Part shown: positions 1-64,000 of the stretch, piece after piece
Layout of the letters: each line of letters starts with the position of its first letter
Position numbering within the stretch: the first letter of the stretch is position 1
Assembly (NCBI RefSeq): GCF_001426885.1
Contig: NZ_LMFP01000028.1
Location: forward strand, 73,667-137,666
Reading direction: 5' to 3'
DNA: 64,000 nt
Source of the DNA: Pelomonas sp. Root1444
GTDB taxonomy: Bacteria; Pseudomonadota; Gammaproteobacteria; Burkholderiales; Burkholderiaceae_C
Position numbers and translations under genes: made by a program
Notes under the pieces: model-generated
The model's input: only the letters and a program-made list of their open reading frames with translations
Told to the model about the DNA's origin: nothing
The model's database searches: none

Positions 1-531
1 AGACTGCAGGGCTGACAGCAATTGCAGTTTGATGTTGGGCTCGCCCTGGCCTACCAGATGTGCCGGACGCAGGAAGTGCACGTCGCTTTGGCCCAGCATC
101 ACATTCGAATGACCGTCCTTGCGACGGTGGGTCAGGCTGACGCTCCCGGTGTAGGGCTCAGTAAAAGCCTGGATGACCACCTGGTAGTGCCCCGAGGCCG
201 TATACCCATCCATGAAGCCACCGATGAAGCGGCGGTCGCTGAGGCCACTGACAGCAAGGTGCTGTCCGAAACGGAATATGGCGGACCTCTCGGCTTCGTC
301 GAAGTCAGCGCCCAGCGGACGGCCGTCGTACTGGAGCACCGTGACCGCCCTCAGAGGAAAGTTGGCCGACTCACGGTACTGTGAGAGCACCTTGCCGATG
401 GTCTCGGCGGACACCTGCGTGGCGACGCCATCAGGCGGAACGTCGCCGACGCCCTGTGAGAAGAGGTGGAAGGGACCTTGGACGATGGGCGCCTTGATGT
501 TCAACCAAGGCAGAAAGGCGAGCATCGGCAT
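1..531 (-). CDS. Hypothetical protein, 3' end cut by window edge
   Basis: An open frame of 177 codons starts at ATG 531 and runs off the left edge without a stop. An AGGAG sequence lies 10 bases upstream of the ATG, and the start is 18 bases after the stop of the protease gene, so this is the last visible gene of the minus-strand operon. The protein begins MPMLAFLPWLNIKAPIVQGP and contains the segment SVSLTHRRKDGHSN. I do not recognise the family. The start and coding status are well supported by frame, spacing and ribosome binding site; the function is unknown. Confidence 0.7.
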   Translation of the reverse strand, partial: MPMLAFLPWLNIKAPIVQGPFHLFSQGVGDVPPDGVATQVSAETIGKVLSQYRESANFPLRAVTVLQYDGRPLGADFDEAERSAIFRFGQHLAVSGLSDRRFIGGFMDGYTASGHYQVVIQAFTEPYTGSVSLTHRRKDGHSNVMLGQSDVHFLRPAHLVGQGEPNIKLQLLSALQS

Positions 532-549
532 GCGTGAGGTGCTCCTGAA

Positions 550-1320
550 TCAAAACGGAAGAGTTCGGGCAAGCCGCACATACAGCAGCTCGTAGCTCTC
601 GTGAATCTCAGTGATGTGGCCCACGAACTCGTAGGTCAGGATTTCAGTCTCGGCGCTGATTCGGATGGCGAACACCGGCCCGCCGCTCATGCCGCCAATG
701 GACTCGGGCACCGCCTCATGCCCGTGCGTCACCCAGAACTCGCGTTCAAACTGCGACACCAGATGGTCCTCATGGGCTGACGTGACTCGAGATGCGCCGC
801 TGCTGAAGCTTCCGAACGACAGCTCATCAAAAGACGCGGCCTTGCGCAGCGCACCAGGGAATCCACCGAAGGCGACAAAGTCGCCCTCCTTCACTTCGCC
901 CGGAGGCCACTGGCCGACCTCGTAGAAGCATGTGCCATCGAACGGTCCGCCGGGTTTGGCGATTTCCTTTACCTGCGCCTCCGTCAGCCCGATGAGCGCG
1001 TAATCCAAGCCTTTGTCCTCGGCCTTCAACTGCGCCACGGGGTTCAGCTCGCAGTTGCCGAGTTGGAAGATGCATTCGCCCTCGGCCAAGCGCTGGCGGT
1101 AGCCCTCCAGCACGTGTGAGCAAGTCAGCGCGTACGGCTGCCCGCTGATTCGGATAAGTGAAGCCGTGCCGCTGTTGACCGTCACTGGCTTCCCAGGCTG
1201 CGGCCGGGCGCCGAAGTAGGCCGGCATGGCGAACTTGAGCGGGAACTTCTCAAACTCGACGCCAGCGGGACCAGCGGCCAACGCCTTGGCTTCCTCAGGG
1301 GTCTTGGGCTTCTCCCACAC
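550..1320 (-). CDS. Trypsin-like serine protease (S1/PA-clan fold)
   Basis: The 256-aa protein carries a recognisable catalytic triad in trypsin order: His in ALTCSHVL, Asp in GLDYALIGL and Ser in GGMSGGPVF. No signal peptide or membrane segment is visible, so it probably acts in the cytoplasm. Bacterial cytoplasmic trypsin-like domains of this kind are often regulatory or defence-associated peptidases; the substrate here is unknown. The start is a GTG at 1320, 11 bases after the upstream stop; a later ATG inside the protein (MPAYFGARP) is an alternative. It is co-transcribed with the HEPN-like gene upstream and the partial gene downstream. Confidence 0.75.
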   Translation of the reverse strand: MWEKPKTPEEAKALAAGPAGVEFEKFPLKFAMPAYFGARPQPGKPVTVNSGTASLIRISGQPYALTCSHVLEGYRQRLAEGECIFQLGNCELNPVAQLKAEDKGLDYALIGLTEAQVKEIAKPGGPFDGTCFYEVGQWPPGEVKEGDFVAFGGFPGALRKAASFDELSFGSFSSGASRVTSAHEDHLVSQFEREFWVTHGHEAVPESIGGMSGGPVFAIRISAETEILTYEFVGHITEIHESYELLYVRLARTLPF

Positions 1321-1331
1321 GTGGCTGCGCC

Positions 1332-2735
1332 TTACTTGGCCGGCCCTTCAGGACCATCTGCTCCAGATGAGGCGGGCACCCCATCCGCCGCACCTGCTGT
1401 TGCCGCCGCGGCGGCCGCCTGCGCCTTGCGCTGCCGGAACTGTTCCAACGCCATCGCGACCATCTTCTCCGGCGCCTGGGGAATGATGTTCATGGGAATG
1501 ACAACCTCACAAGGCACGGGGTCGACACCGTCGACGCAGAGCTCGACCAACCTGTTCCCAATCACGCTGTGGAAATAGCGCGTGAAGTGTTCGACTTCCG
1601 CCTCTGTGACTTCGTTGAACTGCTGAGTCAGCCCACCCTCCTCCAGCAGCGTATGAACCCGCCCGTTTGCGAAATCCACAGCAAAGCGCAGCACCAGGGT
1701 CTCGCGCTCGCTGACAGCAAGGAAGAAGACCACGCCGGGCTCATAGGCCTCGGCCGCAAGCTTCATGTTGCGCATGCATTCGGGAGCCTCATCCGGCCAC
1801 AGGCGTACGGAGACCTTGTTGTTCTCTAGCGGACCAAGCGCGGCAGGGTCGTCCACCTCTTCGCCGGCCTGCAGCCGGGCGAGGGTTTCCGCCGGAAGCA
1901 GTGAGTGCCACGGTGTCGTGCGGTCACGCTTCTCGTAGAGTTCCATTTCGTCGGGCACGCCGGCCTCGACCTTGATGTACCGGCTCGCAAGCCCGGCAAT
2001 GACATCAAGGTCCTCGGCGATGCGGCGGCGGTCTGCTGGAATGTCCGGGTCGACGATGGCCCCATTCAGACTGGCATGGGCCACAGCACAACGACCCGAA
2101 TCGAACAGGTGCTTGCTGACATCGACACCCTGCCCTTTCAGTTCCACCACCCGCTTCGCGGCGTCGCCATCCAGCAAATCAAGATTGGCGCCAATCCAGG
2201 CCACGCGGTCCTTGGAGTTGAACTGCGACTCGACGACCTTGAAGAAGCTCAGGAACGAGTAGGGCTCATGGATATGCCGCAGGCGCCTGCCCTCGCGCAT
2301 AAAGGCCAAGGCTTTCCGCACCTGGTCGTCTCGGATGACGGGCATGTAGTTGCAGTCAAAGAACTTCGTGCCGTCGAGCGTGGTTGTGAAGGTATCGCGC
2401 GAGCCGTATCGCACAGGCCCAGAGCCCCAGACGCTGCCCGTCACGTCGACATGCCCTCCTTTGAACCACCCAAGCACCGACGCGAAAAGATAGGCGCGCG
2501 TCTTTGCGACGTCCAGGTCACCGCGGGAACAAGGCGTTGAGATGCAGGGCGACTGGTTTTCTTCGCCGGCCTTCTTGCCGCGCAACACGTATTCGTGGCC
2601 GTCGTACAGCACCCAGACATCTTCTTGGGGCCAAGGAATCGACGAGGCCACCCCGACGGTCAGCCAGCCTTGCTTCGACCGGAGCTTCGCCTGCGCGGCG
2701 TCCCCGTGAAGATGCGGGACGTAAGGCGTCTGCAT
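1332..2735 (-). CDS. HEPN-like protein of unknown function, 467 aa
   Basis: ATG 2735 (MQTPYVPHLHGDAAQAKL) is preferred over an upstream in-frame start, because the longer version would run 68 low-complexity codons back through the previous gene. The gap to that gene is 16 bases. Around residues 165-215 the sequence has FLSFFKVVESQFNSKDR followed by SGRCAVAHASL, in which RCAVAH fits the R-x4-6-H motif of HEPN domains (often RNases in toxin or defence systems). The C-terminus is an Ala/Gly-rich low-complexity tail. The HEPN assignment is a motif-level inference; the rest of the protein is not recognised. Confidence 0.6.
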   Translation of the reverse strand: MQTPYVPHLHGDAAQAKLRSKQGWLTVGVASSIPWPQEDVWVLYDGHEYVLRGKKAGEENQSPCISTPCSRGDLDVAKTRAYLFASVLGWFKGGHVDVTGSVWGSGPVRYGSRDTFTTTLDGTKFFDCNYMPVIRDDQVRKALAFMREGRRLRHIHEPYSFLSFFKVVESQFNSKDRVAWIGANLDLLDGDAAKRVVELKGQGVDVSKHLFDSGRCAVAHASLNGAIVDPDIPADRRRIAEDLDVIAGLASRYIKVEAGVPDEMELYEKRDRTTPWHSLLPAETLARLQAGEEVDDPAALGPLENNKVSVRLWPDEAPECMRNMKLAAEAYEPGVVFFLAVSERETLVLRFAVDFANGRVHTLLEEGGLTQQFNEVTEAEVEHFTRYFHSVIGNRLVELCVDGVDPVPCEVVIPMNIIPQAPEKMVAMALEQFRQRKAQAAAAAATAGAADGVPASSGADGPEGPAK

Positions 2736-2751
2736 CGGTGTGTTGCGCCAG

Positions 2752-3669
2752 TCAGGCCGCGAGCAATTCCTGCTCGATGACGAAGGTCGCCATGGCTGCC
2801 GCCGAGGCCAACGAACGACTGCGTAGCTCGAGCTTGTCGGCCTCAGCCTCCAGCTCCTCGAACGCCTCGCTGACCAGCGCCAGGCCGCGCTCGCTGACCA
2901 TCGGGTCCTTGTCGTCAGGTCGCTGGAGCAGCAGCTCAAATGAAATCGGTCGGTCCTCGCCGAACCAGCCCGCCGTCACGCCGTCGCGCGCTTGAGCCAG
3001 GTCCCAGAGCTTGGCCTTCGACAGCCGCACGGCGCCAGACAACACCGTCGGATGCAGCAACGCGAAGTTGGCTACAAGGTGCTCGCCTGCGAACGCCAAG
3101 CGCAGCGGCCTCGCGCCTTCCTTGACCCAGTACTTCCGGTCGAACCGGTCCGAGAAGGTAGGCTTGGCCTCAAGCACGGCTTCTCGAACCAGGCGCTCCA
3201 ACCGCGAGCCGGACATGCTGGCGCTGCGCTCTTCCCTCGCTTCATCGTCTTGCACGTTCGCCGTGGCGGCCAAGGATGAGTAGCGGCGCAAGTAGTACTC
3301 GAGCGCGTAGTCGAGGGACCGGCTGGTGGTGTGCCGCACCGGGCCCACGGCCATGCCGTCGACTGGTGACACCCACGATGCAACGCCTTCGTCGGTCATG
3401 CCGTGCTCAGCAACATGAACTTCCAGCGCCTTCAAGGAGTAGACCGCCGCCATTTCGAGCGTGCGGTAAGCATCGCCATACAGGCACCGCAGCCGGCGCA
3501 GGCTTGGCACCGGCAAGCTCTTGGTGCGCTCGGCGTCCTTGGCCAGCACCGCTACGCACAGGCGCTCGCCCGAATCAACGACAGGTTCAACATACAGCGG
3601 CAGGATGCTCACCGGCTTGAACCACTCGGGGTCCGGAAACTGCAGGGCAATGGGTTTGACTGGAATCAT
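2752..3669 (-). CDS. Hypothetical protein partnered with HipA-like kinase
   Basis: ATG 3669 (MIPVKPIALQFPDPEWFKP) gives 305 aa and begins 7 bases after the kinase stop; a TTG 30 bases upstream is less likely. The first ~70 residues include a hydrophobic stretch ERLCVAVLAKD, reminiscent of the start of DUF3037 proteins that commonly accompany HipA_2 kinases, but the resemblance is weak. The C-terminal part is acidic and helical (SEAFEELEAEADKLEL). Position and spacing make it part of the same transcript as the kinase. The function is unknown. Confidence 0.6.
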   Translation of the reverse strand: MIPVKPIALQFPDPEWFKPVSILPLYVEPVVDSGERLCVAVLAKDAERTKSLPVPSLRRLRCLYGDAYRTLEMAAVYSLKALEVHVAEHGMTDEGVASWVSPVDGMAVGPVRHTTSRSLDYALEYYLRRYSSLAATANVQDDEAREERSASMSGSRLERLVREAVLEAKPTFSDRFDRKYWVKEGARPLRLAFAGEHLVANFALLHPTVLSGAVRLSKAKLWDLAQARDGVTAGWFGEDRPISFELLLQRPDDKDPMVSERGLALVSEAFEELEAEADKLELRSRSLASAAAMATFVIEQELLAA

Positions 3670-3676
3670 GTGGCGC

Positions 3677-4468
3677 TCACGTAAGTAGGGAGACGCCAAG
3701 CGCGTCGGCCAGGAGACCCGGCACCAGGGCGCGGCGTCGCTCCACGTATAGGATGAGTTGATTCAGCTCTTGTTCGCTGACAAACAGGCCAGCCTCGCTC
3801 GCCGCAGCTGCTGCCGAAACGTCGATGGCGTTGGCCGCTGCCTGAAAGCGGTGGCACTCGTCAACGACCTCATGGCGGTGCCGCACATCGACCAACGTGC
3901 CGAAATCATTCACCAACCTGTTGGTGGTGACTGCTTCAGGCACAAGGGTGCTGATATCGCGCCGTCCACCCAGCGCAAGGTCATGGTCAATGAGCCAAAG
4001 CTTGAGCTGTTTGTCGATTAGCAGGTTGTTGGTATGCCGGTCCTCATTGGCGACCCAGGCGTCGAAGGCGACGATGTCCTTCCACTGCTTCAGCGTGACG
4101 AAGAACCACTTGATGAAGTTCGGGTCGTTGACGTTGAAGGACCGAGCCAATGAGCTGGCCGCCAGCGCCGCGGTGCCGAAGCCATAGACCTCATCGAAGG
4201 CCAGGCCCAGTTTCTCGAACAGCTCCTCGTGGTCGCGGCGTCGAATCCGCACGACGAACGCCTGCGGTACCGCCAGTTCGAGCCTGGCGGCCAACTCCAG
4301 CGCCAGAAGTTCGTTGGCAAAACGACGGCCTTCGAGCAACTTGACGTAGGCCGGCTTCGTCGAGGAGTCCAGCAAATGGACATCCCCAATCAACGTTGAG
4401 TTGACGCCAGCGCCTGATTCTTGGCGCTTGAGCTTCGCTCCGGCTGCTAGCAGTGCAATTGACGGCAT
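3677..4468 (-). CDS. HipA-like (HipA_2 family) kinase
   Basis: The 263-aa protein contains the HipA catalytic signature: the loop NEDRHTNN (consensus NxDRHxxN, with the catalytic Asp and Mg-binding Asn) at about residues 140-150 and the metal-binding LIDHDLAL just after it. The N-terminus holds a YVKLLEGRRFANELLALEL segment that fits the ATP-binding lobe and its conserved Glu. It is much shorter than E. coli HipA (~440 aa) and lacks the HipA N1 subdomain, as expected of stand-alone HipA_2 kinases. GGGAGGA lies upstream of the ATG. A 105-base gap separates it from the preceding gene. No HipB-type HTH antitoxin is adjacent. Kinase fold is likely; the target is unknown. Confidence 0.75.
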   Translation of the reverse strand: MPSIALLAAGAKLKRQESGAGVNSTLIGDVHLLDSSTKPAYVKLLEGRRFANELLALELAARLELAVPQAFVVRIRRRDHEELFEKLGLAFDEVYGFGTAALAASSLARSFNVNDPNFIKWFFVTLKQWKDIVAFDAWVANEDRHTNNLLIDKQLKLWLIDHDLALGGRRDISTLVPEAVTTNRLVNDFGTLVDVRHRHEVVDECHRFQAAANAIDVSAAAAASEAGLFVSEQELNQLILYVERRRALVPGLLADALGVSLLT

Positions 4469-4573
4469 GCGCAGAGTCCTCCCTGCGCATCAGTGTTACA
4501 CACGCTAAGGTGGAATGTCATCGTTCTACCGTCGGCGTTTTCGCTGAGCCGAAGTCCGCCCTATAGGCATACG

Positions 4574-5479
4574 TCAGGTCGCGGACGTCCGGGCTTGCCG
4601 ACGGACAACAAGCACCTGGTGCCCGTCATCGCGGCGCTCGTTCGTCGGCATGTTCAGCATCCGCGAGAGGCGTGTGTGCCCTTCAATGAGGGTGAAGCCC
4701 GGGGCCAGCTTGACCCGGTGTTCGAGCTCTAACTCTTCGCTGTGCGACAGCACCAGGATGGGAGCACCCCAAGTGCCATGCTGCCGAATCTGTTCGGCTG
4801 CCCAGTCGCCCTGCCGGCCCACGTGGTACGCGCCATGCGAGTCAGGCCCGACGTCAATGAAGCCATCGTCGTAGGCGCGGATGCGCTTCAAGTCCTGAAT
4901 AGACCAGCGCTGCAACTCAAACCGCAGGTTCTCCAGCCCGAGGAAAGCCCAACGATGCATGCTTTGATACCCATGCCGGCCAGGCCATTCGAGCAGAGCG
5001 TCGGCCGGGAAGTTCGGCAAGAACCCCTGGGCGTACCGGACATACTGGGCCCGCTGCTGCGGCGAGTCGTGATGGGAAAGCTGCCAATACAAGAACTCCC
5101 ACCGGTCCGCTTCGGGGAGGACGAAGTCCGCACCCACGGCATCTGGCACCTGCGCAAAGCGCGGCATAGCGCCAGCGAGCTCGCAGAGGGCACCGTGCAC
5201 GCTGGTGACCATCGAGACCAGCTCCCGCTGTCGTTGCTCTGGAAGCATCCGCACAAGCTGCTCAACGGTGCCTTCGTCTCCCACCGGCAGGCTGTCAGGC
5301 CAGCTGCAGAACGCGCGCTCAAGGACCGTGGCCCGCACGGCGAGTTCTGGCGGCAGTCCGTCGACTCGCAAGCCGGCCAGCGCCAGTCCTGCGTACGTCA
5401 AACGTTGCTGGAAACTCGCCGGAGACGTCAGCGACTCCAACGCTTCGCGCACTGCACTACGAGCGATTTCAAGATTCAT
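4574..5479 (-). CDS. Hypothetical protein with ParB/sulfiredoxin-like C-terminus
   Basis: The 301-aa protein is unrecognised over its first ~220 residues. The C-terminal segment from about residue 240, GAPILVLSHSEELELEHRV and then LIEGHTRLSRMLN, resembles the ParB/Srx nucleotide-binding fold, whose core motif is (I/V)xGHxR. The start overlaps the stop of the 106-aa gene by one base (TGATG), indicating translational coupling. The C-terminus is basic (VLVVRRQARTSAT). A CTPase or DNA-binding role would be an inference only. Confidence 0.55.
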   Translation of the reverse strand: MNLEIARSAVREALESLTSPASFQQRLTYAGLALAGLRVDGLPPELAVRATVLERAFCSWPDSLPVGDEGTVEQLVRMLPEQRQRELVSMVTSVHGALCELAGAMPRFAQVPDAVGADFVLPEADRWEFLYWQLSHHDSPQQRAQYVRYAQGFLPNFPADALLEWPGRHGYQSMHRWAFLGLENLRFELQRWSIQDLKRIRAYDDGFIDVGPDSHGAYHVGRQGDWAAEQIRQHGTWGAPILVLSHSEELELEHRVKLAPGFTLIEGHTRLSRMLNMPTNERRDDGHQVLVVRRQARTSAT

Positions 5480-5799
5480 CAGTCAGTGTTGTTGGCTGGG
5501 ATGAATGTGCCCAACAGCTCGGCGGCAAGCGATGTCGGAGGCACTCGGAAAGTTTCGAGCTGCCGGACAAGGTCTAGCACCTGCGCATCGAGTGGCAGGG
5601 TCAGCAAGTCCGGCGTGCCGAGGCTGTGCCTCTTGCCATCAACGAACAGGTAGGCCAACCAAAACTTGGGCTCACCAGGCCGGCAGTAGCTGAACACGAC
5701 CAGCCGCTCCACGCCCTGCCCTACGAGCGTTGGTAGCAGCGGTTCCAACGCCAGGCGTAGTTCGGCGGGCGCCTCGAGGACGATTGGTTCTGGGCTCAT
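5479..5799 (-). CDS. Hypothetical small protein, first gene of the SOS-flanked operon
   Basis: This 106-aa protein (MSPEPIVLEAPAELRLALEP) is predicted to be compact and soluble, with no motif I recognise. It is the promoter-proximal gene of the minus-strand operon that runs to the window edge, and its start lies 29 bases from the LexA box shared with the plus-strand genes. Its stop overlaps the start of the next gene by one base. Confidence 0.6.
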   Translation of the reverse strand: MSPEPIVLEAPAELRLALEPLLPTLVGQGVERLVVFSYCRPGEPKFWLAYLFVDGKRHSLGTPDLLTLPLDAQVLDLVRQLETFRVPPTSLAAELLGTFIPANNTD

Positions 5800-5816
5800 G
5801 CACTTGCCCGCCAGAA

Positions 5817-5844
5817 TTGCGGGCGTATACTGTTATTTTATACA
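5817..5844 (+). promoter_or_regulatory. Candidate sigma-70 promoter under LexA control
   Basis: A TTGCGG -35 element (5817-5822) and a TATACA -10 element (5839-5844) are separated by 16 bases. The LexA box covers the spacer and the -10. Transcription would start around 5850, leaving almost no leader before the ATG at 5854, so the first message may be leaderless. On the other strand the same stretch gives TATAAAAT, a possible -10 for the divergent operon. Both promoter calls are by eye. Confidence 0.45.
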
Positions 5845-5847
5845 GTA
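5828..5847. promoter_or_regulatory. LexA (SOS) box
   Basis: The sequence is TACTGTTATTTTATACAGTA. It has the LexA core CTGT-N8-ACAG and matches the extended E. coli-type consensus TACTG-N10-CAGTA at every conserved position, with an AT-only centre. It sits in the 54-base divergent intergenic gap between the 106-aa gene (minus strand) and the 72-aa gene (plus strand), so LexA could repress both sides. Confidence 0.85.
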
Positions 5848-5853
5848 TTTCCC

Positions 5854-6072
5854 ATGAATGCCCCGCTGCTGCCCGAAGTCTTGCTGCGTGCTGAGCCTAC
5901 CCCTCAGGCTGAGCTTGGCCTGGCCACCGAGGGCGTGCTGCGCTACGTCTGGAACAGCCAATGGGGCGACATGCTCATCGAGGTCGTTGACGGGACGATG
6001 TACGTGAACGGCGGCCGGGTTGAGCTGGCCGCGAAGCTCCGTAAGCCGGTTGCTGGAACCAACGAAGAATGA
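5854..6072 (+). CDS. Small SOS-controlled protein, 72 aa, unknown
   Basis: The ATG lies only 6 bases after the LexA box and has no clear Shine-Dalgarno sequence, consistent with leaderless translation. The protein MNAPLLPEVLLRAEPTPQ... includes WNSQWGDMLIEVVDGTMYVNGG, which looks like a small beta-rich fold. The family is not recognised. The next gene starts two bases after its stop, so the two form a unit. Regulation by DNA damage is inferred from the LexA box. Confidence 0.6.
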   Translation: MNAPLLPEVLLRAEPTPQAELGLATEGVLRYVWNSQWGDMLIEVVDGTMYVNGGRVELAAKLRKPVAGTNEE

Positions 6073-6073
6073 C

Positions 6074-6463
6074 ATGAGCGCCGCAGCAGAGCACCCAGCA
6101 CCTGACGCCGCCACGCGGGTGGCAGCGCTGCGGCGGCAGAGTGACGACCATTGGCGGTTCGCGCTGCAGGCCGACGCGCGAGGCCGCCCTTCCTATTCAG
6201 CTGCGAGTTCCGCGTACCAAGCAGGCTATTGCGCACTGCTGACCGCGCTATCGGCAGAAGAGACGAAGTCGCTGGCCGACCACCCCAGCTCGGCTGCAAC
6301 GTCTTTGGCGGCTGGCCGACTTCAACTAGACCAAGCAGACCATGCGCTTGGCGAGCGAGGCGCGGCTGGGTACTACGCCCCGAGCCCCGCTGTCTTCAGC
6401 TCATTCGACGAGTGGTTCACCTGGGCGAGGCGGGTTCGGCAGGCAGCTGGCTGGAGCGAGTGA
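6074..6463 (+). CDS. Hypothetical helical protein, 129 aa
   Basis: ATG 6074 is one base beyond the stop of the 72-aa gene (TGACATG), so translation is probably coupled. The protein is Ala-rich and helical, with segments HWRFALQADARGRPSYSAAS, AGYCALLTALSAEE and FDEWFTWARRVRQAAGW. The pattern of paired long helices is like HEPN-type or nucleotidyltransferase-substrate helical proteins, but no R-x4-6-H motif is present. It ends 6 bases before the convergent acetyltransferase stop. Function unknown. Confidence 0.6.
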   Translation: MSAAAEHPAPDAATRVAALRRQSDDHWRFALQADARGRPSYSAASSAYQAGYCALLTALSAEETKSLADHPSSAATSLAAGRLQLDQADHALGERGAAGYYAPSPAVFSSFDEWFTWARRVRQAAGWSE

Positions 6464-6469
6464 CTTGCC

Positions 6470-6934
6470 CTAGCTGCGTGGCGGAACAGGGGGACTCACC
6501 CGGCGCCGCATCTCTGCCGGATATTCATTGAAGCCAAGCGAGCGGTACAGCTCGCGGCCGGCCTCGGTCGCGCCGAGGTTGAGTTCGCAAACCCCCAGGT
6601 CTTCGCAACGCCGCAGCACCTCTTGAAGCAGCGCACGAGCGATGCCTCGCCTGCGCCAGTTCTCCAAGGTGAACACGTTCACGACGCGCGCCATCTGCCC
6701 GCCGGGGTTTGCACGCGTCGGACCCCAGTCCAGCAGCACGGCGCCGGCACCGCCCACGACCACGTCGCCGTCAACGGCGAGCACGCCAACATAGCTGCCA
6801 GCCTCTATCCGAGGGCGGACCCAAGCAGCGTATGAGGGCCGCCGCGCAGCGTCGTCCGCCCGGTAGCAACCATGCGCTGCCACCACTTCCGCGTCCGTAC
6901 CAACGGCCGGTCGAAGAGTCCAATTCAACGTCAA
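6470..6934 (-). CDS. GNAT family N-acetyltransferase
   Basis: The 154-aa protein has the length and motif order of a single GNAT domain. The acetyl-CoA pyrophosphate-binding motif is NWRRRGIARALLQEVLRRCE (about residues 90-110; consensus Q/RxxGxG/A), preceded by the beta-4 strand ARVVNVFTLE. The terminal ELYRSLGFNEYPAEMRRRV is the usual motif B region. The substrate cannot be predicted. It is transcribed in the same direction as, and 38 bases downstream of, the Cus operon. Confidence 0.85.
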   Translation of the reverse strand: MTLNWTLRPAVGTDAEVVAAHGCYRADDAARRPSYAAWVRPRIEAGSYVGVLAVDGDVVVGGAGAVLLDWGPTRANPGGQMARVVNVFTLENWRRRGIARALLQEVLRRCEDLGVCELNLGATEAGRELYRSLGFNEYPAEMRRRVSPPVPPRS

Positions 6935-6972
6935 TTTCCCCAGAGGTCTTGATATGCCGAGAATCGACGAAT

Positions 6973-9900
6973 CTACCGGACGCGACGTCGCATCAGGTAC
7001 CAGGCAGCCGGCACCACCAACATGCTCAGCAGCGGTGCCGTAACCATCCCGCCAACCATGGGCGCGGCGATTCGGGTCATGACCTCAGAGCCGGTGCCGT
7101 GTCCAAACAGGATGGGCAGCAGGCCAGCCATCACGACCGCCACCGTCATGGCCTTCGGCCGCACCCGTAGCACCGCGCCTTCACGGATGGCGGCAAGCAA
7201 AGTCTCCTCGTTCTCCGGCTCGCCAGCAGCCAGCCGCTGCTTCCAAGCGTTCTGCAGGTAGACCAGCATCACCACTCCAAACTCCGCAGCCACGCCGGCC
7301 AAGGCGATGAAGCCCACGGCCGTTGCCACGGAGATGGCGTGCCCCAAGACCCAGATGAGCCAGAAGCCGCCCACGAGGGAGAACGGGACCGCCGCCATGA
7401 CCAACGCGGCGTCGCCTGCCGAACGGAACAGCAGATAGAGCAGAACGAAGATGATGGCCAGGGTGACCGGCACGACGACCTTCAAGCGCTCGGTGGCTCG
7501 CTCCAGGTACTCGAACTGCCCCGACCACGAAACGGAGTAGCCGGGCGGCAGCGCCACCTGTTTGCCGACAACCTCCTGCATCTCGTGGACGACCGAGCGC
7601 AGGTCGCGCCCTCGGACATCGACGTACACCCAGCCGGAAAGCCGCGCGTTTTCGCTGCGAACCATAGGCGGCCCCTCTTCGATGGAGATGCGGGCCACGT
7701 CCTGAAGCAGCACCGTCGCGCCCTTTTCGGTCACGAAGGGCAGCTGGCGCAGCCGCTCCAGCGAGTCGCGTACCTCGCGGGGGTAGCGGACGTTGATGGG
7801 GAAGCGTTCTCTGCCTTGGATGACCTCGCCCACGTTGTCCCCACCGATGGCCGTGGACACCACGGCCTGAACATCCGCCACTGACAGCCCGAAGCGCGCG
7901 GCCGCAGCGCGGTCGACGTCAACGTCGATGTATCGCCCGCCGGTCAACCGCTCAGCCAGCGCCGATGAAACGCCGGGCACGCCTTTCACGGCCGATTCAA
8001 TCTGCGTCGCCAGTCGGTCGATGGTCGCCAGGTCGGCGCCGGCGACCTTGACGCCTACTGGGCTCTTGATGCCAGTAGCCAGCATGTCGATGCGGTTGCG
8101 GATGGGCGGCACCCAGACGTTCGATAGGCCCGGCACCTTGACGACACGGTCGAGTTCCTCGACGAGCTTGTCGGGCGTCATGCCCGCGCGCCACTGCTCG
8201 CGTGGTTTGAACTGGATGGTGGTCTCGAACATCTCCAGCGGCGCCGGGTCGGTGGCGGTGTCGGCACGTCCCGACTTGCCGAAGACCCGTTCGACCTCGG
8301 GCACAGTTTTGATGAGCCGGTCCGTCTGCTGAAGCAGCTCAGACGCCTTCGACACCGAGATGCCAGGCAGTGCCGAGGGCATGTAGAGCAGGTCCCCCTC
8401 ATCCAGCGGCGGCATGAACTCGCCACCCAGCCGCATGACGGGGATGGCCGTCACCGCAAGCACCACCGCTGCGACGGCTAGCGTGGCTCTGGGGAAACGC
8501 AGCACCGCCTCCAGCGCCGGCCGGTAGGTGGCGATGAGGAAGCGATTCACCGGGTTCGCCGTCTCCTTAGGGATGCGGCCACGGATGAGGTATCCCATCA
8601 GCACCGGGACCAGCGTCACCGACAGGCCCGCGGCCGCAGCCATCGAATAGGTCTTGGTGAAGGCCAGCGGCGAGAACAAGCGCCCTTCCTGGGCTTCGAG
8701 GGTGAAGACGGGCAAGAAGGACAACGTGATGACCAGCAGCGAGAAGAACAGCGCCGGCCCCACCTCCATTGACGCCTGGGTGACCAGCTCCCAGCGTTCA
8801 GTCAATGTCGGTGGTCGACCATGCTTGTCCTCGAAGTGCTCAAGGTGCTTATGTACCGCCTCGACCAGGACGACCGAGGCGTCGACCATCGCGCCCAGCG
8901 CGATAGCCACGCCGCCCAGCGACAGGATGTTCGCGCTGACACCTTGCCAGTGCATCACGATGAACGCAGTGAGCACGCCGACAGGAAGCGTGACCACTGC
9001 CACCAAAGCGGAGCGCAGGTGGAAAAGGAATACGGCGCAGACCACCGCGACGACAACGAATTCTTCGAGGAGCTTCACGCGCAGGTTGTCGACGGCGCGG
9101 TCAATGAGCTTGGACCGGTCGTAGGTCTCAATGACTTCGACGCCCTTAGGAAGGCTGGGCTTGAGCGCCTCCAGCTTCGCCTTGACTGCTGCGATGGTGG
9201 TGCGAGCGTTCTTGCCCGAGCGCATGACCACCACCCCTCCGGTCACTTCGCCTTCGCCGTCCAACTCGGCGATGCCGCGCCGCATCTCCGGGCCGACCTG
9301 AACCGTCGCCACGTCCCGCAGCAGCACCGGTGTTGCTCCGTTGACTGCCAGGGGAATCGTGCGGAAATCTTCCAGCGACTTCAGGAAGCCGCGCGAGCGC
9401 ACCATGTACTCTGTCTCGGCCATTTCCACGACCGAGCCTCCCGACGACTGGTTGGCCTTCTGCAGTGCTTGGACAACCATGGCGTGCGTGATGCCCAAAG
9501 CGCGCATACGGTCGGGGTCGAGCACCACCTGGTACTGACGCACCATGCCGCCGATGCTGGCGACCTCGGATACGTCCGGCACGGTCTTCAGTTCGAACTT
9601 CAGGAACCAGTCGTTGAGCGCGCGGAGCTGGCCGATATCGGTCTTGCCGCTGCGGTCGACGAGCGCGTATTCGTAGACCCAGCCGACGCCCGTTGCGTCC
9701 GGGCCCAGCGCTGCAGTCGCACCGGCCGGCAGACGGCCCTGCACTTGGTTAAGGTACTCCACGACGCGCGACCGGGCCCAGTATGGGTCGGTCTTGTCGT
9801 CAAACAGGATGTAGACGAAGGAGTCGCCAAAGAAGCTGTAGCCGCGCACTGTCTTCGCGCCTGGCACGCTGAGCATGGTCGTGGTCAGTGGGTAGGTCAC

Positions 9901-10092
9901 CAGGTCCTCGACCACCTGAGGCGGTTTGCCGGGGTAGGTCGTGCGCACAATGACCTGGGTGTCCGACAAGTCCGGCAGCGCATCGACTGGCGTTCGAGCT
10001 ACAGACCACAGACCCGCAGCAACCAGGAAGGCTGTCGCGATGAGGACGAGGAAGCGGTTGGTGACCGACCACCGAATGAGCGAGGCAATCAC
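6973..10092 (-). CDS. cusA: CusA-type Cu(I)/Ag(I) RND efflux pump
   Basis: At 1039 aa this is a full-length inner-membrane heavy-metal RND pump that exports Cu(I)/Ag(I) using the proton gradient. The three methionines that bind metal in E. coli CusA (M573, M623, M672) are present as M571 (LLYMPS), M621 (PLEMFE) and M670 (DMLATG). The proton-relay Asp is in AMVDASVV (residue 404). The TM segment with [18 protein letters not shown] is typical of the Cu/Ag branch. It overlaps the adaptor gene by 4 bases (ATGA) and is last in a CBA operon. No dedicated sensor (CusRS, CueR) is adjacent. Confidence 0.95.
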
Positions 10093-11564
10093 TTGATGCC
10101 TCCCACCCGTTGGACCGAGACCAGCACGTAGTCGTCGCGCTGCTTCTTGAACTCGAAGTGGACGGAGTCGCCAGGCTTGATGTCTGCGAAAACCGTGGGA
10201 CCGGCCCTATAGAACGCCATGGTCATGGCAGGCCATTTCAACTCGGGAACAGGCCCGTGACTGATGGTGAAGCTGCCGGCTTCGACGCTTTCCACCTTCC
10301 CGTCGGCGCTGAAGACGGAGGGCATGGCCATTGCCGGTTCGGATGCTGCTGGCGCGGCGCCCATGGCGCCGAGCACCGACTTCAGCCGGGCCTCGGAGTC
10401 GATGAGGAACTGGCCGCTGGTGACCACCTCGTCGCCTTCACGTAGACCATCGAGCACTTCCACCTGGTCGCCGAGGTCTGTACCGAGCTTGACCTCGCGC
10501 GGCTCGAAGGCGCTGCCGTTCTTGCGAACAATGGCCACGGCCCGCGTACCCGTGCGGATGACGGCCTCAGCAGGAACGACCAGGCGCGACGAGGTGGCAC
10601 CTGCTACCTGCAGACGCAGCAGCATTCCTGGGGTCAGCTTTCCGGACCGGTTGTCGACCTCGAAGCGCGCCTGCAGGGTTCGCGTGTTGGCGCTGACCTG
10701 GGGAATGATTTCCTTCAGCTCGCCGCTGAAGGTCTGCGAGGCGTCGGCCTGCAGTTCGGCCTTGACCTTCTGGCCGCGCACCAGGCGCACGGCTTGCGCT
10801 TCAGGCACTTCGGCCACTGCCCAGACCTTCTCCAGACCTGCGATGCGGAAGAGCGTCATGCCCGGAGACACAGCGACACCTTCGCGTACGCCCAGCTCAG
10901 CCACCACGCCACCTGCCGGTGCGCTGAGCGTGAACCGAGCTTGTGCGATGCCCGTCTCCTCGCTCTGGCGGACGAGCCCGTCAGGGATGGACATGGCACG
11001 CAGCCGGTCTCGCGTCGCCGCAATCAAGTCCGGGGCGACGCCAGCCCGCTTCAGCGCCAGCAACTCGTTCTGCGGCCCGAGCCATTCGGGCGCGAAGACT
11101 GTGGCCAGGGCCTGGCCCTTGCGAACCTGTTCCATAGGTGCGCGAACCGCCAAGCGCTCGACGAACCCAGCGACGCGGGTCTGCACAGCGACGTTCAGCC
11201 GTTCGTCGAACTGCACGGTGCCCACGGCGTCGAACGACGAGGACACATCGGCCTTCTTGACGACAGCAGTCCGCACGCCCAGGTTCTGCTGCACCGTCGG
11301 GCTGACCTTGACGCCACCGTCGCCCGCCTCGTCGGCGTAGACAGGCACGAGTTGCATGTCCATGAACGGCGACTTGCCCGGCTTGTCGAAGCGCGGGCCT
11401 GGAACCATGGGGTCATGCCAGTACAGCGGCTTGCGCTCTGCCGTGGACGAGGGCGACTCCGGTGCGGCGGCGGTGGGTTGTGTGGAACGGCCCGCGTAGA
11501 ACCCGCCAGCAGCCAGTAGTGCACCACCGGCGACGAGCGCGGCGGCAAGGGTTGCGCGCTTCAT
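10089..11564 (-). CDS. cusB: CusB periplasmic adaptor with fused CusF domain
   Basis: This 491-aa membrane-fusion protein links CusA to the outer-membrane channel. An N-terminal export segment (residues 1-25) is followed by a metal-binding stretch with DPM and SPFMDM, matching the Met sites of E. coli CusB (M21, M36, M38). The barrel-sandwich and beta-barrel domains follow. Residues ~418-491 are a complete CusF domain: H436, W444, M447 and M449 have the same spacing as CusF H36/W44/M47/M49, the Cu(I)/Ag(I) chaperone site. In E. coli CusF is a separate protein; here chaperone and adaptor are one chain. The gene overlaps its neighbours on both sides by 4 bases. Confidence 0.95.
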
Positions 11565-12793
11565 CGTGCGGCTCCTTCGAGGATGGGTTTCAGGGCGAGC
11601 TGGGCCTGGGTCTTGGCCAGGTCGCGTTGGAGGGAGAACAGCTTTCGCTGCGCCTCGACCTCGGCGTGGCGAGCCTCGAACAACGTCATCAGGGGAACCT
11701 GATTCGAGCGATAGGCCGCCATGGCAGCGAACGTGCGCTGCTGCGCGGCAACGACAACGCTCGCGCGGTAGCGCTCGATGCGGTCGGCCAAGCGCTTAGC
11801 GTCGCTAGCCAGGGCGCGGTATTCGCCGGTGGCCATGCGGGTGGCCTCAGCCAGTGCGGCTTCCGCCTTCTCGGTCAGGGCCAGCTTGGAAGCGATGTCG
11901 CGGTCTTGGCGCCGTGCGGGCGCGACGGTCAGGGGGATGCTGACGCCGACGGAGACCATGTCGGGGTAGCCGGCGCGCTGGCCGTAGCTGACCTCCCATG
12001 ACCAGTTCGGGTTGCGGCTGGTCCGTGCCAGCTCGGCCTCCTTGCGGGCCACGTCGGCATCTAAATGTGCGGCAAGGACGGTGGGATGGCTGGCCACGTA
12101 GGCCTGCTCTTCCGGCGTCGAGAGGGAGCTTGGCGCAGCCAGGTCGTCTGCCTTGGTGCCTACCCAGCGCTCCAGTGCGGCCATTGCGGCGGCCTGCTGC
12201 TGCCGCACTTCGGCCGTCTCGTCTTCGGCGACGCCTTGGGCGCCAGTCAGCGCGAGGACTTCTTGGCTGTTTCCGGTGGCAGAGGACAGCCTTGCGCGCG
12301 CGGCCTCCAGCTCCTCGTGAGCGTGGTGCTCCGTCAGCGCGGTGAGCTTGAGCGTCTCGCCCGCGAACCAGGCGTCCAGGTAGGCCAGACCAGCCTGAAG
12401 GCGGACTTCGGCTGCAGCTGCCGACACGGCGGCGGCTTCCCGACCAGCCATCGCGTCGGCAGCGGCCTGGCGTGCGGCACGCTTCTCGGCCGAAAGCCAT
12501 TCCTGGCTGACGCCGATGCGCTTCATCGTCATCGAGTCTCGCGAGCTGAATCTGTCCGTTCCAGAGATGGGAAGGTTGTCGACGCCAGCCCGCAGGACAG
12601 GGTCAGGCAGTTGACTAGCGGCACGAGCGGTTTCAGTGGCGCTGGTGGCACCAGCGCGGGCTGCTCGAGCGGATTCGGAACGCTGAACGGCCAGCTCAAG
12701 GGCCTGGTCGAGCGTCAGGGGTGCTGCTGCGCAAAGGACGGGCAGCAAGGCAGCAGTCAGGGCTACTGCACGCAGGAAACGTGGTGATGGCAT
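11561..12793 (-). CDS. cusC: CusC-type outer-membrane efflux channel (TolC family)
   Basis: ATG 12793 with GGAG upstream gives 410 aa, starting with a signal peptide (MPSPRFLRAVALTAALLPVLCAAA). Two OEP-type repeats follow: LTLDQALELAVQRSESARAA and the second helical hairpin region after PEEQAYVASHPTVLAAHLD. It is the trimeric exit duct for the CusBA pump. There is no lipobox Cys at the cleavage site, unlike E. coli CusC, so it is probably not lipidated. First large gene of the efflux operon. Confidence 0.9.
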   Translation of the reverse strand: MPSPRFLRAVALTAALLPVLCAAAPLTLDQALELAVQRSESARAARAGATSATETARAASQLPDPVLRAGVDNLPISGTDRFSSRDSMTMKRIGVSQEWLSAEKRAARQAAADAMAGREAAAVSAAAAEVRLQAGLAYLDAWFAGETLKLTALTEHHAHEELEAARARLSSATGNSQEVLALTGAQGVAEDETAEVRQQQAAAMAALERWVGTKADDLAAPSSLSTPEEQAYVASHPTVLAAHLDADVARKEAELARTSRNPNWSWEVSYGQRAGYPDMVSVGVSIPLTVAPARRQDRDIASKLALTEKAEAALAEATRMATGEYRALASDAKRLADRIERYRASVVVAAQQRTFAAMAAYRSNQVPLMTLFEARHAEVEAQRKLFSLQRDLAKTQAQLALKPILEGAAR

Positions 12794-12870
12794 GAAAACT
12801 CCGTGGACGAGCGGCGGCGTTGCCGGGATGCGGACGTGCCGCACCGGCGCCTGTCAGTCGACGGAGCTGG

Positions 12871-13254
12871 TCAGACTCGGAGTCTGAGCGTGGAGAGGAA
12901 GAGTGGGTCCGGAGGCGGCTGCGCCTCGGTGGTGGCTGCAGCCGGGACAGTCGCGGCTTCGACAGCGTCGAGCAGCAGCGGCAGTTCCATCACCTGGACC
13001 ACCATCGGCAGCGACACGGTCGGGACCTTGACGGCCTCGAACGACTGGGCTGCGCTGGAGGAATGCTCTGCGCACAGCCCCGGCTGGTCCTGGTCCATGC
13101 CCACGCATGGCGTGCCAGCAGCCATCATTTCCGCCATCGCGGCCGGGTCTGCCTGTTGCGGGCAGACGTAGTTCGCCAGCGCCAGCTGTGAAAACAGCAG
13201 CGACAGCACCACGAAGAACGCGGTGGTCAGGCGACGGGTGGAGCGGCGGAGCAT
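12871..13254 (-). CDS. Small secreted protein preceding the cus operon
   Basis: About 127 aa from ATG 13254 (a GTG two codons upstream is possible). Residues 1-28 form a signal peptide with a hydrophobic core (FFVVLSLLFSQLALA). The mature part has Cys and Met residues (NYVCPQQADP, AEMMAAGTPCVGMD, GLCAEH) that could bind copper, and a conserved-looking tail PPPDPLFLSTLRLRV. It is 77 bases upstream of cusC and transcribed in the same direction. Small secreted proteins of this type are common at the head of Cus/Czc operons in Burkholderiales; a periplasmic metal-related role is inferred. Confidence 0.65.
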   Translation of the reverse strand: MLRRSTRRLTTAFFVVLSLLFSQLALANYVCPQQADPAAMAEMMAAGTPCVGMDQDQPGLCAEHSSSAAQSFEAVKVPTVSLPMVVQVMELPLLLDAVEAATVPAAATTEAQPPPDPLFLSTLRLRV

Positions 13255-13465
13255 GGTCACAAGAAGTTTAGCGCGACGCCTTTATGCCGGTTGCGGCCAA
13301 GGGAAGCTCGCCAAGACAAATCTCCTTTGCTATCCTTCAATCAAGGCCGACTGAGCCCAACCTGTTCCCGGGTTTAAGCAGTCTTCTTCTTCGCCGCCGA
13401 ACGGACTTCAATCCGCGTCGATGCGTAATCGGGAACCGTCGACGACACCTGATTGGAGTGCCGCC

Positions 13466-14215
13466 ATGGCTGCCATTTCCCTCTGCGAGGCTCCCCTCGC
13501 CCACCTCAAGAAGCGTCTGATGGACGAGTTCGTTGAGGTCAAGTCTTCCCACCTGACCGAAGCGCTGGCGTCCAGCATGGGTTTTCGCACGCATGCGGCT
13601 CTGAAGGCCGCTATGACCGGCCCGGAAGAAGACCGTCCCTTCTACCTGCTTGACCCCGAGCAGTTCCTTACGCGCCTGACGCAGTTCGGCTATCCGTTGG
13701 ACCCGAAGGACCCTGAGTTCGATTTCGACCTGTGGCACGACCAGTACGGCGTGACCAAGACCATGCCGACGTCGGGCTATGACATTGAATACAAGACGCC
13801 TCGCGAACGTGCATGGCGCAACCTCATGGTCTGCGGCGTCAACGCAGCACTGGAACAAAAGCTGTTCACGCTGCGGCCGGGCGACGACCGGTTTGACGAC
13901 AACATGCGCTCCGGCCACCTGTTTGACTTCGTGCTGCCCAATGGCCTGCCGGCCCGCGGCTCAATCGCCGACGCTGGGTTCGACGAACTCGCTGTCCATG
14001 TCGCTGTGAATCCCAAGGGAGACAGGGTGCGCTACTTCGAAGCGGGGTTCACCGCCGGCGACGTATTTGGGACCACCTGGCTCGAGAGGCGCAACGGGGC
14101 ATGGCTGCAGTCCACCACCAATGGCTTCCGGTGCCGCAAGCCGTTCCTCGAGCAACTGGCCGAGCTCGACGTGAAGCCGCAGGGCTTTGGTGACCGCGGC
14201 AAGCTCATCATGTGA
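13466..14215 (+). CDS. Hypothetical protein, 249 aa
   Basis: The start ATG 13466 is chosen because GGAG lies 7 bases upstream; a longer version from 13421 would add 15 unconvincing residues. The N-terminus carries SSHLTEALASSMGFRTHAAL, a motif found at the start of various plasmid- and island-borne hypothetical proteins. The remainder is unrecognised. Its stop overlaps the next ATG by one base (TGATG), so the two are translationally coupled. Confidence 0.6.
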   Translation: MAAISLCEAPLAHLKKRLMDEFVEVKSSHLTEALASSMGFRTHAALKAAMTGPEEDRPFYLLDPEQFLTRLTQFGYPLDPKDPEFDFDLWHDQYGVTKTMPTSGYDIEYKTPRERAWRNLMVCGVNAALEQKLFTLRPGDDRFDDNMRSGHLFDFVLPNGLPARGSIADAGFDELAVHVAVNPKGDRVRYFEAGFTAGDVFGTTWLERRNGAWLQSTTNGFRCRKPFLEQLAELDVKPQGFGDRGKLIM

Positions 14216-14979
14216 TGCCGGGCGTGCGCCTGGATTGCGAGAGTCGCGAGTCCGCCTTCGATTCGCTGCGCCAGCTGTTCGGCTGCAGCGTCGAAAGACT
14301 ACGCGCCTTCCTGAGTGACGCGTCGGTCGACGAGGAATTCAGCCGGGACTATCAGCGGTTGCCGCAGTTCGACGAGTTCGTCTACCAGCGGGCGTGCGCA
14401 GCGTTGGGCACGCCGCAGGTGCCTGAAGAGCTGTGCTGGTTCCACGGTACCCGCGTGCCGCCTGGGACCAACTTCGCCGACGGCATCCTGCCGCTGCCGC
14501 TGGCACTTGAGTCCCTGAAGCGCAGCATCCACGAGACGCTGACCAACGACACTGACCGGCAGGAGGTGGCCACCGCGTTCGCGCGTGGAGATGGACTGAC
14601 GTTCCAGCTGCAGCATAAGTTGACGAGCGGTACCGAGTTCGGCCCCTTCGCGATGTTCGTCTTGGAGACCGCGCTGAACGCCCATGCGACGGGCCAGCAC
14701 TCCTATGTGGACATGCCGGAAATCATCGAGGACCTGTGCCTGGAGGTCCAGGCATCTTGCGGGCGAGACTTGCTGCCGGCCTTTGAAGCTGCGTGGCAGC
14801 CTACGGTGGTGAAGTTCGTGACGCCGGCATTCAGCCCAGAGTTTCATATCGGGGTGGCGCTCTGCTATCTGAGGTCATGCGCCCTCCATGGCGGACCGAC
14901 GGGCAGCTCCATCGCCAATTTCGATGGTGAGAACACCGCGGTCCCGGCATCTTCCATCCTGCGTGTCATCTCTCTGTAA
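14215..14979 (+). CDS. Hypothetical protein, 254 aa
   Basis: The ATG at 14215 overlaps the preceding TGA. At about residues 75-95 there is WFHGTRVPPGTNFADGILPL; an FHGTR...GILPL arrangement occurs in proteins with an ADP-ribosyltransferase-like NAD-binding start (YHGT/FHGT), but I see no second ART motif and do not assign the activity. The C-terminal part is helical. The partner gene upstream is probably functionally linked. Confidence 0.55.
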   Translation: MPGVRLDCESRESAFDSLRQLFGCSVERLRAFLSDASVDEEFSRDYQRLPQFDEFVYQRACAALGTPQVPEELCWFHGTRVPPGTNFADGILPLPLALESLKRSIHETLTNDTDRQEVATAFARGDGLTFQLQHKLTSGTEFGPFAMFVLETALNAHATGQHSYVDMPEIIEDLCLEVQASCGRDLLPAFEAAWQPTVVKFVTPAFSPEFHIGVALCYLRSCALHGGPTGSSIANFDGENTAVPASSILRVISL

Positions 14980-15045
14980 GGCGCGAATCCATCTAAGCAG
15001 GCCTGCCACAGCGCTCGGGAAAGGGATAACAGCAGTCCCTACACG

Positions 15046-15075
15046 GTTGACGAAAGTTGACAAATCCACTATCAT
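15046..15075 (+). promoter_or_regulatory. Promoter with direct-repeat operator
   Basis: TTGACG (15047-15052) and TATCAT (15070-15075) are separated by 17 bases. The -35 and spacer contain a direct repeat, GTTGACGAAA GTTGACAAAT, with a 10-base (one helical turn) period. The repeat is a plausible operator for the HTH domain of the gene that starts at 15099, i.e. autoregulation. Confidence 0.5.
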
Positions 15076-15098
15076 CACCGACCGCTCAAGGGGACTTA

Positions 15099-16226
15099 AT
15101 GACGACACTGAACACCGAAGCCATCCAGGCTGCCATGGACGCGAAGGGGCTCTCCCCCGCCGCGCTGGCCAAGGAGATGCAGGTGTCTCGGGAAAGCGTC
15201 TCCAAGTGGCTCAACGGCGAGTCCGTGCCCCGCACCGACAAGCTGCTTAAGCTGTCCATCCTGCTCAAGCTCAGCCGTGCTGTGCTGTTGGGCCGGACTG
15301 AGCAGGCTGCGGTGCAGCCGCAGGTGGCGTTTCGCATGGCTCGTGGCAAGCAGGCGCAGAGCAGCCACGTCGCGCGCGCTCGTCACCGCGGGAAGATGCT
15401 CGAAGCGATGGTTCGCCATCTGCCCTTCGACGCCATCCACACGCCTCCGGCGCTGAAGAACCCGCACGACGACTACGACTACCTCCAGGCAGTTGCTCGG
15501 GTCATTCGCAAAGAGATGGGCGTCCAAGAGGCTGGCGCCATCAATGTTCCGACCATCGCCAATGTGTTCCGCAAGCTGCAGGCGGTAATCGTCCCGGTGC
15601 TGTGGGGGCACCGCAAGGGCCACGAGAACGCCATCCACATCTACCTGCCGAAGACGGCGACCACGTGGGTCTACCTGAATCTCGACACGCGGATGGTTGA
15701 CCTGAAGTTTTGGCTGGCGCACGAGCTCGGACACACCTACACCTTCACCTCCTTGCCGGGTGACGCTGGTGAGGACTTTGCTGATGGCTTCGCTGGCGCC
15801 CTGCTCTTCCCGGACGTTGCCTGCAAGGCGTTGTACGAGGAGCTGCAGCCGATGCGTGCAAAGAGCAGGAGGATGGACCGAATCAAATCGGTTGCTGACA
15901 GCCTGGAAATTTCCATGGTCTGCGTAGCCAAGCAGTTGGACCGTTATGCCGACCGGCATGGACTGACGCGAATCGTCAATGAAGACAAGGCGCTCTATCA
16001 GGTGATGGAGATGAGCAAGCCTCCTCTGGCTTCAAGCGTCTTCTTTGAAGGTGAAGACATCGACCTGGACCAGCTGATTCATATCAGTGAGTCGGTGTTC
16101 CACTCCCCGGTGTACGGCGCCCTGAAGTCCTACATCCGCGAAGCCAAGCCCTCCGTCACCTACGTTCAGGGCATCCTTGATTGCTCGCTCGTCGACGCCA
16201 AGCAAATCGTCGCCGAGCTTGCATGA
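15099..16226 (+). CDS. XRE-type HTH / ImmA-IrrE metalloprotease, antitoxin-like
   Basis: ATG 15099 (AAGGGG upstream) gives 375 aa. Residues ~8-55 are a helix-turn-helix (LSPAALAKEMQVSRESVSKW). Residues ~190-240 carry the zinc-protease signature HELGHTYTF with a downstream EDFADGFAGALLFP, the ImmA/IrrE arrangement with the third zinc ligand. Such proteins cleave or bind repressors, or act as antitoxins. The stop overlaps the start of a PIN-domain gene by 4 bases (ATGA), which makes a toxin-antitoxin-like pair the most economical reading. Confidence 0.85.
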   Translation: MTTLNTEAIQAAMDAKGLSPAALAKEMQVSRESVSKWLNGESVPRTDKLLKLSILLKLSRAVLLGRTEQAAVQPQVAFRMARGKQAQSSHVARARHRGKMLEAMVRHLPFDAIHTPPALKNPHDDYDYLQAVARVIRKEMGVQEAGAINVPTIANVFRKLQAVIVPVLWGHRKGHENAIHIYLPKTATTWVYLNLDTRMVDLKFWLAHELGHTYTFTSLPGDAGEDFADGFAGALLFPDVACKALYEELQPMRAKSRRMDRIKSVADSLEISMVCVAKQLDRYADRHGLTRIVNEDKALYQVMEMSKPPLASSVFFEGEDIDLDQLIHISESVFHSPVYGALKSYIREAKPSVTYVQGILDCSLVDAKQIVAELA

Positions 16227-16849
16227 CAGCGAAGTTCCTCATCGTTGATAGCTGCGCGTACCTCCGACTGGCTGCAAGCGTTCATCCGAACTTCTGGGGC
16301 GGGCACCCGCACTACGAGCTTCGCTCCATCGCCGAGACGGACCCGGAACTCGCGGGCACCCGGCTGCGCCGTAAGTTCTTGTGGCTAAACCGGGACCCGC
16401 ACCCCAGCCTTCGCAAGAAGTGGCAACTCAAGACCACCAAGCAGGAGCTGCTGGACATCGAGGACTCGAAGGAGTTCCTGTTGGAACATTCCGAGGAGTT
16501 CCTGGAGGGTGAGATTTCGAGCCGTCGCAAGTACGACCGCGACGGGGAGGAGTTGCCGTTCCTTTCGGTGCCGGACCTCGCCGTGTTGGCTGTGGCGTAC
16601 CACTTCCAATACGGCATCCTGACTGACGAACTGGCATTGACGCTCGTTGCCAAGGACCTGGGCCTTCCGACGATGTCGTCGCTGAAGATTCTGAAGTACT
16701 TCCTCGACCAGGGCTTCGTGAATGACGCCAAGGTCGACGCCATCATGCAGCAATGGAGCAATGCCATTGACCTGCCGCACACCGGCTGGGCGGGTGATTT
16801 CAAGAAGGTCTTCAAGCGCCCTGCGCCGAAGCTCATCGGCAAGCCTTAG
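16223..16849 (+). CDS. PIN-domain protein, putative toxin ribonuclease
   Basis: ATG 16223 overlaps the upstream stop (ATGA); 208 aa. The start FLIVDSCAYLRLAA fits the first PIN strand with its catalytic Asp, and the later ILTDELALTLVAKDLGLP fits the conserved acidic residues and nucleotide-side helix of PIN nucleases. The middle has an insert with charged residues (EEFLEGEISSRRKYDRDGEE). Its order after an HTH-ImmA/IrrE gene resembles two-gene toxin-antitoxin modules. RNase activity is inferred from the fold. Confidence 0.7.
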   Translation: MTAKFLIVDSCAYLRLAASVHPNFWGGHPHYELRSIAETDPELAGTRLRRKFLWLNRDPHPSLRKKWQLKTTKQELLDIEDSKEFLLEHSEEFLEGEISSRRKYDRDGEELPFLSVPDLAVLAVAYHFQYGILTDELALTLVAKDLGLPTMSSLKILKYFLDQGFVNDAKVDAIMQQWSNAIDLPHTGWAGDFKKVFKRPAPKLIGKP

Positions 16850-17160
16850 GCCGCAAGCGCTTTGTGGCCAAGCCGCAAGAGCTGACGGATGACAGCAGTC
16901 TTTCCCATCCGGCTCTTGAAGGCCAACACACTGACTCGCCCTTCCAGGTCGGCAGGGACGTAGACAGCCCTCATGGCGAGGATGGTGTCATTTCGCCCGG
17001 GCTGTAGCTTCCTACCTCGGTTCTTCCTCAGGCCGGCCGCTAGGAATCGGCGAAACATCAGGCCCTTGCCGATGCCCTCGGAAGTTGCCATCGCTCGCAA
17101 CGCTGTGTCTACGTCCGGGTCGACGTAGACGGTACGAAACACCAACTGTTCAGAAGCCAT
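16846..17160 (-). CDS. Tandem ribbon-helix-helix-like protein
   Basis: The 104-aa protein looks like two copies of one unit: FRTVYVDPDVDTALRAMA (residues ~8-25) and MRAVYVPADLEGRVSVLAFK (residues ~63-82), each followed by a helix with basic residues (GLMFRRFLAAGLRKN and KTAVIRQLLRLGHK). This fits two ribbon-helix-helix DNA-binding domains in one chain. It overlaps the end of the 439-aa gene by 11 bases and converges on the PIN gene (4-base overlap of the 3' ends). It may be the regulator of this gene pair. Confidence 0.6.
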   Translation of the reverse strand: MASEQLVFRTVYVDPDVDTALRAMATSEGIGKGLMFRRFLAAGLRKNRGRKLQPGRNDTILAMRAVYVPADLEGRVSVLAFKSRMGKTAVIRQLLRLGHKALAA

Positions 17161-18469
17161 CAGGCACCTCCCTCTCGAGGGTAGTCTCGACCTGGCTCAC
17201 CCGATGAGCTTCCGCCGCATTGGACGGTTGCGCCGCAGTTAGCCTCGACCAACGTGCCCTCGCAGCATCCTTGAAGTTGCGCTGTGTCTGTTGGACGCGC
17301 CAGACGGCGTTCACGTCTTGCTGCACTGCGTCCAACACCTCGAAGACGTTGAGCTTTTGCGTCACGCCAAGTCCGCTGAGCACTGCCCAGAGCCGACAGC
17401 GGTGCTGCGCGCGCCGCAGTTGCTGTGCCAGCGGATGAGGGGGTGTGTCTGACCAGCACCAGCGCATCGCAGTGCATCGGCAGGAGCGCCTGTATGGCGG
17501 CAATTGCCGGTGCACGTTGGGTTCTGTTCGCAAGCGCACCATGCATGCGGGGCAAGGCCAGCCCACGGTCAAGTAGTCGGCAGCTTCAGCGACCAGCTCA
17601 ATGCGAATGTGCTTCCAATTTGCCCGGTTGACCCACGCTACCGCCTCTTCGACCAGCTTCCTTGCGCCAGCCAGCACACTGTCGTCGTAGGTTGACTGCA
17701 AGACAGCTATGGAGCGGAAGATGCTCTGGACCTCCAAGCCCAAATTTCTACTTGGCGGATGCCAGCTCAACGCCTCGAGGAGAGCGTGGTTCACGCCACG
17801 CCGTCCGTCCGGCGACCACTCAGCGGTGTAGTGGGCGCTGAGGTGCTGCACGGTGCTGAGCAAGGCCTGGCTACCCGGCCACGAATCAACACCTGCGGGC
17901 AAGCTGCCGGTGTGGAGCTTGCGGAACTTCGACTCCCTCACCTCGCATTGCATCTGTCGTGCACGAAAGAGCAAGTCCCGCGGCACCGGTCGCAGGAACT
18001 CCAAAGCCACGCGAGGCGGGAGCTTCTGCTGCAGCACCACCGGAACGAATTCAGCGGCGAGCCTCGCCAGGTAGGTCTTAGGTAAGCCGAGCGAGACGTT
18101 GACCAGGGCCTGGACGCCTTCAGGGTCCTCCGCACTCTGGGCCAGTGGTGGGCCATCCAAGGCCGCCAGCCGCCTCGAAAGTAGCCTGCTGCGCCTCAAG
18201 GCATCTCGAGTGAGCTCTTCAGCAGGCAGGTCGTCACGTTGCAAGGCGGCGGCCGCGTTCTTGCTCGGATGCCCGTAGGCCGCAGCCGTTGCTACATCCG
18301 CCAGGATTGAACGCGCCCCCTGCGACAACTCGGGCCATTCCGCTTTCAGGAACGCTTGTGCCGCCTGCTTGCCAACAAAGACGCTGCCTTCAGCGACGGC
18401 CGTCTCCTGAAGCCAGGGTCGAGCATTGCTTTCAAGCGAGGTAAGCCAGTGTGGAGAAGCGAAGTCCAT
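17150..18469 (-). CDS. Hypothetical protein, 439 aa
   Basis: The protein starts MDFASPHWLTSLESNARPWL and is largely helical. A Cys-containing stretch at about residues 310-345 (WPCPACMV ... RSCRCTAMRWC) could be a zinc ribbon. The segment after it is rich in Arg and Gln. No family was recognised, and I see no catalytic motif. It is co-transcribed with the tandem RHH protein, and its upstream region carries a 30-base-periodic repeat, so the pair may be a self-regulated mobile-element module. Confidence 0.5.
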   Translation of the reverse strand: MDFASPHWLTSLESNARPWLQETAVAEGSVFVGKQAAQAFLKAEWPELSQGARSILADVATAAAYGHPSKNAAAALQRDDLPAEELTRDALRRSRLLSRRLAALDGPPLAQSAEDPEGVQALVNVSLGLPKTYLARLAAEFVPVVLQQKLPPRVALEFLRPVPRDLLFRARQMQCEVRESKFRKLHTGSLPAGVDSWPGSQALLSTVQHLSAHYTAEWSPDGRRGVNHALLEALSWHPPSRNLGLEVQSIFRSIAVLQSTYDDSVLAGARKLVEEAVAWVNRANWKHIRIELVAEAADYLTVGWPCPACMVRLRTEPNVHRQLPPYRRSCRCTAMRWCWSDTPPHPLAQQLRRAQHRCRLWAVLSGLGVTQKLNVFEVLDAVQQDVNAVWRVQQTQRNFKDAARARWSRLTAAQPSNAAEAHRVSQVETTLEREVPDGF

Positions 18470-19035
18470 GGGCGCGTCATCCGAAAACCCAGAGCCTGAA
18501 GCACCCTAAACGACTCGAAAAGCATCCCCTGAAACGCAGTACGGTCTTGCGTTTTCAGTCCCGAATTGGGTGGTGCGAGCCGACGTAAGCCATCTTTGGG
18601 TGGCGGATGACGACGCAGTCCCGAATTGGGTGGCGGCTGGCCGGCTGGGAGGCGCCGACGGCCGCAATGCTCGGTTTTGGCGCAAAAAGCGGTCTGCAGC
18701 CTGGGGGTGGGGTTCCACCCAGAAAATGGACTGTTCCGAATGAATATTCGGCGGGACGCCAACTTAGCGCGGGAAGTTCTAGGACCCCCCCTAGAGTGGT
18801 AGGCCTGCTGTTAGTCGTCCGACACAAAGTTCCACCTGAAAAGTCCCGAAACGCGACAGCATTCCCCTCGTTCTGGCGTCTCCAGCAGTTGAGGCCTTTG
18901 CCGTCGCATTCATGAGTTGCGACGCAATTCAGCTGAACTGCCAGCTGCGACGAAACTCCCCTCGGAATCCAGCGACGCCTGGCGCACCTACCACTTGTGG
19001 ATTGGCCGCTGGCGCGTCGCGTGCCGTTTCCCATG
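18470..19035. other. Gene-free stretch with repeats and dyads
   Basis: No convincing gene is seen; the frames that stay open are compositional. The stretch holds the periodic GGGTGG repeats (18556-18650) and short inverted repeats: GGGTGG/CCACCC (18705-18720), CCGAAT/ATTCGG (18736-18751) and TCTAGG/CCTAGA (18778-18795). It is probably the regulatory region of the 439-aa gene or the end of a mobile element. Confidence 0.5.
18556..18650. repeat. Three 30-bp-spaced direct repeats (iteron-like)
   Basis: CAGTCCCGAATTGGGTGG occurs identically at 18556-18573 and 18616-18633, exactly 60 bases apart. A diverged middle copy (CTTTGGGTGGCGG, 18594-18606) falls at the 30-base midpoint. The units therefore have a 30-base period, about three helical turns, which places every copy on the same face of the DNA. 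This is the arrangement expected of protein-binding iterons or transposase end sites. Confidence 0.6.
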
Positions 19036-19302
19036 TCAAGCGCAAACGTGGCCAGCCATGCGCTCGAGGCGCATGGCGACAAGCTCCAGGCCGCCAGGCC
19101 TGCCAGCGATCTCGACTGGTCGAGCGCCAAGACTTTCGTCATGCTCGACGAGCCACGCAGCGAGACCCGCTTCAGGGTCCCCGTCGGTCAGCGGCCGAAG
19201 GATCTTCAGTAAACGCGCGTACGCTGGCGTGCCGGCGAATGCCTCCAACTGCGCCAGCGCAGAACGCTGCCCAGCAATGAAGTCGCGAATCACCGTCGAC
19301 AT
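19036..19302 (-). CDS. Small hypothetical protein, 88 aa
   Basis: ATG 19302 gives MSTVIRDFIAGQRSALAQLEAF, a helical soluble protein with an acidic middle (LTDGDPEAGLAAWLVEHDES). An extended version would add 28 unlikely residues. It lies divergent to the 218-aa gene, with a 15-base palindrome between them. Function unknown. Confidence 0.45.
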   Translation of the reverse strand: MSTVIRDFIAGQRSALAQLEAFAGTPAYARLLKILRPLTDGDPEAGLAAWLVEHDESLGARPVEIAGRPGGLELVAMRLERMAGHVCA

Positions 19303-19529
19303 GTCCAACGCTTCCCCTTGGTTTGCGCCGCCAAGGAGCAGATTGCTGCAGCGCACTCCGTGACGGCACCGTGCTCTGCTGGGCACGACCGGGAAGCTGG
19401 CGTCGCGCCAGAAACGTCATGTCAGCCCAGGCGCGTGCCAGCGGGTCGCCCGCTCTCTGTTCACCCTCAAATCTAGAACAAACGCCAGTAAAATCAAGTA
19501 CTTAGCGACATGATCGCGTAATGCATCGG

Positions 19530-19544
19530 GTATTGATTCAATAC
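19530..19544. promoter_or_regulatory. Palindrome upstream of the Xre-like gene
   Basis: GTATTGA-T-TCAATAC is a perfect 7-base inverted repeat about one central base, 54 bases upstream of the ATG at 19598. Its size and AT content suit an operator for a dimeric HTH repressor. Confidence 0.45.
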
Positions 19545-19597
19545 TGGATGATCAAGACGGATGCACTGAGCGAAGCGCACAGCACCGAGGAGCTGGA

Positions 19598-20254
19598 ATG
19601 ACGCAAACGGCCAAAGCCCCACTCGTACGCGACCTCCGTGGCGGCCGTCGGATTGAGTACCGCGATCTGCCGACTCTGGCGGCCAATCTTGCCGCACAGA
19701 TCCGAGGGATCATGCTGAAGAATCCGGGCCTGTGTGACGATGATGAGCTCGACCTCGAAGGGCTCTGGGCCTCGCTCAATCGGTTTGCTACTCGAGGCGT
19801 CGCGCTGCCTCCGGCCGATCCGATGCGCTTGCTCACCGCCAGGCAACTGGGGCAGGAACTTCATGGCCTGAGCGAAGACATGGTTTGGATTCGAGAGAAG
19901 GATGGCGCCCTCTTCTCTGTTCTGCCAGCTGGTCGGCGACGCGGCAGGCTGTATCCAGCATTTCAGGCTCTGGAGGGAATTGTTGGCGAGCCCCTTGCCG
20001 GCGTGCTCGCCATCTTGGATGGACTGGCTGGTGAACGTCACCTGACCTTCTTCCGCCTGCCTCGCGCTGACCTAGAGGGCCTAACGCCCGTAGAGGTCAT
20101 GCAGGGTCAAGCCTTAGATCAGCGTGAGCTGACCCAGGCTGCAACCACTCTAGCGATGTCACATCCACGAACGCGCCACGCCAAGGTGCTCACCGCGGCC
20201 AAGCACTTTCGTTGCGAGTGCGCCATGGGTGAAGGGAATGCCGGCGCCAGCTGA
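19598..20254 (+). CDS. Hypothetical protein with Xre/MbcA/ParS-like C-terminus
   Basis: The 218-aa protein ends with a region (about residues 120-180) that runs LYPAFQALEG ... VLAILDGL ... FFRLPRADLEGLTPVEVMQG. This pattern is like the toxin-binding domain of Xre/MbcA/ParS antitoxins (FL..P...L.G.tP.e.L..G). No RES-domain toxin follows; instead a 73-residue protein lies 32 bases downstream. The N-terminal half is not recognised. An antitoxin-like or plasmid-type regulatory role is possible. Confidence 0.5.
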   Translation: MTQTAKAPLVRDLRGGRRIEYRDLPTLAANLAAQIRGIMLKNPGLCDDDELDLEGLWASLNRFATRGVALPPADPMRLLTARQLGQELHGLSEDMVWIREKDGALFSVLPAGRRRGRLYPAFQALEGIVGEPLAGVLAILDGLAGERHLTFFRLPRADLEGLTPVEVMQGQALDQRELTQAATTLAMSHPRTRHAKVLTAAKHFRCECAMGEGNAGAS

Positions 20255-20286
20255 TCAGGGCCGTCTTATCTGAGGCGCAACACCCA

Positions 20287-20508
20287 ATGACATCACAACG
20301 ACAGCGCCGTACCTTGATCAACCGGCGCACCGAAATGTTGCTCATGCGGCGCATTGAGGGCTTGCTGGAAGACCAGATGTGGGATCGGATGCCCGCTGTC
20401 GGACGCGAGTTCGGAAGCCCGGATTTCGAACGCCTGATGGAAGAAGACTTTCGTGCAGAGCGGGGCGTCTTCGATCCTGTGTTCGCAAGTGCCCTCACCA
20501 AAGGTTAA
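20287..20508 (+). CDS. Small charged hypothetical protein, 73 aa
   Basis: The sequence MTSQRQRRTLINRRTEMLLM begins strongly basic and turns acidic towards the C-terminus (FERLMEEDFRAERGVFD). It is in the same orientation as the 218-aa gene and may be its partner. Its last bases overlap the tail of the broken transposase on the other strand, so the insertion-sequence junction lies just past it. Confidence 0.45.
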   Translation: MTSQRQRRTLINRRTEMLLMRRIEGLLEDQMWDRMPAVGREFGSPDFERLMEEDFRAERGVFDPVFASALTKG

Positions 20509-21311
20509 ATCCGCACCACGGGCTCGCCGCGAGCTGTTGCGTATTCCAGCGATGTTGCGCGGCTAGTGCGATCGGCTGAGCAGCGTGTCCGCTGCTCATA
20601 ACCATCAAATCGCTTGTGAATTTGCATGCCTGACTGCGCCAGCTCCACCTCCATCTGATCGAGCCTTCTCATCTGCTCGCGTAGCGAGTCCAGCTTGTAG
20701 TTGAGCTGGGCAGACCTGGGGCCGAATTCCATCAGCGGCAGCGTCCTGTCCGCGGTGTCGAGAGCGGCCAGATAGCGCTCGATGCTCTCCTCGATCTGCT
20801 GGCGCCTCTTCTGGATCTTGGTGACAGTGAAGTTCTGGTCGCGGCTGTTCACCGCCTTGAACTTGCTGCCGTCGACGGCCACACCATCACCGCTGAGCAG
20901 CTTCAGGCGCCGGCACAGCTCCACGAAGCGGTGGCAGACCTTGCGGATGCCCGGTCCGTTGTCCCGGCGGAAGTCGGCAATGGTTTTGAAGTCCGGGGCA
21001 AGACGCTCGGTCAACCACATCAACTCGACATTGCGCTGCGCCTCGCGCTCAAGACGTCGGCTTGACTGAACGCGATTGAGGTAGCCGTAGATATAGATCT
21101 TGAGCAGGACCGCCGGGTGATAGGCCGGCCGGCCAGTCTCTGCGGGCGTCACGCCGGCAAACCCGAGGCTGCCAAGATCGAGCTCATCGACGTAGGCATC
21201 CACGACTCGGACCGGGTTGTCTTCAGCCACGAAGTCATCCAGACATTCCGGCAACAACGTCACCTGATGCCGGCCCTGACCTTCGACGAATCGCGCCATC
21301 TCTGCCTCCAT
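20505..21311 (-). pseudogene. IS1182-type transposase, C-terminally truncated
   Basis: Residues 1 to ~227 match an IS1182-family DDE transposase: an N-terminal DUF772-type domain (RPAYHPAVLLKIYIYGYLNR, FKTIADFRRDN) and the start of the catalytic domain with the first Asp in GDGVAVDGSKFKAVNSRD. Full-length members have about 450-500 residues. Here the frame leaves the family near base 20630, and the last ~40 residues are unrelated read-through to a stop at 20505. The remaining Asp and Glu are missing, so it cannot be active. No matching right end is visible. Confidence 0.8.
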
Positions 21312-21782
21312 CGTGTCCGATCGATACGTTGAATCTAGACAGCGAAGATCGAACCGCCAGGAGGGTTTTCACACAGCCTCAGCCTGAAGCGGTATCTAGC
21401 CGGTCTCGGACGGGCGGACCGACATGTTTGGCCGAGATGGCCAACAGTCGCCAGACTAGGTGCTTAAAAGACGCCGGACTGTGTGCTCAGGTTGCGTCGC
21501 AGCCCGCAGCAAGTTCGTCACCATTTCCGCCGAGCTCGCAGAGAAGGCGGCGCGCGTGTTCGGGGCCGGGCTCATGCGCGATCACGTCCTCGCGCTGAGT
21601 GTGACCGAGCCGAAGGGCACTGCCGGTCTTATGGCTGGCTCGCCAAAGCCCCTGGCCATCGCAAAGGTCCGAGGCGCAGCGAAATCAAGACCTCTACCCC
21701 GCAAATCCGCACGTTCCCGCTGAATGCGGAACTTCCGCATGCAGCGGGATTTGCGGGAACCTCGTCACCACGAGCACCACCG
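21312..21782. other. Gene-free stretch, contains nested palindrome
   Basis: No supported gene. The left part is the upstream flank of the transposase remnant and should include the insertion-sequence end, which I could not define. The right part contains the 60-base nested palindrome described separately. Confidence 0.45.
21698..21757. repeat. Nested inverted repeat, possible recombinase site
   Basis: The inner arms CCCGCTGAATGCGGAA (21716-21731) and TTCCGCATGCAGCGGG (21733-21748) pair at 15 of 16 positions about a single base. The outer arms CCCGCAAATCC (21698-21708) and GGATTTGCGGG (21747-21757) pair perfectly over 11 bases. There is no U-run, so a terminator is unlikely. The symmetry suits a binding or crossover site of a site-specific recombinase, or a dimeric regulator. 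Confidence 0.55.
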
Positions 21783-22016
21783 CTAGCCGTCGGTCAGCAG
21801 CGATTTGAAGCCCCGCCGAATACGGCCGGTGTGTCGGCGATCGCCACGGCGACCTTGCGGCTTTGGAGAGACTTCAATCCGACCAAGACTAGCCTGAAGC
21901 CACACGCGCTGGCCCAGCCGCCACGGCACAGTGCCTTCTGGCAGGACAACTTGCTGGCTTCCGTCGGGACGGCGCTTCAGCCGAGCCACCGTTGATGGGG
22001 GCTGTTTACTCCTCAT
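21783..22016 (-). CDS. Small basic hypothetical protein, 77 aa
   Basis: It starts MRSKQPPSTVARLKRRPDGS and contains QVVLPEGTVPWRLGQRVWLQ, which loosely recalls the swapped-hairpin AbrB/MazE fold (LPxG...LGxRVxL). The start overlaps the end of the upstream 113-aa gene by 11 bases, placing it third in a minus-strand operon with two other small proteins. The fold guess is weak. Confidence 0.4.
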   Translation of the reverse strand: MRSKQPPSTVARLKRRPDGSQQVVLPEGTVPWRLGQRVWLQASLGRIEVSPKPQGRRGDRRHTGRIRRGFKSLLTDG

Positions 22017-22347
22017 GCTTTCGACCTGGGGGCTCGTCGGATCCGGCAGCTGTTGATGGACTTGGTGGCGCCATCACTTCTTCGATGCTGCCGTCGCGAA
22101 GCCAGATGCCGATGGCGTGGTTGATCGTGTCCGACATCCGCTGCTCGTTGTCGATCAGCCAGTAGATATCGCTGCCATCGAACATCAGCGTTCCCTGGCC
22201 GGGATCGATCAAAACGTCGTACTGCTCTCGGCCATTGAAGAAGCCCAGCATGATCTCCTTGCAAATCACGAAGTGGCGCGCGACGTGATGCTCGTCGCGC
22301 CCGCCAGACACGCCGCCGTGGGCACCCTTGCTGCCTGCGCCGCTCAC
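22006..22347 (-). CDS. Hypothetical protein, 113 aa, GTG start
   Basis: The reading frame is open much further upstream, but the credible start is GTG 22347, which overlaps the upstream stop as GTGA. From there the protein has a coherent globular segment, HFVICKEIMLGFFNGREQYD and GTLMFDGSDIYWLIDNEQR, with a disordered Pro/Ser tail. It is in an operon with the 166-aa and 77-aa genes. The family is not recognised. Confidence 0.55.
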   Translation of the reverse strand: MSGAGSKGAHGGVSGGRDEHHVARHFVICKEIMLGFFNGREQYDVLIDPGQGTLMFDGSDIYWLIDNEQRMSDTINHAIGIWLRDGSIEEVMAPPSPSTAAGSDEPPGRKHEE

Positions 22348-22844
22348 GAGCTCTTCTTCCCGTGGCGGGCGGCACGGCGCGCCCGGCGGTTGGGCGCCTG
22401 GCCGGCCGGCTTCGGGTCGACGCGCAGCAGCAGTTCCTTCTCGACACCGCCGACGTGCTCTGGGATGAGCCCGCAATCGAATTCCTTGCCGGCGGTGTCG
22501 GCCAGCACGATGTGCTGGCCACTGGGCGAGCTGTGAACCCAAACCTCTCGGATCTCGCGAGACCACCATTGCCTCGTAGGTGACTGCCAGGCCGGCATCA
22601 TGCAGACGATGCCCTTCACCCTGTCGGCGTCGAGCGAGCGCAGCACGTCTGCCAGGTCGTACTCCCAGGCGATGCACAAGGTGCGGGTGATGCTCAGGTC
22701 GGGCTCATCCGGATCGACGAACTCCACCGAAAGCAGGAACCATGGCGCGTGCAGGCTCAGTTCCACCATGCGCCAATATTGAGTGCCCCGGTCATCGAGG
22801 GCGGGAGGGATCGGGAACTTGTGCTCGGGGTGCGAAACGAACAT
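22344..22844 (-). CDS. Hypothetical protein, 166 aa
   Basis: ATG 22844 (MFVSHPEHKFPIPPALDD) is preferred; an upstream TTG at 22925 would add 27 residues. Trp-rich stretches (YWRMVELSLHAPWFLLSVEF, RQWWSREIREVWVHSS) suggest a compact beta fold, and the C-terminus is strongly basic (PNRRARRAARHGKKSS). It is the first gene of a three-gene operon and is divergent from the XRE regulator at 22976, so that regulator may control it. Confidence 0.55.
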   Translation of the reverse strand: MFVSHPEHKFPIPPALDDRGTQYWRMVELSLHAPWFLLSVEFVDPDEPDLSITRTLCIAWEYDLADVLRSLDADRVKGIVCMMPAWQSPTRQWWSREIREVWVHSSPSGQHIVLADTAGKEFDCGLIPEHVGGVEKELLLRVDPKPAGQAPNRRARRAARHGKKSS

Positions 22845-22975
22845 GAGTCGGCTGTGGCCGGCGGGACGATCCGTCAGCGAAGTCTTTGAAGACGCTGATT
22901 CTTGGGGCTCGCACGCCGTATGCAAATTCTTGATATGGAGACGGCTGGGATACGGTGCGAGGCTGAGAGAAATCC

Positions 22976-23302
22976 ATGTCCAAATCCCTGTACAGCCGCC
23001 ACAACGAAGCCTTCTTGAAGAAGCTCAAAGGCCTGCGCGAGTCACGCCAATTGCGCCAGTCCGACCTCGGCGACCTGCTGGGCCGCAGCCAAGGCTGGGT
23101 CAGCTATGTCGAGAGCGGCGCCACCACCCTCAACGTCATCGAGCTGCGGGAGTGGATCGAGGCGTTGGACTACAGCTTCATGGAGTTCCTGCAGGACCTG
23201 GACGATGAGCTGCGCTGGCTCAGCAGCGTCCGTCTGCCCAAGCGGCCGCGCAAGCGTGCTGCCGGGGCGGCAAACGGTCGGCGGGCTTCGGGAGAGAAGT
23301 GA
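22976..23302 (+). CDS. XRE-family transcriptional regulator
   Basis: The 108-aa protein has a helix-turn-helix at residues ~15-70 (RQLRQSDLGDLLGRSQGWVS, YVESGATTLNVIELREW), typical of Cro/C1-type repressors. The C-terminus is a short basic tail. GAGAGAAA precedes the ATG. It lies head-to-head with the 166-aa gene and tail-to-tail with a second XRE-like gene. Confidence 0.8.
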   Translation: MSKSLYSRHNEAFLKKLKGLRESRQLRQSDLGDLLGRSQGWVSYVESGATTLNVIELREWIEALDYSFMEFLQDLDDELRWLSSVRLPKRPRKRAAGAANGRRASGEK

Positions 23303-23313
23303 GCCGGGCCCGC

Positions 23314-23577
23314 TCAGTGGTGGTCTGAACCCGTGGCCCGCGCCAGGCGCCTATCCATGCGCTCGGCAAAGCCCTCGAGCGAGGACCCGCAGACTTGGCA
23401 CCACCAAAACAGCTCGACCACGTCGACGTGGCGCTGTCCTGCTTCACTGAGACCGACGTCGGCTGTCTCGATGCCAACCTGCTCAGCCAACTCTCGCCGG
23501 CTCAGTCCCGCCTGTAGCCGGAGCTGGGCCAGCTCTGCAGCGAAGGCGGTGTCGGCCGCCAGCGGCATCGGGTTCAC
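23314..23577 (-). CDS. XRE-like HTH protein, 87 aa
   Basis: GTG 23577 overlaps the upstream stop as GTGA, the same junction seen at 22344-22347; ATG 23568 is the alternative. The protein contains LRLQAGLSRRELAEQVGIET, a helix-turn-helix, followed by VDVVELFWWCQVCGSSLEGF. The recognition helix lacks the usual S-x-x-E motif (it reads DVGLSEAGQRH), so DNA specificity may differ. It forms a two-gene operon with the next XRE gene. Confidence 0.6.
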   Translation of the reverse strand: MNPMPLAADTAFAAELAQLRLQAGLSRRELAEQVGIETADVGLSEAGQRHVDVVELFWWCQVCGSSLEGFAERMDRRLARATGSDHH

Positions 23578-23903
23578 GTCGTCCGGCGATGCCTGTCTCG
23601 CGTGCCCAGCCGCAGGTTCTCGAACGAGGCGATCTCGTCGCGGACAGCGGCCAGGACCTTGTCGATTTCTGCCGGGGTGCCCTTGTTGCAGAACGACAGC
23701 GTCAGCAGGGTCAAGGGATGGACGCCCATTGTCTGCGCCAGTTGGGCAACCTTGTTCAGCGACGGGCTCGCGCCCTGGTTCTCCAGGCGGCTGAGGTGCG
23801 TGCGACCAGAGACCTCGTAGAAATCTTCCTGGGACAGCCCGCGCTCGAGCCGCACGGCGCGAAGCGCCTGGCCGAATTTGGGGGGTGCTGCCTTGAGACT
23901 CAT
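23574..23903 (-). CDS. XRE-family transcriptional regulator
   Basis: The 109-aa protein has a clear Cro/C1 helix-turn-helix (RLERGLSQEDFYEVSGRTHL, SRLENQGASPSLNKVAQLAQ, residues ~17-60). Its upstream region carries a strong palindrome at 23936-23970, suggesting autoregulation. The smaller XRE-like gene is translationally coupled downstream. Confidence 0.8.
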   Translation of the reverse strand: MSLKAAPPKFGQALRAVRLERGLSQEDFYEVSGRTHLSRLENQGASPSLNKVAQLAQTMGVHPLTLLTLSFCNKGTPAEIDKVLAAVRDEIASFENLRLGTRDRHRRTT

Positions 23904-23935
23904 CGCGGGTCGATTCCGGCCCGCATTGGCTCATC

Positions 23936-23970
23936 ACGCACCTTAATGGACTACACCTTATAAGGTGCGT
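23936..23970. promoter_or_regulatory. Operator of the XRE pair: perfect palindrome plus half-site
   Basis: CACCTTATAAGGTG (23954-23967) is a perfect 14-base palindrome. An extra half-site CACCTTA lies at 23939-23945, and with its flank ACGCACCTTA (23936-23945) it also pairs perfectly with TAAGGTGCGT (23961-23970). The site is 33-67 bases upstream of the ATG at 23903 and is the expected binding site of the repressor encoded there. Confidence 0.65.
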
Positions 23971-24082
23971 TTGCGTACGCGAATTTGGCCAAACTGAGCC
24001 CATCTGGACCGTATCGGCCGCTGTCCCGCGGAACCACTACTGACCCTGATAGCGACCAGGATGGGTCGTTGGCTGGCGGTCG

Positions 24083-24445
24083 CTATAGCACCGAGCTGAA
24101 AGCGGTGCGTAGCCTTTCGCCGAGGTCGCTGACCAGCGCCACCGCCTGCAGTGCGGGATTGGTGGCCCTGCTGCCGGCGAGGCAGGCCGCCGTCCTGCGA
24201 CAGGCCGCCGCGACATCCAGTGCCGCTGCGGCAATCTCGGTGTCCGGCTTTTCCATCGCGATGGTCAGCCGCAGCATCTGGAGCAGTCGGTCGACCTCGC
24301 CAAGGCGCGCGGCGAGCTGCCGCTGCCACGGCTTCGCAGCGATGAGCCCCGCAACGACCAGACGAACCAGGTCATCAAGGTCTTTGATGGTCTTGGCCAC
24401 TGCCACCAGCTTCGGGCCGGCCGTGCTCTCCGTCGCCTCGCTCAC
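24083..24445 (-). CDS. Hypothetical protein downstream of tnpT
   Basis: The 120-aa protein (MSEATESTAGPKLVAVAKTI) is Ala/Leu-rich and predicted to be a helical bundle. It overlaps the end of tnpT by 4 bases (ATGA), so it is co-translated. It has no motif I recognise. The 179-base gap beyond it (23904-24082) holds the XRE operator and nothing else seen. Confidence 0.55.
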   Translation of the reverse strand: MSEATESTAGPKLVAVAKTIKDLDDLVRLVVAGLIAAKPWQRQLAARLGEVDRLLQMLRLTIAMEKPDTEIAAAALDVAAACRRTAACLAGSRATNPALQAVALVSDLGERLRTAFSSVL

Positions 24446-25488
24446 GTCTTGCCGGAGCCTGCTTTGCGACGTGTGGTGCGCCCGGTTGACGCGCCACCTT
24501 CAGGTGCGGGTGGCGGCGTCAACCGCTCGATCAGGGCCTGCAGTGTCTTGGCTTCGGCTTGGTACCGCGAGGCGGCCTGCTGGCGGTCGGCGAGCTGCTG
24601 CTGAAGTGTGGCAACCTCCCGGTTCAGCTCGTCTCGAGCTTGGGCGGCCATATTCAGTGCCAGCTTGGCCTGGTTGGCGTCGATCTCCAGCCGCGTCGCC
24701 TTGGCGGCATGCTGGACAGCTTGCTCCCGGGCGGCAGCTTCCACCTCGGCCAGCCGCTGGCGTGCCGCTTCGGCAGCGGTGTCGGCCCGAGCCCGCGCCT
24801 GGCGCTCCTGCTCGACTTCCTTGAGCGCGCGCCGCTCAGCGCCGGCGGCGCGCTCGTTGGCAGCCTCGACCGCTTCACGCGTTTTGGCCAGTTCCGCGGT
24901 AAATCCGTCCTGCAGCGCTTGTTGCTGCCGGCCGGCCTCTTCAAGCTGGCTCTGCATCTGCTGTACGCGCGCCTGCGTGCCAGCGTGGCCACGGCGCTCG
25001 GATTCAAGCTCGGCCTGAGCTTGTCGCACCCGTTCTTTCGCCTGAGCGAGCTCGGCACGGAGCTGCTCGGTGGCAGCTTGTGCTGACGCCAGCGCCTGCT
25101 CAGCGGCCGCCTGGGCCTGCTGGGCGCGTTCGGTGTCGGCCTGGAGCTCGAGCCTTGCCGCGGCCAACTCCCCCCGGGCCGCCTCTGTCGCCTGGCTCCA
25201 AAGTGCAGCGATGGCTTCGGCGGCCACGGCCTTGATGGGGCCCGGCAGATCCGGATGCTGGATGTCCACGCGCGCGCGGTGCCGAAGGTCGTCCCAGAAC
25301 TTCCCCACCTCGTCGGTCGGCACGTTCATCGACCCTCGCCGGACGTATTGGTAGAGCTTGTTCGCTGTCGGCGTGATCCCGAACCTGAAAAACAGCAGCG
25401 CGCAGACCTCGCGGTACAGGGCTCGCGTTTCGCTGAATTTGGCCTTCAAGGCCTCGACTTCGGACAGGATTTCGGTTTCGGTGCTCAC
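24442..25488 (-). CDS. tnpT: KfrA-like coiled-coil protein, cointegrate resolution protein T
   Basis: The 348-aa protein has an N-terminal KfrA-type DNA-binding domain (residues ~10-95; RFGITPTANKLYQYVRRGSM) and then a continuous Ala/Gln/Glu-rich coiled coil (~95-325) with a basic tail. It is divergent from a tyrosine recombinase across a short AT-rich gap, exactly the tnpT-rst-tnpS layout of Tn4651-type Tn3-family transposons, where TnpT binds rst and helps TnpS resolve cointegrates. A plasmid KfrA would be the alternative, but the context favours TnpT. Confidence 0.8.
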   Translation of the reverse strand: MSTETEILSEVEALKAKFSETRALYREVCALLFFRFGITPTANKLYQYVRRGSMNVPTDEVGKFWDDLRHRARVDIQHPDLPGPIKAVAAEAIAALWSQATEAARGELAAARLELQADTERAQQAQAAAEQALASAQAATEQLRAELAQAKERVRQAQAELESERRGHAGTQARVQQMQSQLEEAGRQQQALQDGFTAELAKTREAVEAANERAAGAERRALKEVEQERQARARADTAAEAARQRLAEVEAAAREQAVQHAAKATRLEIDANQAKLALNMAAQARDELNREVATLQQQLADRQQAASRYQAEAKTLQALIERLTPPPAPEGGASTGRTTRRKAGSGKT

Positions 25489-25500
25489 GGCGTTGATAGT

Positions 25501-25568
25501 ATGACGTAATACGTTATATATCCACCCTTTGATGAAATTGTTTTGACATTAGTCCTATAGTGTCAAAA
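25501..25568. other. rst-like recombination site
   Basis: Within the 89-base gap between tnpT and tnpS, TTTTGACA (25541-25548) and TGTCAAAA (25561-25568) are perfect 8-base inverted arms around a 12-base centre, the size and form of a tyrosine-recombinase crossover core. A second dyad ACGTAATACGT (25504-25514) lies towards tnpT and could be a TnpT site. The gap is also far more AT-rich than its surroundings. Confidence 0.6.
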
Positions 25569-25577
25569 ATCTCTTAA

Positions 25578-26825
25578 ATGCGGCTAAGCGAAATGCGTGA
25601 GTCCGAAAAACCGCCTTCGACGGGTGCGCTGACTCTCGCCGAACTCGCACCACTAGGCGAAATCGTCGTGCTCGATGGGTTGTCGGGTCGAGACGGTACG
25701 AATCGCTCGCGCTCAGGCCATCAGCAGATCTCTGCGACCACAGATCAGGAAGCTGTACTGGCGTGGTTGGCCCGGTTTGCCGACAGCGCCAACACGCTAG
25801 CGAACAGCCGCCACGAGGCCGAACGCCTGCTGCTGTGGAGCGTCGCCGAACGGGCGAAGCCGCTTTCCTCGCTGTCTCACGAGGACCTGCTGATGTACCG
25901 GCGTTTCCTGTCCAACCCACAGCCGGCTGAGCGGTGGGTGATGGCGCCAGGACGCAAGGCTAGTCGTCGCAGTCCCGACTGGCGGCCTTTCGCCGGACCG
26001 CTCTCTGAGGCCTCCACCCGCCAAGCAATGACGGTGCTCAACTCGCTGTTCTCGTGGCTGGTGGAAGCCGGCTACTTGGCTGGCAACCCGCTGTCGCTGA
26101 GCAAGCGCCGTGGCAAGGCGCCGAAGCCGCGCGTCACGCGTTTCCTTGAAACCGATCTGTGGGAAGTTGTGCGCGGCACCATCCTGGCGATGCCCCAGGA
26201 AACGCCGCGCCAGCGCGCGGTCTACGCGCGCGCACGTTGGCTCTTCAGCATCTTCTTCCTCGGTGGCCTGCGCATTTCAGAGGTGGTCGGCAACAGGATG
26301 GGCGACTTCTACATGCGCTCGAATCACAAGAGCGGCGAACAGCGCTGGTGGTTGGAGGTGCTGGGCAAAGGCGACAAACAACGCATGGTGCCGGCGACGA
26401 CTGAGCTGATGGTCGAGTTGATGGCCTACCGGCGCGCGCTGGAGTTGCCGGAATTGCCACAGCCTGGTGAGCCGTCGCCATTGGTCTTCCCCGTTGCGTG
26501 GCGCCGCTCAAGCCACCCGGCGCCGGTATGGCCAGAACCCATGACGCGTAGCGCGGTGCATGGCATCTTGAAGGAGGTTTTCGCCGCAGCGGCCGACCGC
26601 TGGCTGAAGGAAGGCCGGAGCCAAGAGCAGGCCAATAAGCTCAGCGCGGCGTCGGCGCACTGGTTGCGCCACACCGCCGGGTCCAACCTGGCCAACGACA
26701 TTGACCTACGTCATGTGCGTGACACGCTGGGCCACACCACGCTTTCGACCACGAACATCTACGTGCATGGCGAGGACGATGCGCGCCATGACGCCGTAAA
26801 CGCGTCTCACCGAATCAGCTGGTAG
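25578..26825 (+). CDS. tnpS: Tyrosine recombinase, cointegrate resolution protein S
   Basis: The 415-aa protein is a phage-integrase-family enzyme: a core-binding domain (residues ~50-170), then the catalytic domain with Arg in GGLRISEVVGNRM, Lys in VLGKGDKQRMVP, HWLRHTAG (HxxR), GHTTLSTT and the nucleophile Tyr in TNIYVHGEDD. All active-site residues are present, so it should be active. Acting at rst with TnpT it would resolve Tn3-family cointegrates. The divergent KfrA-like partner distinguishes it from an ordinary island integrase. No Tn3 transposase is in the window. Confidence 0.85.
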   Translation: MRLSEMRESEKPPSTGALTLAELAPLGEIVVLDGLSGRDGTNRSRSGHQQISATTDQEAVLAWLARFADSANTLANSRHEAERLLLWSVAERAKPLSSLSHEDLLMYRRFLSNPQPAERWVMAPGRKASRRSPDWRPFAGPLSEASTRQAMTVLNSLFSWLVEAGYLAGNPLSLSKRRGKAPKPRVTRFLETDLWEVVRGTILAMPQETPRQRAVYARARWLFSIFFLGGLRISEVVGNRMGDFYMRSNHKSGEQRWWLEVLGKGDKQRMVPATTELMVELMAYRRALELPELPQPGEPSPLVFPVAWRRSSHPAPVWPEPMTRSAVHGILKEVFAAAADRWLKEGRSQEQANKLSAASAHWLRHTAGSNLANDIDLRHVRDTLGHTTLSTTNIYVHGEDDARHDAVNASHRISW

Positions 26826-27138
26826 CGGGGCCGCCCTCAACAGGTGTCGTAGCCGTCTTAGCCAGCAGTTCCTCCTTTGCGGAGTTGCCCCATTCGTCCA
26901 CCGCCAGCCGGGCGCGCTCGCGCCCGGGCCCTTCTCCGTGGGTCCTCACGCGCAGCCAGCCGAATCGCGCTTCACGAGCACACTGATTCAGGCGATGGAG
27001 ACCCGGGGCGCGTAAGCGCCTCGAGGGTTCAAATCGCATGTGGGCGAAGAGACCCCCCTCTTGCCGCGAGCGCGTGAGGGCTGGACTGCGAGAGGCAATG
27101 CGCCGGATCACTGCACATGGGTCATGTTCCGACGTCAT
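26815..27138 (-). CDS. Hypothetical protein, 107 aa
   Basis: It runs tail-to-tail with tnpS (11-base overlap). The sequence is rich in Arg (MTSEHDPCAVIRRIASRSPA, FEPSRRLRAPGLHRLNQCAR). Coding status rests on open frame and context; I cannot rule out a non-coding stretch. The 103 bases beyond it to the hmp stop contain no recognised feature. Confidence 0.35.
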   Translation of the reverse strand: MTSEHDPCAVIRRIASRSPALTRSRQEGGLFAHMRFEPSRRLRAPGLHRLNQCAREARFGWLRVRTHGEGPGRERARLAVDEWGNSAKEELLAKTATTPVEGGPATS

Positions 27139-27241
27139 TTCGGCCGCCAGTCAAGCTAGCGCTTGGGCTGCGCATTGCCGTCTACAGGACAACGCCTAGC
27201 CCGCTTGAAGGCGGCCCCTCGTCTGTGCCTTCTGGCGCGGG

Positions 27242-28426
27242 TCAGGCGGCCAGCAGATCCTCGGCGGGGCCGAAGAACTCGTAGCGAAGCTGTGCCGCCT
27301 GTACGCCCAGCGCCAAGCCGTGCGCATAGACCGACCGCATGAAAGACTTTGGACCCAGCAGGTACACATCGACATCGCGGTCGGCGGGCATATGGCGTGC
27401 TAGCAACTCGCGGTCGACGCGGCCCACCGCGTGCGGACGGTCTCCGGCACGCGGCTCGTCGTAGACATAGACCACCTCCACATTGCGATGAGCCCGCGCC
27501 AGCTCGTCGACGCGTTCGCGGAAGGCATGCGCACCGCCGTGCCGCGCGGCGTGGATGAATCGAATTGACCTGCCGCTGGCCGCTGCAGCCTCCAGCATGG
27601 ACATCGCTGGCGTGATGCCCACGCCGCCCGTTACCAGCAGCAGCGGGCGTTGGGCCTGGTCGTCCAGCGTGAACTCGCCCGCTGGCGGCTGCACCTTCAG
27701 GAGGGCGCCGGCCTCGACGTGGTCGTGCAGCCAGTTGGACGCCATGCCGCCGTCCTCACGTTTGACGCTGATGCGGTACCAGGGCTGATGCGGCCCGTCG
27801 GACAGCGAGTAGTTGCGCTTCAGCCGGCTGCCGTGGATGTCCAGCGCCAGCGTAAGGTACTGGCCAGCGCGGAAGGCCGGCAGTGGCCGGGCGTCGGTTG
27901 GCACGAGGTAGAACGAAGTGATGATGTCGCTCTCCCGCACCTTGCGCATGACGCGCATCGTGCGTTCGCCGCGCCAGCCGCCGGGCTGCGCCGCTGTCTG
28001 CGCATAGACCGCTTCCTCAGCGTCGATCAGCAGCCGTGCAAGGGCGTCGTAGGCCTCGGCCCAGGCGGCCATGATCTCGTCCGTCGCCACCTCGCCCAGC
28101 ACATGGCGGATGGCGCGCAGCAGAACGCCTCCCACGATGGGGTAGTGCTCAGGCTGCACGCCCAGCGCTACATGTTTCTGGATGATGCGCGGCAGCGCCG
28201 GCGCCAGGGCCTCCAGGCGGTCGATGTGGCTGGCATAGGCCAGCACTGCGCCGGCCAGTGCGCGGGCCTGCGTGCCCTGTGCCTGATGCGCCTCGTTGAA
28301 GAAGGCCTTCAGCTCGGGATGCTCGTCCAGCATGGTCCGGTAGAAGTGGCGGGTAATTTCTTCGCCGCGCGCTTTCAGCAGCGGCACGGTGGCCTGAATC
28401 AGTGCAATGGTCTTTGTCGAAAACAT
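27242..28426 (-). CDS. hmp: Flavohaemoglobin, nitric oxide dioxygenase
   Basis: ATG 28426 with GGAG 8 bases upstream gives the normal family length, 394 aa; the longer open frame includes the promoter region. The N-terminal globin domain (1-140) has the proximal-His region QKHVALGVQPEHYPIVG. The FAD domain has RNYSLSDGP, and the NAD(P)H domain has LLLVTGGVGITP. It converts NO and O2 to nitrate in the cytoplasm. The divergent norR and its operators indicate NO induction. Confidence 0.95.
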   Translation of the reverse strand: MFSTKTIALIQATVPLLKARGEEITRHFYRTMLDEHPELKAFFNEAHQAQGTQARALAGAVLAYASHIDRLEALAPALPRIIQKHVALGVQPEHYPIVGGVLLRAIRHVLGEVATDEIMAAWAEAYDALARLLIDAEEAVYAQTAAQPGGWRGERTMRVMRKVRESDIITSFYLVPTDARPLPAFRAGQYLTLALDIHGSRLKRNYSLSDGPHQPWYRISVKREDGGMASNWLHDHVEAGALLKVQPPAGEFTLDDQAQRPLLLVTGGVGITPAMSMLEAAAASGRSIRFIHAARHGGAHAFRERVDELARAHRNVEVVYVYDEPRAGDRPHAVGRVDRELLARHMPADRDVDVYLLGPKSFMRSVYAHGLALGVQAAQLRYEFFGPAEDLLAA

Positions 28427-28468
28427 GAAGAGGCTCCTAACTGTCTGGGTGATAGATACCTCTCGATA

Positions 28469-28484
28469 GCCAAGAACCGTGCCT
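28469..28484 (-). promoter_or_regulatory. Candidate sigma-54 promoter of hmp
   Basis: Read on the minus strand the sequence is AGGCACGGTTCTTGGC, close to TGGCACG-N4-TTGCW: the -24 element is GGCACG and the -12 element is TTGG instead of TTGC. It is 43 bases from the hmp start and downstream of the NorR sites, as expected for NorR-activated transcription. The imperfect -12 lowers certainty. Confidence 0.5.
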
Positions 28485-28534
28485 GATGGGACTCGACCGC
28501 AAGACCTTGCTGCACAACGAGTTTTACTGATGCA

Positions 28535-28577
28535 GGTCAAATAGACCGAGATGCAAGCCAGGTCGAAGTGACAGCGA

Positions 28578-28592
<15 letters not shown>
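28535..28592. promoter_or_regulatory. Three NorR binding sites (GT-N7-AC)
   Basis: GGTCAAATAGACC (28535-28547), GGTCGAAGTGACA (28561-28573) and GGTCAATATGACA (28580-28592) each fit the NorR core GGT-N7-AC(C). Three sites are the usual number upstream of NorR-activated NO-detoxification genes. The last overlaps the annotated norR start, so NorR may also repress itself, or translation may begin at the second ATG (28587). Confidence 0.75.
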
Positions 28593-30101
<1,509 letters not shown>

Positions 30102-30311
30102 GGGCCTACCGTGTCATTCCGACGGCACCTGCTGAGCCATGAGTTGACCTTTCGATTGGGGCCATGCACATGCTGCGGTCGATCATCGATATTCTCGTGA
30201 CCGTAAGACTAAGCCCGTGCAAGGCCCGATTGCCCCGAGTCCGCCGAGCAAGCGTAGTGATAGCGGGTCACACCTGAATCCTTCATCTGCACCATTGGTT
30301 TTCACGCCGAC

Positions 30312-31271
30312 ATGAGTGACCTGACCCTCGCTGAGCTGAGCGAGACGATCCGCCAGATCTACGCCGCTTCGCGCTGCGGTGATGTCGAGGACTATCAGCG
30401 TCGCGCGCTCGACGTCGTTGCCAGGCACATTGCCTTCGACGCCGCGTGGTGGGGGCGGGGCTCTTTCGCGCAGGGCGTTCACCATGTCCACTGTTCGTTC
30501 CCGTACCGCCTGCCGGTCGACATCGCCGAGCGGCTGAACCTGTCGGACCCGGATAACGTAGTCGCGCGGCGGGTCGTTACCGATCCCGGCCGTGCGCACT
30601 ACTTCGGGCAGAACGACTTGATGTCGCAACCGAGCACGGCCCTGCTGACCGAGTACATGGGAATCGCCCAGTCGGTCTGCATCGCCGATGTCGATGCAGA
30701 ACTGGGCGTTTCCGGTTTCGTTTCCCTTGCGCGCAGCAGCCCGACACCGCGCTTTTCCGCACGCGAGCTGGACGTCCTCGAGTTGCTGAGTCCGCATCTG
30801 GCCGCAGGGCTGGACATGGCATTGGCCGACGAATTGACCATGCGGCGCAATCCCGAGCGCACGGCCCTTCTGGCGACTGACACGTTGGGGCTGCTGAGGG
30901 TCGGCGAGGCGAGCGCTGCGGACATGCTGAGGCTCGAATGGCCGGGATGGACGGGGCCGAGGCTGCCCGCACCGCTGGTCGAGCGCATCGTGGGCAGAAA
31001 GACGGAGTTCCTCGGCCGCCAGTTGCATGCCGCCATTCATTGGGTCGGTGACCACGTCTTCGTGTCCATGCGTCGACGAGAGCCGCGCGACATGCTGACC
31101 CGCCGCGAGCGCGAGGTCGCAAACGCCTTTGCCGCCGGCCAGTCCTACCGCGAGGTGGCGCTGGCGCTGGACCTGTCGCCGGCCACCGTGAGGCATCACC
31201 TGCGTTCGGCCTACGTGAAGCTCGGCGTCACCGACAAGGCGGCATTCGCGACTCGGCTGGGCTCGTCCTAG
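30312..31271 (+). CDS. LuxR-family transcriptional regulator
   Basis: The 319-aa protein ends in a LuxR/GerE HTH (residues ~255-312: MLTRREREVANAFAAGQSYR, LSPATVRHHLRSAYVKLGV). There is no receiver Asp pocket; the N-terminal ~230 residues are of unknown, possibly ligand-sensing, type. It is convergent with cluster A (stop 22 bases from that operon's last stop) and could regulate it, but no operator evidence was found. The 210 bases between norR and this gene hold nothing recognised. Confidence 0.85.
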   Translation: MSDLTLAELSETIRQIYAASRCGDVEDYQRRALDVVARHIAFDAAWWGRGSFAQGVHHVHCSFPYRLPVDIAERLNLSDPDNVVARRVVTDPGRAHYFGQNDLMSQPSTALLTEYMGIAQSVCIADVDAELGVSGFVSLARSSPTPRFSARELDVLELLSPHLAAGLDMALADELTMRRNPERTALLATDTLGLLRVGEASAADMLRLEWPGWTGPRLPAPLVERIVGRKTEFLGRQLHAAIHWVGDHVFVSMRRREPRDMLTRREREVANAFAAGQSYREVALALDLSPATVRHHLRSAYVKLGVTDKAAFATRLGSS

Positions 31272-31292
31272 AGAAGGACGAATCTCAGGCTT

Positions 31293-32189
31293 TCAGCTCA
31301 TCTCCAGCACGCGCAGCCCGTTGGTGGCCACTGCGTTGCCCGGGGCGCTGAACTCGATCATTTCGGCGCTCAGGTATTCGATGATCGGCAAGTCGGCGAT
31401 GCCGTTGACCACATGGAAGGTTGTGGGCAACTGCTCGAAGCTGGCACGGTGCCACCGCAGGGCGCCACCTTCTGCGCGCCACTTCCGGTAATGGGCTTCG
31501 CCGAACTTGATCGTCTGTGCGCTGCGCTCCTCGCCGGGCAAGGGGTGCGCGCAGGTCACATAGGACACGTCGCAGCCGCCGCTGCCGAAGGGCCCGGTGC
31601 GTGGCATGTACTTGTAGAAGATCGAGCCGCCCTTCGGACCGAGCAAGCGGCGGTCCTGCGGGGCGACCTCGACCTCCTTGAGGCCCTGCATCTCCATCTC
31701 GAAGAAGGTGTGCTCGAACCAGGACGCGCGGCCGCCGATGCGCCCGCTGTCCGCATCGAGCCGGACATCCGGGATATCGGCATACAACTTCGGGAATCCC
31801 AGTTCTTCGCGGCCGGTGGTGATGGCGTCCGGGCGCCCCTCCCACAGCACCAGGCACAAGCCGCCTTCGATGCGCTGATCGCGCCCGCTGCACACGACCG
31901 GGATCTCGACGTTGACGATGCCGTAGCCGCGGCCAGCCAGCCAGTACAGGTTTCGGAAGAAGCCCAACGTCACATGGACCACCGGCTCGGCGAGCGTGAA
32001 GCCCGGCGGCAGCAGCGCCTCCAGCATCGCGGGGTCGGAGCGATAGGCGATGGTGGCCCATTGCACGTTGGCCGTGCCGCTTTCCTGCGCCTCCCAGGGC
32101 ACACCGGTCGCCTTCTGCCGCGGGCCGGGGGCCGGGCCGAACATGACGGGCATGCGATAGCGCACATTGGGTTTGAATTCGAAGCTCAT
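31293..32189 (-). CDS. Acetoacetate decarboxylase family protein
   Basis: The 298-aa protein contains the family signature GREELGFPKLYADI (about residues 127-140; the Lys corresponds to the Schiff-base region of ADC) and the strand pattern before it (VNVEIPVVCSG). Members decarboxylate beta-keto acids or act as hydrolase/aldolase-like enzymes on ring-cleavage products. As the last gene of cluster A it probably processes a late intermediate. Only one Lys follows Pro, where classical ADC has two, so the chemistry may differ. Confidence 0.8.
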   Translation of the reverse strand: MSFEFKPNVRYRMPVMFGPAPGPRQKATGVPWEAQESGTANVQWATIAYRSDPAMLEALLPPGFTLAEPVVHVTLGFFRNLYWLAGRGYGIVNVEIPVVCSGRDQRIEGGLCLVLWEGRPDAITTGREELGFPKLYADIPDVRLDADSGRIGGRASWFEHTFFEMEMQGLKEVEVAPQDRRLLGPKGGSIFYKYMPRTGPFGSGGCDVSYVTCAHPLPGEERSAQTIKFGEAHYRKWRAEGGALRWHRASFEQLPTTFHVVNGIADLPIIEYLSAEMIEFSAPGNAVATNGLRVLEMS

Positions 32190-32205
32190 GGGTTCCTCGG
32201 GGACG

Positions 32206-33660
32206 TCAGAAGGGGTAGTGGCGCGGCGTGGTCTGCACCGTCAGCCAGCGCAGCTCGGTGAACTCGTGAACCCCGGCGCGGCCACCGAAACGGCCGATGC
32301 CGCTGGCCTTCACGCCGCCGAAGGGCATCTGCGCCTCGTCGTGCACGGTGGGGCCGTTGACATGGCAGATGCCCGACTCGACGCGCCTGGCCACCTCCAG
32401 CGCACGTGCGACGTCGCGACCGAAGACGGCAGCCGAGAGCCCGTATTCGTTGTCGTTGGCGCAGGCAATCGCGGCTTCTGCGCCTTCCACCCGCACGATG
32501 CCCTTGACTGGGCCGAAGGATTCCTCATCGTAGATCTTCATGGCCGGCGTCACGCCGTCCAGCAGCGTGGCGGGGAACAGGGTGTCCTGCGCCTTGCCGC
32601 CGCACAGCAGCCTGGCGCCCTTGGCCAGCGCGTCGTCGATCAGTGCATTGCAGCGTGCCACGGTGGCCATGTCGACCACCGAGCCGAGGACCACGGGCGC
32701 CGGTCCGCGCGGGTCGCCCAGCGGCAGCGCCTTGACCTTGGCAACGAGCTTGTCGACGAAGTCATCGGCCACCTTGGCATCGACGACGATGCGTTCGGTG
32801 GACATGCAGATCTGCCCGGAGTTCATGAAGGCGCCGAAGGCGGCGGCGTCGACCGCGGCATCGAGATCGGCGTCGTCCAGCACCAGCAGCGGCGCCTTGC
32901 CGCCCAGTTCCAGGACCACAGGCTTGAGGTGCCTGGCGCAGGCCTGCGCAATGATGCGGCCCACGCGGGTAGAGCCGGTGAAGTTGACGCGGCGCACCGC
33001 GGGATGGGCGATCATCGCTTCGACCACGGCACCCGCATCGGCCGGTGCGTTGGTGACGAAATTCACCACGCCGGCCGGCATGCCGGCTTCCTGCAGCGAT
33101 TCGACGATCAGCTGGTGGGTACGCGGGCACAACTCGGAGCCCTTGAGCACGACCGTGTTGCCGCAGGCCAGTGGTGTGGCGATGGCACGCACGCCCAGGA
33201 TCACCGGCGCGTTCCAGGGCGCCATGCCCAGCACGACGCCGACGGGCTGGCGCACGGCCATGGCGAGGTTGCCGGGAACGTCCGAGGGAATGACCTCGCC
33301 GCTGATCTGCGTCGTCAGGGCGGCGGCTTCCTGCAGCATGCCGGCGGCCAGGTGGGCGTTGAAGCCGCCCCACATGGCACTTGCGCCGGTTTCGGCGGCC
33401 ACCGCCTCGATGAACTGGGGCGTCTTGGCTTGCAGAATGGCCGCCGCCTTGAGCAGCAGGCTGCGGCGTGCGCCCGGGCCCTGGCGCGACCATTCGGGGA
33501 AGGCTGCGGCCGCTGCCTCGATGGCGGCAACCGCATCCTCCGGGGTCGCCGCGGCGGCCCGCGTGACGACGGCTTCGGACAATGGATTGCGGCGCTCGAA
33601 GGTGGCGCCGGAGGACGCCGGGCGCGATTGCCCGGCGATCAGCAGCTGGACGTCAAACAT
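32206..33660 (-). CDS. Aromatic aldehyde dehydrogenase
   Basis: ATG 33660 with AGGAG upstream gives 484 aa. ALDH signatures are complete: LELGGKAPLLVLDDAD (catalytic Glu), NSGQICMSTERI (nucleophile Cys) and the C-terminal HVNGPTVHDEAQMPFGGVKA, which is characteristic of the salicylaldehyde/vanillin dehydrogenase branch. It should oxidise an aromatic aldehyde to the acid with NAD(P)+. It sits between the ADC-like gene (16-base gap) and the Fe-S subunit gene (59-base gap). Confidence 0.9.
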   Translation of the reverse strand: MFDVQLLIAGQSRPASSGATFERRNPLSEAVVTRAAAATPEDAVAAIEAAAAAFPEWSRQGPGARRSLLLKAAAILQAKTPQFIEAVAAETGASAMWGGFNAHLAAGMLQEAAALTTQISGEVIPSDVPGNLAMAVRQPVGVVLGMAPWNAPVILGVRAIATPLACGNTVVLKGSELCPRTHQLIVESLQEAGMPAGVVNFVTNAPADAGAVVEAMIAHPAVRRVNFTGSTRVGRIIAQACARHLKPVVLELGGKAPLLVLDDADLDAAVDAAAFGAFMNSGQICMSTERIVVDAKVADDFVDKLVAKVKALPLGDPRGPAPVVLGSVVDMATVARCNALIDDALAKGARLLCGGKAQDTLFPATLLDGVTPAMKIYDEESFGPVKGIVRVEGAEAAIACANDNEYGLSAAVFGRDVARALEVARRVESGICHVNGPTVHDEAQMPFGGVKASGIGRFGGRAGVHEFTELRWLTVQTTPRHYPF

Positions 33661-33719
33661 GGTTGCTCCTTGCAGAGATGGAAGGGATGGCGAGCCGCTG
33701 GGCCCGGGTTGGGTGGTCG

Positions 33720-34565
33720 TCAATTCAGGCGCACCGTCGGCAGCGTGATGCTGTGGTCGCTCAGCACCACCGCCACCTGTGCCTGGCCCCGTTGTGCGTG
33801 GTGCACGTCGACGGTGAACGCGCCGCTGCCGGTCGCGAGACCGTCGAAGCGGAAGTCCCCGAACGCATCGGTGCGCGTCGTGGCCACGGCGCGCCCGCCC
33901 TGCGCGAGGCTGACCTCGGCGTCTTCCACGCATTCGACGCGACCATCGACCGTGGCGACGACGCTGCCGCCGATGAACAGGCAGTCGATGCGGTGCAGAT
34001 TGCGGTAGTGCACGCGTGGCCGCGTGCCGAGTTCCGGCTGCAGCACGCGCAGGCCTTCGCGCTGCGACCGCTCGGCCATGGCGGCGTCAGTGGCGCGCAC
34101 GGCCTGCAGCGCGCGCGTCGGGCACGCGGTGGCGGCGCGCGGGGCGGCCCAGCCCTGATCCAGCAGATGGGCGTCGAAGAACCAGGTCTGCGGCAACTGC
34201 TGCTCCTCGTTCCACACCACGGCGCCATAGGGACAGGCGTCGACCAGGTCGCGCCGGCCCTTGGCCTTGACGGGGTCGAAGATCACGATGCCGTCGTGGC
34301 GCTTGCGCACCGACCCGTCCGCGCCGGCCTTCAGGCAGGGGCCGTCGTCGCAGTGGTTGCACAGCCGCGGCAGGTAGGCAGCATCGCTGAGATGGCCGCT
34401 GCCGCGCACCCGGCGCTCGATGCGGATGACCGCCGGCCCGTGGGCCGCATGCGGCGCGCTGTAGCCGGGGAAGTCATTGCCGACGAACTCGTCCTTGGCC
34501 GACAGCACGCAGTTGTGGCAGTTGTGGCACTCGGCCACGTCGATGATGAGGTTCCACTTGTCCAT
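33720..34565 (-). CDS. Fe-S (beta) subunit of a transhydroxylase-type Mo enzyme
   Basis: At 281 aa it matches the small subunit of pyrogallol-phloroglucinol transhydroxylase (BthL, ~275 aa) in length and layout: a ferredoxin-like part (1-155) and a C-terminal beta-sandwich of Cna-B/carboxypeptidase-regulatory type (~195-281; VECVEDAEVSLAQGGRAVAT). Of the four Cys motifs of DmsB-like ferredoxins, the first three Cys of motifs I (CHNCHNC) and II (CNHCDDGPC) and the last Cys of motifs III (ACPYG) and IV (ACPTR) remain. These pair to give exactly two [4Fe-4S] clusters. It is 10 bases downstream of the Mo subunit gene. Confidence 0.85.
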   Translation of the reverse strand: MDKWNLIIDVAECHNCHNCVLSAKDEFVGNDFPGYSAPHAAHGPAVIRIERRVRGSGHLSDAAYLPRLCNHCDDGPCLKAGADGSVRKRHDGIVIFDPVKAKGRRDLVDACPYGAVVWNEEQQLPQTWFFDAHLLDQGWAAPRAATACPTRALQAVRATDAAMAERSQREGLRVLQPELGTRPRVHYRNLHRIDCLFIGGSVVATVDGRVECVEDAEVSLAQGGRAVATTRTDAFGDFRFDGLATGSGAFTVDVHHAQRGQAQVAVVLSDHSITLPTVRLN

Positions 34566-34575
34566 GTGTCTGGCT

Positions 34576-37572
34576 TCAGGCGATCGTTTCGGCGACGGGA
34601 TGGGCGGATGACACCGGCTGCCCCAGTTGTCCGGTCCATTTCTCGACCTGCACCATGCAGGCGTTGGGCGCCATGCTGTGCGTGCCCTGCATCGCTGTGC
34701 GTGAGGGCACCAGCACGTTCAGGCTGCCGCCAATGTCGACCACACCCTGGTCGGACTGCACCGGCGTATAGCGGGCGCTGGACTCGAAGGACTTGACCAC
34801 GCCCGGTGCCACCAGGGTGGACACGTCGGCGGCGCAGATCACCGCGCCGCGCGCGTTGTGCACCTTCACCAGGTCGTGGTGGGCGATGCCGCGCGCGGCG
34901 GCGTCGGCCACGTTCAGCCGAACCAGCCAGAAGGGATGGCCGGCTATGCGCACGCGGTGGTCCTCAATGTCGTCGAGGAAGCCACCCTTGCCGTCCACGT
35001 GGGTGTGAAAGCTGTAGCGCGAGTGCGTGGCAATGAGCTGCAGCGGCCAGCTGCGCGCATGCTCGCTGCGCGGCCCCTCCCATGACGGCATATAGCGGTT
35101 GAGCACGGGACGCTCGGGGTTGTGCGCATCATGGCGCGCCAGCGTGGTGGGCATGAACTCCAGCTTGCCGCTGGGCGTCTGCAGGCCCTGGCCGAACTCG
35201 CCCGCCCATTGCGAGGGCAAGGGTTGCGCCTCGGCGATGTCCTTCATGCGCCCCTCGGCGAACCAGCGCAGCAGCACCGGCGAGCGCATCGGCTCCTGCT
35301 CGGCCGACACCACGTGGTAGCCCTTGCGGCAGAACTCGGCCCAGGAGATGTGCTGCGCCACGTCGGAGGAGTCGAAAACGCGCTTGCACCAGTCCAGTTC
35401 GCTGCAGCCTTCGGTGAACATGGCGCCCAGCCCCAGGCGCTGCAGGATCAGGCTGAAGATCTCGTAGTCTGACTTGGATTCGCCCAGCGGCTCGATGCAC
35501 TTGTGCTGCAGCGCGACGACACGGTGGTTCACGTTGTTGAAGCCGTGCGGCAGGTAACCTCCGCCGTTGCACCATTCGCCGATGTCATAACGCTCGAACT
35601 GCGTGCACGCCGGCAGGATCACGTCGGCGAACTGGGCCTCGCCCTCCATCCAGATCGACTGGTTGACCACGAACTCGATACTCTCGTGGCGGTAGGCCGC
35701 CTCCATGCGCTTCGACTCGGTCAGGGTGCTGAACCACGAGCCGCCGTACTTGTAGATCATGTGGATGCGCGGATAGCCCGGCATCGGATATTCGAACGGC
35801 GTGAACTGGATCTCGGTGGCCAGGCCATCCCACAGGTAGCCGCTGGCGCGCCCTTCGATGATGGCCTCGGGGAACTTCTGCTTGGGCACCAACTGCCGCA
35901 CCGGGTTGACGGTGATGACATGCGGCATCTTCTGGTAGTTGTTGACCGCATTGCCGTTCCAGTTCAGCTCCCCGGAGATGCCGCCGTCGGCGTAGCCAGG
36001 GAAGTAGAACTCCAGGTCCACCGGAGCCCCTGACTCCAGATTGCCGAAGTTGATGCCCGGCTTGCCCAGGCCGCGCATGGCCATGAGCATCACCATGCAG
36101 CGCGCCCATTGCGCCCCGGTGGCGCCGCGCCCTGCCCCGCCGAAGCCCCCGCCGGCGGCGCCGGCGGCCAGGTAGAGCTTCTTGCGCGCCATCAGCCGCG
36201 CGAGGGCGCGCACGTCCTTGGCCGGCACGCCGGTCTCCGCCTCCTGCCACTCGGGCGTCTTGGGCACGCCGTCGTCCACGCCCATCAGGTGGTCGCGCCA
36301 GGTCTCGAAGCCCGTGGTGCGCTGGGCCACGTAGTCCTTGTCGTAGAGACCCTCTGCAACCCAGACCTGCATGATGGCCTGGGCCAGCGCGGCATCGGTG
36401 CCGGGCTTGATCGGCACCCAGCGCCCGCCCAGCCAGGCGGCGGTCGGGTTGAGGTGCGGGTCGATGTGCACGAACTCGATGCCCAGCTCGCGCGCCCATT
36501 GGCGCCGCTCGGTGCCCTCGTGCGCGGAATAGGCACCGCGCGTCGACTCCGGGTCGCTGGACCAGAACACCATCAGCTCGGATTCCTGCAGGCAGTCTTC
36601 CACCGTGCCGTAGCTGCCGGCGATGCCCACGCGCTGCGCATGGCCCCAGTGGTGCATGGCCCCCCAGTACCAGCCTTCCCAGCTGTCGGGGTTGGCCGCC
36701 ACACGCGTGAAGCCGACGAGGTTGCCAAAGCGCAGCAGCGCGCTGAGGTAGTAGCCCACGTTGCCCCACTGGTGGTGCGAACCGTGCGCCAGCGTCATCG
36801 CCCCGGCGCCGTGGACCTGCTTCTGCCGCACGATCTCCCTGGCGACGAGGTCCAGCGCCTCGTCCCACGTGATCGGCACATAGCCGCTCTTGCCGCGGTT
36901 GTGCGGGTTGCGCTCGCCGTTCGGGTCGAAGTCGACGCGCTTCATCGGCGTGAGGATGCGGTCGGGCGAGTACACCGCCGACTTCAGCGCCAGCGCGTGC
37001 GACGCCACGGTGGCCATGCGGCGCGGCGAGAAGCGCCGGCCGCGGGCCGTCACCGTCCAGCTGGCGCCGTCCCAGGCATCGAACTCGATCGGCACCAGGC
37101 GCACGATGCGCCCCGCCTTCACGTGCACGAACAGCGGTCCGCCGTTGGTCATCGTCGTGTAGCGGGTGCAGCCGTCCGGCAGCGGCGTGCCCATCTTCAA
37201 GGCCGACGTCTGCGACAGGTTCATCAGCTGCATGAACCAGGTGGCCAGCGGGTCGGGCCCCATCACCATGACCTTGAAGTTCTTGGCCGCATGCACCACT
37301 TCGCCCATGTCGGCCGCCGGCTTCAGCATGGCCAGTGCGGTGCGCAGGTCCTTGAACACCATGCGCACTACCGGGTTCGGATGCGCACCGGCCACACTGC
37401 GGACCTTGCCGCCAGCGATGAAGTAGTGCCGCACGACGCTGCCGTCCTTCAGGCCGATCTGGACCACCGCGTCGTGGCGCGAAAGGAAGGCGCGGAAGGC
37501 GGGTCGCCGCGCTGCGCGATTGAGCATCGGCCCGAGCGCGAACAGGATGGTGCGAAGGACTGCGCGTTGCAT
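34576..37572 (-). CDS. Mo-bis-MGD hydroxylase/transhydroxylase large subunit with N-terminal SCP2-like domain
   Basis: The 998-aa protein is a DMSO-reductase-superfamily enzyme of the pyrogallol transhydroxylase (AthL)/resorcinol hydroxylase group. Residues H266 (GSHHQWG), D296-S297 (NPDSWEG) and Y527 (FPGYADGG) correspond, at a constant offset of about 122, to the AthL residues remembered as H144, D174, Mo-ligand S175 and Y404. There is no N-terminal CxxCxxxC cluster motif and no Tat signal, as in AthL. The extra ~122 N-terminal residues look like an SCP2-type lipid-binding domain (VVQIGLKDGSVVRHYFIAGG, VVRMVFKDLRTALAML). It probably hydroxylates or transhydroxylates a resorcinol-, pyrogallol- or phloroglucinol-type ring; the exact substrate is unknown. 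Confidence 0.85.
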   Translation of the reverse strand: MQRAVLRTILFALGPMLNRAARRPAFRAFLSRHDAVVQIGLKDGSVVRHYFIAGGKVRSVAGAHPNPVVRMVFKDLRTALAMLKPAADMGEVVHAAKNFKVMVMGPDPLATWFMQLMNLSQTSALKMGTPLPDGCTRYTTMTNGGPLFVHVKAGRIVRLVPIEFDAWDGASWTVTARGRRFSPRRMATVASHALALKSAVYSPDRILTPMKRVDFDPNGERNPHNRGKSGYVPITWDEALDLVAREIVRQKQVHGAGAMTLAHGSHHQWGNVGYYLSALLRFGNLVGFTRVAANPDSWEGWYWGAMHHWGHAQRVGIAGSYGTVEDCLQESELMVFWSSDPESTRGAYSAHEGTERRQWARELGIEFVHIDPHLNPTAAWLGGRWVPIKPGTDAALAQAIMQVWVAEGLYDKDYVAQRTTGFETWRDHLMGVDDGVPKTPEWQEAETGVPAKDVRALARLMARKKLYLAAGAAGGGFGGAGRGATGAQWARCMVMLMAMRGLGKPGINFGNLESGAPVDLEFYFPGYADGGISGELNWNGNAVNNYQKMPHVITVNPVRQLVPKQKFPEAIIEGRASGYLWDGLATEIQFTPFEYPMPGYPRIHMIYKYGGSWFSTLTESKRMEAAYRHESIEFVVNQSIWMEGEAQFADVILPACTQFERYDIGEWCNGGGYLPHGFNNVNHRVVALQHKCIEPLGESKSDYEIFSLILQRLGLGAMFTEGCSELDWCKRVFDSSDVAQHISWAEFCRKGYHVVSAEQEPMRSPVLLRWFAEGRMKDIAEAQPLPSQWAGEFGQGLQTPSGKLEFMPTTLARHDAHNPERPVLNRYMPSWEGPRSEHARSWPLQLIATHSRYSFHTHVDGKGGFLDDIEDHRVRIAGHPFWLVRLNVADAAARGIAHHDLVKVHNARGAVICAADVSTLVAPGVVKSFESSARYTPVQSDQGVVDIGGSLNVLVPSRTAMQGTHSMAPNACMVQVEKWTGQLGQPVSSAHPVAETIA

Positions 37573-37575
37573 CGC

Positions 37576-38445
37576 TCAGGCCTGCGGAGGTTCGGCTCGC
37601 ACCGGGTTCTCGATGTGACCCAGGCCCTCGATGGCGACCTTCACCACATCGCCCACCTGCAGGAACTTGCCGAGCGCGATGCCCACGTTCGCGCAAGTGC
37701 CGGTGGCGATCAGGTCGCCCGGCTCCAGCGTCATCACCTGGCTCAGCTCGTGGATCTGTTGCCAGATGTCGTAGATCATGCCGCCGGTGCTGGCCTGTTG
37801 CCGCAGCTCGCCGTTGACCCACAGCTGCATCTGCAGCGCATGCGGGTCGGCGATCTCGTCGTCGGTGGTGATCCAAGGGCCGATAGGCCCGTGGCTGTCA
37901 AAGCTCTTTCCGAGCGTGAAGGTCGGGCTCTTGAACTGCCAGTCGCGCGCCGTGACGTCGTTGCAGACGAAATAGCCGCCGACCACGCTGCGCGCCTGCT
38001 CGACGCTGACGTAGCGGCAGCGCTTGCCGATCACCACGCCCATCTCGGCCTCGTAGTCCATCTTCTCGGACACGCGCGGCTTGTAGATCGGGTCGAACGG
38101 CCCGGTGATGCAGCTCACCTGCTTGTTGAACCACAACTGGTGCTTGGGCACCGGCACGCCGGCGCGCGCGGCTTCCTCGGCGTGGTCGTGGTAATTCATG
38201 CCGATGGCCAGGTACTTCTGCGCATCGGGAATCGGTGCTTCGAGCTTCACCTGTGCCAGCGGCGTGCCGCGCGGCGCGGCCTCCAGCGCCTGCGCGATGC
38301 GCGCGCGGCCCGCGACGCCCGCAGCCAGCAACCCGCGGATGGTCCGCGGGGCGGTGGGATCGAGCGTGGCGATCTCGACCACGTGGTCGTCGACGACGGC
38401 ACCGACGGTGGTTCGGCCGTTATGGGTGTAGCGGGCAAGTTTCAT
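37576..38445 (-). CDS. Fumarylacetoacetate hydrolase family protein
   Basis: The 289-aa protein has the FAH C-terminal fold with metal ligands in MDYEAEMGVVIGK (ExE) and VCNDVTARDWQ (Asp), and the LEPGDLIATGTCANVG strand. The family splits C-C bonds in ring-cleavage products or hydrates/decarboxylates oxo-dienoates. It is 3 bases from the Mo-subunit gene and 33 bases downstream of the extradiol dioxygenase gene, so it probably acts on that enzyme's product. Confidence 0.88.
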   Translation of the reverse strand: MKLARYTHNGRTTVGAVVDDHVVEIATLDPTAPRTIRGLLAAGVAGRARIAQALEAAPRGTPLAQVKLEAPIPDAQKYLAIGMNYHDHAEEAARAGVPVPKHQLWFNKQVSCITGPFDPIYKPRVSEKMDYEAEMGVVIGKRCRYVSVEQARSVVGGYFVCNDVTARDWQFKSPTFTLGKSFDSHGPIGPWITTDDEIADPHALQMQLWVNGELRQQASTGGMIYDIWQQIHELSQVMTLEPGDLIATGTCANVGIALGKFLQVGDVVKVAIEGLGHIENPVRAEPPQA

Positions 38446-38478
38446 GAGGCAGTGATCTCGTTCGAAGGGGAGCCTGAA

Positions 38479-39411
38479 TCAGGCGAAGAACTCGGGGTTG
38501 AGGGGCGGTGCCCACTGCTGCAGTTCGTCGGGCTTGATGGGGGCATGGCCGACCGGCGTGCTGTCGTTGACGAGGTCGCCATCCGTCCAGTGCTCGATCT
38601 TGTGACCGAAGGGGTCGCGCCAGTAGTCGAAGATCTGGCTGCCCTGGACGTGGCGGCCCACGCCCCACGAATGCCGGTGGCCACGCTGCTTCAGCCACTC
38701 TCCGCCCTGCATCACGTCGTCGAGGTCGAGCACCTCGAAGGCGCTGTGGTCGAAGCGGCTGACGCCGTCCTGGGCGCCGATCAGCGCCAATGTGTGGTGG
38801 TCGGTCCACTGATCGCCCAGGCCGCAGTGCATGAAGGCCGCAATGGTGTTGGTCTCGGTGCCCGCCCAATAGGTGTCCGACGGCTCGAACCCGAGCACCT
38901 CGCGGTAGAAGGCCAGCGTCTTCGGGAAATCGGCCACCAGCAGCGCGACGTGCCCGAGCCGCATCACCGATGACGGTTCCGGCTTGAGCCGGATCGGCTG
39001 GCCCAGGCGTCGGCGGCCGGTGGCGCCGTTGAACGCCAGCGGCCCGCGCACCGGCAGCGGCGTGTGCGTGGCCTGGCCGTGGATCACATCGACGACGAAG
39101 CCGGCCGGATCGGTGAAGCGCACGCGTTGGCCGCCGCCGGGCTCGGGATTGGCTTCCATGGGCCGGCCGGCGCGCGCCGCCACGTCGGCAAGCGCCTCGG
39201 CGCTGCGTGCCAGCAGGCCGAACCCCACCGTGGCGTTTTCGGGACCGAGCTCCGCGATGTGCACGTGATGCATCGCCCCGGCCGCGCGTGAGTACAGCGC
39301 GTGCGGCGTGCGGATGACGGCGTGAAGACCGAAGTCGGCCAGGAAGGATTGCATCCGGTCCAGGTCGGTGACCTGGTAGCGGACGAAGGCGATGTCTTGG
39401 ATGGGACTCAT
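38479..39411 (-). CDS. Two-domain extradiol ring-cleavage dioxygenase (VOC)
   Basis: ATG 39411 gives 310 aa with two VOC modules, the architecture of type I catechol 2,3-dioxygenases. The C-terminal module has the Fe(II) facial triad: His in RLGHVALLV, His in FDHSAFEV and Glu in GHKIEHWTDGD. It should open a catechol-like ring next to one hydroxyl. The longer upstream extension of the frame overlaps the RND gene and is not used. Confidence 0.88.
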   Translation of the reverse strand: MSPIQDIAFVRYQVTDLDRMQSFLADFGLHAVIRTPHALYSRAAGAMHHVHIAELGPENATVGFGLLARSAEALADVAARAGRPMEANPEPGGGQRVRFTDPAGFVVDVIHGQATHTPLPVRGPLAFNGATGRRRLGQPIRLKPEPSSVMRLGHVALLVADFPKTLAFYREVLGFEPSDTYWAGTETNTIAAFMHCGLGDQWTDHHTLALIGAQDGVSRFDHSAFEVLDLDDVMQGGEWLKQRGHRHSWGVGRHVQGSQIFDYWRDPFGHKIEHWTDGDLVNDSTPVGHAPIKPDELQQWAPPLNPEFFA

Positions 39412-39425
39412 GGCAGATCCTCGAT

Positions 39426-41855
39426 TCAGCGGTGGACACGGCCATCGGCCGCGAGATGGCTTGCGGCAGCGCGACCGGCCTGCCGGGAAGGCGTCAGCAG
39501 GAAACAGGCGAGCGCAGGCAGCAGCACCAGGGCGCCCAACATGTTCCACAGGAACATGAAGGCGAGCAGCACGCCCATGTCGGCCTGGAACTTGATCGGG
39601 CTCGCGACCCAGGTGATGACGCCGGCGGCCAGCGTCACGCCGGTCAGCATCACGACCTTGCCGGTGAACAGCAACGCCCGGTGGTAGCTCTGCGCAAGGC
39701 TGCGACCCTGGCGCAGTTCTGCCAGCACGATGGACAGGATGTAGAGCGCATAGTCGACGCCGATGCCCACACCCAGCGCGATCACCGGCAGGGTCGCGAC
39801 CTTGACGCCCATGCCCAGCGCCACCATCAGCGCCTCAGCGAGAAATGAGGTGACGACCAGCGGCAGCACGGCCACGAGAACGGCCCGCCACGAGCGGAAC
39901 GTCACGAAGGACAGCAACACCACGGCGCCGTAGACCAACCAGAGCATCGTGCGCCAGGCGTCGTGGACGACGATGTTGGTCGCGGCTTCGATGCCCGCCG
40001 AACCGGCGGCCAGCAGGAACTGCGCGTCCGGCCCATCGTGCCGGGTTGCGAAGGCCTGCACGTGCTCGACGACGCGCGCCAGCGTCGAGGCCTTGTGGTC
40101 GCGCAGGTAGACATAGAGCGTCAGCAGGCTGCAGGCGTCGTTGTACAGGCCGCGGGGCGCATTGGCCGTCACGGTGTTGACCATGTCCTGGCTGGGCAGC
40201 ATCTCGTACCACTTCGCGCTGCCGTCGTTCAGACCGGTGGCGACCCGGCGGTTCAGCAGCGCCAGCGTGTTCGTGCTCTCCACGCCGTCGAGCTGCCGCA
40301 GCTCCCATTCCAGCTCATCCACCTGCTGCACGGTGGACAGCTTGGCGCACTGGCCGTCGGGCGTGCGCACCATCACCGCCAGCACGTCGCTGGACGCGCC
40401 GTAGCCGGCGTTCATGAAGGCGACGTCCCGGTTGTAGCGGCTGTCGGCCCGCAGTTCGGGCGCGCCGGGATCCAGGTCGCCAATGGCCAGCCGGGTGCTC
40501 GCCACGATGCCGCCGGCCAGCAGCAGTGCACCGACGACGACAGCCGCCGTGGCCCAGCGCGGCTGCGTGAAGCGGCCGAGGAAGGCCCACAGCGGATGAC
40601 GCGCGTCGCCGCGCTCGTCCGCCAGCTCGTCGCGCAGGCTGCGTCGCGCGGCCGCCGGATCCACGCCGACGTAGCTGAGCAGGATCGGCAGCAGGATCAG
40701 GTTGGTGAAGATCAGCACGCCGACGCCGATGGAGGCGGCGATGGCCAGTTCGCGGATCGCCTGGATGTCGATCACCAGCAGCACCGCGAAGCCGACCGCG
40801 TCTGCCAGCAGGGCCGTCAAGCCGGCCAGGAACAGGCGGCGGAATGTGTAGCGCGCGGCGACCAGCCGGGGCAGTCCGCGGCCGATGTCCTGCATGATGC
40901 CGTTCATCTTCTGCGCGCCATGGCTCATGCCAATGGCGAACACGAGGAAGGGCACCAGCATCGAGTACGGGTCGAGCGCGTAGCCGAGCGTGGGCAGCAG
41001 GCCGAGCTGCCACACCACTGCGACCAGCGACGCGGCCACGACCAGCAGGGTCGATCGGGCGCAGCGGGTATAGGCGTAGACCATGGCCGCGGCAATCGCC
41101 ACTGCGAGGGCGAAGAAGCCCAGCACCGCCCGCACACCCTCGATCAGGTCACCCACCAGCTTGGCGAAGCCTGTGATGTGGATCGCGACGCCCTGGGCCT
41201 CGTATTTGGTGCGCAGCGTCTCCAGTTGCCGGGCGAAGTCCGTGAGGCTCACCGGCTTGCCCTCGGCATCGCGCGACAGCAGCGGGACGAAGACGATGGA
41301 GGACCTCGCGTCGAGCGCGACGAGCTGGCCGATCTCGCCCGAACGGGCGATGTTGTTGGCCAGACGCTGGAGATCATCGGGGCGGCCCTGCCAGCCGTCC
41401 GGGATGACCGGACCGCCTTCGAGTCCTTCCTCGGTGACGCCCGACCAGCGCGTGTTGGGCGTCCACAGGCTCTTGAGGCCCGTGCGGTCGACGCCGGGCA
41501 TCAGGAACACCTCGTCGTTGAGCCGGCGCAGCGTGTCCTGGTACCTGGCGTCGTAGATGGTGCCGGTGGGATTGGTCACCGCGATGCGCACGGCGTTGCC
41601 CAGGCCCTTCAACTCGTTCTGGTGAGCCACGAAGTTCACGATGAACGGGTGCGAGCCGGGGATGGTCTTCTCGAAGCTCGCCGACAGCTGCAGCCGGGTC
41701 GCCTGCCAGCCGAGCAGCAGGGTGGCGAGCAAGCACAGCGCGACCACCAGGGCGCGGTGATTGAAGAGAGCGCGTTCGACGAACGAACCCGAGCGCGGAT
41801 CGAAGCGCGCTGAATCGACGCGGCCGGGCGCGGAGGCGGTCGTGGTGGCGCTCAT
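39426..41855 (-). CDS. MMPL/RND-family transporter
   Basis: ATG 41855 gives 809 aa. The protein has the RND layout with two SSD/MMPL halves: TM1 (ALVVALCLLATLLLGW), a large periplasmic loop, a TM bundle (e.g. STLLVVAASLVAVVWQLGLL), then the same again in the C-terminal half. It is inner-membrane. Together with YCF48-like, DUF1329 and DUF1302 partners it forms a cassette repeatedly found in steroid and hydrophobic-compound degraders, thought to move lipophilic molecules across the envelope. It overlaps the YCF48-like gene by 4 bases (ATGA). Confidence 0.88.
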   Translation of the reverse strand: MSATTTASAPGRVDSARFDPRSGSFVERALFNHRALVVALCLLATLLLGWQATRLQLSASFEKTIPGSHPFIVNFVAHQNELKGLGNAVRIAVTNPTGTIYDARYQDTLRRLNDEVFLMPGVDRTGLKSLWTPNTRWSGVTEEGLEGGPVIPDGWQGRPDDLQRLANNIARSGEIGQLVALDARSSIVFVPLLSRDAEGKPVSLTDFARQLETLRTKYEAQGVAIHITGFAKLVGDLIEGVRAVLGFFALAVAIAAAMVYAYTRCARSTLLVVAASLVAVVWQLGLLPTLGYALDPYSMLVPFLVFAIGMSHGAQKMNGIMQDIGRGLPRLVAARYTFRRLFLAGLTALLADAVGFAVLLVIDIQAIRELAIAASIGVGVLIFTNLILLPILLSYVGVDPAAARRSLRDELADERGDARHPLWAFLGRFTQPRWATAAVVVGALLLAGGIVASTRLAIGDLDPGAPELRADSRYNRDVAFMNAGYGASSDVLAVMVRTPDGQCAKLSTVQQVDELEWELRQLDGVESTNTLALLNRRVATGLNDGSAKWYEMLPSQDMVNTVTANAPRGLYNDACSLLTLYVYLRDHKASTLARVVEHVQAFATRHDGPDAQFLLAAGSAGIEAATNIVVHDAWRTMLWLVYGAVVLLSFVTFRSWRAVLVAVLPLVVTSFLAEALMVALGMGVKVATLPVIALGVGIGVDYALYILSIVLAELRQGRSLAQSYHRALLFTGKVVMLTGVTLAAGVITWVASPIKFQADMGVLLAFMFLWNMLGALVLLPALACFLLTPSRQAGRAAASHLAADGRVHR

Positions 41856-42928
41856 GCGTGGTTGCCCAGTCGTGTGGCGCCGCCAAAGCCGAGCGCGAGC
41901 CGCCCCCCGGCGGGCAGTGCCAGCGCTTGAGAAAGCGGCGGCAGAGCCGGCCCGGGCAGCGCCGTGAGCGAGCTGCCTGCGCGCCAGACGAACACTTGTC
42001 CCGCCTGGTTGGCCAATAGCACTCCCCCTTCGGGCAGCGCGCCGGCGCTGACCAGGCTGGCCGGTGGCGCGCCCTCGAGCCGAGTCCAGCGCTGCCCGTC
42101 GTCGATCGAGCGCCAGGCGTGGCCACGCAGGCCGGCGATCACCCACTCGCCGTCGCGCGTGGCACACGCCGCCAGCCAAGTGCCGTTGTAGGGCGAGGCG
42201 ATGCGCGAGAAACGGCGCCCGTCGTCGGTGGAGCGCAGCAGCAGTCCCTGTTCGCCGGCGAGCAGCCAGGTGGATCCGCGCACGGCGATGGCGTACAGGT
42301 GCTGGCCCTTCGGGTTGTCCAGCCGGTCCAGTGCCGCCGTCCAGCTGGCGCCGCCGTCGAGCGTCTCGAAGAAAAGGCCGTAGGCGCCGACCACGGCCAC
42401 ACGGCGGGCATCGACGACGTGCAGGTCCAGCAAGGGCTTGTCCGGACCGTCCTTGACCAGTTGCCCGGCCTCCTTGGCCAGCAGGGCACCGCGCGGGTCA
42501 TCGGCCAGCGTCGTGGCGGCGTGTGCCGCTACCTGAGCCAGTCGTGCGCCGTCGGCCTGCAGCACCCAATGCTCGCCGCCGTCGCGCGTCGCCAGGATGA
42601 CGCCCCCGTGACCCACCGCCCAGCCGTGGGCGGCGTCCGCAAACCGAACTGCGGTGAGCGTGACGCTGACCGGCACGCTGCGCGCCTGCCGCCAGCGGCC
42701 GGCGCCATCGTCGGACAACGCGACCACGCCACGCTCGCCAACGGCGACCACGCGTTCGCCAGCCAGCGCGCCGGCCAGCAGCACGGCCCGTTCGGGCCGG
42801 ACCACGCTGCGCGCGGCACGCGCGATGGCGCCGAAACGGCCCGCCTCCGCGGCCTGCGCCGGCACCAGCGCGGCTGCCCCGAGCGCCAGCACGCCACGGC
42901 GCGTCGGCCCAAGCACTTTCGAATACAT
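41852..42928 (-). CDS. YCF48-like beta-propeller protein, exported
   Basis: ATG 42928 gives 358 aa. The N-terminus TRRGVLALGAAALVPAQAAEA has a twin Arg followed by a hydrophobic stretch, so Tat export is likely. The rest is a seven-bladed BNR-type propeller with repeated blades (DDGAGRWRQ, RDGGEHWVLQ, LDGGASWTAAL, TDDGRRFSRI, DDGQRWTRLE). YCF48-like propellers accompany MMPL transporters as periplasmic partners. The longer open frame upstream antisense-overlaps DUF1329 and is rejected. Confidence 0.85.
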   Translation of the reverse strand: MYSKVLGPTRRGVLALGAAALVPAQAAEAGRFGAIARAARSVVRPERAVLLAGALAGERVVAVGERGVVALSDDGAGRWRQARSVPVSVTLTAVRFADAAHGWAVGHGGVILATRDGGEHWVLQADGARLAQVAAHAATTLADDPRGALLAKEAGQLVKDGPDKPLLDLHVVDARRVAVVGAYGLFFETLDGGASWTAALDRLDNPKGQHLYAIAVRGSTWLLAGEQGLLLRSTDDGRRFSRIASPYNGTWLAACATRDGEWVIAGLRGHAWRSIDDGQRWTRLEGAPPASLVSAGALPEGGVLLANQAGQVFVWRAGSSLTALPGPALPPLSQALALPAGGRLALGFGGATRLGNHA

Positions 42929-42951
42929 GTGCTGCACGGATCGGGTGACGC

Positions 42952-44313
42952 TCAACGCACGCCTTCGCCGGCCATGGCGTCGGGTGTGAAGACCACGTCC
43001 TTGTACGGAGGCATCGGCTTGTACGGTGTGCGGCGCTCGTTGAGCAGGCCGTTGATGTACGAGGCGCCGGAAGTCAGGTCGTAGACCCCCCAGGTGACGA
43101 TGGCCGTGGCCGGCACGTCGCTCATGACGGTGGGCAGACCGAAGGGCACGCGGGCCACCTGTCCGTTGGCGTCGTAGCGCTCGGCGAGCACGGCCTGCCA
43201 CGAGTCCTCGTCGATGTAGTAGCGGCTCCTGGGCGAGGTGTGGCGCTGACCCGGCTTGAGCGTCGCCTCGACCACCCAGACGCGATGCAGCTCCCAGCGC
43301 ACATGGTCGGGACTCAGGAAGCGCGATCCCAGCACGTCGGCGTCCTTGGCCGGGGTGTGGGTGCGGTTGCTGTTGTAGGGGATGAAGACTTCCTTCTTGC
43401 CCACCAGCTTCCAGTCGAAGCGGTCCAGCCGCGTGGCGAACACTTCGACTTCGTCGAAGCTCGTGATGCCGGCGGAGAAGGGTGTCGGTGTGTCGCAGCA
43501 GGCGTTGGGCAGCTTGCGCACGCGCCGCTGGCCGGTGAGGTACACCCACGATGAAGTCTTGCTCTCGTCGAGGTTGAGTCGTCCGGTGATGGCCTCGCCC
43601 GCGCGGATGGCGGGGCCGCGCGTCAGCGAGCGGACCATCCAGTATTCACCGGCGAATTTTTCGGCCGACGCATCCTTCGCGTAGTAGGGCATGGTGGTGT
43701 CGTTGGCACTGTCGCCGGCCAGCACCCAGCGCCCATCGGCGGACAGCTGGTAGCCGCGGAACTCCCAGTGCCAGGCCGTGCCGCGCCAGGCGAGCTTGTG
43801 GTTCCACATCACCTCGGCGCCGCTCTTGGGTAGTGGAAACGGCACGCCGCCGATGGCGCCCTTGGGCTGGGGGCCGGCCTCGCCGTCGATCAGGCTCGCC
43901 GAGATCGCGTTCCTGGCCGTCGCGTCGTAGACGGCCTGCGGCGCGATGGCCGTGCGATGGGTCTTGTAGACGTCGATGCGGAAGTCGGGGTACTTCTGCA
44001 TCATGGCCTTGGTGCCATCGGTCAGGCGCGCCGCGTGCTGCGCCATCGATTTGGCGTCGATCGAGAACAGCGGCTTCTCGTCGGTGAAGGGATCCTGTCG
44101 GCGGCCGTCTGAGGTGATACCTGACTTCGCAGTCGCGGCGCCGGTCCATGCGGGAATCGTGCCGTCCTTGTTGCCGGCGCGCTCGGCGCCCATCGGCGTA
44201 AGCGTGCTCTTCAGCTGGGCAGCTTCTTCGGCAGTAACACCGGCCATTGCCGGCGCGGCCATCAGTGCGACCACCAGTGCAGCGGCCATGGGATGCAGGT
44301 TCATCGGGATCAT
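42952..44313 (-). CDS. DUF1329 family protein (LolA/LolB-like fold)
   Basis: The 453-aa protein has a signal peptide (MAAALVVALMAAPAMAG) and then the DUF1329 sequence (VTAEEAAQLKSTLTPMGAER, GTIPAWTG, HRVWVVEATLKPGQRH, YYIDEDSWQAVLAERYD). Members are periplasmic or outer-membrane-associated and predicted to bind hydrophobic ligands with a lipoprotein-carrier-like fold. It is adjacent to DUF1302, with which it nearly always occurs. Confidence 0.9.
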   Translation of the reverse strand: MIPMNLHPMAAALVVALMAAPAMAGVTAEEAAQLKSTLTPMGAERAGNKDGTIPAWTGAATAKSGITSDGRRQDPFTDEKPLFSIDAKSMAQHAARLTDGTKAMMQKYPDFRIDVYKTHRTAIAPQAVYDATARNAISASLIDGEAGPQPKGAIGGVPFPLPKSGAEVMWNHKLAWRGTAWHWEFRGYQLSADGRWVLAGDSANDTTMPYYAKDASAEKFAGEYWMVRSLTRGPAIRAGEAITGRLNLDESKTSSWVYLTGQRRVRKLPNACCDTPTPFSAGITSFDEVEVFATRLDRFDWKLVGKKEVFIPYNSNRTHTPAKDADVLGSRFLSPDHVRWELHRVWVVEATLKPGQRHTSPRSRYYIDEDSWQAVLAERYDANGQVARVPFGLPTVMSDVPATAIVTWGVYDLTSGASYINGLLNERRTPYKPMPPYKDVVFTPDAMAGEGVR

Positions 44314-44327
44314 GGTTCGGCTCCGGG

Positions 44328-45986
44328 TCAGAAGGAATAGCGCAGCGAGGCGGCAACAAAGTCACGGTCGCGCAGCGCCTGCTTCCACGTGAAGGCGTTG
44401 GTGGCGGCGTCGTTGAAATTGGCGCCGTCACCGAAGAAGTGCGTGAAACCGAGGCTGAAGCGCAGGCTGTCGCGCCAGCTGCCGTTGATGCCGATCGTGA
44501 AGTCGCCGCCGCCATCGGCCACCCACATGTTCGGATTGGTCATGGCCAAGGGCCTCGAGCCCTTCGGGGCCCAACCCAACCCGATGGGCACACCCAGATC
44601 GATGCCCGGCAGCACGCCGCGGTACATGGGTTCCAGCACGAGGCGCAACGCCGTGCCGTCGCGCGTGCCGTTCGGGTCGAGCGCGGCGGCGTTCTTCGTC
44701 ACCTTGAGCACACGGTTCCATGCGACTTCGGCCACCAGCGTCGCCTCGCGCCACAGCGGCGTCTTCGGCAGCGTGGCGAGCGTCGACAGGTTGACATGCG
44801 CGGTGCGGCCGACGGCATACCCCGGGTTGTCCGTGTTGTTCGTCGCCGGCACCGGCGTGAAGCTGCTGGTGTCGGCTCCCTGGGTGCTCGCCAGGTCCTG
44901 GTTGTGGCGAAGCGATGCCTCGACGGCCACGTTGAAGTCGCCGAAGGTGCGGCTGGCGCTCGCGCCAAGTGCCGTGATGCCCTGGTGGTAGGCGAGGTAG
45001 TAGGCCCCCGGCACGGCGGTTGGCACCGGCACGGCAGGCGGGGTCAGCAACACGATGCGCGGCACGAGCTGCGCGGTCTTGTTATGAAAGCGGATGGCGT
45101 AGAAGCCGAAGTCGGTTTCCTCGCCGCGCAGGCGCAGCTGCAGGCCACCTTGGCCCGAGTTCCTGGGGCGCTGATCGGCCTCACGGGGCGCGGCGGATGC
45201 CGGGCCGGTGAGGATGCGCTCAGCACCTTCGATCGCCAAGTCGGCACTCGAAAAGTAGCTGCCGACCGCCGGCACGCGGTTGGCGGCCCATGAGGTCTGG
45301 ACATACGCGCCCAGGCTGACGCGATCATTGACCTGTAGCTGCGCCGAGACCATCGGCACCGGCCGGATCGCCTCCTTGAACTGCGTGCCCGGCACCGAAA
45401 CCAGCTTTACCGCATCGACCGGCATCTGACCGCCCGCGATGCCGTTGGCACCGAAGAACAGGCTCTCGCCCCACAGCAGCGAGTGGCGGCCGGCCCGCAC
45501 GCTGGCGTTCATGTCACCGATTTCGAAGCGGCCGAACACGAAGACATCGAGCACCTCGGCCTTGCGCCCATGCAGCTTGCGGGTGGCGTCGGTGAACTCG
45601 TTGGCCGGCACCGAGACTTGGTTCGGGAACGCCCCGCCGGGGAATCCGGGGTTGTCGTTGGCGGTGTTGTAGGCGCTGTCGTACCAGGCGGCGGCACTGA
45701 GGCGTGCACCCCATTGCTTGCGCCACACCACGTCGGTCTCGGTGAGCCAGTCGAGCCGCTTGGAGATCAGCCCTTTGTCAAAGTTGCGATCGCCGTCGTC
45801 GTTGTTCGGATTCGTCAGCAGCACAGGGTCGGCGTGCTTGAGTCGTGCGGCGGCGCTGAGCTTCACGGTGTTGTCCCAACGCAGCGCGACGTCGGGATTT
45901 CCGACGTCGATTTCGCCGGCATGCGCCTGCGGCGCGCCAAGCAACACGGCGCACGCGGCGGCAACCGTTGTGGTCCTCTTCTTCAT
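44328..45986 (-). CDS. DUF1302 outer-membrane beta-barrel protein
   Basis: ATG 45986, preceded by GGAGACA, gives 552 aa with a signal peptide (AAACAVLLGAPQAHAGEIDV). The start WDNTVKLSAAARLKHADPVL, the many aromatic-flanked amphipathic strands and the final residues VAASLRYSF (C-terminal Phe) indicate an outer-membrane barrel. It is the first gene of the ten-gene cluster A operon and probably the entry or exit pore for the hydrophobic substrate. Confidence 0.9.
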   Translation of the reverse strand: MKKRTTTVAAACAVLLGAPQAHAGEIDVGNPDVALRWDNTVKLSAAARLKHADPVLLTNPNNDDGDRNFDKGLISKRLDWLTETDVVWRKQWGARLSAAAWYDSAYNTANDNPGFPGGAFPNQVSVPANEFTDATRKLHGRKAEVLDVFVFGRFEIGDMNASVRAGRHSLLWGESLFFGANGIAGGQMPVDAVKLVSVPGTQFKEAIRPVPMVSAQLQVNDRVSLGAYVQTSWAANRVPAVGSYFSSADLAIEGAERILTGPASAAPREADQRPRNSGQGGLQLRLRGEETDFGFYAIRFHNKTAQLVPRIVLLTPPAVPVPTAVPGAYYLAYHQGITALGASASRTFGDFNVAVEASLRHNQDLASTQGADTSSFTPVPATNNTDNPGYAVGRTAHVNLSTLATLPKTPLWREATLVAEVAWNRVLKVTKNAAALDPNGTRDGTALRLVLEPMYRGVLPGIDLGVPIGLGWAPKGSRPLAMTNPNMWVADGGGDFTIGINGSWRDSLRFSLGFTHFFGDGANFNDAATNAFTWKQALRDRDFVAASLRYSF

Positions 45987-46028
45987 TGGGCTGTCTCCAT
46001 GCGATCTTGTTTCGACGGTGCTGAGGAA

Positions 46029-46044
46029 AATCGACGAATCGATT
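46029..46044. promoter_or_regulatory. Inverted repeat in the DUF1302/GntR divergent region
   Basis: AATCGA-CGAA-TCGATT is a perfect 6-base inverted repeat in the 176-base region between the DUF1302 gene (minus) and the GntR gene (plus). It is a candidate operator for the adjacent FadR-type regulator, controlling cluster A and itself. It is short, so certainty is modest. Confidence 0.35.
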
Positions 46045-46162
46045 GCGGCGCATGCTAGGTATCGGATCGTCGACAAACCACGGTGGAATCGACTGGTCCA
46101 AATGAACGATGTGCGCGGCGGGCAGATCCGGCCAAATCGCGGCCTTGCTTGTCGATCACCCC

Positions 46163-46846
46163 ATGGAACTTCAGCCGATTGCCGCGTCTGCGCGCAGCCT
46201 CACTTCAATCGCCTTCGAGCGGCTTCGGTCCGACATCCTCGGCGGCGAGTTGCTGCCCCGTGAACGGCTGCCCATCCAGGCGCTGAGCGAGCGCTATCAG
46301 GTCGGCGCCACAGCGATCCGCGAGGCGCTGTCGCGTCTGGTGCCCGAAGGGCTGGTCGCCTGTGCAGACCAGCGTGGCTTCAGCGTGACATCGGTCTCTC
46401 GAGCCGACTTGCTCGACCTGACCGAAACCCGCGTGCGCATCGAGCAGATGGCCCTGCAGCTGGCCATCGAACACGGCGACATCGAGTGGGAGTCGCGCCT
46501 GCTGAGCGCCTTCCACAGGCTGTCGCGCGCACCGGCACCGACCTCGCCCGAACTGGCCACCCAATGGTCGACGGTACACCGTGCCTTCCACGAGACGCTC
46601 GTCGGTGGATGCTCGTCGCCGTGGACCCTGCGGCTGTGCACGCTGCTGTATGACAAGTCGGAGCGCTACCGCAACCTCGCCAAGCAGACGACACGCGAAC
46701 GCGGGCGCGACGTGGCCGCCGAGCACCAAAGCCTGATGGACGCTGCGATGTCGCGCAACGCGGGCCTCGCATGCCAACTGCTCCGTGCCCACTTCAACGA
46801 GACGACCGAGATCATTCTGGCCGGAGGCCTCGTCGGGGACGAGTAG
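46163..46846 (+). CDS. GntR-family (FadR/FCD) regulator
   Basis: ATG 46163 (MELQPIAASARSLTSIAFER) gives 227 aa; an ATG at 46109 is possible. The winged HTH is at residues ~15-80 (LPIQALSERYQVGATAIREA, LVACADQRGFSVTSVS), and the helical FCD ligand-binding domain follows, with the metal-site pattern TRVRIEQMA ... HRAFHETLV ... EHQSLMDAAMSRN. It is divergent from cluster A and is the most likely regulator of it. Confidence 0.88.
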   Translation: MELQPIAASARSLTSIAFERLRSDILGGELLPRERLPIQALSERYQVGATAIREALSRLVPEGLVACADQRGFSVTSVSRADLLDLTETRVRIEQMALQLAIEHGDIEWESRLLSAFHRLSRAPAPTSPELATQWSTVHRAFHETLVGGCSSPWTLRLCTLLYDKSERYRNLAKQTTRERGRDVAAEHQSLMDAAMSRNAGLACQLLRAHFNETTEIILAGGLVGDE

Positions 46847-46877
46847 CCCGCGCCGTCCTGCACCCATGGAGACAACA

Positions 46878-48068
46878 ATGCGAACGACAACGAAGAGCGG
46901 CATCGGCCGGCTCGTGCTGATGACCAGCCACTGCGCCGGCATGGTGGACATGGTGGCGCTGCCGCTTTGGGTGGGGACCTTGGTCGCCACCTATTTGCTC
47001 GACCCTCAGCAGGCAGGCGGCCTGGTGACGCTGTTCCTGCTCGGTGCCGTCATGGCGAGCTTGCTTTTGGCGCCGCGGTTCAATCGGATCGACGGGCGCC
47101 TGGCCGCCACGGTCGGATTCGCCGTTGCTTCGGCGTGCTTCTTTGCATCGGCAACATTGCGACGCTTCGAGCTGCTCGCGTTGCTGCATGCGGTCGGTGG
47201 GGTCGCCGCCGGCGCCGGGCTGTCTTTCACGCACGGCACCATCGGTCGCAGCGCGAATCCACATCGCCTGTTCGGCATGGCCGGCATGGCACTCGGCGTC
47301 TTCGCGGTGCTGCTGCTCGGCGCCGCGCCCCAGCTGATGGTGCGCTTCGGTGGGGCGGCGCTCTTCTACGCATTGGGGGTGGCGATGGCGATTGCAGCGC
47401 TGCTTGCGGCCTGGCGCTTCCCGGTGGCCGATGCCGAGACGCAGGCGTCACGATCGTTTCGTGAATCGGGAGCGAAGCTGCCGTCGCGCGTGTGGTTCGG
47501 CATTGCCGGCATCGGGGCCATGGCACTCGTGCAGGCGATGGTGTATAGCTTCCTTGAGCGCATGGGCTCGGACCGAGGATTCGGCACCGCCACGCTGACT
47601 GCGCTGCTGGTCGCCATCGGCTTTGTGAACATGTTTCCAAGTGGCCTGGCAGCTTTCTTGGAGCGTCGACTCAATGCAACGATCGTGCTCTGCGCCGGGC
47701 CCGCGATTCAGGGCGTTCTGGCGCTCATGATCGCCCTCAGCCACGCAGTGGCGCCGTTCGCCGTCGCTGCTTCGGTGTTCGTAGCAGTGATGTTGTTCAC
47801 CCACACTTTCGCCTTTGGCACGCTTGCCCGGATGGACGTCACGGGCCGAGTGGTTGCCGCCACGCCAGCGATGGTGATGATCGGCTCGGCCATCGGCCCG
47901 GTGCTTGGTGGCACGTTGGCGAAGCTGTCAGGCTACGAGGCGCTTGGTCTTGCAGGCGCCGCGTTCGACGTCCTGGCCCTGGTCTGTTTCTGGTGCCTGA
48001 CGCGCGTGCCGCGCTCTGGTGACCTGGAACTTGCCCCTAACGAGACTCCCGGTGTGAGCAGTTCCTAG
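46878..48068 (+). CDS. MFS-like membrane protein
   Basis: ATG 46878 is chosen because GGAGACA lies 4 bases upstream; the protein has 396 aa and about 12 TM helices (e.g. GGLVTLFLLGAVMASLLLAP, ALFYALGVAMAIAALLAAW, ASVFVAVMLFTHTFAFG). The basic loop RFNRIDGRLAA resembles the MFS motif A position. It is 31 bases downstream of the GntR gene and probably co-transcribed. It may take up or export an aromatic acid. Confidence 0.75.
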   Translation: MRTTTKSGIGRLVLMTSHCAGMVDMVALPLWVGTLVATYLLDPQQAGGLVTLFLLGAVMASLLLAPRFNRIDGRLAATVGFAVASACFFASATLRRFELLALLHAVGGVAAGAGLSFTHGTIGRSANPHRLFGMAGMALGVFAVLLLGAAPQLMVRFGGAALFYALGVAMAIAALLAAWRFPVADAETQASRSFRESGAKLPSRVWFGIAGIGAMALVQAMVYSFLERMGSDRGFGTATLTALLVAIGFVNMFPSGLAAFLERRLNATIVLCAGPAIQGVLALMIALSHAVAPFAVAASVFVAVMLFTHTFAFGTLARMDVTGRVVAATPAMVMIGSAIGPVLGGTLAKLSGYEALGLAGAAFDVLALVCFWCLTRVPRSGDLELAPNETPGVSSS

Positions 48069-48081
48069 ACATCGGCGAACC

Positions 48082-48942
48082 TCACACGTCGTTGCGCAGC
48101 TCTTTCTGGCAGACGTTCCTCAGCGTACCGACATTCCCAATCTCGACTTCCACGACATCGCCATTGCTCAACCAGCTCGGGGGTTGACGCTTTGCACCGA
48201 CGCCACCTGGCGTGCCCGAAACAATGACGTCACCAGGATACAGCGTCATGAAGGTCGAGCAGTACTCGATCAATTTGGGGATGAAAAAAAGCATCTGCGA
48301 AGTTGTGGCAGCCTGTCTTACTTCGCCATTCACTCGGGTCTCCAGCGTCAGCACCCGATCATCCGGCAATTCATCCAGCGTGATTAGCGCCGGCCCAAAG
48401 GCGCCCGTTCTCGGAAAATTCTTGCCCGGCCCGAACTGATGTGTGTGGTATTGCCAGTCGCGCACCGTTCCTTCGTTGAAACAAGACACGCCGGCCACAT
48501 GGTTCCACGCATGCGATTCCGGAATGCGCCGCCCCTCTTTGCCGATGATGACTGCGAGTTCGCCCTCATAGTCGAACTGGTCTGACTCCTGCGGGATCAG
48601 CAGAGCAGCGCCGTGCGCCTGCAAGGACTCGGCCACGCGCATGAATATCGTTGGGTGGTCGACCTTCGGCCTCTTGGTCTCGACACGATGGTCTTCGTAG
48701 TTGAGGCCCACGCAAAGTATGTTTCGCGGATTGGGTATCACGGGCTCCAACCGAACATCCGCCAGTGCAAAGTCAGGCGCCTCGTCGCAGTATTTCGCCG
48801 CCTGCTCGAGCAAGTCGTTGGCCAACAGAGTTTTCAGGTCCTGTGCACGGACGCCCAGGCGGCGCGGCAAGTCGATGACTCCGTCCCTCACCCAAAGACC
48901 GCATGAGGCAATCCCGTTGCGGGAATACGAAATGAGTTTCAT
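48082..48942 (-). CDS. Fumarylacetoacetate hydrolase family protein
   Basis: The 286-aa protein has the FAH motifs FDYEGELAVIIGKEGRR (metal-binding ExE), GVSCFNEGTVRDWQ (with Asn where most family members have Asp) and LYPGDVIVSGTPGGVG. It is the last gene of cluster B, 41 bases after the extradiol dioxygenase gene, so it likely hydrolyses that enzyme's product. The Asp-to-Asn change at a usual metal-ligand position (FNEGTVRDWQ against xNDxTxRDWQ) is notable and may alter metal binding. Confidence 0.87.
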   Translation of the reverse strand: MKLISYSRNGIASCGLWVRDGVIDLPRRLGVRAQDLKTLLANDLLEQAAKYCDEAPDFALADVRLEPVIPNPRNILCVGLNYEDHRVETKRPKVDHPTIFMRVAESLQAHGAALLIPQESDQFDYEGELAVIIGKEGRRIPESHAWNHVAGVSCFNEGTVRDWQYHTHQFGPGKNFPRTGAFGPALITLDELPDDRVLTLETRVNGEVRQAATTSQMLFFIPKLIEYCSTFMTLYPGDVIVSGTPGGVGAKRQPPSWLSNGDVVEVEIGNVGTLRNVCQKELRNDV

Positions 48943-48983
48943 ATTTCTAAGTTCCTTAACTCTTGATCAATGGCCGCAATGAC

Positions 48984-49811
48984 TTAACTTCGCATGATGG
49001 CTGAACCCCAGAGATTGAGGGTGCGGGGTTCATGGCACCAACGTCCGGCCTCGCGGTTTTCCGGGCACTTTTCAAGGTCGCAGGAAATCTCTGCCAGATT
49101 GCCATCAGGGTCGCGCACCATGAAAAACGTATCGTTCCCAGGACCATGGCGACCAATACCCCAAGCCAGCTCATGGCGCGCCTTGCTCATGTGGTCCGCC
49201 CAATCTCGTAGGCTGTTCCAGTCCAAGGTTTCGCAAGAGAAATGATCAAAACAGGTAGCGGGCGCCCGAAACACAGCCAGAGCGTGGTGCTCAACATCGG
49301 TTCTGAGAAATACCGCGCTCACATCCCCTTTGTCGTCATAAACCCAATCCGACGGAACAAATCCCAGCTTCTGGATGTAGAAGTTCGCCAAGTCCGCGGG
49401 CTGGGCAGACCGAACGGCGTAATGCTGCAGCCGTGCGGGAAGTCGCTGGCACACATCGAGAGGATGGGGCCTAACTCCGCAACGAAATCGCAAAAGGCAG
49501 CCAGTGGGGTCCGTCAGTACAACGCAATCACCCCGCTTATCGCTGCTCCGCACGAATTCGACGCCTCGGCGTACCAGATCCGCCGTGAATCGAATGAAGT
49601 CATCCGCTCCGACAAACTGCCAGTGCGCCTCCAGCAATTGGTTCGGCCGCCCTGCTTTCAACCAGATCGACCTTTGGCTGGCCTCGCAGCGGTGCACATT
49701 GCCGACACGACTGATCTCGTAGCCAAAAGCGTCCCTGTAAAAGGCGGACATGCACTCTGCCTGACCGGTGGCCAGAACGAGACGTTCCAGCGTGGCGCCT
49801 ATCGTCAACAT
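48984..49811 (-). CDS. Two-domain extradiol dioxygenase (VOC)
   Basis: The 275-aa protein has two VOC modules. The second carries the Fe(II) triad: His in RLQHYAVRS, His in CFDHFSCE and Glu in GNLAEISCD. The N-terminal module lacks such residues, as in catechol 2,3-dioxygenases. It should cleave the ring of a dihydroxylated aromatic formed by the flavin monooxygenase encoded upstream in the same operon. Confidence 0.85.
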   Translation of the reverse strand: MLTIGATLERLVLATGQAECMSAFYRDAFGYEISRVGNVHRCEASQRSIWLKAGRPNQLLEAHWQFVGADDFIRFTADLVRRGVEFVRSSDKRGDCVVLTDPTGCLLRFRCGVRPHPLDVCQRLPARLQHYAVRSAQPADLANFYIQKLGFVPSDWVYDDKGDVSAVFLRTDVEHHALAVFRAPATCFDHFSCETLDWNSLRDWADHMSKARHELAWGIGRHGPGNDTFFMVRDPDGNLAEISCDLEKCPENREAGRWCHEPRTLNLWGSAIMRS

Positions 49812-49830
49812 CTATGGGCCCCTGAAGCAG

Positions 49831-50628
49831 TCAGATTCCGCCGTCGATCACCAGATTGACGCCGGTGATGAAGTCGGCACTGGGACTCGCCAGGAAAGTC
49901 GCTGCCGCAGCGATATCCATGGGGCGACCTACGCGCGGCACGCTCTGACGGAAGATGTCGACGGCGATCTGCCGCTCATGGGCTTGCCACCCTCCGTCCA
50001 TCTTCAGTTCCGCGGCAATGCTGACCAGCTCGTTGTCGGATCCAGGCGTGTGGATGATCCCGGCGCTGATCGCATTGGCCGTCACGCCGGTGCCTGCGAG
50101 GCTGCGCGAGAGGCTGCGCGACAAGTTGATCTCGGCAGCCTTGGCCGCCTGGTAGTCGGGGAAATGGGGCGGCTGATGCAAGGCCACCGCACTGGCGATC
50201 TGGATCACGCGGCCCCAGCTGCGCTCGGTCATCGCCGGCACCAGCCTGCGAATCAACGTGGCGGTGCCCACAACGTTCTGCTTGTAGGTCTCGATCCAGG
50301 TGTGCTCGTCGGTATGGAACCAACCGTCGCGCGTCCAGGGTCCGTGACGTCCCCCGGCGTTGTTGACGAGGATGTCCACGCCGCCCAGGTCCAGCACCTG
50401 TTGGGCCACGGCGTCGGCTTGGCCGGGCAACTTCAGGTCGCCCAGCACTTCGTCGGCCTTGCCGCCCTGCGCGCGGATGGCGGCGGCCGTGCGAGCGGTG
50501 CGCACGGCATCCCGGCCGTGCACGATGACATGGGCGCCAGCGCTGGCCAACGACATCGCGATGCATTCGCCAATGCCCGAGCTGCTACCGGTGACTAGGG
50601 CGCGACGTTGAGAAAGATCGAGGTTCAT
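49831..50628 (-). CDS. Short-chain dehydrogenase/reductase
   Basis: ATG 50628 gives 265 aa, the classical SDR length. The cofactor motif is TGSSSGIGE, the structural motif NNAG, and the catalytic residues are Ser in IASAVAL and YQAAK (YxxxK). HGRD at the end of beta-2 suggests NADP preference. It probably oxidises or reduces a pathway alcohol or ketone; the substrate is unknown. The 19-base gap to the VOC gene places it in the same operon. Confidence 0.9.
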   Translation of the reverse strand: MNLDLSQRRALVTGSSSGIGECIAMSLASAGAHVIVHGRDAVRTARTAAAIRAQGGKADEVLGDLKLPGQADAVAQQVLDLGGVDILVNNAGGRHGPWTRDGWFHTDEHTWIETYKQNVVGTATLIRRLVPAMTERSWGRVIQIASAVALHQPPHFPDYQAAKAAEINLSRSLSRSLAGTGVTANAISAGIIHTPGSDNELVSIAAELKMDGGWQAHERQIAVDIFRQSVPRVGRPMDIAAAATFLASPSADFITGVNLVIDGGI

Positions 50629-50662
50629 GAAGGTAATGAAGCAAGAAGCCGAAGGGACAGGC

Positions 50663-51970
50663 TCAGGCCGCGATCGCGGCGGCCTTCTGGTGGGCTTTGT
50701 CGACGCCGGGAACGGCCGCCATGCCGGACGAGAAGGGAGGCAGGCCCATGAGCTGCCGGCCGCTGATCTCGGCCGCCGGGTCCAGACGCGTCGAACCGTG
50801 GGTGAGCGCGACGCGCACGTCGCGGGCAAAGCGCTGGATCGGATTCTTCAGGCTCACCGTCGCAGAGCCGACCGCGATCTGGATCATGTCGATCGCCGCG
50901 CCACAGACGTTGCCGGCATGCACGAGGTCCATCATGATCTCGGCCTCCTCGGCCGCGCCGAACGCTTCGCCCGCGGCGGCCTTGCGATCGATGTAGTCGG
51001 CGCGCGAAAAGATCAGCGCCTGCGCCGCATTGATCATGGCGCGGGTCTTGCCGGCGACGACCTGCACGGACGGCGTTGCAGCCACGGTGTCGTAGGGCAG
51101 GTTGAACGGCTTTCGGTTGCGGGATTGCTCGACGAAGCAATCGAACGCGCCTTGCGCCATGCCCAACGTGATGGCCATCGTGTCCATCGCGACGATGAGC
51201 ATCAGCCCGCGCCCGTCGACCAGGGCATAGCCCGGGCCTTTGAATCGCTTGTGCAAACCATCCAGGCGCTTCGGGAATTCGGCCAGAGCCGCCACCCGGT
51301 GCTCGGGCACGAACACCTCGTCAACCGTCCGAATGCTGTTGCTCGACGAGCCGCTCAGCCCCATCACCTGCCAGTCGTCGACGATCTCGTACTGGCCCTT
51401 CTCCAGCAACACCATCAGCCGCTCGACCTGGCCGTCCGCCGACTCGACCTCGGCCCCGACGACGAGGAAGGCCGCATGCTTGCTGCCGCTGCCGAACCCC
51501 CACTGATTGCCCTTGGCAACGACGTAGCCGCCTTCGACGCGCCAGGCTCGCTGGATCTTGTCGGAGAACAGCGACGCACTGGCCACCACCGGGCCGGGCC
51601 ACTCGAGGGCGCGCCCGTAGACCTCGGCCACCGCCTGGTCCGGGAACGTCAGCATCACGCGGGCGAAGCCACTGGCGATCATCGTGGTCCAGCCGGCCGA
51701 GCCATCGCCGCGCGCAACAGTGCTGACGATCTCCGCCAGGTCGCGGGCGCCAAGCGCCTCGCCTCCGAACTCTTGAGGCACGGAGATGCGAAAAAGACCG
51801 GTCGCGTGCAATGCCTGCAACGTCTCGGGCGGCAGGCAGCCCAGTCGCTCACCCTCCAGGGCGTTCTTGCGGATCAACGGCACCAACTCGGCCACGGCAT
51901 CGCGGATGCGCCGTCCTGCCGGGGTGCTGTAAGGAGACTCGTGAATGGAGGTTTGAGAAGCTGTGGACAT
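50663..51970 (-). CDS. Group D flavin-dependent monooxygenase (acyl-CoA dehydrogenase fold)
   Basis: ATG 51970 gives 435 aa. The protein has the acyl-CoA dehydrogenase fold (LFRISVPQEFGGEALGARD, GDGSAGWTTMIASG, VMGLSGSSSNSIRTVDEVFV) but in the version of oxygenase components such as HsaA and DszC: it lacks the catalytic Glu of dehydrogenases and has a HpaB/HsaA-like C-terminal part with R-x-x-R-D (IQRFARDVRVALTHG). It would use reduced flavin from the adjacent FMN reductase to hydroxylate a phenolic ring. Confidence 0.85.
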   Translation of the reverse strand: MSTASQTSIHESPYSTPAGRRIRDAVAELVPLIRKNALEGERLGCLPPETLQALHATGLFRISVPQEFGGEALGARDLAEIVSTVARGDGSAGWTTMIASGFARVMLTFPDQAVAEVYGRALEWPGPVVASASLFSDKIQRAWRVEGGYVVAKGNQWGFGSGSKHAAFLVVGAEVESADGQVERLMVLLEKGQYEIVDDWQVMGLSGSSSNSIRTVDEVFVPEHRVAALAEFPKRLDGLHKRFKGPGYALVDGRGLMLIVAMDTMAITLGMAQGAFDCFVEQSRNRKPFNLPYDTVAATPSVQVVAGKTRAMINAAQALIFSRADYIDRKAAAGEAFGAAEEAEIMMDLVHAGNVCGAAIDMIQIAVGSATVSLKNPIQRFARDVRVALTHGSTRLDPAAEISGRQLMGLPPFSSGMAAVPGVDKAHQKAAAIAA

Positions 51971-52019
51971 TGATGTTCCTGAAGTTGAGGAGCGTGACGC
52001 TGTAGAACGAGGGGGCCCG

Positions 52020-52832
52020 TCACCACGCCAGCGCGACGCCCAGCGGCAAGATTTCCCGGATCTCGTCGATCTGACGGATGTGCCCATCGACCACCTTGAA
52101 GGCGGCCATCATGTAAAAGGAGCCGTTGTCCGGCCGGGGGCTGTTGGGCACCGGATGAAAGTCCACCGTGACCAGGCTGATGGCCACGCCACGACCCACG
52201 TCGAGCACCGGATAGCTTCGTCCCCGCGCCAGCGGTCGCGCGCCACGCGTGGCGTTCACGCAGCTGGCCACGGTGTGCACGGCTGCATCCGGCGACAGCA
52301 GCGTTGAAAGGTTGTTGGTGATCTTCTTGCCGTTGTCGTAGCGGTCGCAGCGGTAGTCGAAGCGCGCCATCGAACCATCGCTCTCCTGCAGCGCGCTCCA
52401 ATAACTGTCGGCGGCGCGCTGTAGGCCAGCGCGATCCACACTCCGCGCCGGCGGCACCGGTGCGTCATACAGCACGTCAGGGCGCAGCAGTTGGTCCACG
52501 TCGGCGAAGTGGCCCTTCGGATCGGAGCCCACCACGGCCTCGGCTTCGCACACCTGGCCGTCTCCACAACCCAGGCGCAGGGCAAACGGGCGCCGCTGGC
52601 CCTCGATCACCACCACGCCCAGGCAGCACCACTGTCGCTGCACCGCATCGGCAAAGGCCTGAAGGCCCAGGAACGCCTGGGCACCCCGCCAAAGCCCCGC
52701 ACCCACGGGCACCTCTTTGAGGTTCTCGGTGGCACGATGGTGGCGCGCCAATGGGACCGACTCGGGATCTCCCTGGCGCAAGGCCTGAAGGTACTGCTCA
52801 CCCAGCCGGTGCAATGCCGGTTCGTCCATCAT
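52020..52832 (-). CDS. SnoaL/NTF2-like protein, 270 aa
   Basis: It starts at ATG 52832 after GGAGACA (a second ATG follows immediately). The sequence MMDEPALHRLGEQYLQALRQ and the C-terminal half VTVDFHPVPNSPRPDN ... MMAAFKVVDGHIRQIDEIRE fit one or two cone-shaped NTF2-like domains. Such proteins act as small isomerases, dehydratases or binding proteins. It lies between the FMN reductase and monooxygenase genes in the operon. The specific role is unknown. Confidence 0.6.
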   Translation of the reverse strand: MMDEPALHRLGEQYLQALRQGDPESVPLARHHRATENLKEVPVGAGLWRGAQAFLGLQAFADAVQRQWCCLGVVVIEGQRRPFALRLGCGDGQVCEAEAVVGSDPKGHFADVDQLLRPDVLYDAPVPPARSVDRAGLQRAADSYWSALQESDGSMARFDYRCDRYDNGKKITNNLSTLLSPDAAVHTVASCVNATRGARPLARGRSYPVLDVGRGVAISLVTVDFHPVPNSPRPDNGSFYMMAAFKVVDGHIRQIDEIREILPLGVALAW

Positions 52833-52913
52833 CCTGTCTCCTAACGTGGTGTTGTGTCGGCGCCGCCTGCGTGCCCAACGCTTATGGAGCCATGCTAGGA
52901 AACAGGCGCCGAC

Positions 52914-53516
52914 TTAACTAGACGTCGCTTTGGCAGCAATGCCGAGGCTGTCGAGCACCTGTTGACCGAGAAGAGTCAGCTGGCGCTGAATCGATTCGCT
53001 CAGGCAGCGTCCTTCGGCATCGAATACAGGTTCGCCGCCGGTGTGGATCGGCACGCCGAACGGTGTGTTCCAACCTCGCAGCGCATGCACCACGTCTCTC
53101 AGCGCTCCGAGCGTGCCCACGCAGCCCTGCCAACCACCACCCGTCGTCAACGAGCCAACCGCGCGGCCGCTGAAATAGGCGCGCTCGTCGTCGCGCAGGT
53201 CTTCCGCGTAGTCCAGTGCGTTCTTCACCACGCCGGAGATGGAGCCGTGGTAGACCGGTGAGCCGATATACAGGCCATCGGCACGGCGTAGTTGCTCCAC
53301 CAGGTAGCGTGCTGCCCCGGTCCGCTTGTCGGCGCCATAGGTGTAGAACGGCAGGTCCAAGGCTTGGCCGGTGATCAAACAGGTGTCGCAGCCGGCATCG
53401 GCCGCCTGGTCCAGCAGAAGCTGCAAGGCCTTCTGCGTTGACGATGAGCCGTGCAGGCTTCCGCCCAGGGCAACGACCAGAGGCCGCCGCCCTGCTCTTT
53501 CGAACAGGGGAATCAT
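52914..53516 (-). CDS. NAD(P)H-dependent FMN reductase (flavodoxin-like)
   Basis: The 200-aa protein has the family motifs LGGSLHGSSSTQKAL (phosphate-binding loop) and GSPVYHGSISGVVKNALDY (flavin-binding) in the usual positions. It would supply reduced FMN to the group D monooxygenase two genes downstream. Both are encoded in cluster B, which supports a two-component hydroxylase. Confidence 0.88.
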   Translation of the reverse strand: MIPLFERAGRRPLVVALGGSLHGSSSTQKALQLLLDQAADAGCDTCLITGQALDLPFYTYGADKRTGAARYLVEQLRRADGLYIGSPVYHGSISGVVKNALDYAEDLRDDERAYFSGRAVGSLTTGGGWQGCVGTLGALRDVVHALRGWNTPFGVPIHTGGEPVFDAEGRCLSESIQRQLTLLGQQVLDSLGIAAKATSS

Positions 53517-53531
53517 GAGAACCTCAGTACG

Positions 53532-55031
53532 TCAGAACGGGTAACGCGCAGGTTTGGTGCCCAGCGTCATCCATTGCCATTCGGTGAACTCGTCCCAGTT
53601 GGTGGTGCTGCCAAACCGCGAGCCGTTGCCCGACGCACCCATGCCGCCCATCGGAATGCCAGGCAGGTCGGAGATGGTCTGGTCGTTGATGTGCACCATG
53701 CCCGAGCGGATCGCGCGAGCGACGCGCAGGCCGCGATCGAGGGAAGCCGTATACACCGCACCGGACAGGCCGTAATCGGTGTCGTTGGCCAGTGCGATCG
53801 CATGCTCTTCGTCATCCGCGACGATCACCGGTGCGACCGGACCGAAGATCTCATGGTCGTAGGCCGGCATGCCGGGACGCACATTGGCCAGCACGGTGGG
53901 CCGGTAGTACGGACCTTCGAAGTTGCCACCGGCCAACAGAGACGCACCGGCCGACACCGTTTGCGTGACAAGTTCGTGCACGCGGGCGATCTGCTTGCGG
54001 TTGATGATCGGGCCGATCGCGACCTCTTGACGGAAGGGATCGCCAACGGGCAAACGGGCGGCACGTTGCGACAACGACTCGAGGTAGGCATCAACCACGC
54101 TGCGCACGACGATGTGGCGGCCCGAAGCCATGCAGATCTGGCCCTGGTGCAGGAACGAGCCCCACGCACCGGCGGAGGCTGCAGCATCGATGTCGGCGTC
54201 GTCGAGCACGATGAACGGGCTCTTGCCGCCCAGTTCCAGCGACACCTTCTTCAGATGCCGTCCCGCCAACTCACCGACTCGGCGACCCACGGCGGTAGAG
54301 CCGGTGAACGTGATCAGCCGCACGCCCGGTGCGGTGACCAGCGCCTCACCGACGTCCGCAGCGCCGTTGACCACTTGCAGCAAGCCTGCGGGCAGACCGG
54401 CCGCTTCGAAAACCCGGGCGAGCACGACGCCGCCGGTGATCGGTGTCTGCGGGTCGGGCTTCAGGATGACGGCATTGCCCAGTGCCAGAGCCGGCGCCAC
54501 CGAGCGCATGCCCAGCAGCAGCGGGAAGTTCCACGGCGTGATGACGCCCACCACACCGAGAGGCACCCGGCGGGCCAGGCTCATGCGGTCCGGATCGTGC
54601 GAGGGCAGCACGTGGCCCTGCGGCTCGATGAGCAGCGCCGCCGAGTGGTACAGCTCGCCGATGGTGCCGGCCATCTCGGTCTGCGCCTTGCCAGGCAAAC
54701 CACCGGTCTCGCGGATGATCCATTCCACCAAGGTGTCACGGTGTTCTTCCATCAACGCCGCCGCACGCCGCAGCAACGCCGCACGCTCGTCCGTGGAGGT
54801 CGCCGCCCATGCGCGCTGGGCCTGCTGTGCCACTGGCACGGCGGCCAGCACCGCAGCCGGACTGCTCGCGCCTACCGTGCCCAGCAACGTGCCGGTCGCG
54901 GGCTCCGCGACTTCTATGCGTCCGTTGCTGGCGTCATGCCAGGCACCGTCAAACGTCTTGTCCGTCCACGTCGAGGCCGCCAACAATCCCGAGGCGTCGA
55001 GCTTTGCGAACGTGGGGTTGAGCTGATCCAT
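53532..55031 (-). CDS. Benzaldehyde/vanillin-type aldehyde dehydrogenase
   Basis: ATG 55031 gives 499 aa. Signatures: VSLELGGKSPFIVLDDADID (catalytic Glu), LHQGQICMASGRHIV (nucleophile Cys), and a C-terminus VHINDQTISDLPGIPMGGMG of the benzaldehyde dehydrogenase (XylC/Vdh) group. It should oxidise the aromatic aldehyde released by the carotenoid-oxygenase-family enzyme. Its first 28 codons overlap the end of the upstream GntR gene by 83 bases. Confidence 0.9.
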   Translation of the reverse strand: MDQLNPTFAKLDASGLLAASTWTDKTFDGAWHDASNGRIEVAEPATGTLLGTVGASSPAAVLAAVPVAQQAQRAWAATSTDERAALLRRAAALMEEHRDTLVEWIIRETGGLPGKAQTEMAGTIGELYHSAALLIEPQGHVLPSHDPDRMSLARRVPLGVVGVITPWNFPLLLGMRSVAPALALGNAVILKPDPQTPITGGVVLARVFEAAGLPAGLLQVVNGAADVGEALVTAPGVRLITFTGSTAVGRRVGELAGRHLKKVSLELGGKSPFIVLDDADIDAAASAGAWGSFLHQGQICMASGRHIVVRSVVDAYLESLSQRAARLPVGDPFRQEVAIGPIINRKQIARVHELVTQTVSAGASLLAGGNFEGPYYRPTVLANVRPGMPAYDHEIFGPVAPVIVADDEEHAIALANDTDYGLSGAVYTASLDRGLRVARAIRSGMVHINDQTISDLPGIPMGGMGASGNGSRFGSTTNWDEFTEWQWMTLGTKPARYPF

Positions 55032-56568
55032 GGGATTTATCCTTTGCTTCGTGAGAAAAAATCGCACCAGCCGGAGCGGCGGGCTGCGAAGGAAACGCCG
55101 AACCGATCAGATCGCGACAACGTTTCATGACATCAAGCTTTTGAGACTGGAGGCGGGCAGCCTCGGCCCTCTCGCCATCGGCAATCGCGTCAAGCACCGC
55201 TTGGGTCGCGGCGACATACAGGTCGACCGCCCAATAGGGCAGCATGAGTTGCTCACCCATGTCCCAGGATAGGAAGGCCTTGACACCATCCAGGCAGGCG
55301 ACAAGCAAGTCATTGCCTGCCAGGCAGCCCTGCAGGCGCTCGATGGGCTGCAGCGCCGAAACACTTTGTTGACCGCTGAGCAGGTGCTGCAGATGCTCCT
55401 CCACCACGCGCACCGCCGCGGCATCACCGCGCCGAACGGCCTTGCCCGCACCCAGCACGGCCACTTCGATGGAGAGCTGGCGGAAGGCCGATTCGACGTC
55501 GGCCTTTGGCACCCGCTGCGACACGAGGAAGATGCACAACAACCTGCTGATCGAGGCCGTGCCGGGCCGGCGCGTCACGAGGCCATGTCCGCGCCCAGGA
55601 AGCGTCACGGCGGTGCCGGCGTCTTCCATCATCCGGATGGCCTGGCGGATCACGCTGCGGTCGACTCCGAACCGTTCGCACAGGTCAAGCTCGTTGCCAA
55701 TGGGCACTCCACGAGCCCAGTCCCGAGAATCAACGCTGTCCATCAACCCACGCATGACACTCAATGCGGGCATGCGCGGGTGACGCGCCAGATCATCCGG
55801 GGGAAGTGGCATGTCGACGGGACGGTCACCCTGTTGCCGCCTCAAGGCCTGCAGGTTGTGCCGCTCGACAGCGCGAAAGAGCCGTTCGGCCCGGCGAACC
55901 GCTTCGAGCGCACGTCCTTGCCGAAGGTCGGCAATCACCGCACGCAGCAATGGCTCAAACCAGGCGCTCGGCCGGCAGTTCATCACCGGAGGCAGCATGG
56001 GCCCGAGCAGCTCGGCAAATCGCGTCAACACGGTGTTGCCAGCGCAGGCCATCAGGCGTTGAGCAAAGCGTCGGAGCGCCGCGACCGCGCTCTCTCCGGG
56101 CGCCACATCCAGCACCGGCAGCGACATGTCACTGCACTCGGTCAGTTGGCGCATGGCAGCCACGTGCAGCGCACACCATGTGTCCAGCAGGTCTGACCAA
56201 GGCAACGCAGCGATATGCGAGAAGCCTTGCAGCATGCGGGTCACGTGCAGTGCCGTGGGTCCCCGCAGTTCCAGCCCGCCTTGGGCGCCTCGGCGCATGA
56301 CGGCAGTCTCCCTGACCTCCAGGACTCGCACCGTCTCACGCATCACGTCGCGCCCGACACCGTAAAAGGCCGCCAATTCGGCTTCGGTGCCATAGAGCCG
56401 GCCGTGGGGCCAGCCCTCTCGAATGAAGCGTTCTTCAAGTTCATGCGCCACCGTCAACGGCAGCTTCGTGCGGACCGCTTCGTCCCCCACCACGCTGGCG
56501 TAGAGAACGGACAGGCCTTCGCGTTCTTCGTCGGTCGAGACTGGCGGACTGTGGGGGGTCTTGGACAT
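54949..56568 (-). CDS. Regulator with two tandem GntR-like winged-HTH/FCD units
   Basis: ATG 56568 gives 539 aa, twice the length of a normal GntR-FadR regulator. The first winged HTH is at ~40-105 (LYGTEAELAAFYGVGRDVMR, ETAVMRRGAQGGLELR) with a helical FCD-like part to ~260. The second HTH is at ~272-337 (GNELDLCERFGVDRSVIRQA, GTAVTLPGRGHGLVTRR) with another helical part. One chain would therefore act like a built-in dimer. It overlaps the ALDH gene by 83 bases. It probably regulates cluster B. Confidence 0.8.
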   Translation of the reverse strand: MSKTPHSPPVSTDEEREGLSVLYASVVGDEAVRTKLPLTVAHELEERFIREGWPHGRLYGTEAELAAFYGVGRDVMRETVRVLEVRETAVMRRGAQGGLELRGPTALHVTRMLQGFSHIAALPWSDLLDTWCALHVAAMRQLTECSDMSLPVLDVAPGESAVAALRRFAQRLMACAGNTVLTRFAELLGPMLPPVMNCRPSAWFEPLLRAVIADLRQGRALEAVRRAERLFRAVERHNLQALRRQQGDRPVDMPLPPDDLARHPRMPALSVMRGLMDSVDSRDWARGVPIGNELDLCERFGVDRSVIRQAIRMMEDAGTAVTLPGRGHGLVTRRPGTASISRLLCIFLVSQRVPKADVESAFRQLSIEVAVLGAGKAVRRGDAAAVRVVEEHLQHLLSGQQSVSALQPIERLQGCLAGNDLLVACLDGVKAFLSWDMGEQLMLPYWAVDLYVAATQAVLDAIADGERAEAARLQSQKLDVMKRCRDLIGSAFPSQPAAPAGAIFSHEAKDKSHGSAQPHVRKARRLGIVGGLDVDGQDV

Positions 56569-56595
56569 GTGAGATTCCAATGACAAGGGAACCGA

Positions 56596-57876
56596 TCAGG
56601 ACAAGACTTTCGGCGCAACAAACGGCCCCTGGCCGGTACGCAGTGGGTCCAGAGCTTCAGCCTCGTGAACGACCTTGAACGCCTTTGGGCTCAGCGTGGC
56701 CATCAAACCTGCAGCCAGCACGGCGGCGGCGACCGCACCCATCATCGGAGCGTTGTAGGAACCCGAGGCATCGAAAGCCAAGCCGATCAGCCATGGTCCG
56801 CACCCGATCGCCGTCATGCTGCAAGCAAACGCCAATCCGAGGATCTCGGCCGACGCGCGCTGACCGAAAAACCGTGTGACGAGATAGGGCAGGAGCAACA
56901 CCACCACGCTCATCGTCATGCCCATGAAGGCCGAGGCCGTCACCAGCATCGGCAGGCCGTCGGCCACCCCCATCAAGAGGAGTGCAGCAGCAGGCAAGAG
57001 GTACATGCCGGCCGTCGCCCACCGAGAGCGAAGGCGGTCGAGCATCGCGCCCACGACGAACGAACCCACCAGTCCTGCAACCGCCTGAGCCGACAGCAAC
57101 AACGCCGACACGTCAATGCTGACTCCGCGGGTACGCTGCCAGGACACGAGGTGAGCCTGTGCCCCAATCAACGCACCGGCGACGAGGCATTCAGCTACGG
57201 TCAATGTCCAGAAGGTTCGCGAACGAAACGCTTGCCGCGCGGTCCAGCCAGCGCTGCCTGCCATGGGACCGCCTACGGCTTCTTGGGGCTGCGCAGCTGC
57301 CGGTCGCGTGCGAACCAACGCCAGCACGGCCGCCCCCGCGATCAACAACACGGCCAACGCAAGCAACCGGTAGGACTGGCGCCAGCCATATTCCTGTACG
57401 AGCCAGCGAACCAAGGGGGCGAAGCCGGCCTGCGCCAGCATCGGCGACATCGCGAGCACGAGACCCATCACGATGCCGCGCCGCCGGTCGAACCAGGAGG
57501 ACACGACCTTGATGTGTGCCAGCGGGCCTCCCAGAGCAGCGCCCATGCCGATCAGCACACCCGCGCCTATGAACACCAGCCCCGGGGCTTCGATGGTGGA
57601 GAGCAGGAACAAGCCGAAGGCGAGGCTCAGCGTGCCGGCGAGCAACGGCCAGCGCACGTCGACCCGGTCGATGAAGCGGCCGGCGATGGGGTTGCAAATC
57701 GCTCCGGTCACCGAGGCCACCAGGACGATCTGCGGAAATACCGACAGCCCCCATCCCATCGAAGCGGAGACCGACTCGAGGAACACGGGGAACGACCCCA
57801 TGAACACCGCCGACATCCCCAGCGCCATGCAAACGCCACTGCCCAGTGCGGCGAGCATGCGGGTCGAATTCCTCAT
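56596..57876 (-). CDS. MFS transporter (oxalate/formate antiporter-like)
   Basis: ATG 57876 after GGAGACA gives 426 aa with 12 predicted TM helices. Features: AGRFIDRVDVRWPLLAG (motif A-like loop), GPLAHIKVVSSWFDRRRGIVMG (typical of the OFA/monocarboxylate branch) and a central loop at ~200-225. It is likely the inner-membrane importer of the substrate taken up by the TonB receptor, or of a breakdown product. Confidence 0.88.
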   Translation of the reverse strand: MRNSTRMLAALGSGVCMALGMSAVFMGSFPVFLESVSASMGWGLSVFPQIVLVASVTGAICNPIAGRFIDRVDVRWPLLAGTLSLAFGLFLLSTIEAPGLVFIGAGVLIGMGAALGGPLAHIKVVSSWFDRRRGIVMGLVLAMSPMLAQAGFAPLVRWLVQEYGWRQSYRLLALAVLLIAGAAVLALVRTRPAAAQPQEAVGGPMAGSAGWTARQAFRSRTFWTLTVAECLVAGALIGAQAHLVSWQRTRGVSIDVSALLLSAQAVAGLVGSFVVGAMLDRLRSRWATAGMYLLPAAALLLMGVADGLPMLVTASAFMGMTMSVVVLLLPYLVTRFFGQRASAEILGLAFACSMTAIGCGPWLIGLAFDASGSYNAPMMGAVAAAVLAAGLMATLSPKAFKVVHEAEALDPLRTGQGPFVAPKVLS

Positions 57877-57923
57877 CTTTGTCTCCTGCTCGGCGCCGCT
57901 CCAGCAGTGCGGCGCCTTTGGCT

Positions 57924-58355
57924 TCAGCGCGTTTCCTTGAGGGCGCCGTCCCAGTGCTCGGCCAACTTGCCGTCCTCCACGCGCCACATATCAAACCAGT
58001 ACGAGTTGTAGGTGCGTGAAGGATCTTGCGGGTCCGGCAACTCACGCACGAGCATCATCACCACCTTGTCACCTTCGGCGATCAGCACGGGCGGCGCGGA
58101 TGCCGGGCGCATGTTCTGGCGCGCACGTGCCGCCTCCGGCGTTCGCGTGAAAGCGATGATCGAATCGACACCCGAGGCGATGTTCGGGTTGTGCTGGATA
58201 TAGCTCTCGGTCAAGAGCGGGCGTACCTGCTCTGCCGTGTCGGGGTTCACCAGCAGAGACATCATCTTGAGCACCAGCTCTTTGTTGGCCTGCTGCTGCG
58301 TGCCTGCGGTGCTGGACGCATCTGCCAGATGGAAGGGATGGTCAGGGGTAGTCAT
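57924..58355 (-). CDS. SnoaL/NTF2-like protein, 143 aa
   Basis: ATG 58355 with GGAG upstream. Sequence features of a SnoaL-like domain: a long first helix (QANKELVLKMMSLLV), the segment LLTESYIQHNPNIASGVDS and the terminal strands WFDMWRVEDGKLAEHWDGAL. Its close spacing (4 bases) to the carotenoid-oxygenase-family gene suggests a dedicated partner, perhaps handling the aldehyde products. Confidence 0.8.
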   Translation of the reverse strand: MTTPDHPFHLADASSTAGTQQQANKELVLKMMSLLVNPDTAEQVRPLLTESYIQHNPNIASGVDSIIAFTRTPEAARARQNMRPASAPPVLIAEGDKVVMMLVRELPDPQDPSRTYNSYWFDMWRVEDGKLAEHWDGALKETR

Positions 58356-58359
58356 CAAC

Positions 58360-59841
58360 TTATCTCCAGGCCGGAATGAGCGAACCGTCAATCCAGTTCG
58401 AATGGATGCCCAGGCGCAGGCGCACGGGCAGCTTCACGCGAGCCACCGGTCCAGCGGCGAGCCGTCGGCTTTCCAGGATCACCAGCTCGTTCGACTTTTC
58501 CAGAGGCCGGTTCAAGACGACGATCAGGTAGCCATCGTCCTCATCGGCAGTGGCGCTGCGGGGAAAGTACACCGGGTCCTGCAACGTCGCGCCTTCACCG
58601 GCATACCAGTCCTCGCGGTGACCGGTGGCCAGATCGAAGTGCGTGAGCTGGTTGAAGAACACCGGCACCACGCGACCGTTGCGATCGGTGATGAGGCGCG
58701 AACGGTTCAGCGTCGGCGCGAACACGTGCCGGTACGACTGGCACAGCCGGCGCGGATCGATATGCGGACCTTCGCCATCGGCGACAGCGAGCACCTGGTG
58801 CTCGGTCAGTTCCTCCGAGGGCGCGTGGTAATCGATGCGCCACCGCATAGCGCGCGTCGTGACCTTCGACGGATCGCCCATGCGACCGTGCTTGTCCGGC
58901 ATCACCGCGGCAAAGCCGTTGCCATCGCACTCGTAAGCGTCGAAGACGATGCGCCCGTCCTCCTCGAAGGCGTTGATGGTGTGCCCCGTGAACGTGGGCG
59001 GCGCATGGAACCAACGCACTTGGTCGGCGCGGCCCTTGCGCGGGATCACGCCGATCACGGTGGGCAAGTCAGGGTCGTACACCCAGTGCTGGCCGCCGGC
59101 CTTCAGGCGCTCAAGGTCGGTGGTCAGCGGCATCAACGGGAAGAGCATGTAATGCTCGGTCAACGCACAGTCGTGGATCATCGCGGCGTACGGCGCCTCG
59201 AACCACGCCTCGTGGACCATCTCGCCGTCCGCGTCGAAGACGTAGTAGGCCAGGTCACGGGTCGTTTCACCGCGCGCCGCGTAACCAAAGCCATGCATTT
59301 CGCCGTTGGCCGGGTCCCACTTTGGATGGGCCGTGAACGTCTTGCTGGTGATCTTCCCGCCCGGGTTCCACACCCCTTTGGTTTCCAGGGTCACCGGGTC
59401 GATCTCGTAGGGCAGCCCGTCCTCCTTCGAGGCGAGCAGCCGGCCGGCGTGCATGTACACGGCGGTGTTGGCGGTGGTGCGGTCCTGGCCTGCAACGCTG
59501 GGGTCGTCGGAGAACGGGTCTCGGTAGTTGCCGAACAAGGAGCGACGGGCGGCTTGCTCCAGCAGATACCGCTGGGTGCGGACGTGGCGCGTCTTGAAAT
59601 CGACGCATCCGTCCTTGATGCGGAACGCCCGCACCGCACCATCACCGCCTGCGGCAACGGTCATCGGCCAAAGCGGCGCGACTTCAGGGGGATACATCGG
59701 GTCCGGCACGGCCTGAACGAAGAGGCCGTCGATATCGGTGGGCACCTCACCTTCGATCAGCTCGAGGTCGGCGACCTCAATGTCAAAGCGGCAAGGTCCA
59801 TCAATTCCTTCCGCCAATGCAGCGGGAAAGGGCTTGGTCAC
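58360..59841 (-). CDS. Stilbene-cleaving carotenoid-oxygenase-family dioxygenase
   Basis: The start is taken as GTG 59841 because GGAGACA lies 4 bases upstream; an ATG 42 bases earlier is less likely. The protein has 493 aa. The four iron-binding His are H172 (TAHPKW), H223 (MIHDCA), H287 (GHTINAFEE) and H480 (GIHSNW). Y106 (FGNYRDPF) and K139 (ASKEDGLPYEID) match, at a constant offset, the Tyr and Lys that bind the 4'-hydroxyl in NOV1/lignostilbene dioxygenases; carotenoid cleavers lack this Lys. The enzyme should split the central C=C of a hydroxystilbene such as resveratrol into two aromatic aldehydes. Confidence 0.9.
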   Translation of the reverse strand: MTKPFPAALAEGIDGPCRFDIEVADLELIEGEVPTDIDGLFVQAVPDPMYPPEVAPLWPMTVAAGGDGAVRAFRIKDGCVDFKTRHVRTQRYLLEQAARRSLFGNYRDPFSDDPSVAGQDRTTANTAVYMHAGRLLASKEDGLPYEIDPVTLETKGVWNPGGKITSKTFTAHPKWDPANGEMHGFGYAARGETTRDLAYYVFDADGEMVHEAWFEAPYAAMIHDCALTEHYMLFPLMPLTTDLERLKAGGQHWVYDPDLPTVIGVIPRKGRADQVRWFHAPPTFTGHTINAFEEDGRIVFDAYECDGNGFAAVMPDKHGRMGDPSKVTTRAMRWRIDYHAPSEELTEHQVLAVADGEGPHIDPRRLCQSYRHVFAPTLNRSRLITDRNGRVVPVFFNQLTHFDLATGHREDWYAGEGATLQDPVYFPRSATADEDDGYLIVVLNRPLEKSNELVILESRRLAAGPVARVKLPVRLRLGIHSNWIDGSLIPAWR

Positions 59842-59977
59842 TACTGTCTCCTGTTGGTGCGTCCGGAGCCATTTCCGGGGCATGCCTGCACCTTACGTGG
59901 GTCAACCAGATCAAACCAGACGGCAGATTGACCCGGTCAGACCTTCATTGGTGGCGATGACCGAAATCAGCCTTGTC

Positions 59978-62122
59978 TCACCGAAAGGTCTTGTTCCAGA
60001 CCAGGCCGTAGGTGCGAGGGGCTCCGCCCCTCAGCCAGCCCGAGCTGTAGAAGTTCTTGACGTAGACGTTGTGGATGTTCTTCACGTAACCGTTGAGCGA
60101 CCAGTCGCCCTGGGAGGGGCGCCACGTCAGGTTGAAGTCGCCCGTCCAGAAGCTGTCCTGCATCGAGAGCGGTTGCTCGTTGGGCGACACGTAGTACTTG
60201 GTCACATAACGACCATCAAGGCGCGCCACGAGCTTGCCACTGTCGAAAGACTGGGTGCGCTGGTAGTACGCACCGATCGTCCAGGTCGGCGAGTGCGGCA
60301 GGGTGCTGCCGTTGAGATCGACGCTGACGTTCTGGCCGTCGGGGTGGATCACGATCGTGCTGCGAAAGCGCGAGTTGATGTAGCCCACGCGAGCGCCCAG
60401 CGCATCGGCTTCAGCAGGCCGCCATTGCGCCTCGATCTCGGCGCCCATGTTGCGCGCCTTGGGCGCGTTGGAGAACGCGAGCACCGGGCCGAGCGTCGGA
60501 TCGACGTAGAAGTCTTGCACCTGATAGTCGCGGTAGTCGTAGTAGTACACCGCGGTGTTCAAGCGCCAACGATCATCCGCACTTTGGGTCTTCCATCCCA
60601 GTTCGTAGGAGCGCAGCGATTCCGGCCGGATGCCCGGGTAGTCCGGCGGCATCGTGCTCCAGGCGCCGGGGCGATAGCCCGTGGAAATGGTGGCATAGCC
60701 CATGGTCTTGGGGCCGAAGTCTTGCTCGAGACCGATCTTCCAGTCCGCGCGGTGCCAGGTGCCCGACGAGTCGCCCGGCGTAGCCGGGAAACGGTCCGTG
60801 GTCTGCCACTTGTCATCGATCGTGTAGCGCAGTCCCGCGACGGCGCGAGTGGTGCTGGTCAGCGAATAGGTGGCGTTGCCAAAGACTGCTTTCGAGCGGG
60901 CACCCGAATTCTGGTGGATCGTCCCGCCAGCCAACGGACCGGTCAGCGGCCGCTGGATGATGCGCATGTCGTTGTCGTAGTAGTACAGACCGACAAGCGT
61001 CTTCATGTGCTCGACGGGTTGCGACGCCAAGCGAACTTCCAGTGTGTTCTGCCTCAGCGAGTGGGGATCTTCCCCGTCGTCGTCGACGAGCCATGAACCC
61101 GTGGGAATGAACTGGTGGTTATGGCCTCCACTCGTCGCGGTGAGCACCGACAGCTTGCCGAGGCTGGTTTTCGCGTCGAGCTGTGCCCAGTACTTGGTGC
61201 CGATGTAACGCTCGGACGGCCCTGTGATCGGGTTCGCCGTTTTCCACGGGTCTTTCACCGAGTTGCCGGCGAAGGCGGGAACGTAGCCAGCACCGGCGCC
61301 ACCGAGATCCACGTACTCAAAGCCAAACAGAGCCGAGGCGTCCTCACTGAGCTCGAACAACAGCTTGGCGCGAAGCGATTTCTGGTCGGCGTCGCTGGTG
61401 CCGTTGTTGTAGTACGGGTCGTGCTTGAGCACGCTGCCGGCGACACGAATGGCCACGTTGTCCGTCAACTCGCGGTTCAACATGCCCTCCACGCGACGGG
61501 TGCCATAGGACCCGAGCTCAAGCGCCAGTGCACCTTCGTTGTGGAACCCTGGATCATTGCTGATGATGTTCACCACGCCCCCGGGGCCGGAGCGGCCATA
61601 GAACGTGGACTGGGGGCCGCGCAGCACTTCCACCCGGGCCAGGTCGTACATGACCTGCGTACCCTCGGGCCGGGCGTTGTAAGTCCCATCCACGTTGATA
61701 GCGACCGCGCCATCCCCCACGCCAGGCGACAGGTCGGTGCCCAGGCCACGCACGGCTACCAGATAGCCACGCGGCTGAGTCTGCACCACCACGCCGGGTG
61801 TGCCCTGAATCACTGTGTCGAGGCGGTTCAACCCTTGCTCTCGGATCTCCTTGCCGCTCACCACGGCCGTGGAGATCGAGGTCTTCTGCAGGTTCTGGCT
61901 CACCCGCTGAGCCGTGACCACGACCGTCTCGAGCTTCGCACTGGAAGCGGCCTCGTCAGTCGAAGGAGCCGGGGCATCAGCCGCAGGGGCAGAGGCGGCC
62001 GGAGCGACAGGTGCGGCGACCTCCTGTGCATAGGCAGGCGCGCAGCAGGCGCCCGTCAACAGAAGCATCGGCCAACCGTTGCGGGCGGCACGGCGACTCA
62101 CCTTGGCATATCGCTTTTTCAT
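59978..62122 (-). CDS. TonB-dependent outer-membrane receptor
   Basis: The 714-aa protein has a signal peptide (1-32), a Pro/Ala-rich linker, a TonB box-like LETVVVTAQR, a plug domain (TSISTAVVSGKEIREQGLNR, VEVLRGPQSTFYGRSGPGGV) and a barrel ending in YGLVWNKTFR. The plug matches the FyuA/Fiu-like aromatic-ligand group used by sphingomonads and burkholderias for plant phenolics. It is the first gene of cluster B, 136 bases upstream of the stilbene-cleaving enzyme, so it likely imports that substrate. It is preceded by a small leader ORF. Confidence 0.92.
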   Translation of the reverse strand: MKKRYAKVSRRAARNGWPMLLLTGACCAPAYAQEVAAPVAPAASAPAADAPAPSTDEAASSAKLETVVVTAQRVSQNLQKTSISTAVVSGKEIREQGLNRLDTVIQGTPGVVVQTQPRGYLVAVRGLGTDLSPGVGDGAVAINVDGTYNARPEGTQVMYDLARVEVLRGPQSTFYGRSGPGGVVNIISNDPGFHNEGALALELGSYGTRRVEGMLNRELTDNVAIRVAGSVLKHDPYYNNGTSDADQKSLRAKLLFELSEDASALFGFEYVDLGGAGAGYVPAFAGNSVKDPWKTANPITGPSERYIGTKYWAQLDAKTSLGKLSVLTATSGGHNHQFIPTGSWLVDDDGEDPHSLRQNTLEVRLASQPVEHMKTLVGLYYYDNDMRIIQRPLTGPLAGGTIHQNSGARSKAVFGNATYSLTSTTRAVAGLRYTIDDKWQTTDRFPATPGDSSGTWHRADWKIGLEQDFGPKTMGYATISTGYRPGAWSTMPPDYPGIRPESLRSYELGWKTQSADDRWRLNTAVYYYDYRDYQVQDFYVDPTLGPVLAFSNAPKARNMGAEIEAQWRPAEADALGARVGYINSRFRSTIVIHPDGQNVSVDLNGSTLPHSPTWTIGAYYQRTQSFDSGKLVARLDGRYVTKYYVSPNEQPLSMQDSFWTGDFNLTWRPSQGDWSLNGYVKNIHNVYVKNFYSSGWLRGGAPRTYGLVWNKTFR

Positions 62123-62240
62123 CGTTGTCTCCGTTTAGTAGTCAATACCACCCGTCGGCCGGCGACGCGCGCTGACCGGGCAGGACTTTGTTTTGAATGA
62201 AGGCGCCGAGTCGCTCGCATGACCGGCCCGGCCAGCAGCG

Positions 62241-62270
62241 GCTCGGACGATCAGGGGCCGCCGTCCGAGC
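62241..62270 (-). promoter_or_regulatory. Hairpin at the end of the leader ORF
   Basis: The arms GCTCGGACG (62241-62249) and CGTCCGAGC (62262-62270) pair perfectly over 9 bases with a 12-base loop. On the minus strand it covers the last codons and the stop of the leader ORF. No U-run follows, so it is not a standard terminator; it could act as an attenuation or mRNA-processing element. Confidence 0.5.
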
Positions 62271-62295
62271 TGCGGCAGTGGAAGTTCTGCGTCAT
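62251..62295 (-). CDS. Candidate 14-aa leader peptide
   Basis: ATG 62295 is preceded by GGAGACAACG, the same ten bases that precede the TonB receptor ATG at 62122. It encodes MTQNFHCRSSDGGP and stops inside the hairpin at 62241-62270. It lies 128 bases before the receptor gene. A real, translated leader controlling the receptor is inferred from the strong ribosome-binding site and the hairpin; a leftover from duplication of the start region is the alternative. Confidence 0.4.
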   Translation of the reverse strand: MTQNFHCRSSDGGP

Positions 62296-62601
62296 CGTTG
62301 TCTCCGGTTTTGTCGGCTATTTGTCGCGTTCTTGACTTCGATCAACGCAGCAGATGCTAGGAGGCTGTAGTTCGCGAAACTAGGCGACGACTTCAGTCAT
62401 GGACCTCATGCAAACCCGTATACGCAGCAAACCGTCGCCGCACTTCATCTGATCGTCTTGGGACGTGCGCGCGCCGCGCCTGGATTCGAAGCGCCGCGGC
62501 TGTTCGAGATGCGGCAGCGAAACCGCTACCGCGATCTCGATCTGCCCAAGCAGCGGCTGCGAGACAAGATCATCGACAGGGCCCCAGGCGCTGCCGCCGG
62601 G

Positions 62602-63675
62602 TCAAGCGCTGGCTGGACTGCCGTCTATCCGCGACGCGGGCAGCACCATCACCATCGTCAGCCCCGCCCCCTGCCGCGTCTCGGCCCGGATGCTCCCGCC
62701 ATGGAGCGCGAAGGCCCGCTGGGCAATGGCGAGGCCCAGGCCAACCCCCTGCACGTTCTCCGAGCCCGCCACACGAGCAAAGGGTTCGAAGATGGCCTCG
62801 ACCATGTCCGCCGGCACACCCTGCCCGTCATCCTCCACGATGCAGGTCAGGCACGCCGATGCCTCGTCGATGCGCGCCGTCACGCTGACGAGGCTGCCTG
62901 GCCGCGTGAACTTCACTGCGTTGCGGATCACGTTTTCATAGCCCCGGTACAGCAGCTCGCCATGGGCCTGCGTGACGAACTCGCCAGGCAGGTCGACGCG
63001 GACCTTCTTGCCCTGCAACTGGGCCTCGAACTGCGCGTCCTCGGCGATGGCCTGCAGCAGCTCGATGACATCGATGCGGCTGGTCGGCGGCACGGCCGCA
63101 CCGGCCTCCAGGCGGTGCCAGGTCAGCAGCTCCTCGACGAGGCCGTCCAGGCGCTGGCTCTCGCGCTCGATGCGGTCCAGCATGGGCCCGAAGCTGGCCG
63201 GGTCCTGTCGCACGAGGCCGATGGCCACCTGCAGTCGTGCCAGCGGCGAGCGGAGCTCATGCGAGATGTCGTGCAGCAGCTGCTGACGCGACTCGGTCAG
63301 CCGCTGCACCTGGCGCGCCATGCGGTCGAAGTCGCCAGCCAGGTCGACGATCTCATCGTCACGCCCACCCATGCGGTGCCGCACCCGCGTGTCCAGGTTG
63401 CCTTCGGCAATTTGGCGCAGCGCCCAGCTCAGTTGCCGGATGGGTCGCGACAAGTACCAGGCCAGGCCGGCGCTGGTCAGCAGCATCGTCAGCACCCCGG
63501 CCGTGAACGGCACCATGGGCACGACGCCGAACAGCAGGTCACCGCTGTCGGGCGGCGGCGGCCGACCGGTCAGGTGGAAATAGCTGACGACGCTGACCAG
63601 CGTCAGCACCATGCCGATCCACTGCGACAGGAAGAACTTCCAGAACAGTCGGCCGGGGCGGCGCGAGGTCGCCAT
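62602..63675 (-). CDS. Sensor histidine kinase, CpxA-like
   Basis: ATG 63675 gives 357 aa. Two TM segments (LFWKFFLSQWIGMVLTLVSV and VPFTAGVLTMLLTSAGLAWY) flank a very short periplasmic loop (~30 residues). A HAMP domain follows, then the H-box HDISHELRSPLARLQVAIGL and the ATPase with N-box NVIRNAVKF, G1 DDGQGVP and G2 GVGLGLAIAQ. All key residues are present. It begins 2 bases after the response-regulator stop, so the pair is co-transcribed. Confidence 0.92.
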   Translation of the reverse strand: MATSRRPGRLFWKFFLSQWIGMVLTLVSVVSYFHLTGRPPPPDSGDLLFGVVPMVPFTAGVLTMLLTSAGLAWYLSRPIRQLSWALRQIAEGNLDTRVRHRMGGRDDEIVDLAGDFDRMARQVQRLTESRQQLLHDISHELRSPLARLQVAIGLVRQDPASFGPMLDRIERESQRLDGLVEELLTWHRLEAGAAVPPTSRIDVIELLQAIAEDAQFEAQLQGKKVRVDLPGEFVTQAHGELLYRGYENVIRNAVKFTRPGSLVSVTARIDEASACLTCIVEDDGQGVPADMVEAIFEPFARVAGSENVQGVGLGLAIAQRAFALHGGSIRAETRQGAGLTMVMVLPASRIDGSPASA

Positions 63676-63677
63676 CG

Positions 63678-64000
63678 TCAGTCGACCAGCAGCTGGTAGC
63701 CGCGGCCGCGAACGCTTTCTATCCACGACTGGCCGTCGCTGCGCAGGCCCAGCTTCTGGCGGATGCTGCTGATGTGCACATCGATGCGCCGGTCGAATCG
63801 CGCCAGCGGCTGGCCGAAGGCCTGCAGCGAGATGTCCTGCTTGCTGACGAGTTGCCCCGCCTGTCGCGCCAGCACTTCCAGCAGCGTGAACTCGGTACCG
63901 GTCAGCTCCAGCGGCCGGCCCTGCCAGGTCGCACTGCGGCTGCCGGGGGACAGAATCAGCGGCCCCACCTGCAGCTGCTTCGCGCCACTGGCCACCGGCG
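63678..64000 (-). CDS. OmpR/PhoB-family response regulator, 5' part outside window
   Basis: Only the C-terminal ~107 residues are inside the window: the winged-HTH output domain (LELTGTEFTLLEVLARQAGQ, RRIDVHISSIRQKLG, SWIESVRGRGYQLLVD). The frame stays open to the right edge, so the receiver domain lies beyond 64000. Its short Trans_reg_C domain and CpxA-like partner suggest an envelope-stress-type two-component system. Confidence 0.9.
   Translation of the reverse strand, partial: PVASGAKQLQVGPLILSPGSRSATWQGRPLELTGTEFTLLEVLARQAGQLVSKQDISLQAFGQPLARFDRRIDVHISSIRQKLGLRSDGQSWIESVRGRGYQLLVD

Follow-up and report, generated by a model that had tools for sequence, protein, structure and literature searches.

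On its minus strand, the window, a stretch of 64,000 nucleotides from Pelomonas sp. Root1444, carries a single run of 12 genes (positions 48082-62122, located by family profile scans of open reading frames). These genes are tentatively read here, with confidence that falls somewhat short of even, as a horizontally spread catabolic operon for a plant 4-hydroxystilbene-like aryl-alkene that may be more substituted than resveratrol or otherwise unlike it. Resveratrol as such is unlikely to be the compound, because the key enzyme and the helper genes differ from those of known stilbene degraders. Distant bacteria of another phylum, Streptomyces scabiei among them, carry this gene set too, and the grouping is thus not a matter of chance.

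Neighbouring reading frames of the operon overlap or are separated by at most 94 bp, as judged from longest-ORF calls; since longest ORFs were used, some of the overlaps arise from the choice of start. The positions at which homologues begin make later true starts likely for several of the genes, including the dioxygenase (near 59841, a GTG) and the short-chain dehydrogenase/reductase (SDR, near 50631). A reading made earlier from the sequence alone had listed a TonB receptor, a four-His dioxygenase, an MFS transporter, an aldehyde dehydrogenase (ALDH), a two-component flavin hydroxylase, an SDR, an extradiol dioxygenase, and an FAH-family hydrolase, and all of these are present in the one run. 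Three further genes had gone unmentioned: those for a SnoaL/NTF2 protein (NTF2a), a DUF8021/NTF2-like protein (NTF2b), and a double-GntR regulator. The two GntR halves of this regulator are 27% identical over 165 residues.

Table 1. Genes of the operon, its divergent neighbours, and the companion module (cluster A)
Feature	Position	Strand	Basis
TonB-dependent receptor, operon gene 1	59978..62122	-	PF00593 (114 bits), PF07715
RPE65/carotenoid-oxygenase-family dioxygenase, lignostilbene dioxygenase (LSD)-like	58360..59883	-	PF03055 (422 bits); best PDB match 5v2d
SnoaL/NTF2-fold protein (NTF2a)	57924..58355	-	SnoaL_2 PF12680; NTF2-fold matches of model
MFS transporter	56596..57987	-	PF07690
Double-GntR regulator, tandem duplicate	54949..56586	-	PF00392 at 279-333; GntR-type NanR model at 36-90
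Aldehyde dehydrogenase	53532..55067	-	PF00171 (525 bits)
NADPH-dependent FMN reductase, presumed hydroxylase partner	52914..53516	-	PF03358
DUF8021/PF26061 protein, probably two NTF2-like domains (NTF2b)	52020..52832	-	Homologue annotation; fold matches
Acyl-CoA-dehydrogenase-fold flavin hydroxylase, HsaA/HpaH/IacA-like	50663..52087	-	PF08028; HsaA model; PDB 2jbr
Classical SDR	49831..50829	-	PF00106; motifs TGxxxGIG, NNAG, YxxxK
Type I (VOC) extradiol dioxygenase	48984..49811	-	PF00903; PDB 3b59, 1mpy
FAH-family hydrolase	48082..48942	-	PF01557
Divergent MFS, flanking operon	46785..48068	+	Family scan
Divergent GntR-FCD regulator, flanking operon	46109..46846	+	Family scan
Cluster A, whole	31293..42179	-	
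Cluster A MMPL exporter	39426..42179	-	
Cluster A extradiol enzyme	38479..39549	-	
Cluster A FAH	37576..38445	-	
Cluster A Mo transhydroxylase-like enzyme	34576..37572	-	PF21423; 850 bits to 4v4c
Cluster A ALDH	32206..33933	-	
Cluster A ADC-family	31293..32189	-	

The dioxygenase, the sole RPE65 match in a profile search of the genome, belongs to the RPE65/carotenoid oxygenase family by its Pfam match and by its four iron-binding histidines. His186, His237, His301, and His494, together with Tyr120 and Lys153, are invariant in an alignment of 127 sequences. The last two correspond to Tyr-101 and Lys-134, which hold the 4-hydroxyl group in lignostilbene dioxygenase, and an equivalent of Thr-121 is also shared with the lignostilbene-α,β-dioxygenases PbLSD, LSD4/LsdD, NOV1/NOV2, and LsdA. 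The Tyr and Lys of stilbene cleavers, to which attention had been drawn, are thus in place, but because all 80 of the other aligned relatives have them too, these residues and the histidines do not single out stilbenes as substrates.

The operon enzyme departs from the known lignostilbene dioxygenases in several ways. The residue that stacks on the phenol ring in those enzymes, Phe-59, is replaced by Ala78. The combination of a missing phenylalanine and a four-residue insertion is found in 47 of 47 members of the subclade to which the enzyme belongs (Ala78 formed part of the definition of that clade) and in 0 of the 80 other relatives, where the position is occupied by Phe (54 of 80), Ile (18), His (4), Leu (3), or Val (1). 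The subclade is separate in the tree, with 100/100 support, and both NCBIfam lignostilbene equivalog cut-offs are missed (501 and 455 bits versus 800 and 650). Together, Ala78 and the insertion suggest a different pocket, and the absence of Phe-59 makes even cleavage of a stilbene uncertain. The closest solved relative, 5V2D, is the P. brassicacearum enzyme PbLSD, which, according to PMC6097328, preferentially cleaves resveratrol in vitro and also depletes lycopene in vivo. A carotenoid is a possible substrate on account of the latter activity; as the main role, carotenoid cleavage was set aside, the score for the 8′-apo-carotenoid model (219 bits, cut-off 675) lying far below those for the lignostilbene models, with the same lycopene result (PMC6097328) as a caveat.

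In the scheme favored here, the TonB receptor and the MFS transporter would import the compound. The dioxygenase, with iron on its four histidines and the phenol hydroxyl held by Tyr120 and Lys153, would then use O2 to cut the C=C bond, and both of the resulting aldehydes would be oxidized by the ALDH. The 4-hydroxyphenyl acid would pass to chromosomal PobA and LigAB for 4,5-cleavage. Preparation of the other ring might fall to the FMN-dependent hydroxylase with its reductase, perhaps with participation of the SDR and the NTF2 proteins, after which the extradiol enzyme would open the ring and the FAH enzyme would carry out the hydrolysis. The order of these steps is presumptive, as is induction of the operon.

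Several of the assignments find support in the genome. The closest solved chains to the ALDH are 4-hydroxybenzaldehyde and benzaldehyde dehydrogenases. A route for the 4-hydroxyphenyl half, which the earlier reading had anticipated, does exist: PobA (661 bits, cut-off 539), LigA (227, cut-off 109), and a class III extradiol β subunit (580, cut-off 317) are encoded within 6.3 kb on the chromosome, although neither LigAB-type subunit alone reaches the α/β fusion model (cut-off 837). Because LigAB is present, the extradiol enzyme of the operon is not needed for the 4-hydroxybenzoate half, and this assignment was rejected. A search for an intradiol route returned a single match, partial in extent and marginal in score (27.3 bits, equal to the cut-off), and that route too was rejected. 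In the second domain of the operon extradiol enzyme, His130, His190, and Glu241, which we take to be the metal ligands, align with those of catechol 2,3-dioxygenase (1mpy), as is characteristic of type I enzymes.

The core of the operon is kept from proteobacteria to S. scabiei and comprises the dioxygenase, the two NTF2 proteins, the MFS transporter, the double-GntR regulator, the flavin hydroxylase, and the SDR. In all 12 loci compared, NTF2a adjoins the dioxygenase; the MFS transporter and the regulator are kept in 11, as are NTF2b, the hydroxylase, and the SDR, and the misses are contig ends. TonB receptor matches occur in five of the six proteobacterial loci, at 28-33% identity outside Pelomonas sp. 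Root1217. The extradiol gene belongs to the less well conserved portion, being detected in 3 of 12 loci at the match threshold used, and at the Caulobacter locus both FAH and extradiol matches are absent. Identity matrices of the dioxygenase, hydroxylase, SDR, and GntR proteins correlate with one another (r 0.62-0.94, 7 or 8 taxa); distances for NTF2b follow the dioxygenase weakly (r 0.50), and those for the MFS transporter do not follow it (7 rows, one a faulty 15-residue translation). When equal-sized longest contigs are used as a proxy, and a proxy only, for co-occurrence (the comparison took in 24 dioxygenase rows, 22 of the 120 for the hydroxylase, and 16 of the 120 for NTF2b), 10 of the 24 dioxygenase clusters pair with the hydroxylase and 7 of 24 with NTF2b.

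In the tree the dioxygenase groups with Streptomyces and Amycolatopsis sequences, apart from those of Burkholderiaceae. This placement and the patchy occurrence of the operon suggest that it has moved between phyla. Among plasmid records, 100 have a match, all below 60% identity, so that none is as close as the operon-linked relatives.

The AF2 model of NTF2a (pLDDT 86) has NTF2-fold matches, and those listed include SnoaL, limonene epoxide hydrolase, the CaMKII hub, and other NTF2 proteins. NTF2b itself has no match in the Pfam scan of the window, and its homologues carry PF26061 and bear names with DUF8021; its model (pLDDT 86) has NTF2-fold matches mainly of residues 1-113. For the hydroxylase the best NCBIfam matches are phenol hydroxylases of the HsaA and HpaH type, the HsaA score of 173 bits lying below the cut-off of 450. 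It is possible that this two-component enzyme does not prime the ring for cleavage, since Streptomyces locus L003 has a separate MhpA-like FAD hydroxylase (L003:6066-7754) beside glyoxalase-type and FAH genes. In that locus the SDR gene is followed by a Flavin_Reduct-family gene, of another family than PF03358.

The earlier reading had proposed a resveratrol-type operon in which every step has a candidate. What stands of this proposal is the stilbene-cleaver-like enzyme and the candidates for aldehyde oxidation, ring hydroxylation, cleavage, and hydrolysis; "resveratrol-type" does not stand, in view of the missing Phe-59, and the most conserved genes (those for the NTF2 proteins, the SDR, and the hydroxylase) are hard to fit into a pathway for resveratrol alone, while the extradiol gene is so variably kept. 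With resveratrol (or piceatannol or pterostilbene) as substrate, the hydroxylase or the Mo enzyme of cluster A, a second ring-cleavage module some 9 kb from the operon, would act on 3,5-dihydroxybenzoate, and extradiol cleavage and FAH hydrolysis would follow. PobA/LigAB would serve the 4-hydroxyphenyl half. The best solved relative of the Mo enzyme is pyrogallol hydroxytransferase, and cluster A has its own extradiol enzyme and FAH; Root1217 keeps both clusters at the same spacing (about 25 kb from the Mo gene start to the dioxygenase gene end). This explanation is nevertheless rather unlikely. It must contend with the altered dioxygenase and its missed lignostilbene cut-offs, it leaves the SDR and two NTF2 proteins unexplained, and no Mo gene lies within the 10-kb flanks of the other operon loci. 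That a simple resveratrol route needs few of the conserved core genes also counts against it.

Somewhat less likely again is a lignin- or lignan-type dimer that an NTF2 protein would deformylate to a stilbene, as LdpA and PcfL do, with SDRs setting the stereochemistry and the dioxygenase cutting the product. In known sphingomonad pathways, according to PMC12997858, lignostilbene dioxygenases are supplied with substrate by NTF2 deformylases and SDRs. The operon shares with these β-1 and β-5 dimer pathways an SDR, an ALDH, and an NTF2-fold protein adjoining the dioxygenase, the last in every locus, but the likeness is at the level of fold, and the operon adds the flavin hydroxylase, the DUF8021 protein, and the double-GntR regulator. 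Sequence searches of the PDB gave no match named as an NTF2 deformylase, and no LdpA-named entry is among the best 50 fold matches of NTF2a; such fold-level matches are not decisive and exclude nothing. This explanation leaves the hydroxylase unaccounted for. An improbable alternative is that the hydroxylase, SDR, and NTF2 proteins form an oxidative module that acts on a heteroaromatic plant compound, indole-like or otherwise, and that the dioxygenase cleaves a C=C bond, not of the stilbene type, in that compound or its product. The iac (indole-3-acetate) and iif (indole) systems likewise combine a flavin oxygenase (of acyl-CoA-dehydrogenase fold in iac), an SDR, and a SnoaL-fold protein, and 4 of 120 hydroxylase homologues among the matches listed are named indole-3-acetate monooxygenase. 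That source name is probably automatic, however, and the best NCBIfam matches are the phenol hydroxylases. The iac cluster has Rieske dioxygenase and amidase genes; neither family is matched among the 12 operon genes, and the module here is linked to an RPE65 dioxygenase.

Other known systems resemble the proposed aryl-alkene pathway in part. The fde, ifc, and hcd modules also proceed by ring hydroxylation, extradiol cleavage, and hydrolysis, but the operon hydroxylase is of the two-component kind. FdeE and HcdA are single-component hydroxylases, as is that of Streptomyces L003:6066-7754. The isoflavone (ifc) cluster was rejected as the same system: PMC11069340 places IfcA among the group A flavin hydroxylases, and a text search of that paper gives no mention of lignostilbene, SnoaL, or acyl-CoA dehydrogenase. 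The pin pathway of Novosphingobium rhizosphaerae LY, as described in PMC12607616, uses an LSD-family enzyme (PinU) for the cutting step, but family scans of the 12 operon genes find no flavocytochrome of the PinVW kind.

The gene set is not described in the titles or abstract openings of the open-licence papers listed by the literature searches, and the name DUF8021 is absent from the open-licence literature searched. It is conceivable, though doubtful, that the operon represents an undescribed aromatic-dimer pathway, in which a Phe-59-less dioxygenase branch, an Iac-like hydroxylase, an SDR, and two NTF2 enzymes (one of them DUF8021) act on a plant defence or cell-wall compound, and which has spread between Actinomycetota and Proteobacteria, S. 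scabiei and its kin included. These streptomycetes are known for their scab habit. If correct, the proposal would provide a clear, testable gene set, a genetic marker for a compound, probably plant-derived, that is eaten by bacteria of two phyla, and a pathway context for DUF8021. It would also reveal a naturally altered stilbene-cleaver pocket, through which a broader range of substrates might be opened to an enzyme family of interest in biocatalysis and lignin conversion.

Cluster A, which may share a role with the operon, is collinear with its counterpart in Root1217. Its Mo enzyme has the PF21423 domain in common with pyrogallol-phloroglucinol transhydroxylase but differs in an N-terminal extension of about 135 residues. 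One further locus (G033) encodes a 54% homologue of this enzyme, and within its 20 kb 0 of the 24 other query proteins find a match. An ORF at 38420-39445 that had been considered as the extradiol gene of cluster A is in the wrong frame; the gene is that given in Table 1.

The region between 62122 and 48082 is coherent, with 12 minus-strand genes whose neighbors overlap or lie no more than 94 bp apart, and family scans recovered every gene named in the sequence-only reading. Three further genes encode a SnoaL-like protein (NTF2a), directly 3′ of the dioxygenase gene, a double-GntR regulator, and a 270-residue protein (NTF2b). NTF2b gave no hit in the scanned copy of Pfam; its homologues are assigned to PF26061, and some of them are named for DUF8021. 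Predicted structures of NTF2a and NTF2b (AF2, mean pLDDT 86 each) match NTF2, SnoaL, and epoxide-hydrolase folds, though the shared fold alone gives no function. The NTF2b matches lie mainly over residues 1–113; from the secondary structure of its model, it looks like two NTF2-like domains in tandem.

Features of the catabolic region and its flanks (window coordinates)
Feature	Position	Strand	Remarks
Dioxygenase	58360–59883	minus	RPE65 family
NTF2a	57924–58355	minus	SnoaL-like
Regulator, two fused GntR-type halves	54949–56586	minus	halves 27% identical over 165 residues
NTF2b	52020–52832	minus	
Cluster A	31293–42179	minus	ADC-family gene, ALDH, Mo enzyme, FAH, second extradiol enzyme
Mo enzyme, pyrogallol hydroxytransferase type	34576–37572	minus	adjoins FAH and extradiol genes; 850-bit match to pyrogallol hydroxytransferase
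DUF1329 and DUF1302 genes	42952–46076		beside MMPL exporter, between cluster A and operon
Flavohaemoglobin-like gene	27242–28585		divergent from activator
GAF/sigma-54 activator	28578–30101		
Transposase-domain, KfrA-like, integrase genes	20505–26825		beside catabolic region

Scanning named genomes turned up 13 loci; the 12 at ≥64% identity, five of them closely similar Streptomyces, were used for counts, with gene content scored by tblastn. NTF2a was found in all 12, and the MFS transporter, regulator, NTF2b, hydroxylase, and SDR in 11 each, the absences falling at contig ends (L009, L011). FAH occurs in nine loci, ALDH at ≥51% identity in seven, the extradiol gene in three, and a TonB receptor in five of the six proteobacterial loci. 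At the Streptomyces stelliscabiei locus (L003), the upstream genes encode a glyoxalase-type protein, an MhpA-like FAD hydroxylase, FAH, and IclR, and a Flavin_Reduct gene comes after SDR. The counts and this layout thus define a core of dioxygenase, two NTF2 proteins, hydroxylase, SDR, MFS, and regulator, around which reductases, ALDHs, and ring-cleavage genes are interchangeable. A second, distant RPE65-family gene (24–27%) adjoins ALDH near the operon in Streptomyces (L003:80–1432) and Amycolatopsis (L013:17076–18569).

The window's dioxygenase groups in the tree with Streptomyces and Amycolatopsis (support 100/99), and the Robbsia and Burkholderia gladioli proteins with Caulobacter and Nitrospirillum (99/96). 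Among 40 genomes (its own and 39 relatives), the gene occurs only in its own and in one taken as Pelomonas sp. Root1217 (95%), with 30–33% matches in eight more; in a class-wide sample it occurs in one of 369 genomes, its own. The branching and this patchy distribution suggest that the gene set may have been transferred horizontally between phyla. Dioxygenase, hydroxylase, SDR, and GntR have correlated identity matrices (r 0.62–0.94). The NTF2b matrix is closer to that of SDR (r 0.89) than to that of dioxygenase (r 0.50), and the MFS matrix, with one faulty row, does not follow the four.

The dioxygenase is the sole RPE65-family match in its 5.9 Mb genome, and its bit scores fall below both lignostilbene cut-offs of the NCBIfam models. 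Its four His, Tyr120, and Lys153 are conserved in 127 of 127 aligned sequences and therefore give no pointer to substrate. A four-residue insertion marks its subclade (47/47 members versus 0/80 other sequences), which the tree separates (24 rows from 9) with support 100/100. The phenol-stacking Phe-59 of LSD, Ala78 here, is retained in 54 of the 80 sequences outside. Within the subclade (n = 47) the insertion can carry Tyr (14), His (14), Trp (6), or Phe (3), and we would guess that this residue might substitute for Phe-59.

The nearest solved chain, 5v2d, is the P. brassicacearum LSD, which converts resveratrol to 4-hydroxybenzaldehyde and 3,5-dihydroxybenzaldehyde, does not cleave the C40 carotenoids tested in vitro, and lowers lycopene by >40% in vivo (PMC6097328). 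The sequence-only interpretation is partly supported. PobA, LigA, and a LigB-type subunit, all above cut-offs, lie inside 6.3 kb of the genome, so a route exists for a 4-hydroxybenzoate half, which leaves the extradiol enzyme of the operon available to open a different ring. Plain resveratrol leaves core genes unexplained, and we consider it an unlikely substrate. NTF2 proteins and SDRs supply stilbene cleavage in lignin-dimer pathways (PMC12997858; PMC11323797), and the first stages of indole/IAA breakdown involve a flavin oxygenase together with an SDR and a protein of the SnoaL fold (PMC7225977). By analogy, chemistry of either kind would account for the leftover genes. Because these are unaccounted for by resveratrol, we tentatively favor another 4-hydroxystilbene-like compound, an assignment that may well prove wrong.

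Between the end of the cluster A extradiol gene and the operon lie 8.5 kb. The Mo enzyme has an N-terminal extension of ~135 residues; among 39 relatives it is 99% identical in Root1217 and 54% in G033, the others having weak matches or none. Cluster A and the operon are collinear with Root1217, at 93–97% DNA identity over 26896–64000 versus 77% over 21782–26822; such sharing by two near relatives is weak evidence that the modules may have a joint role. The flavohaemoglobin-like gene and the GAF/sigma-54 activator look like a nitric oxide response pair.
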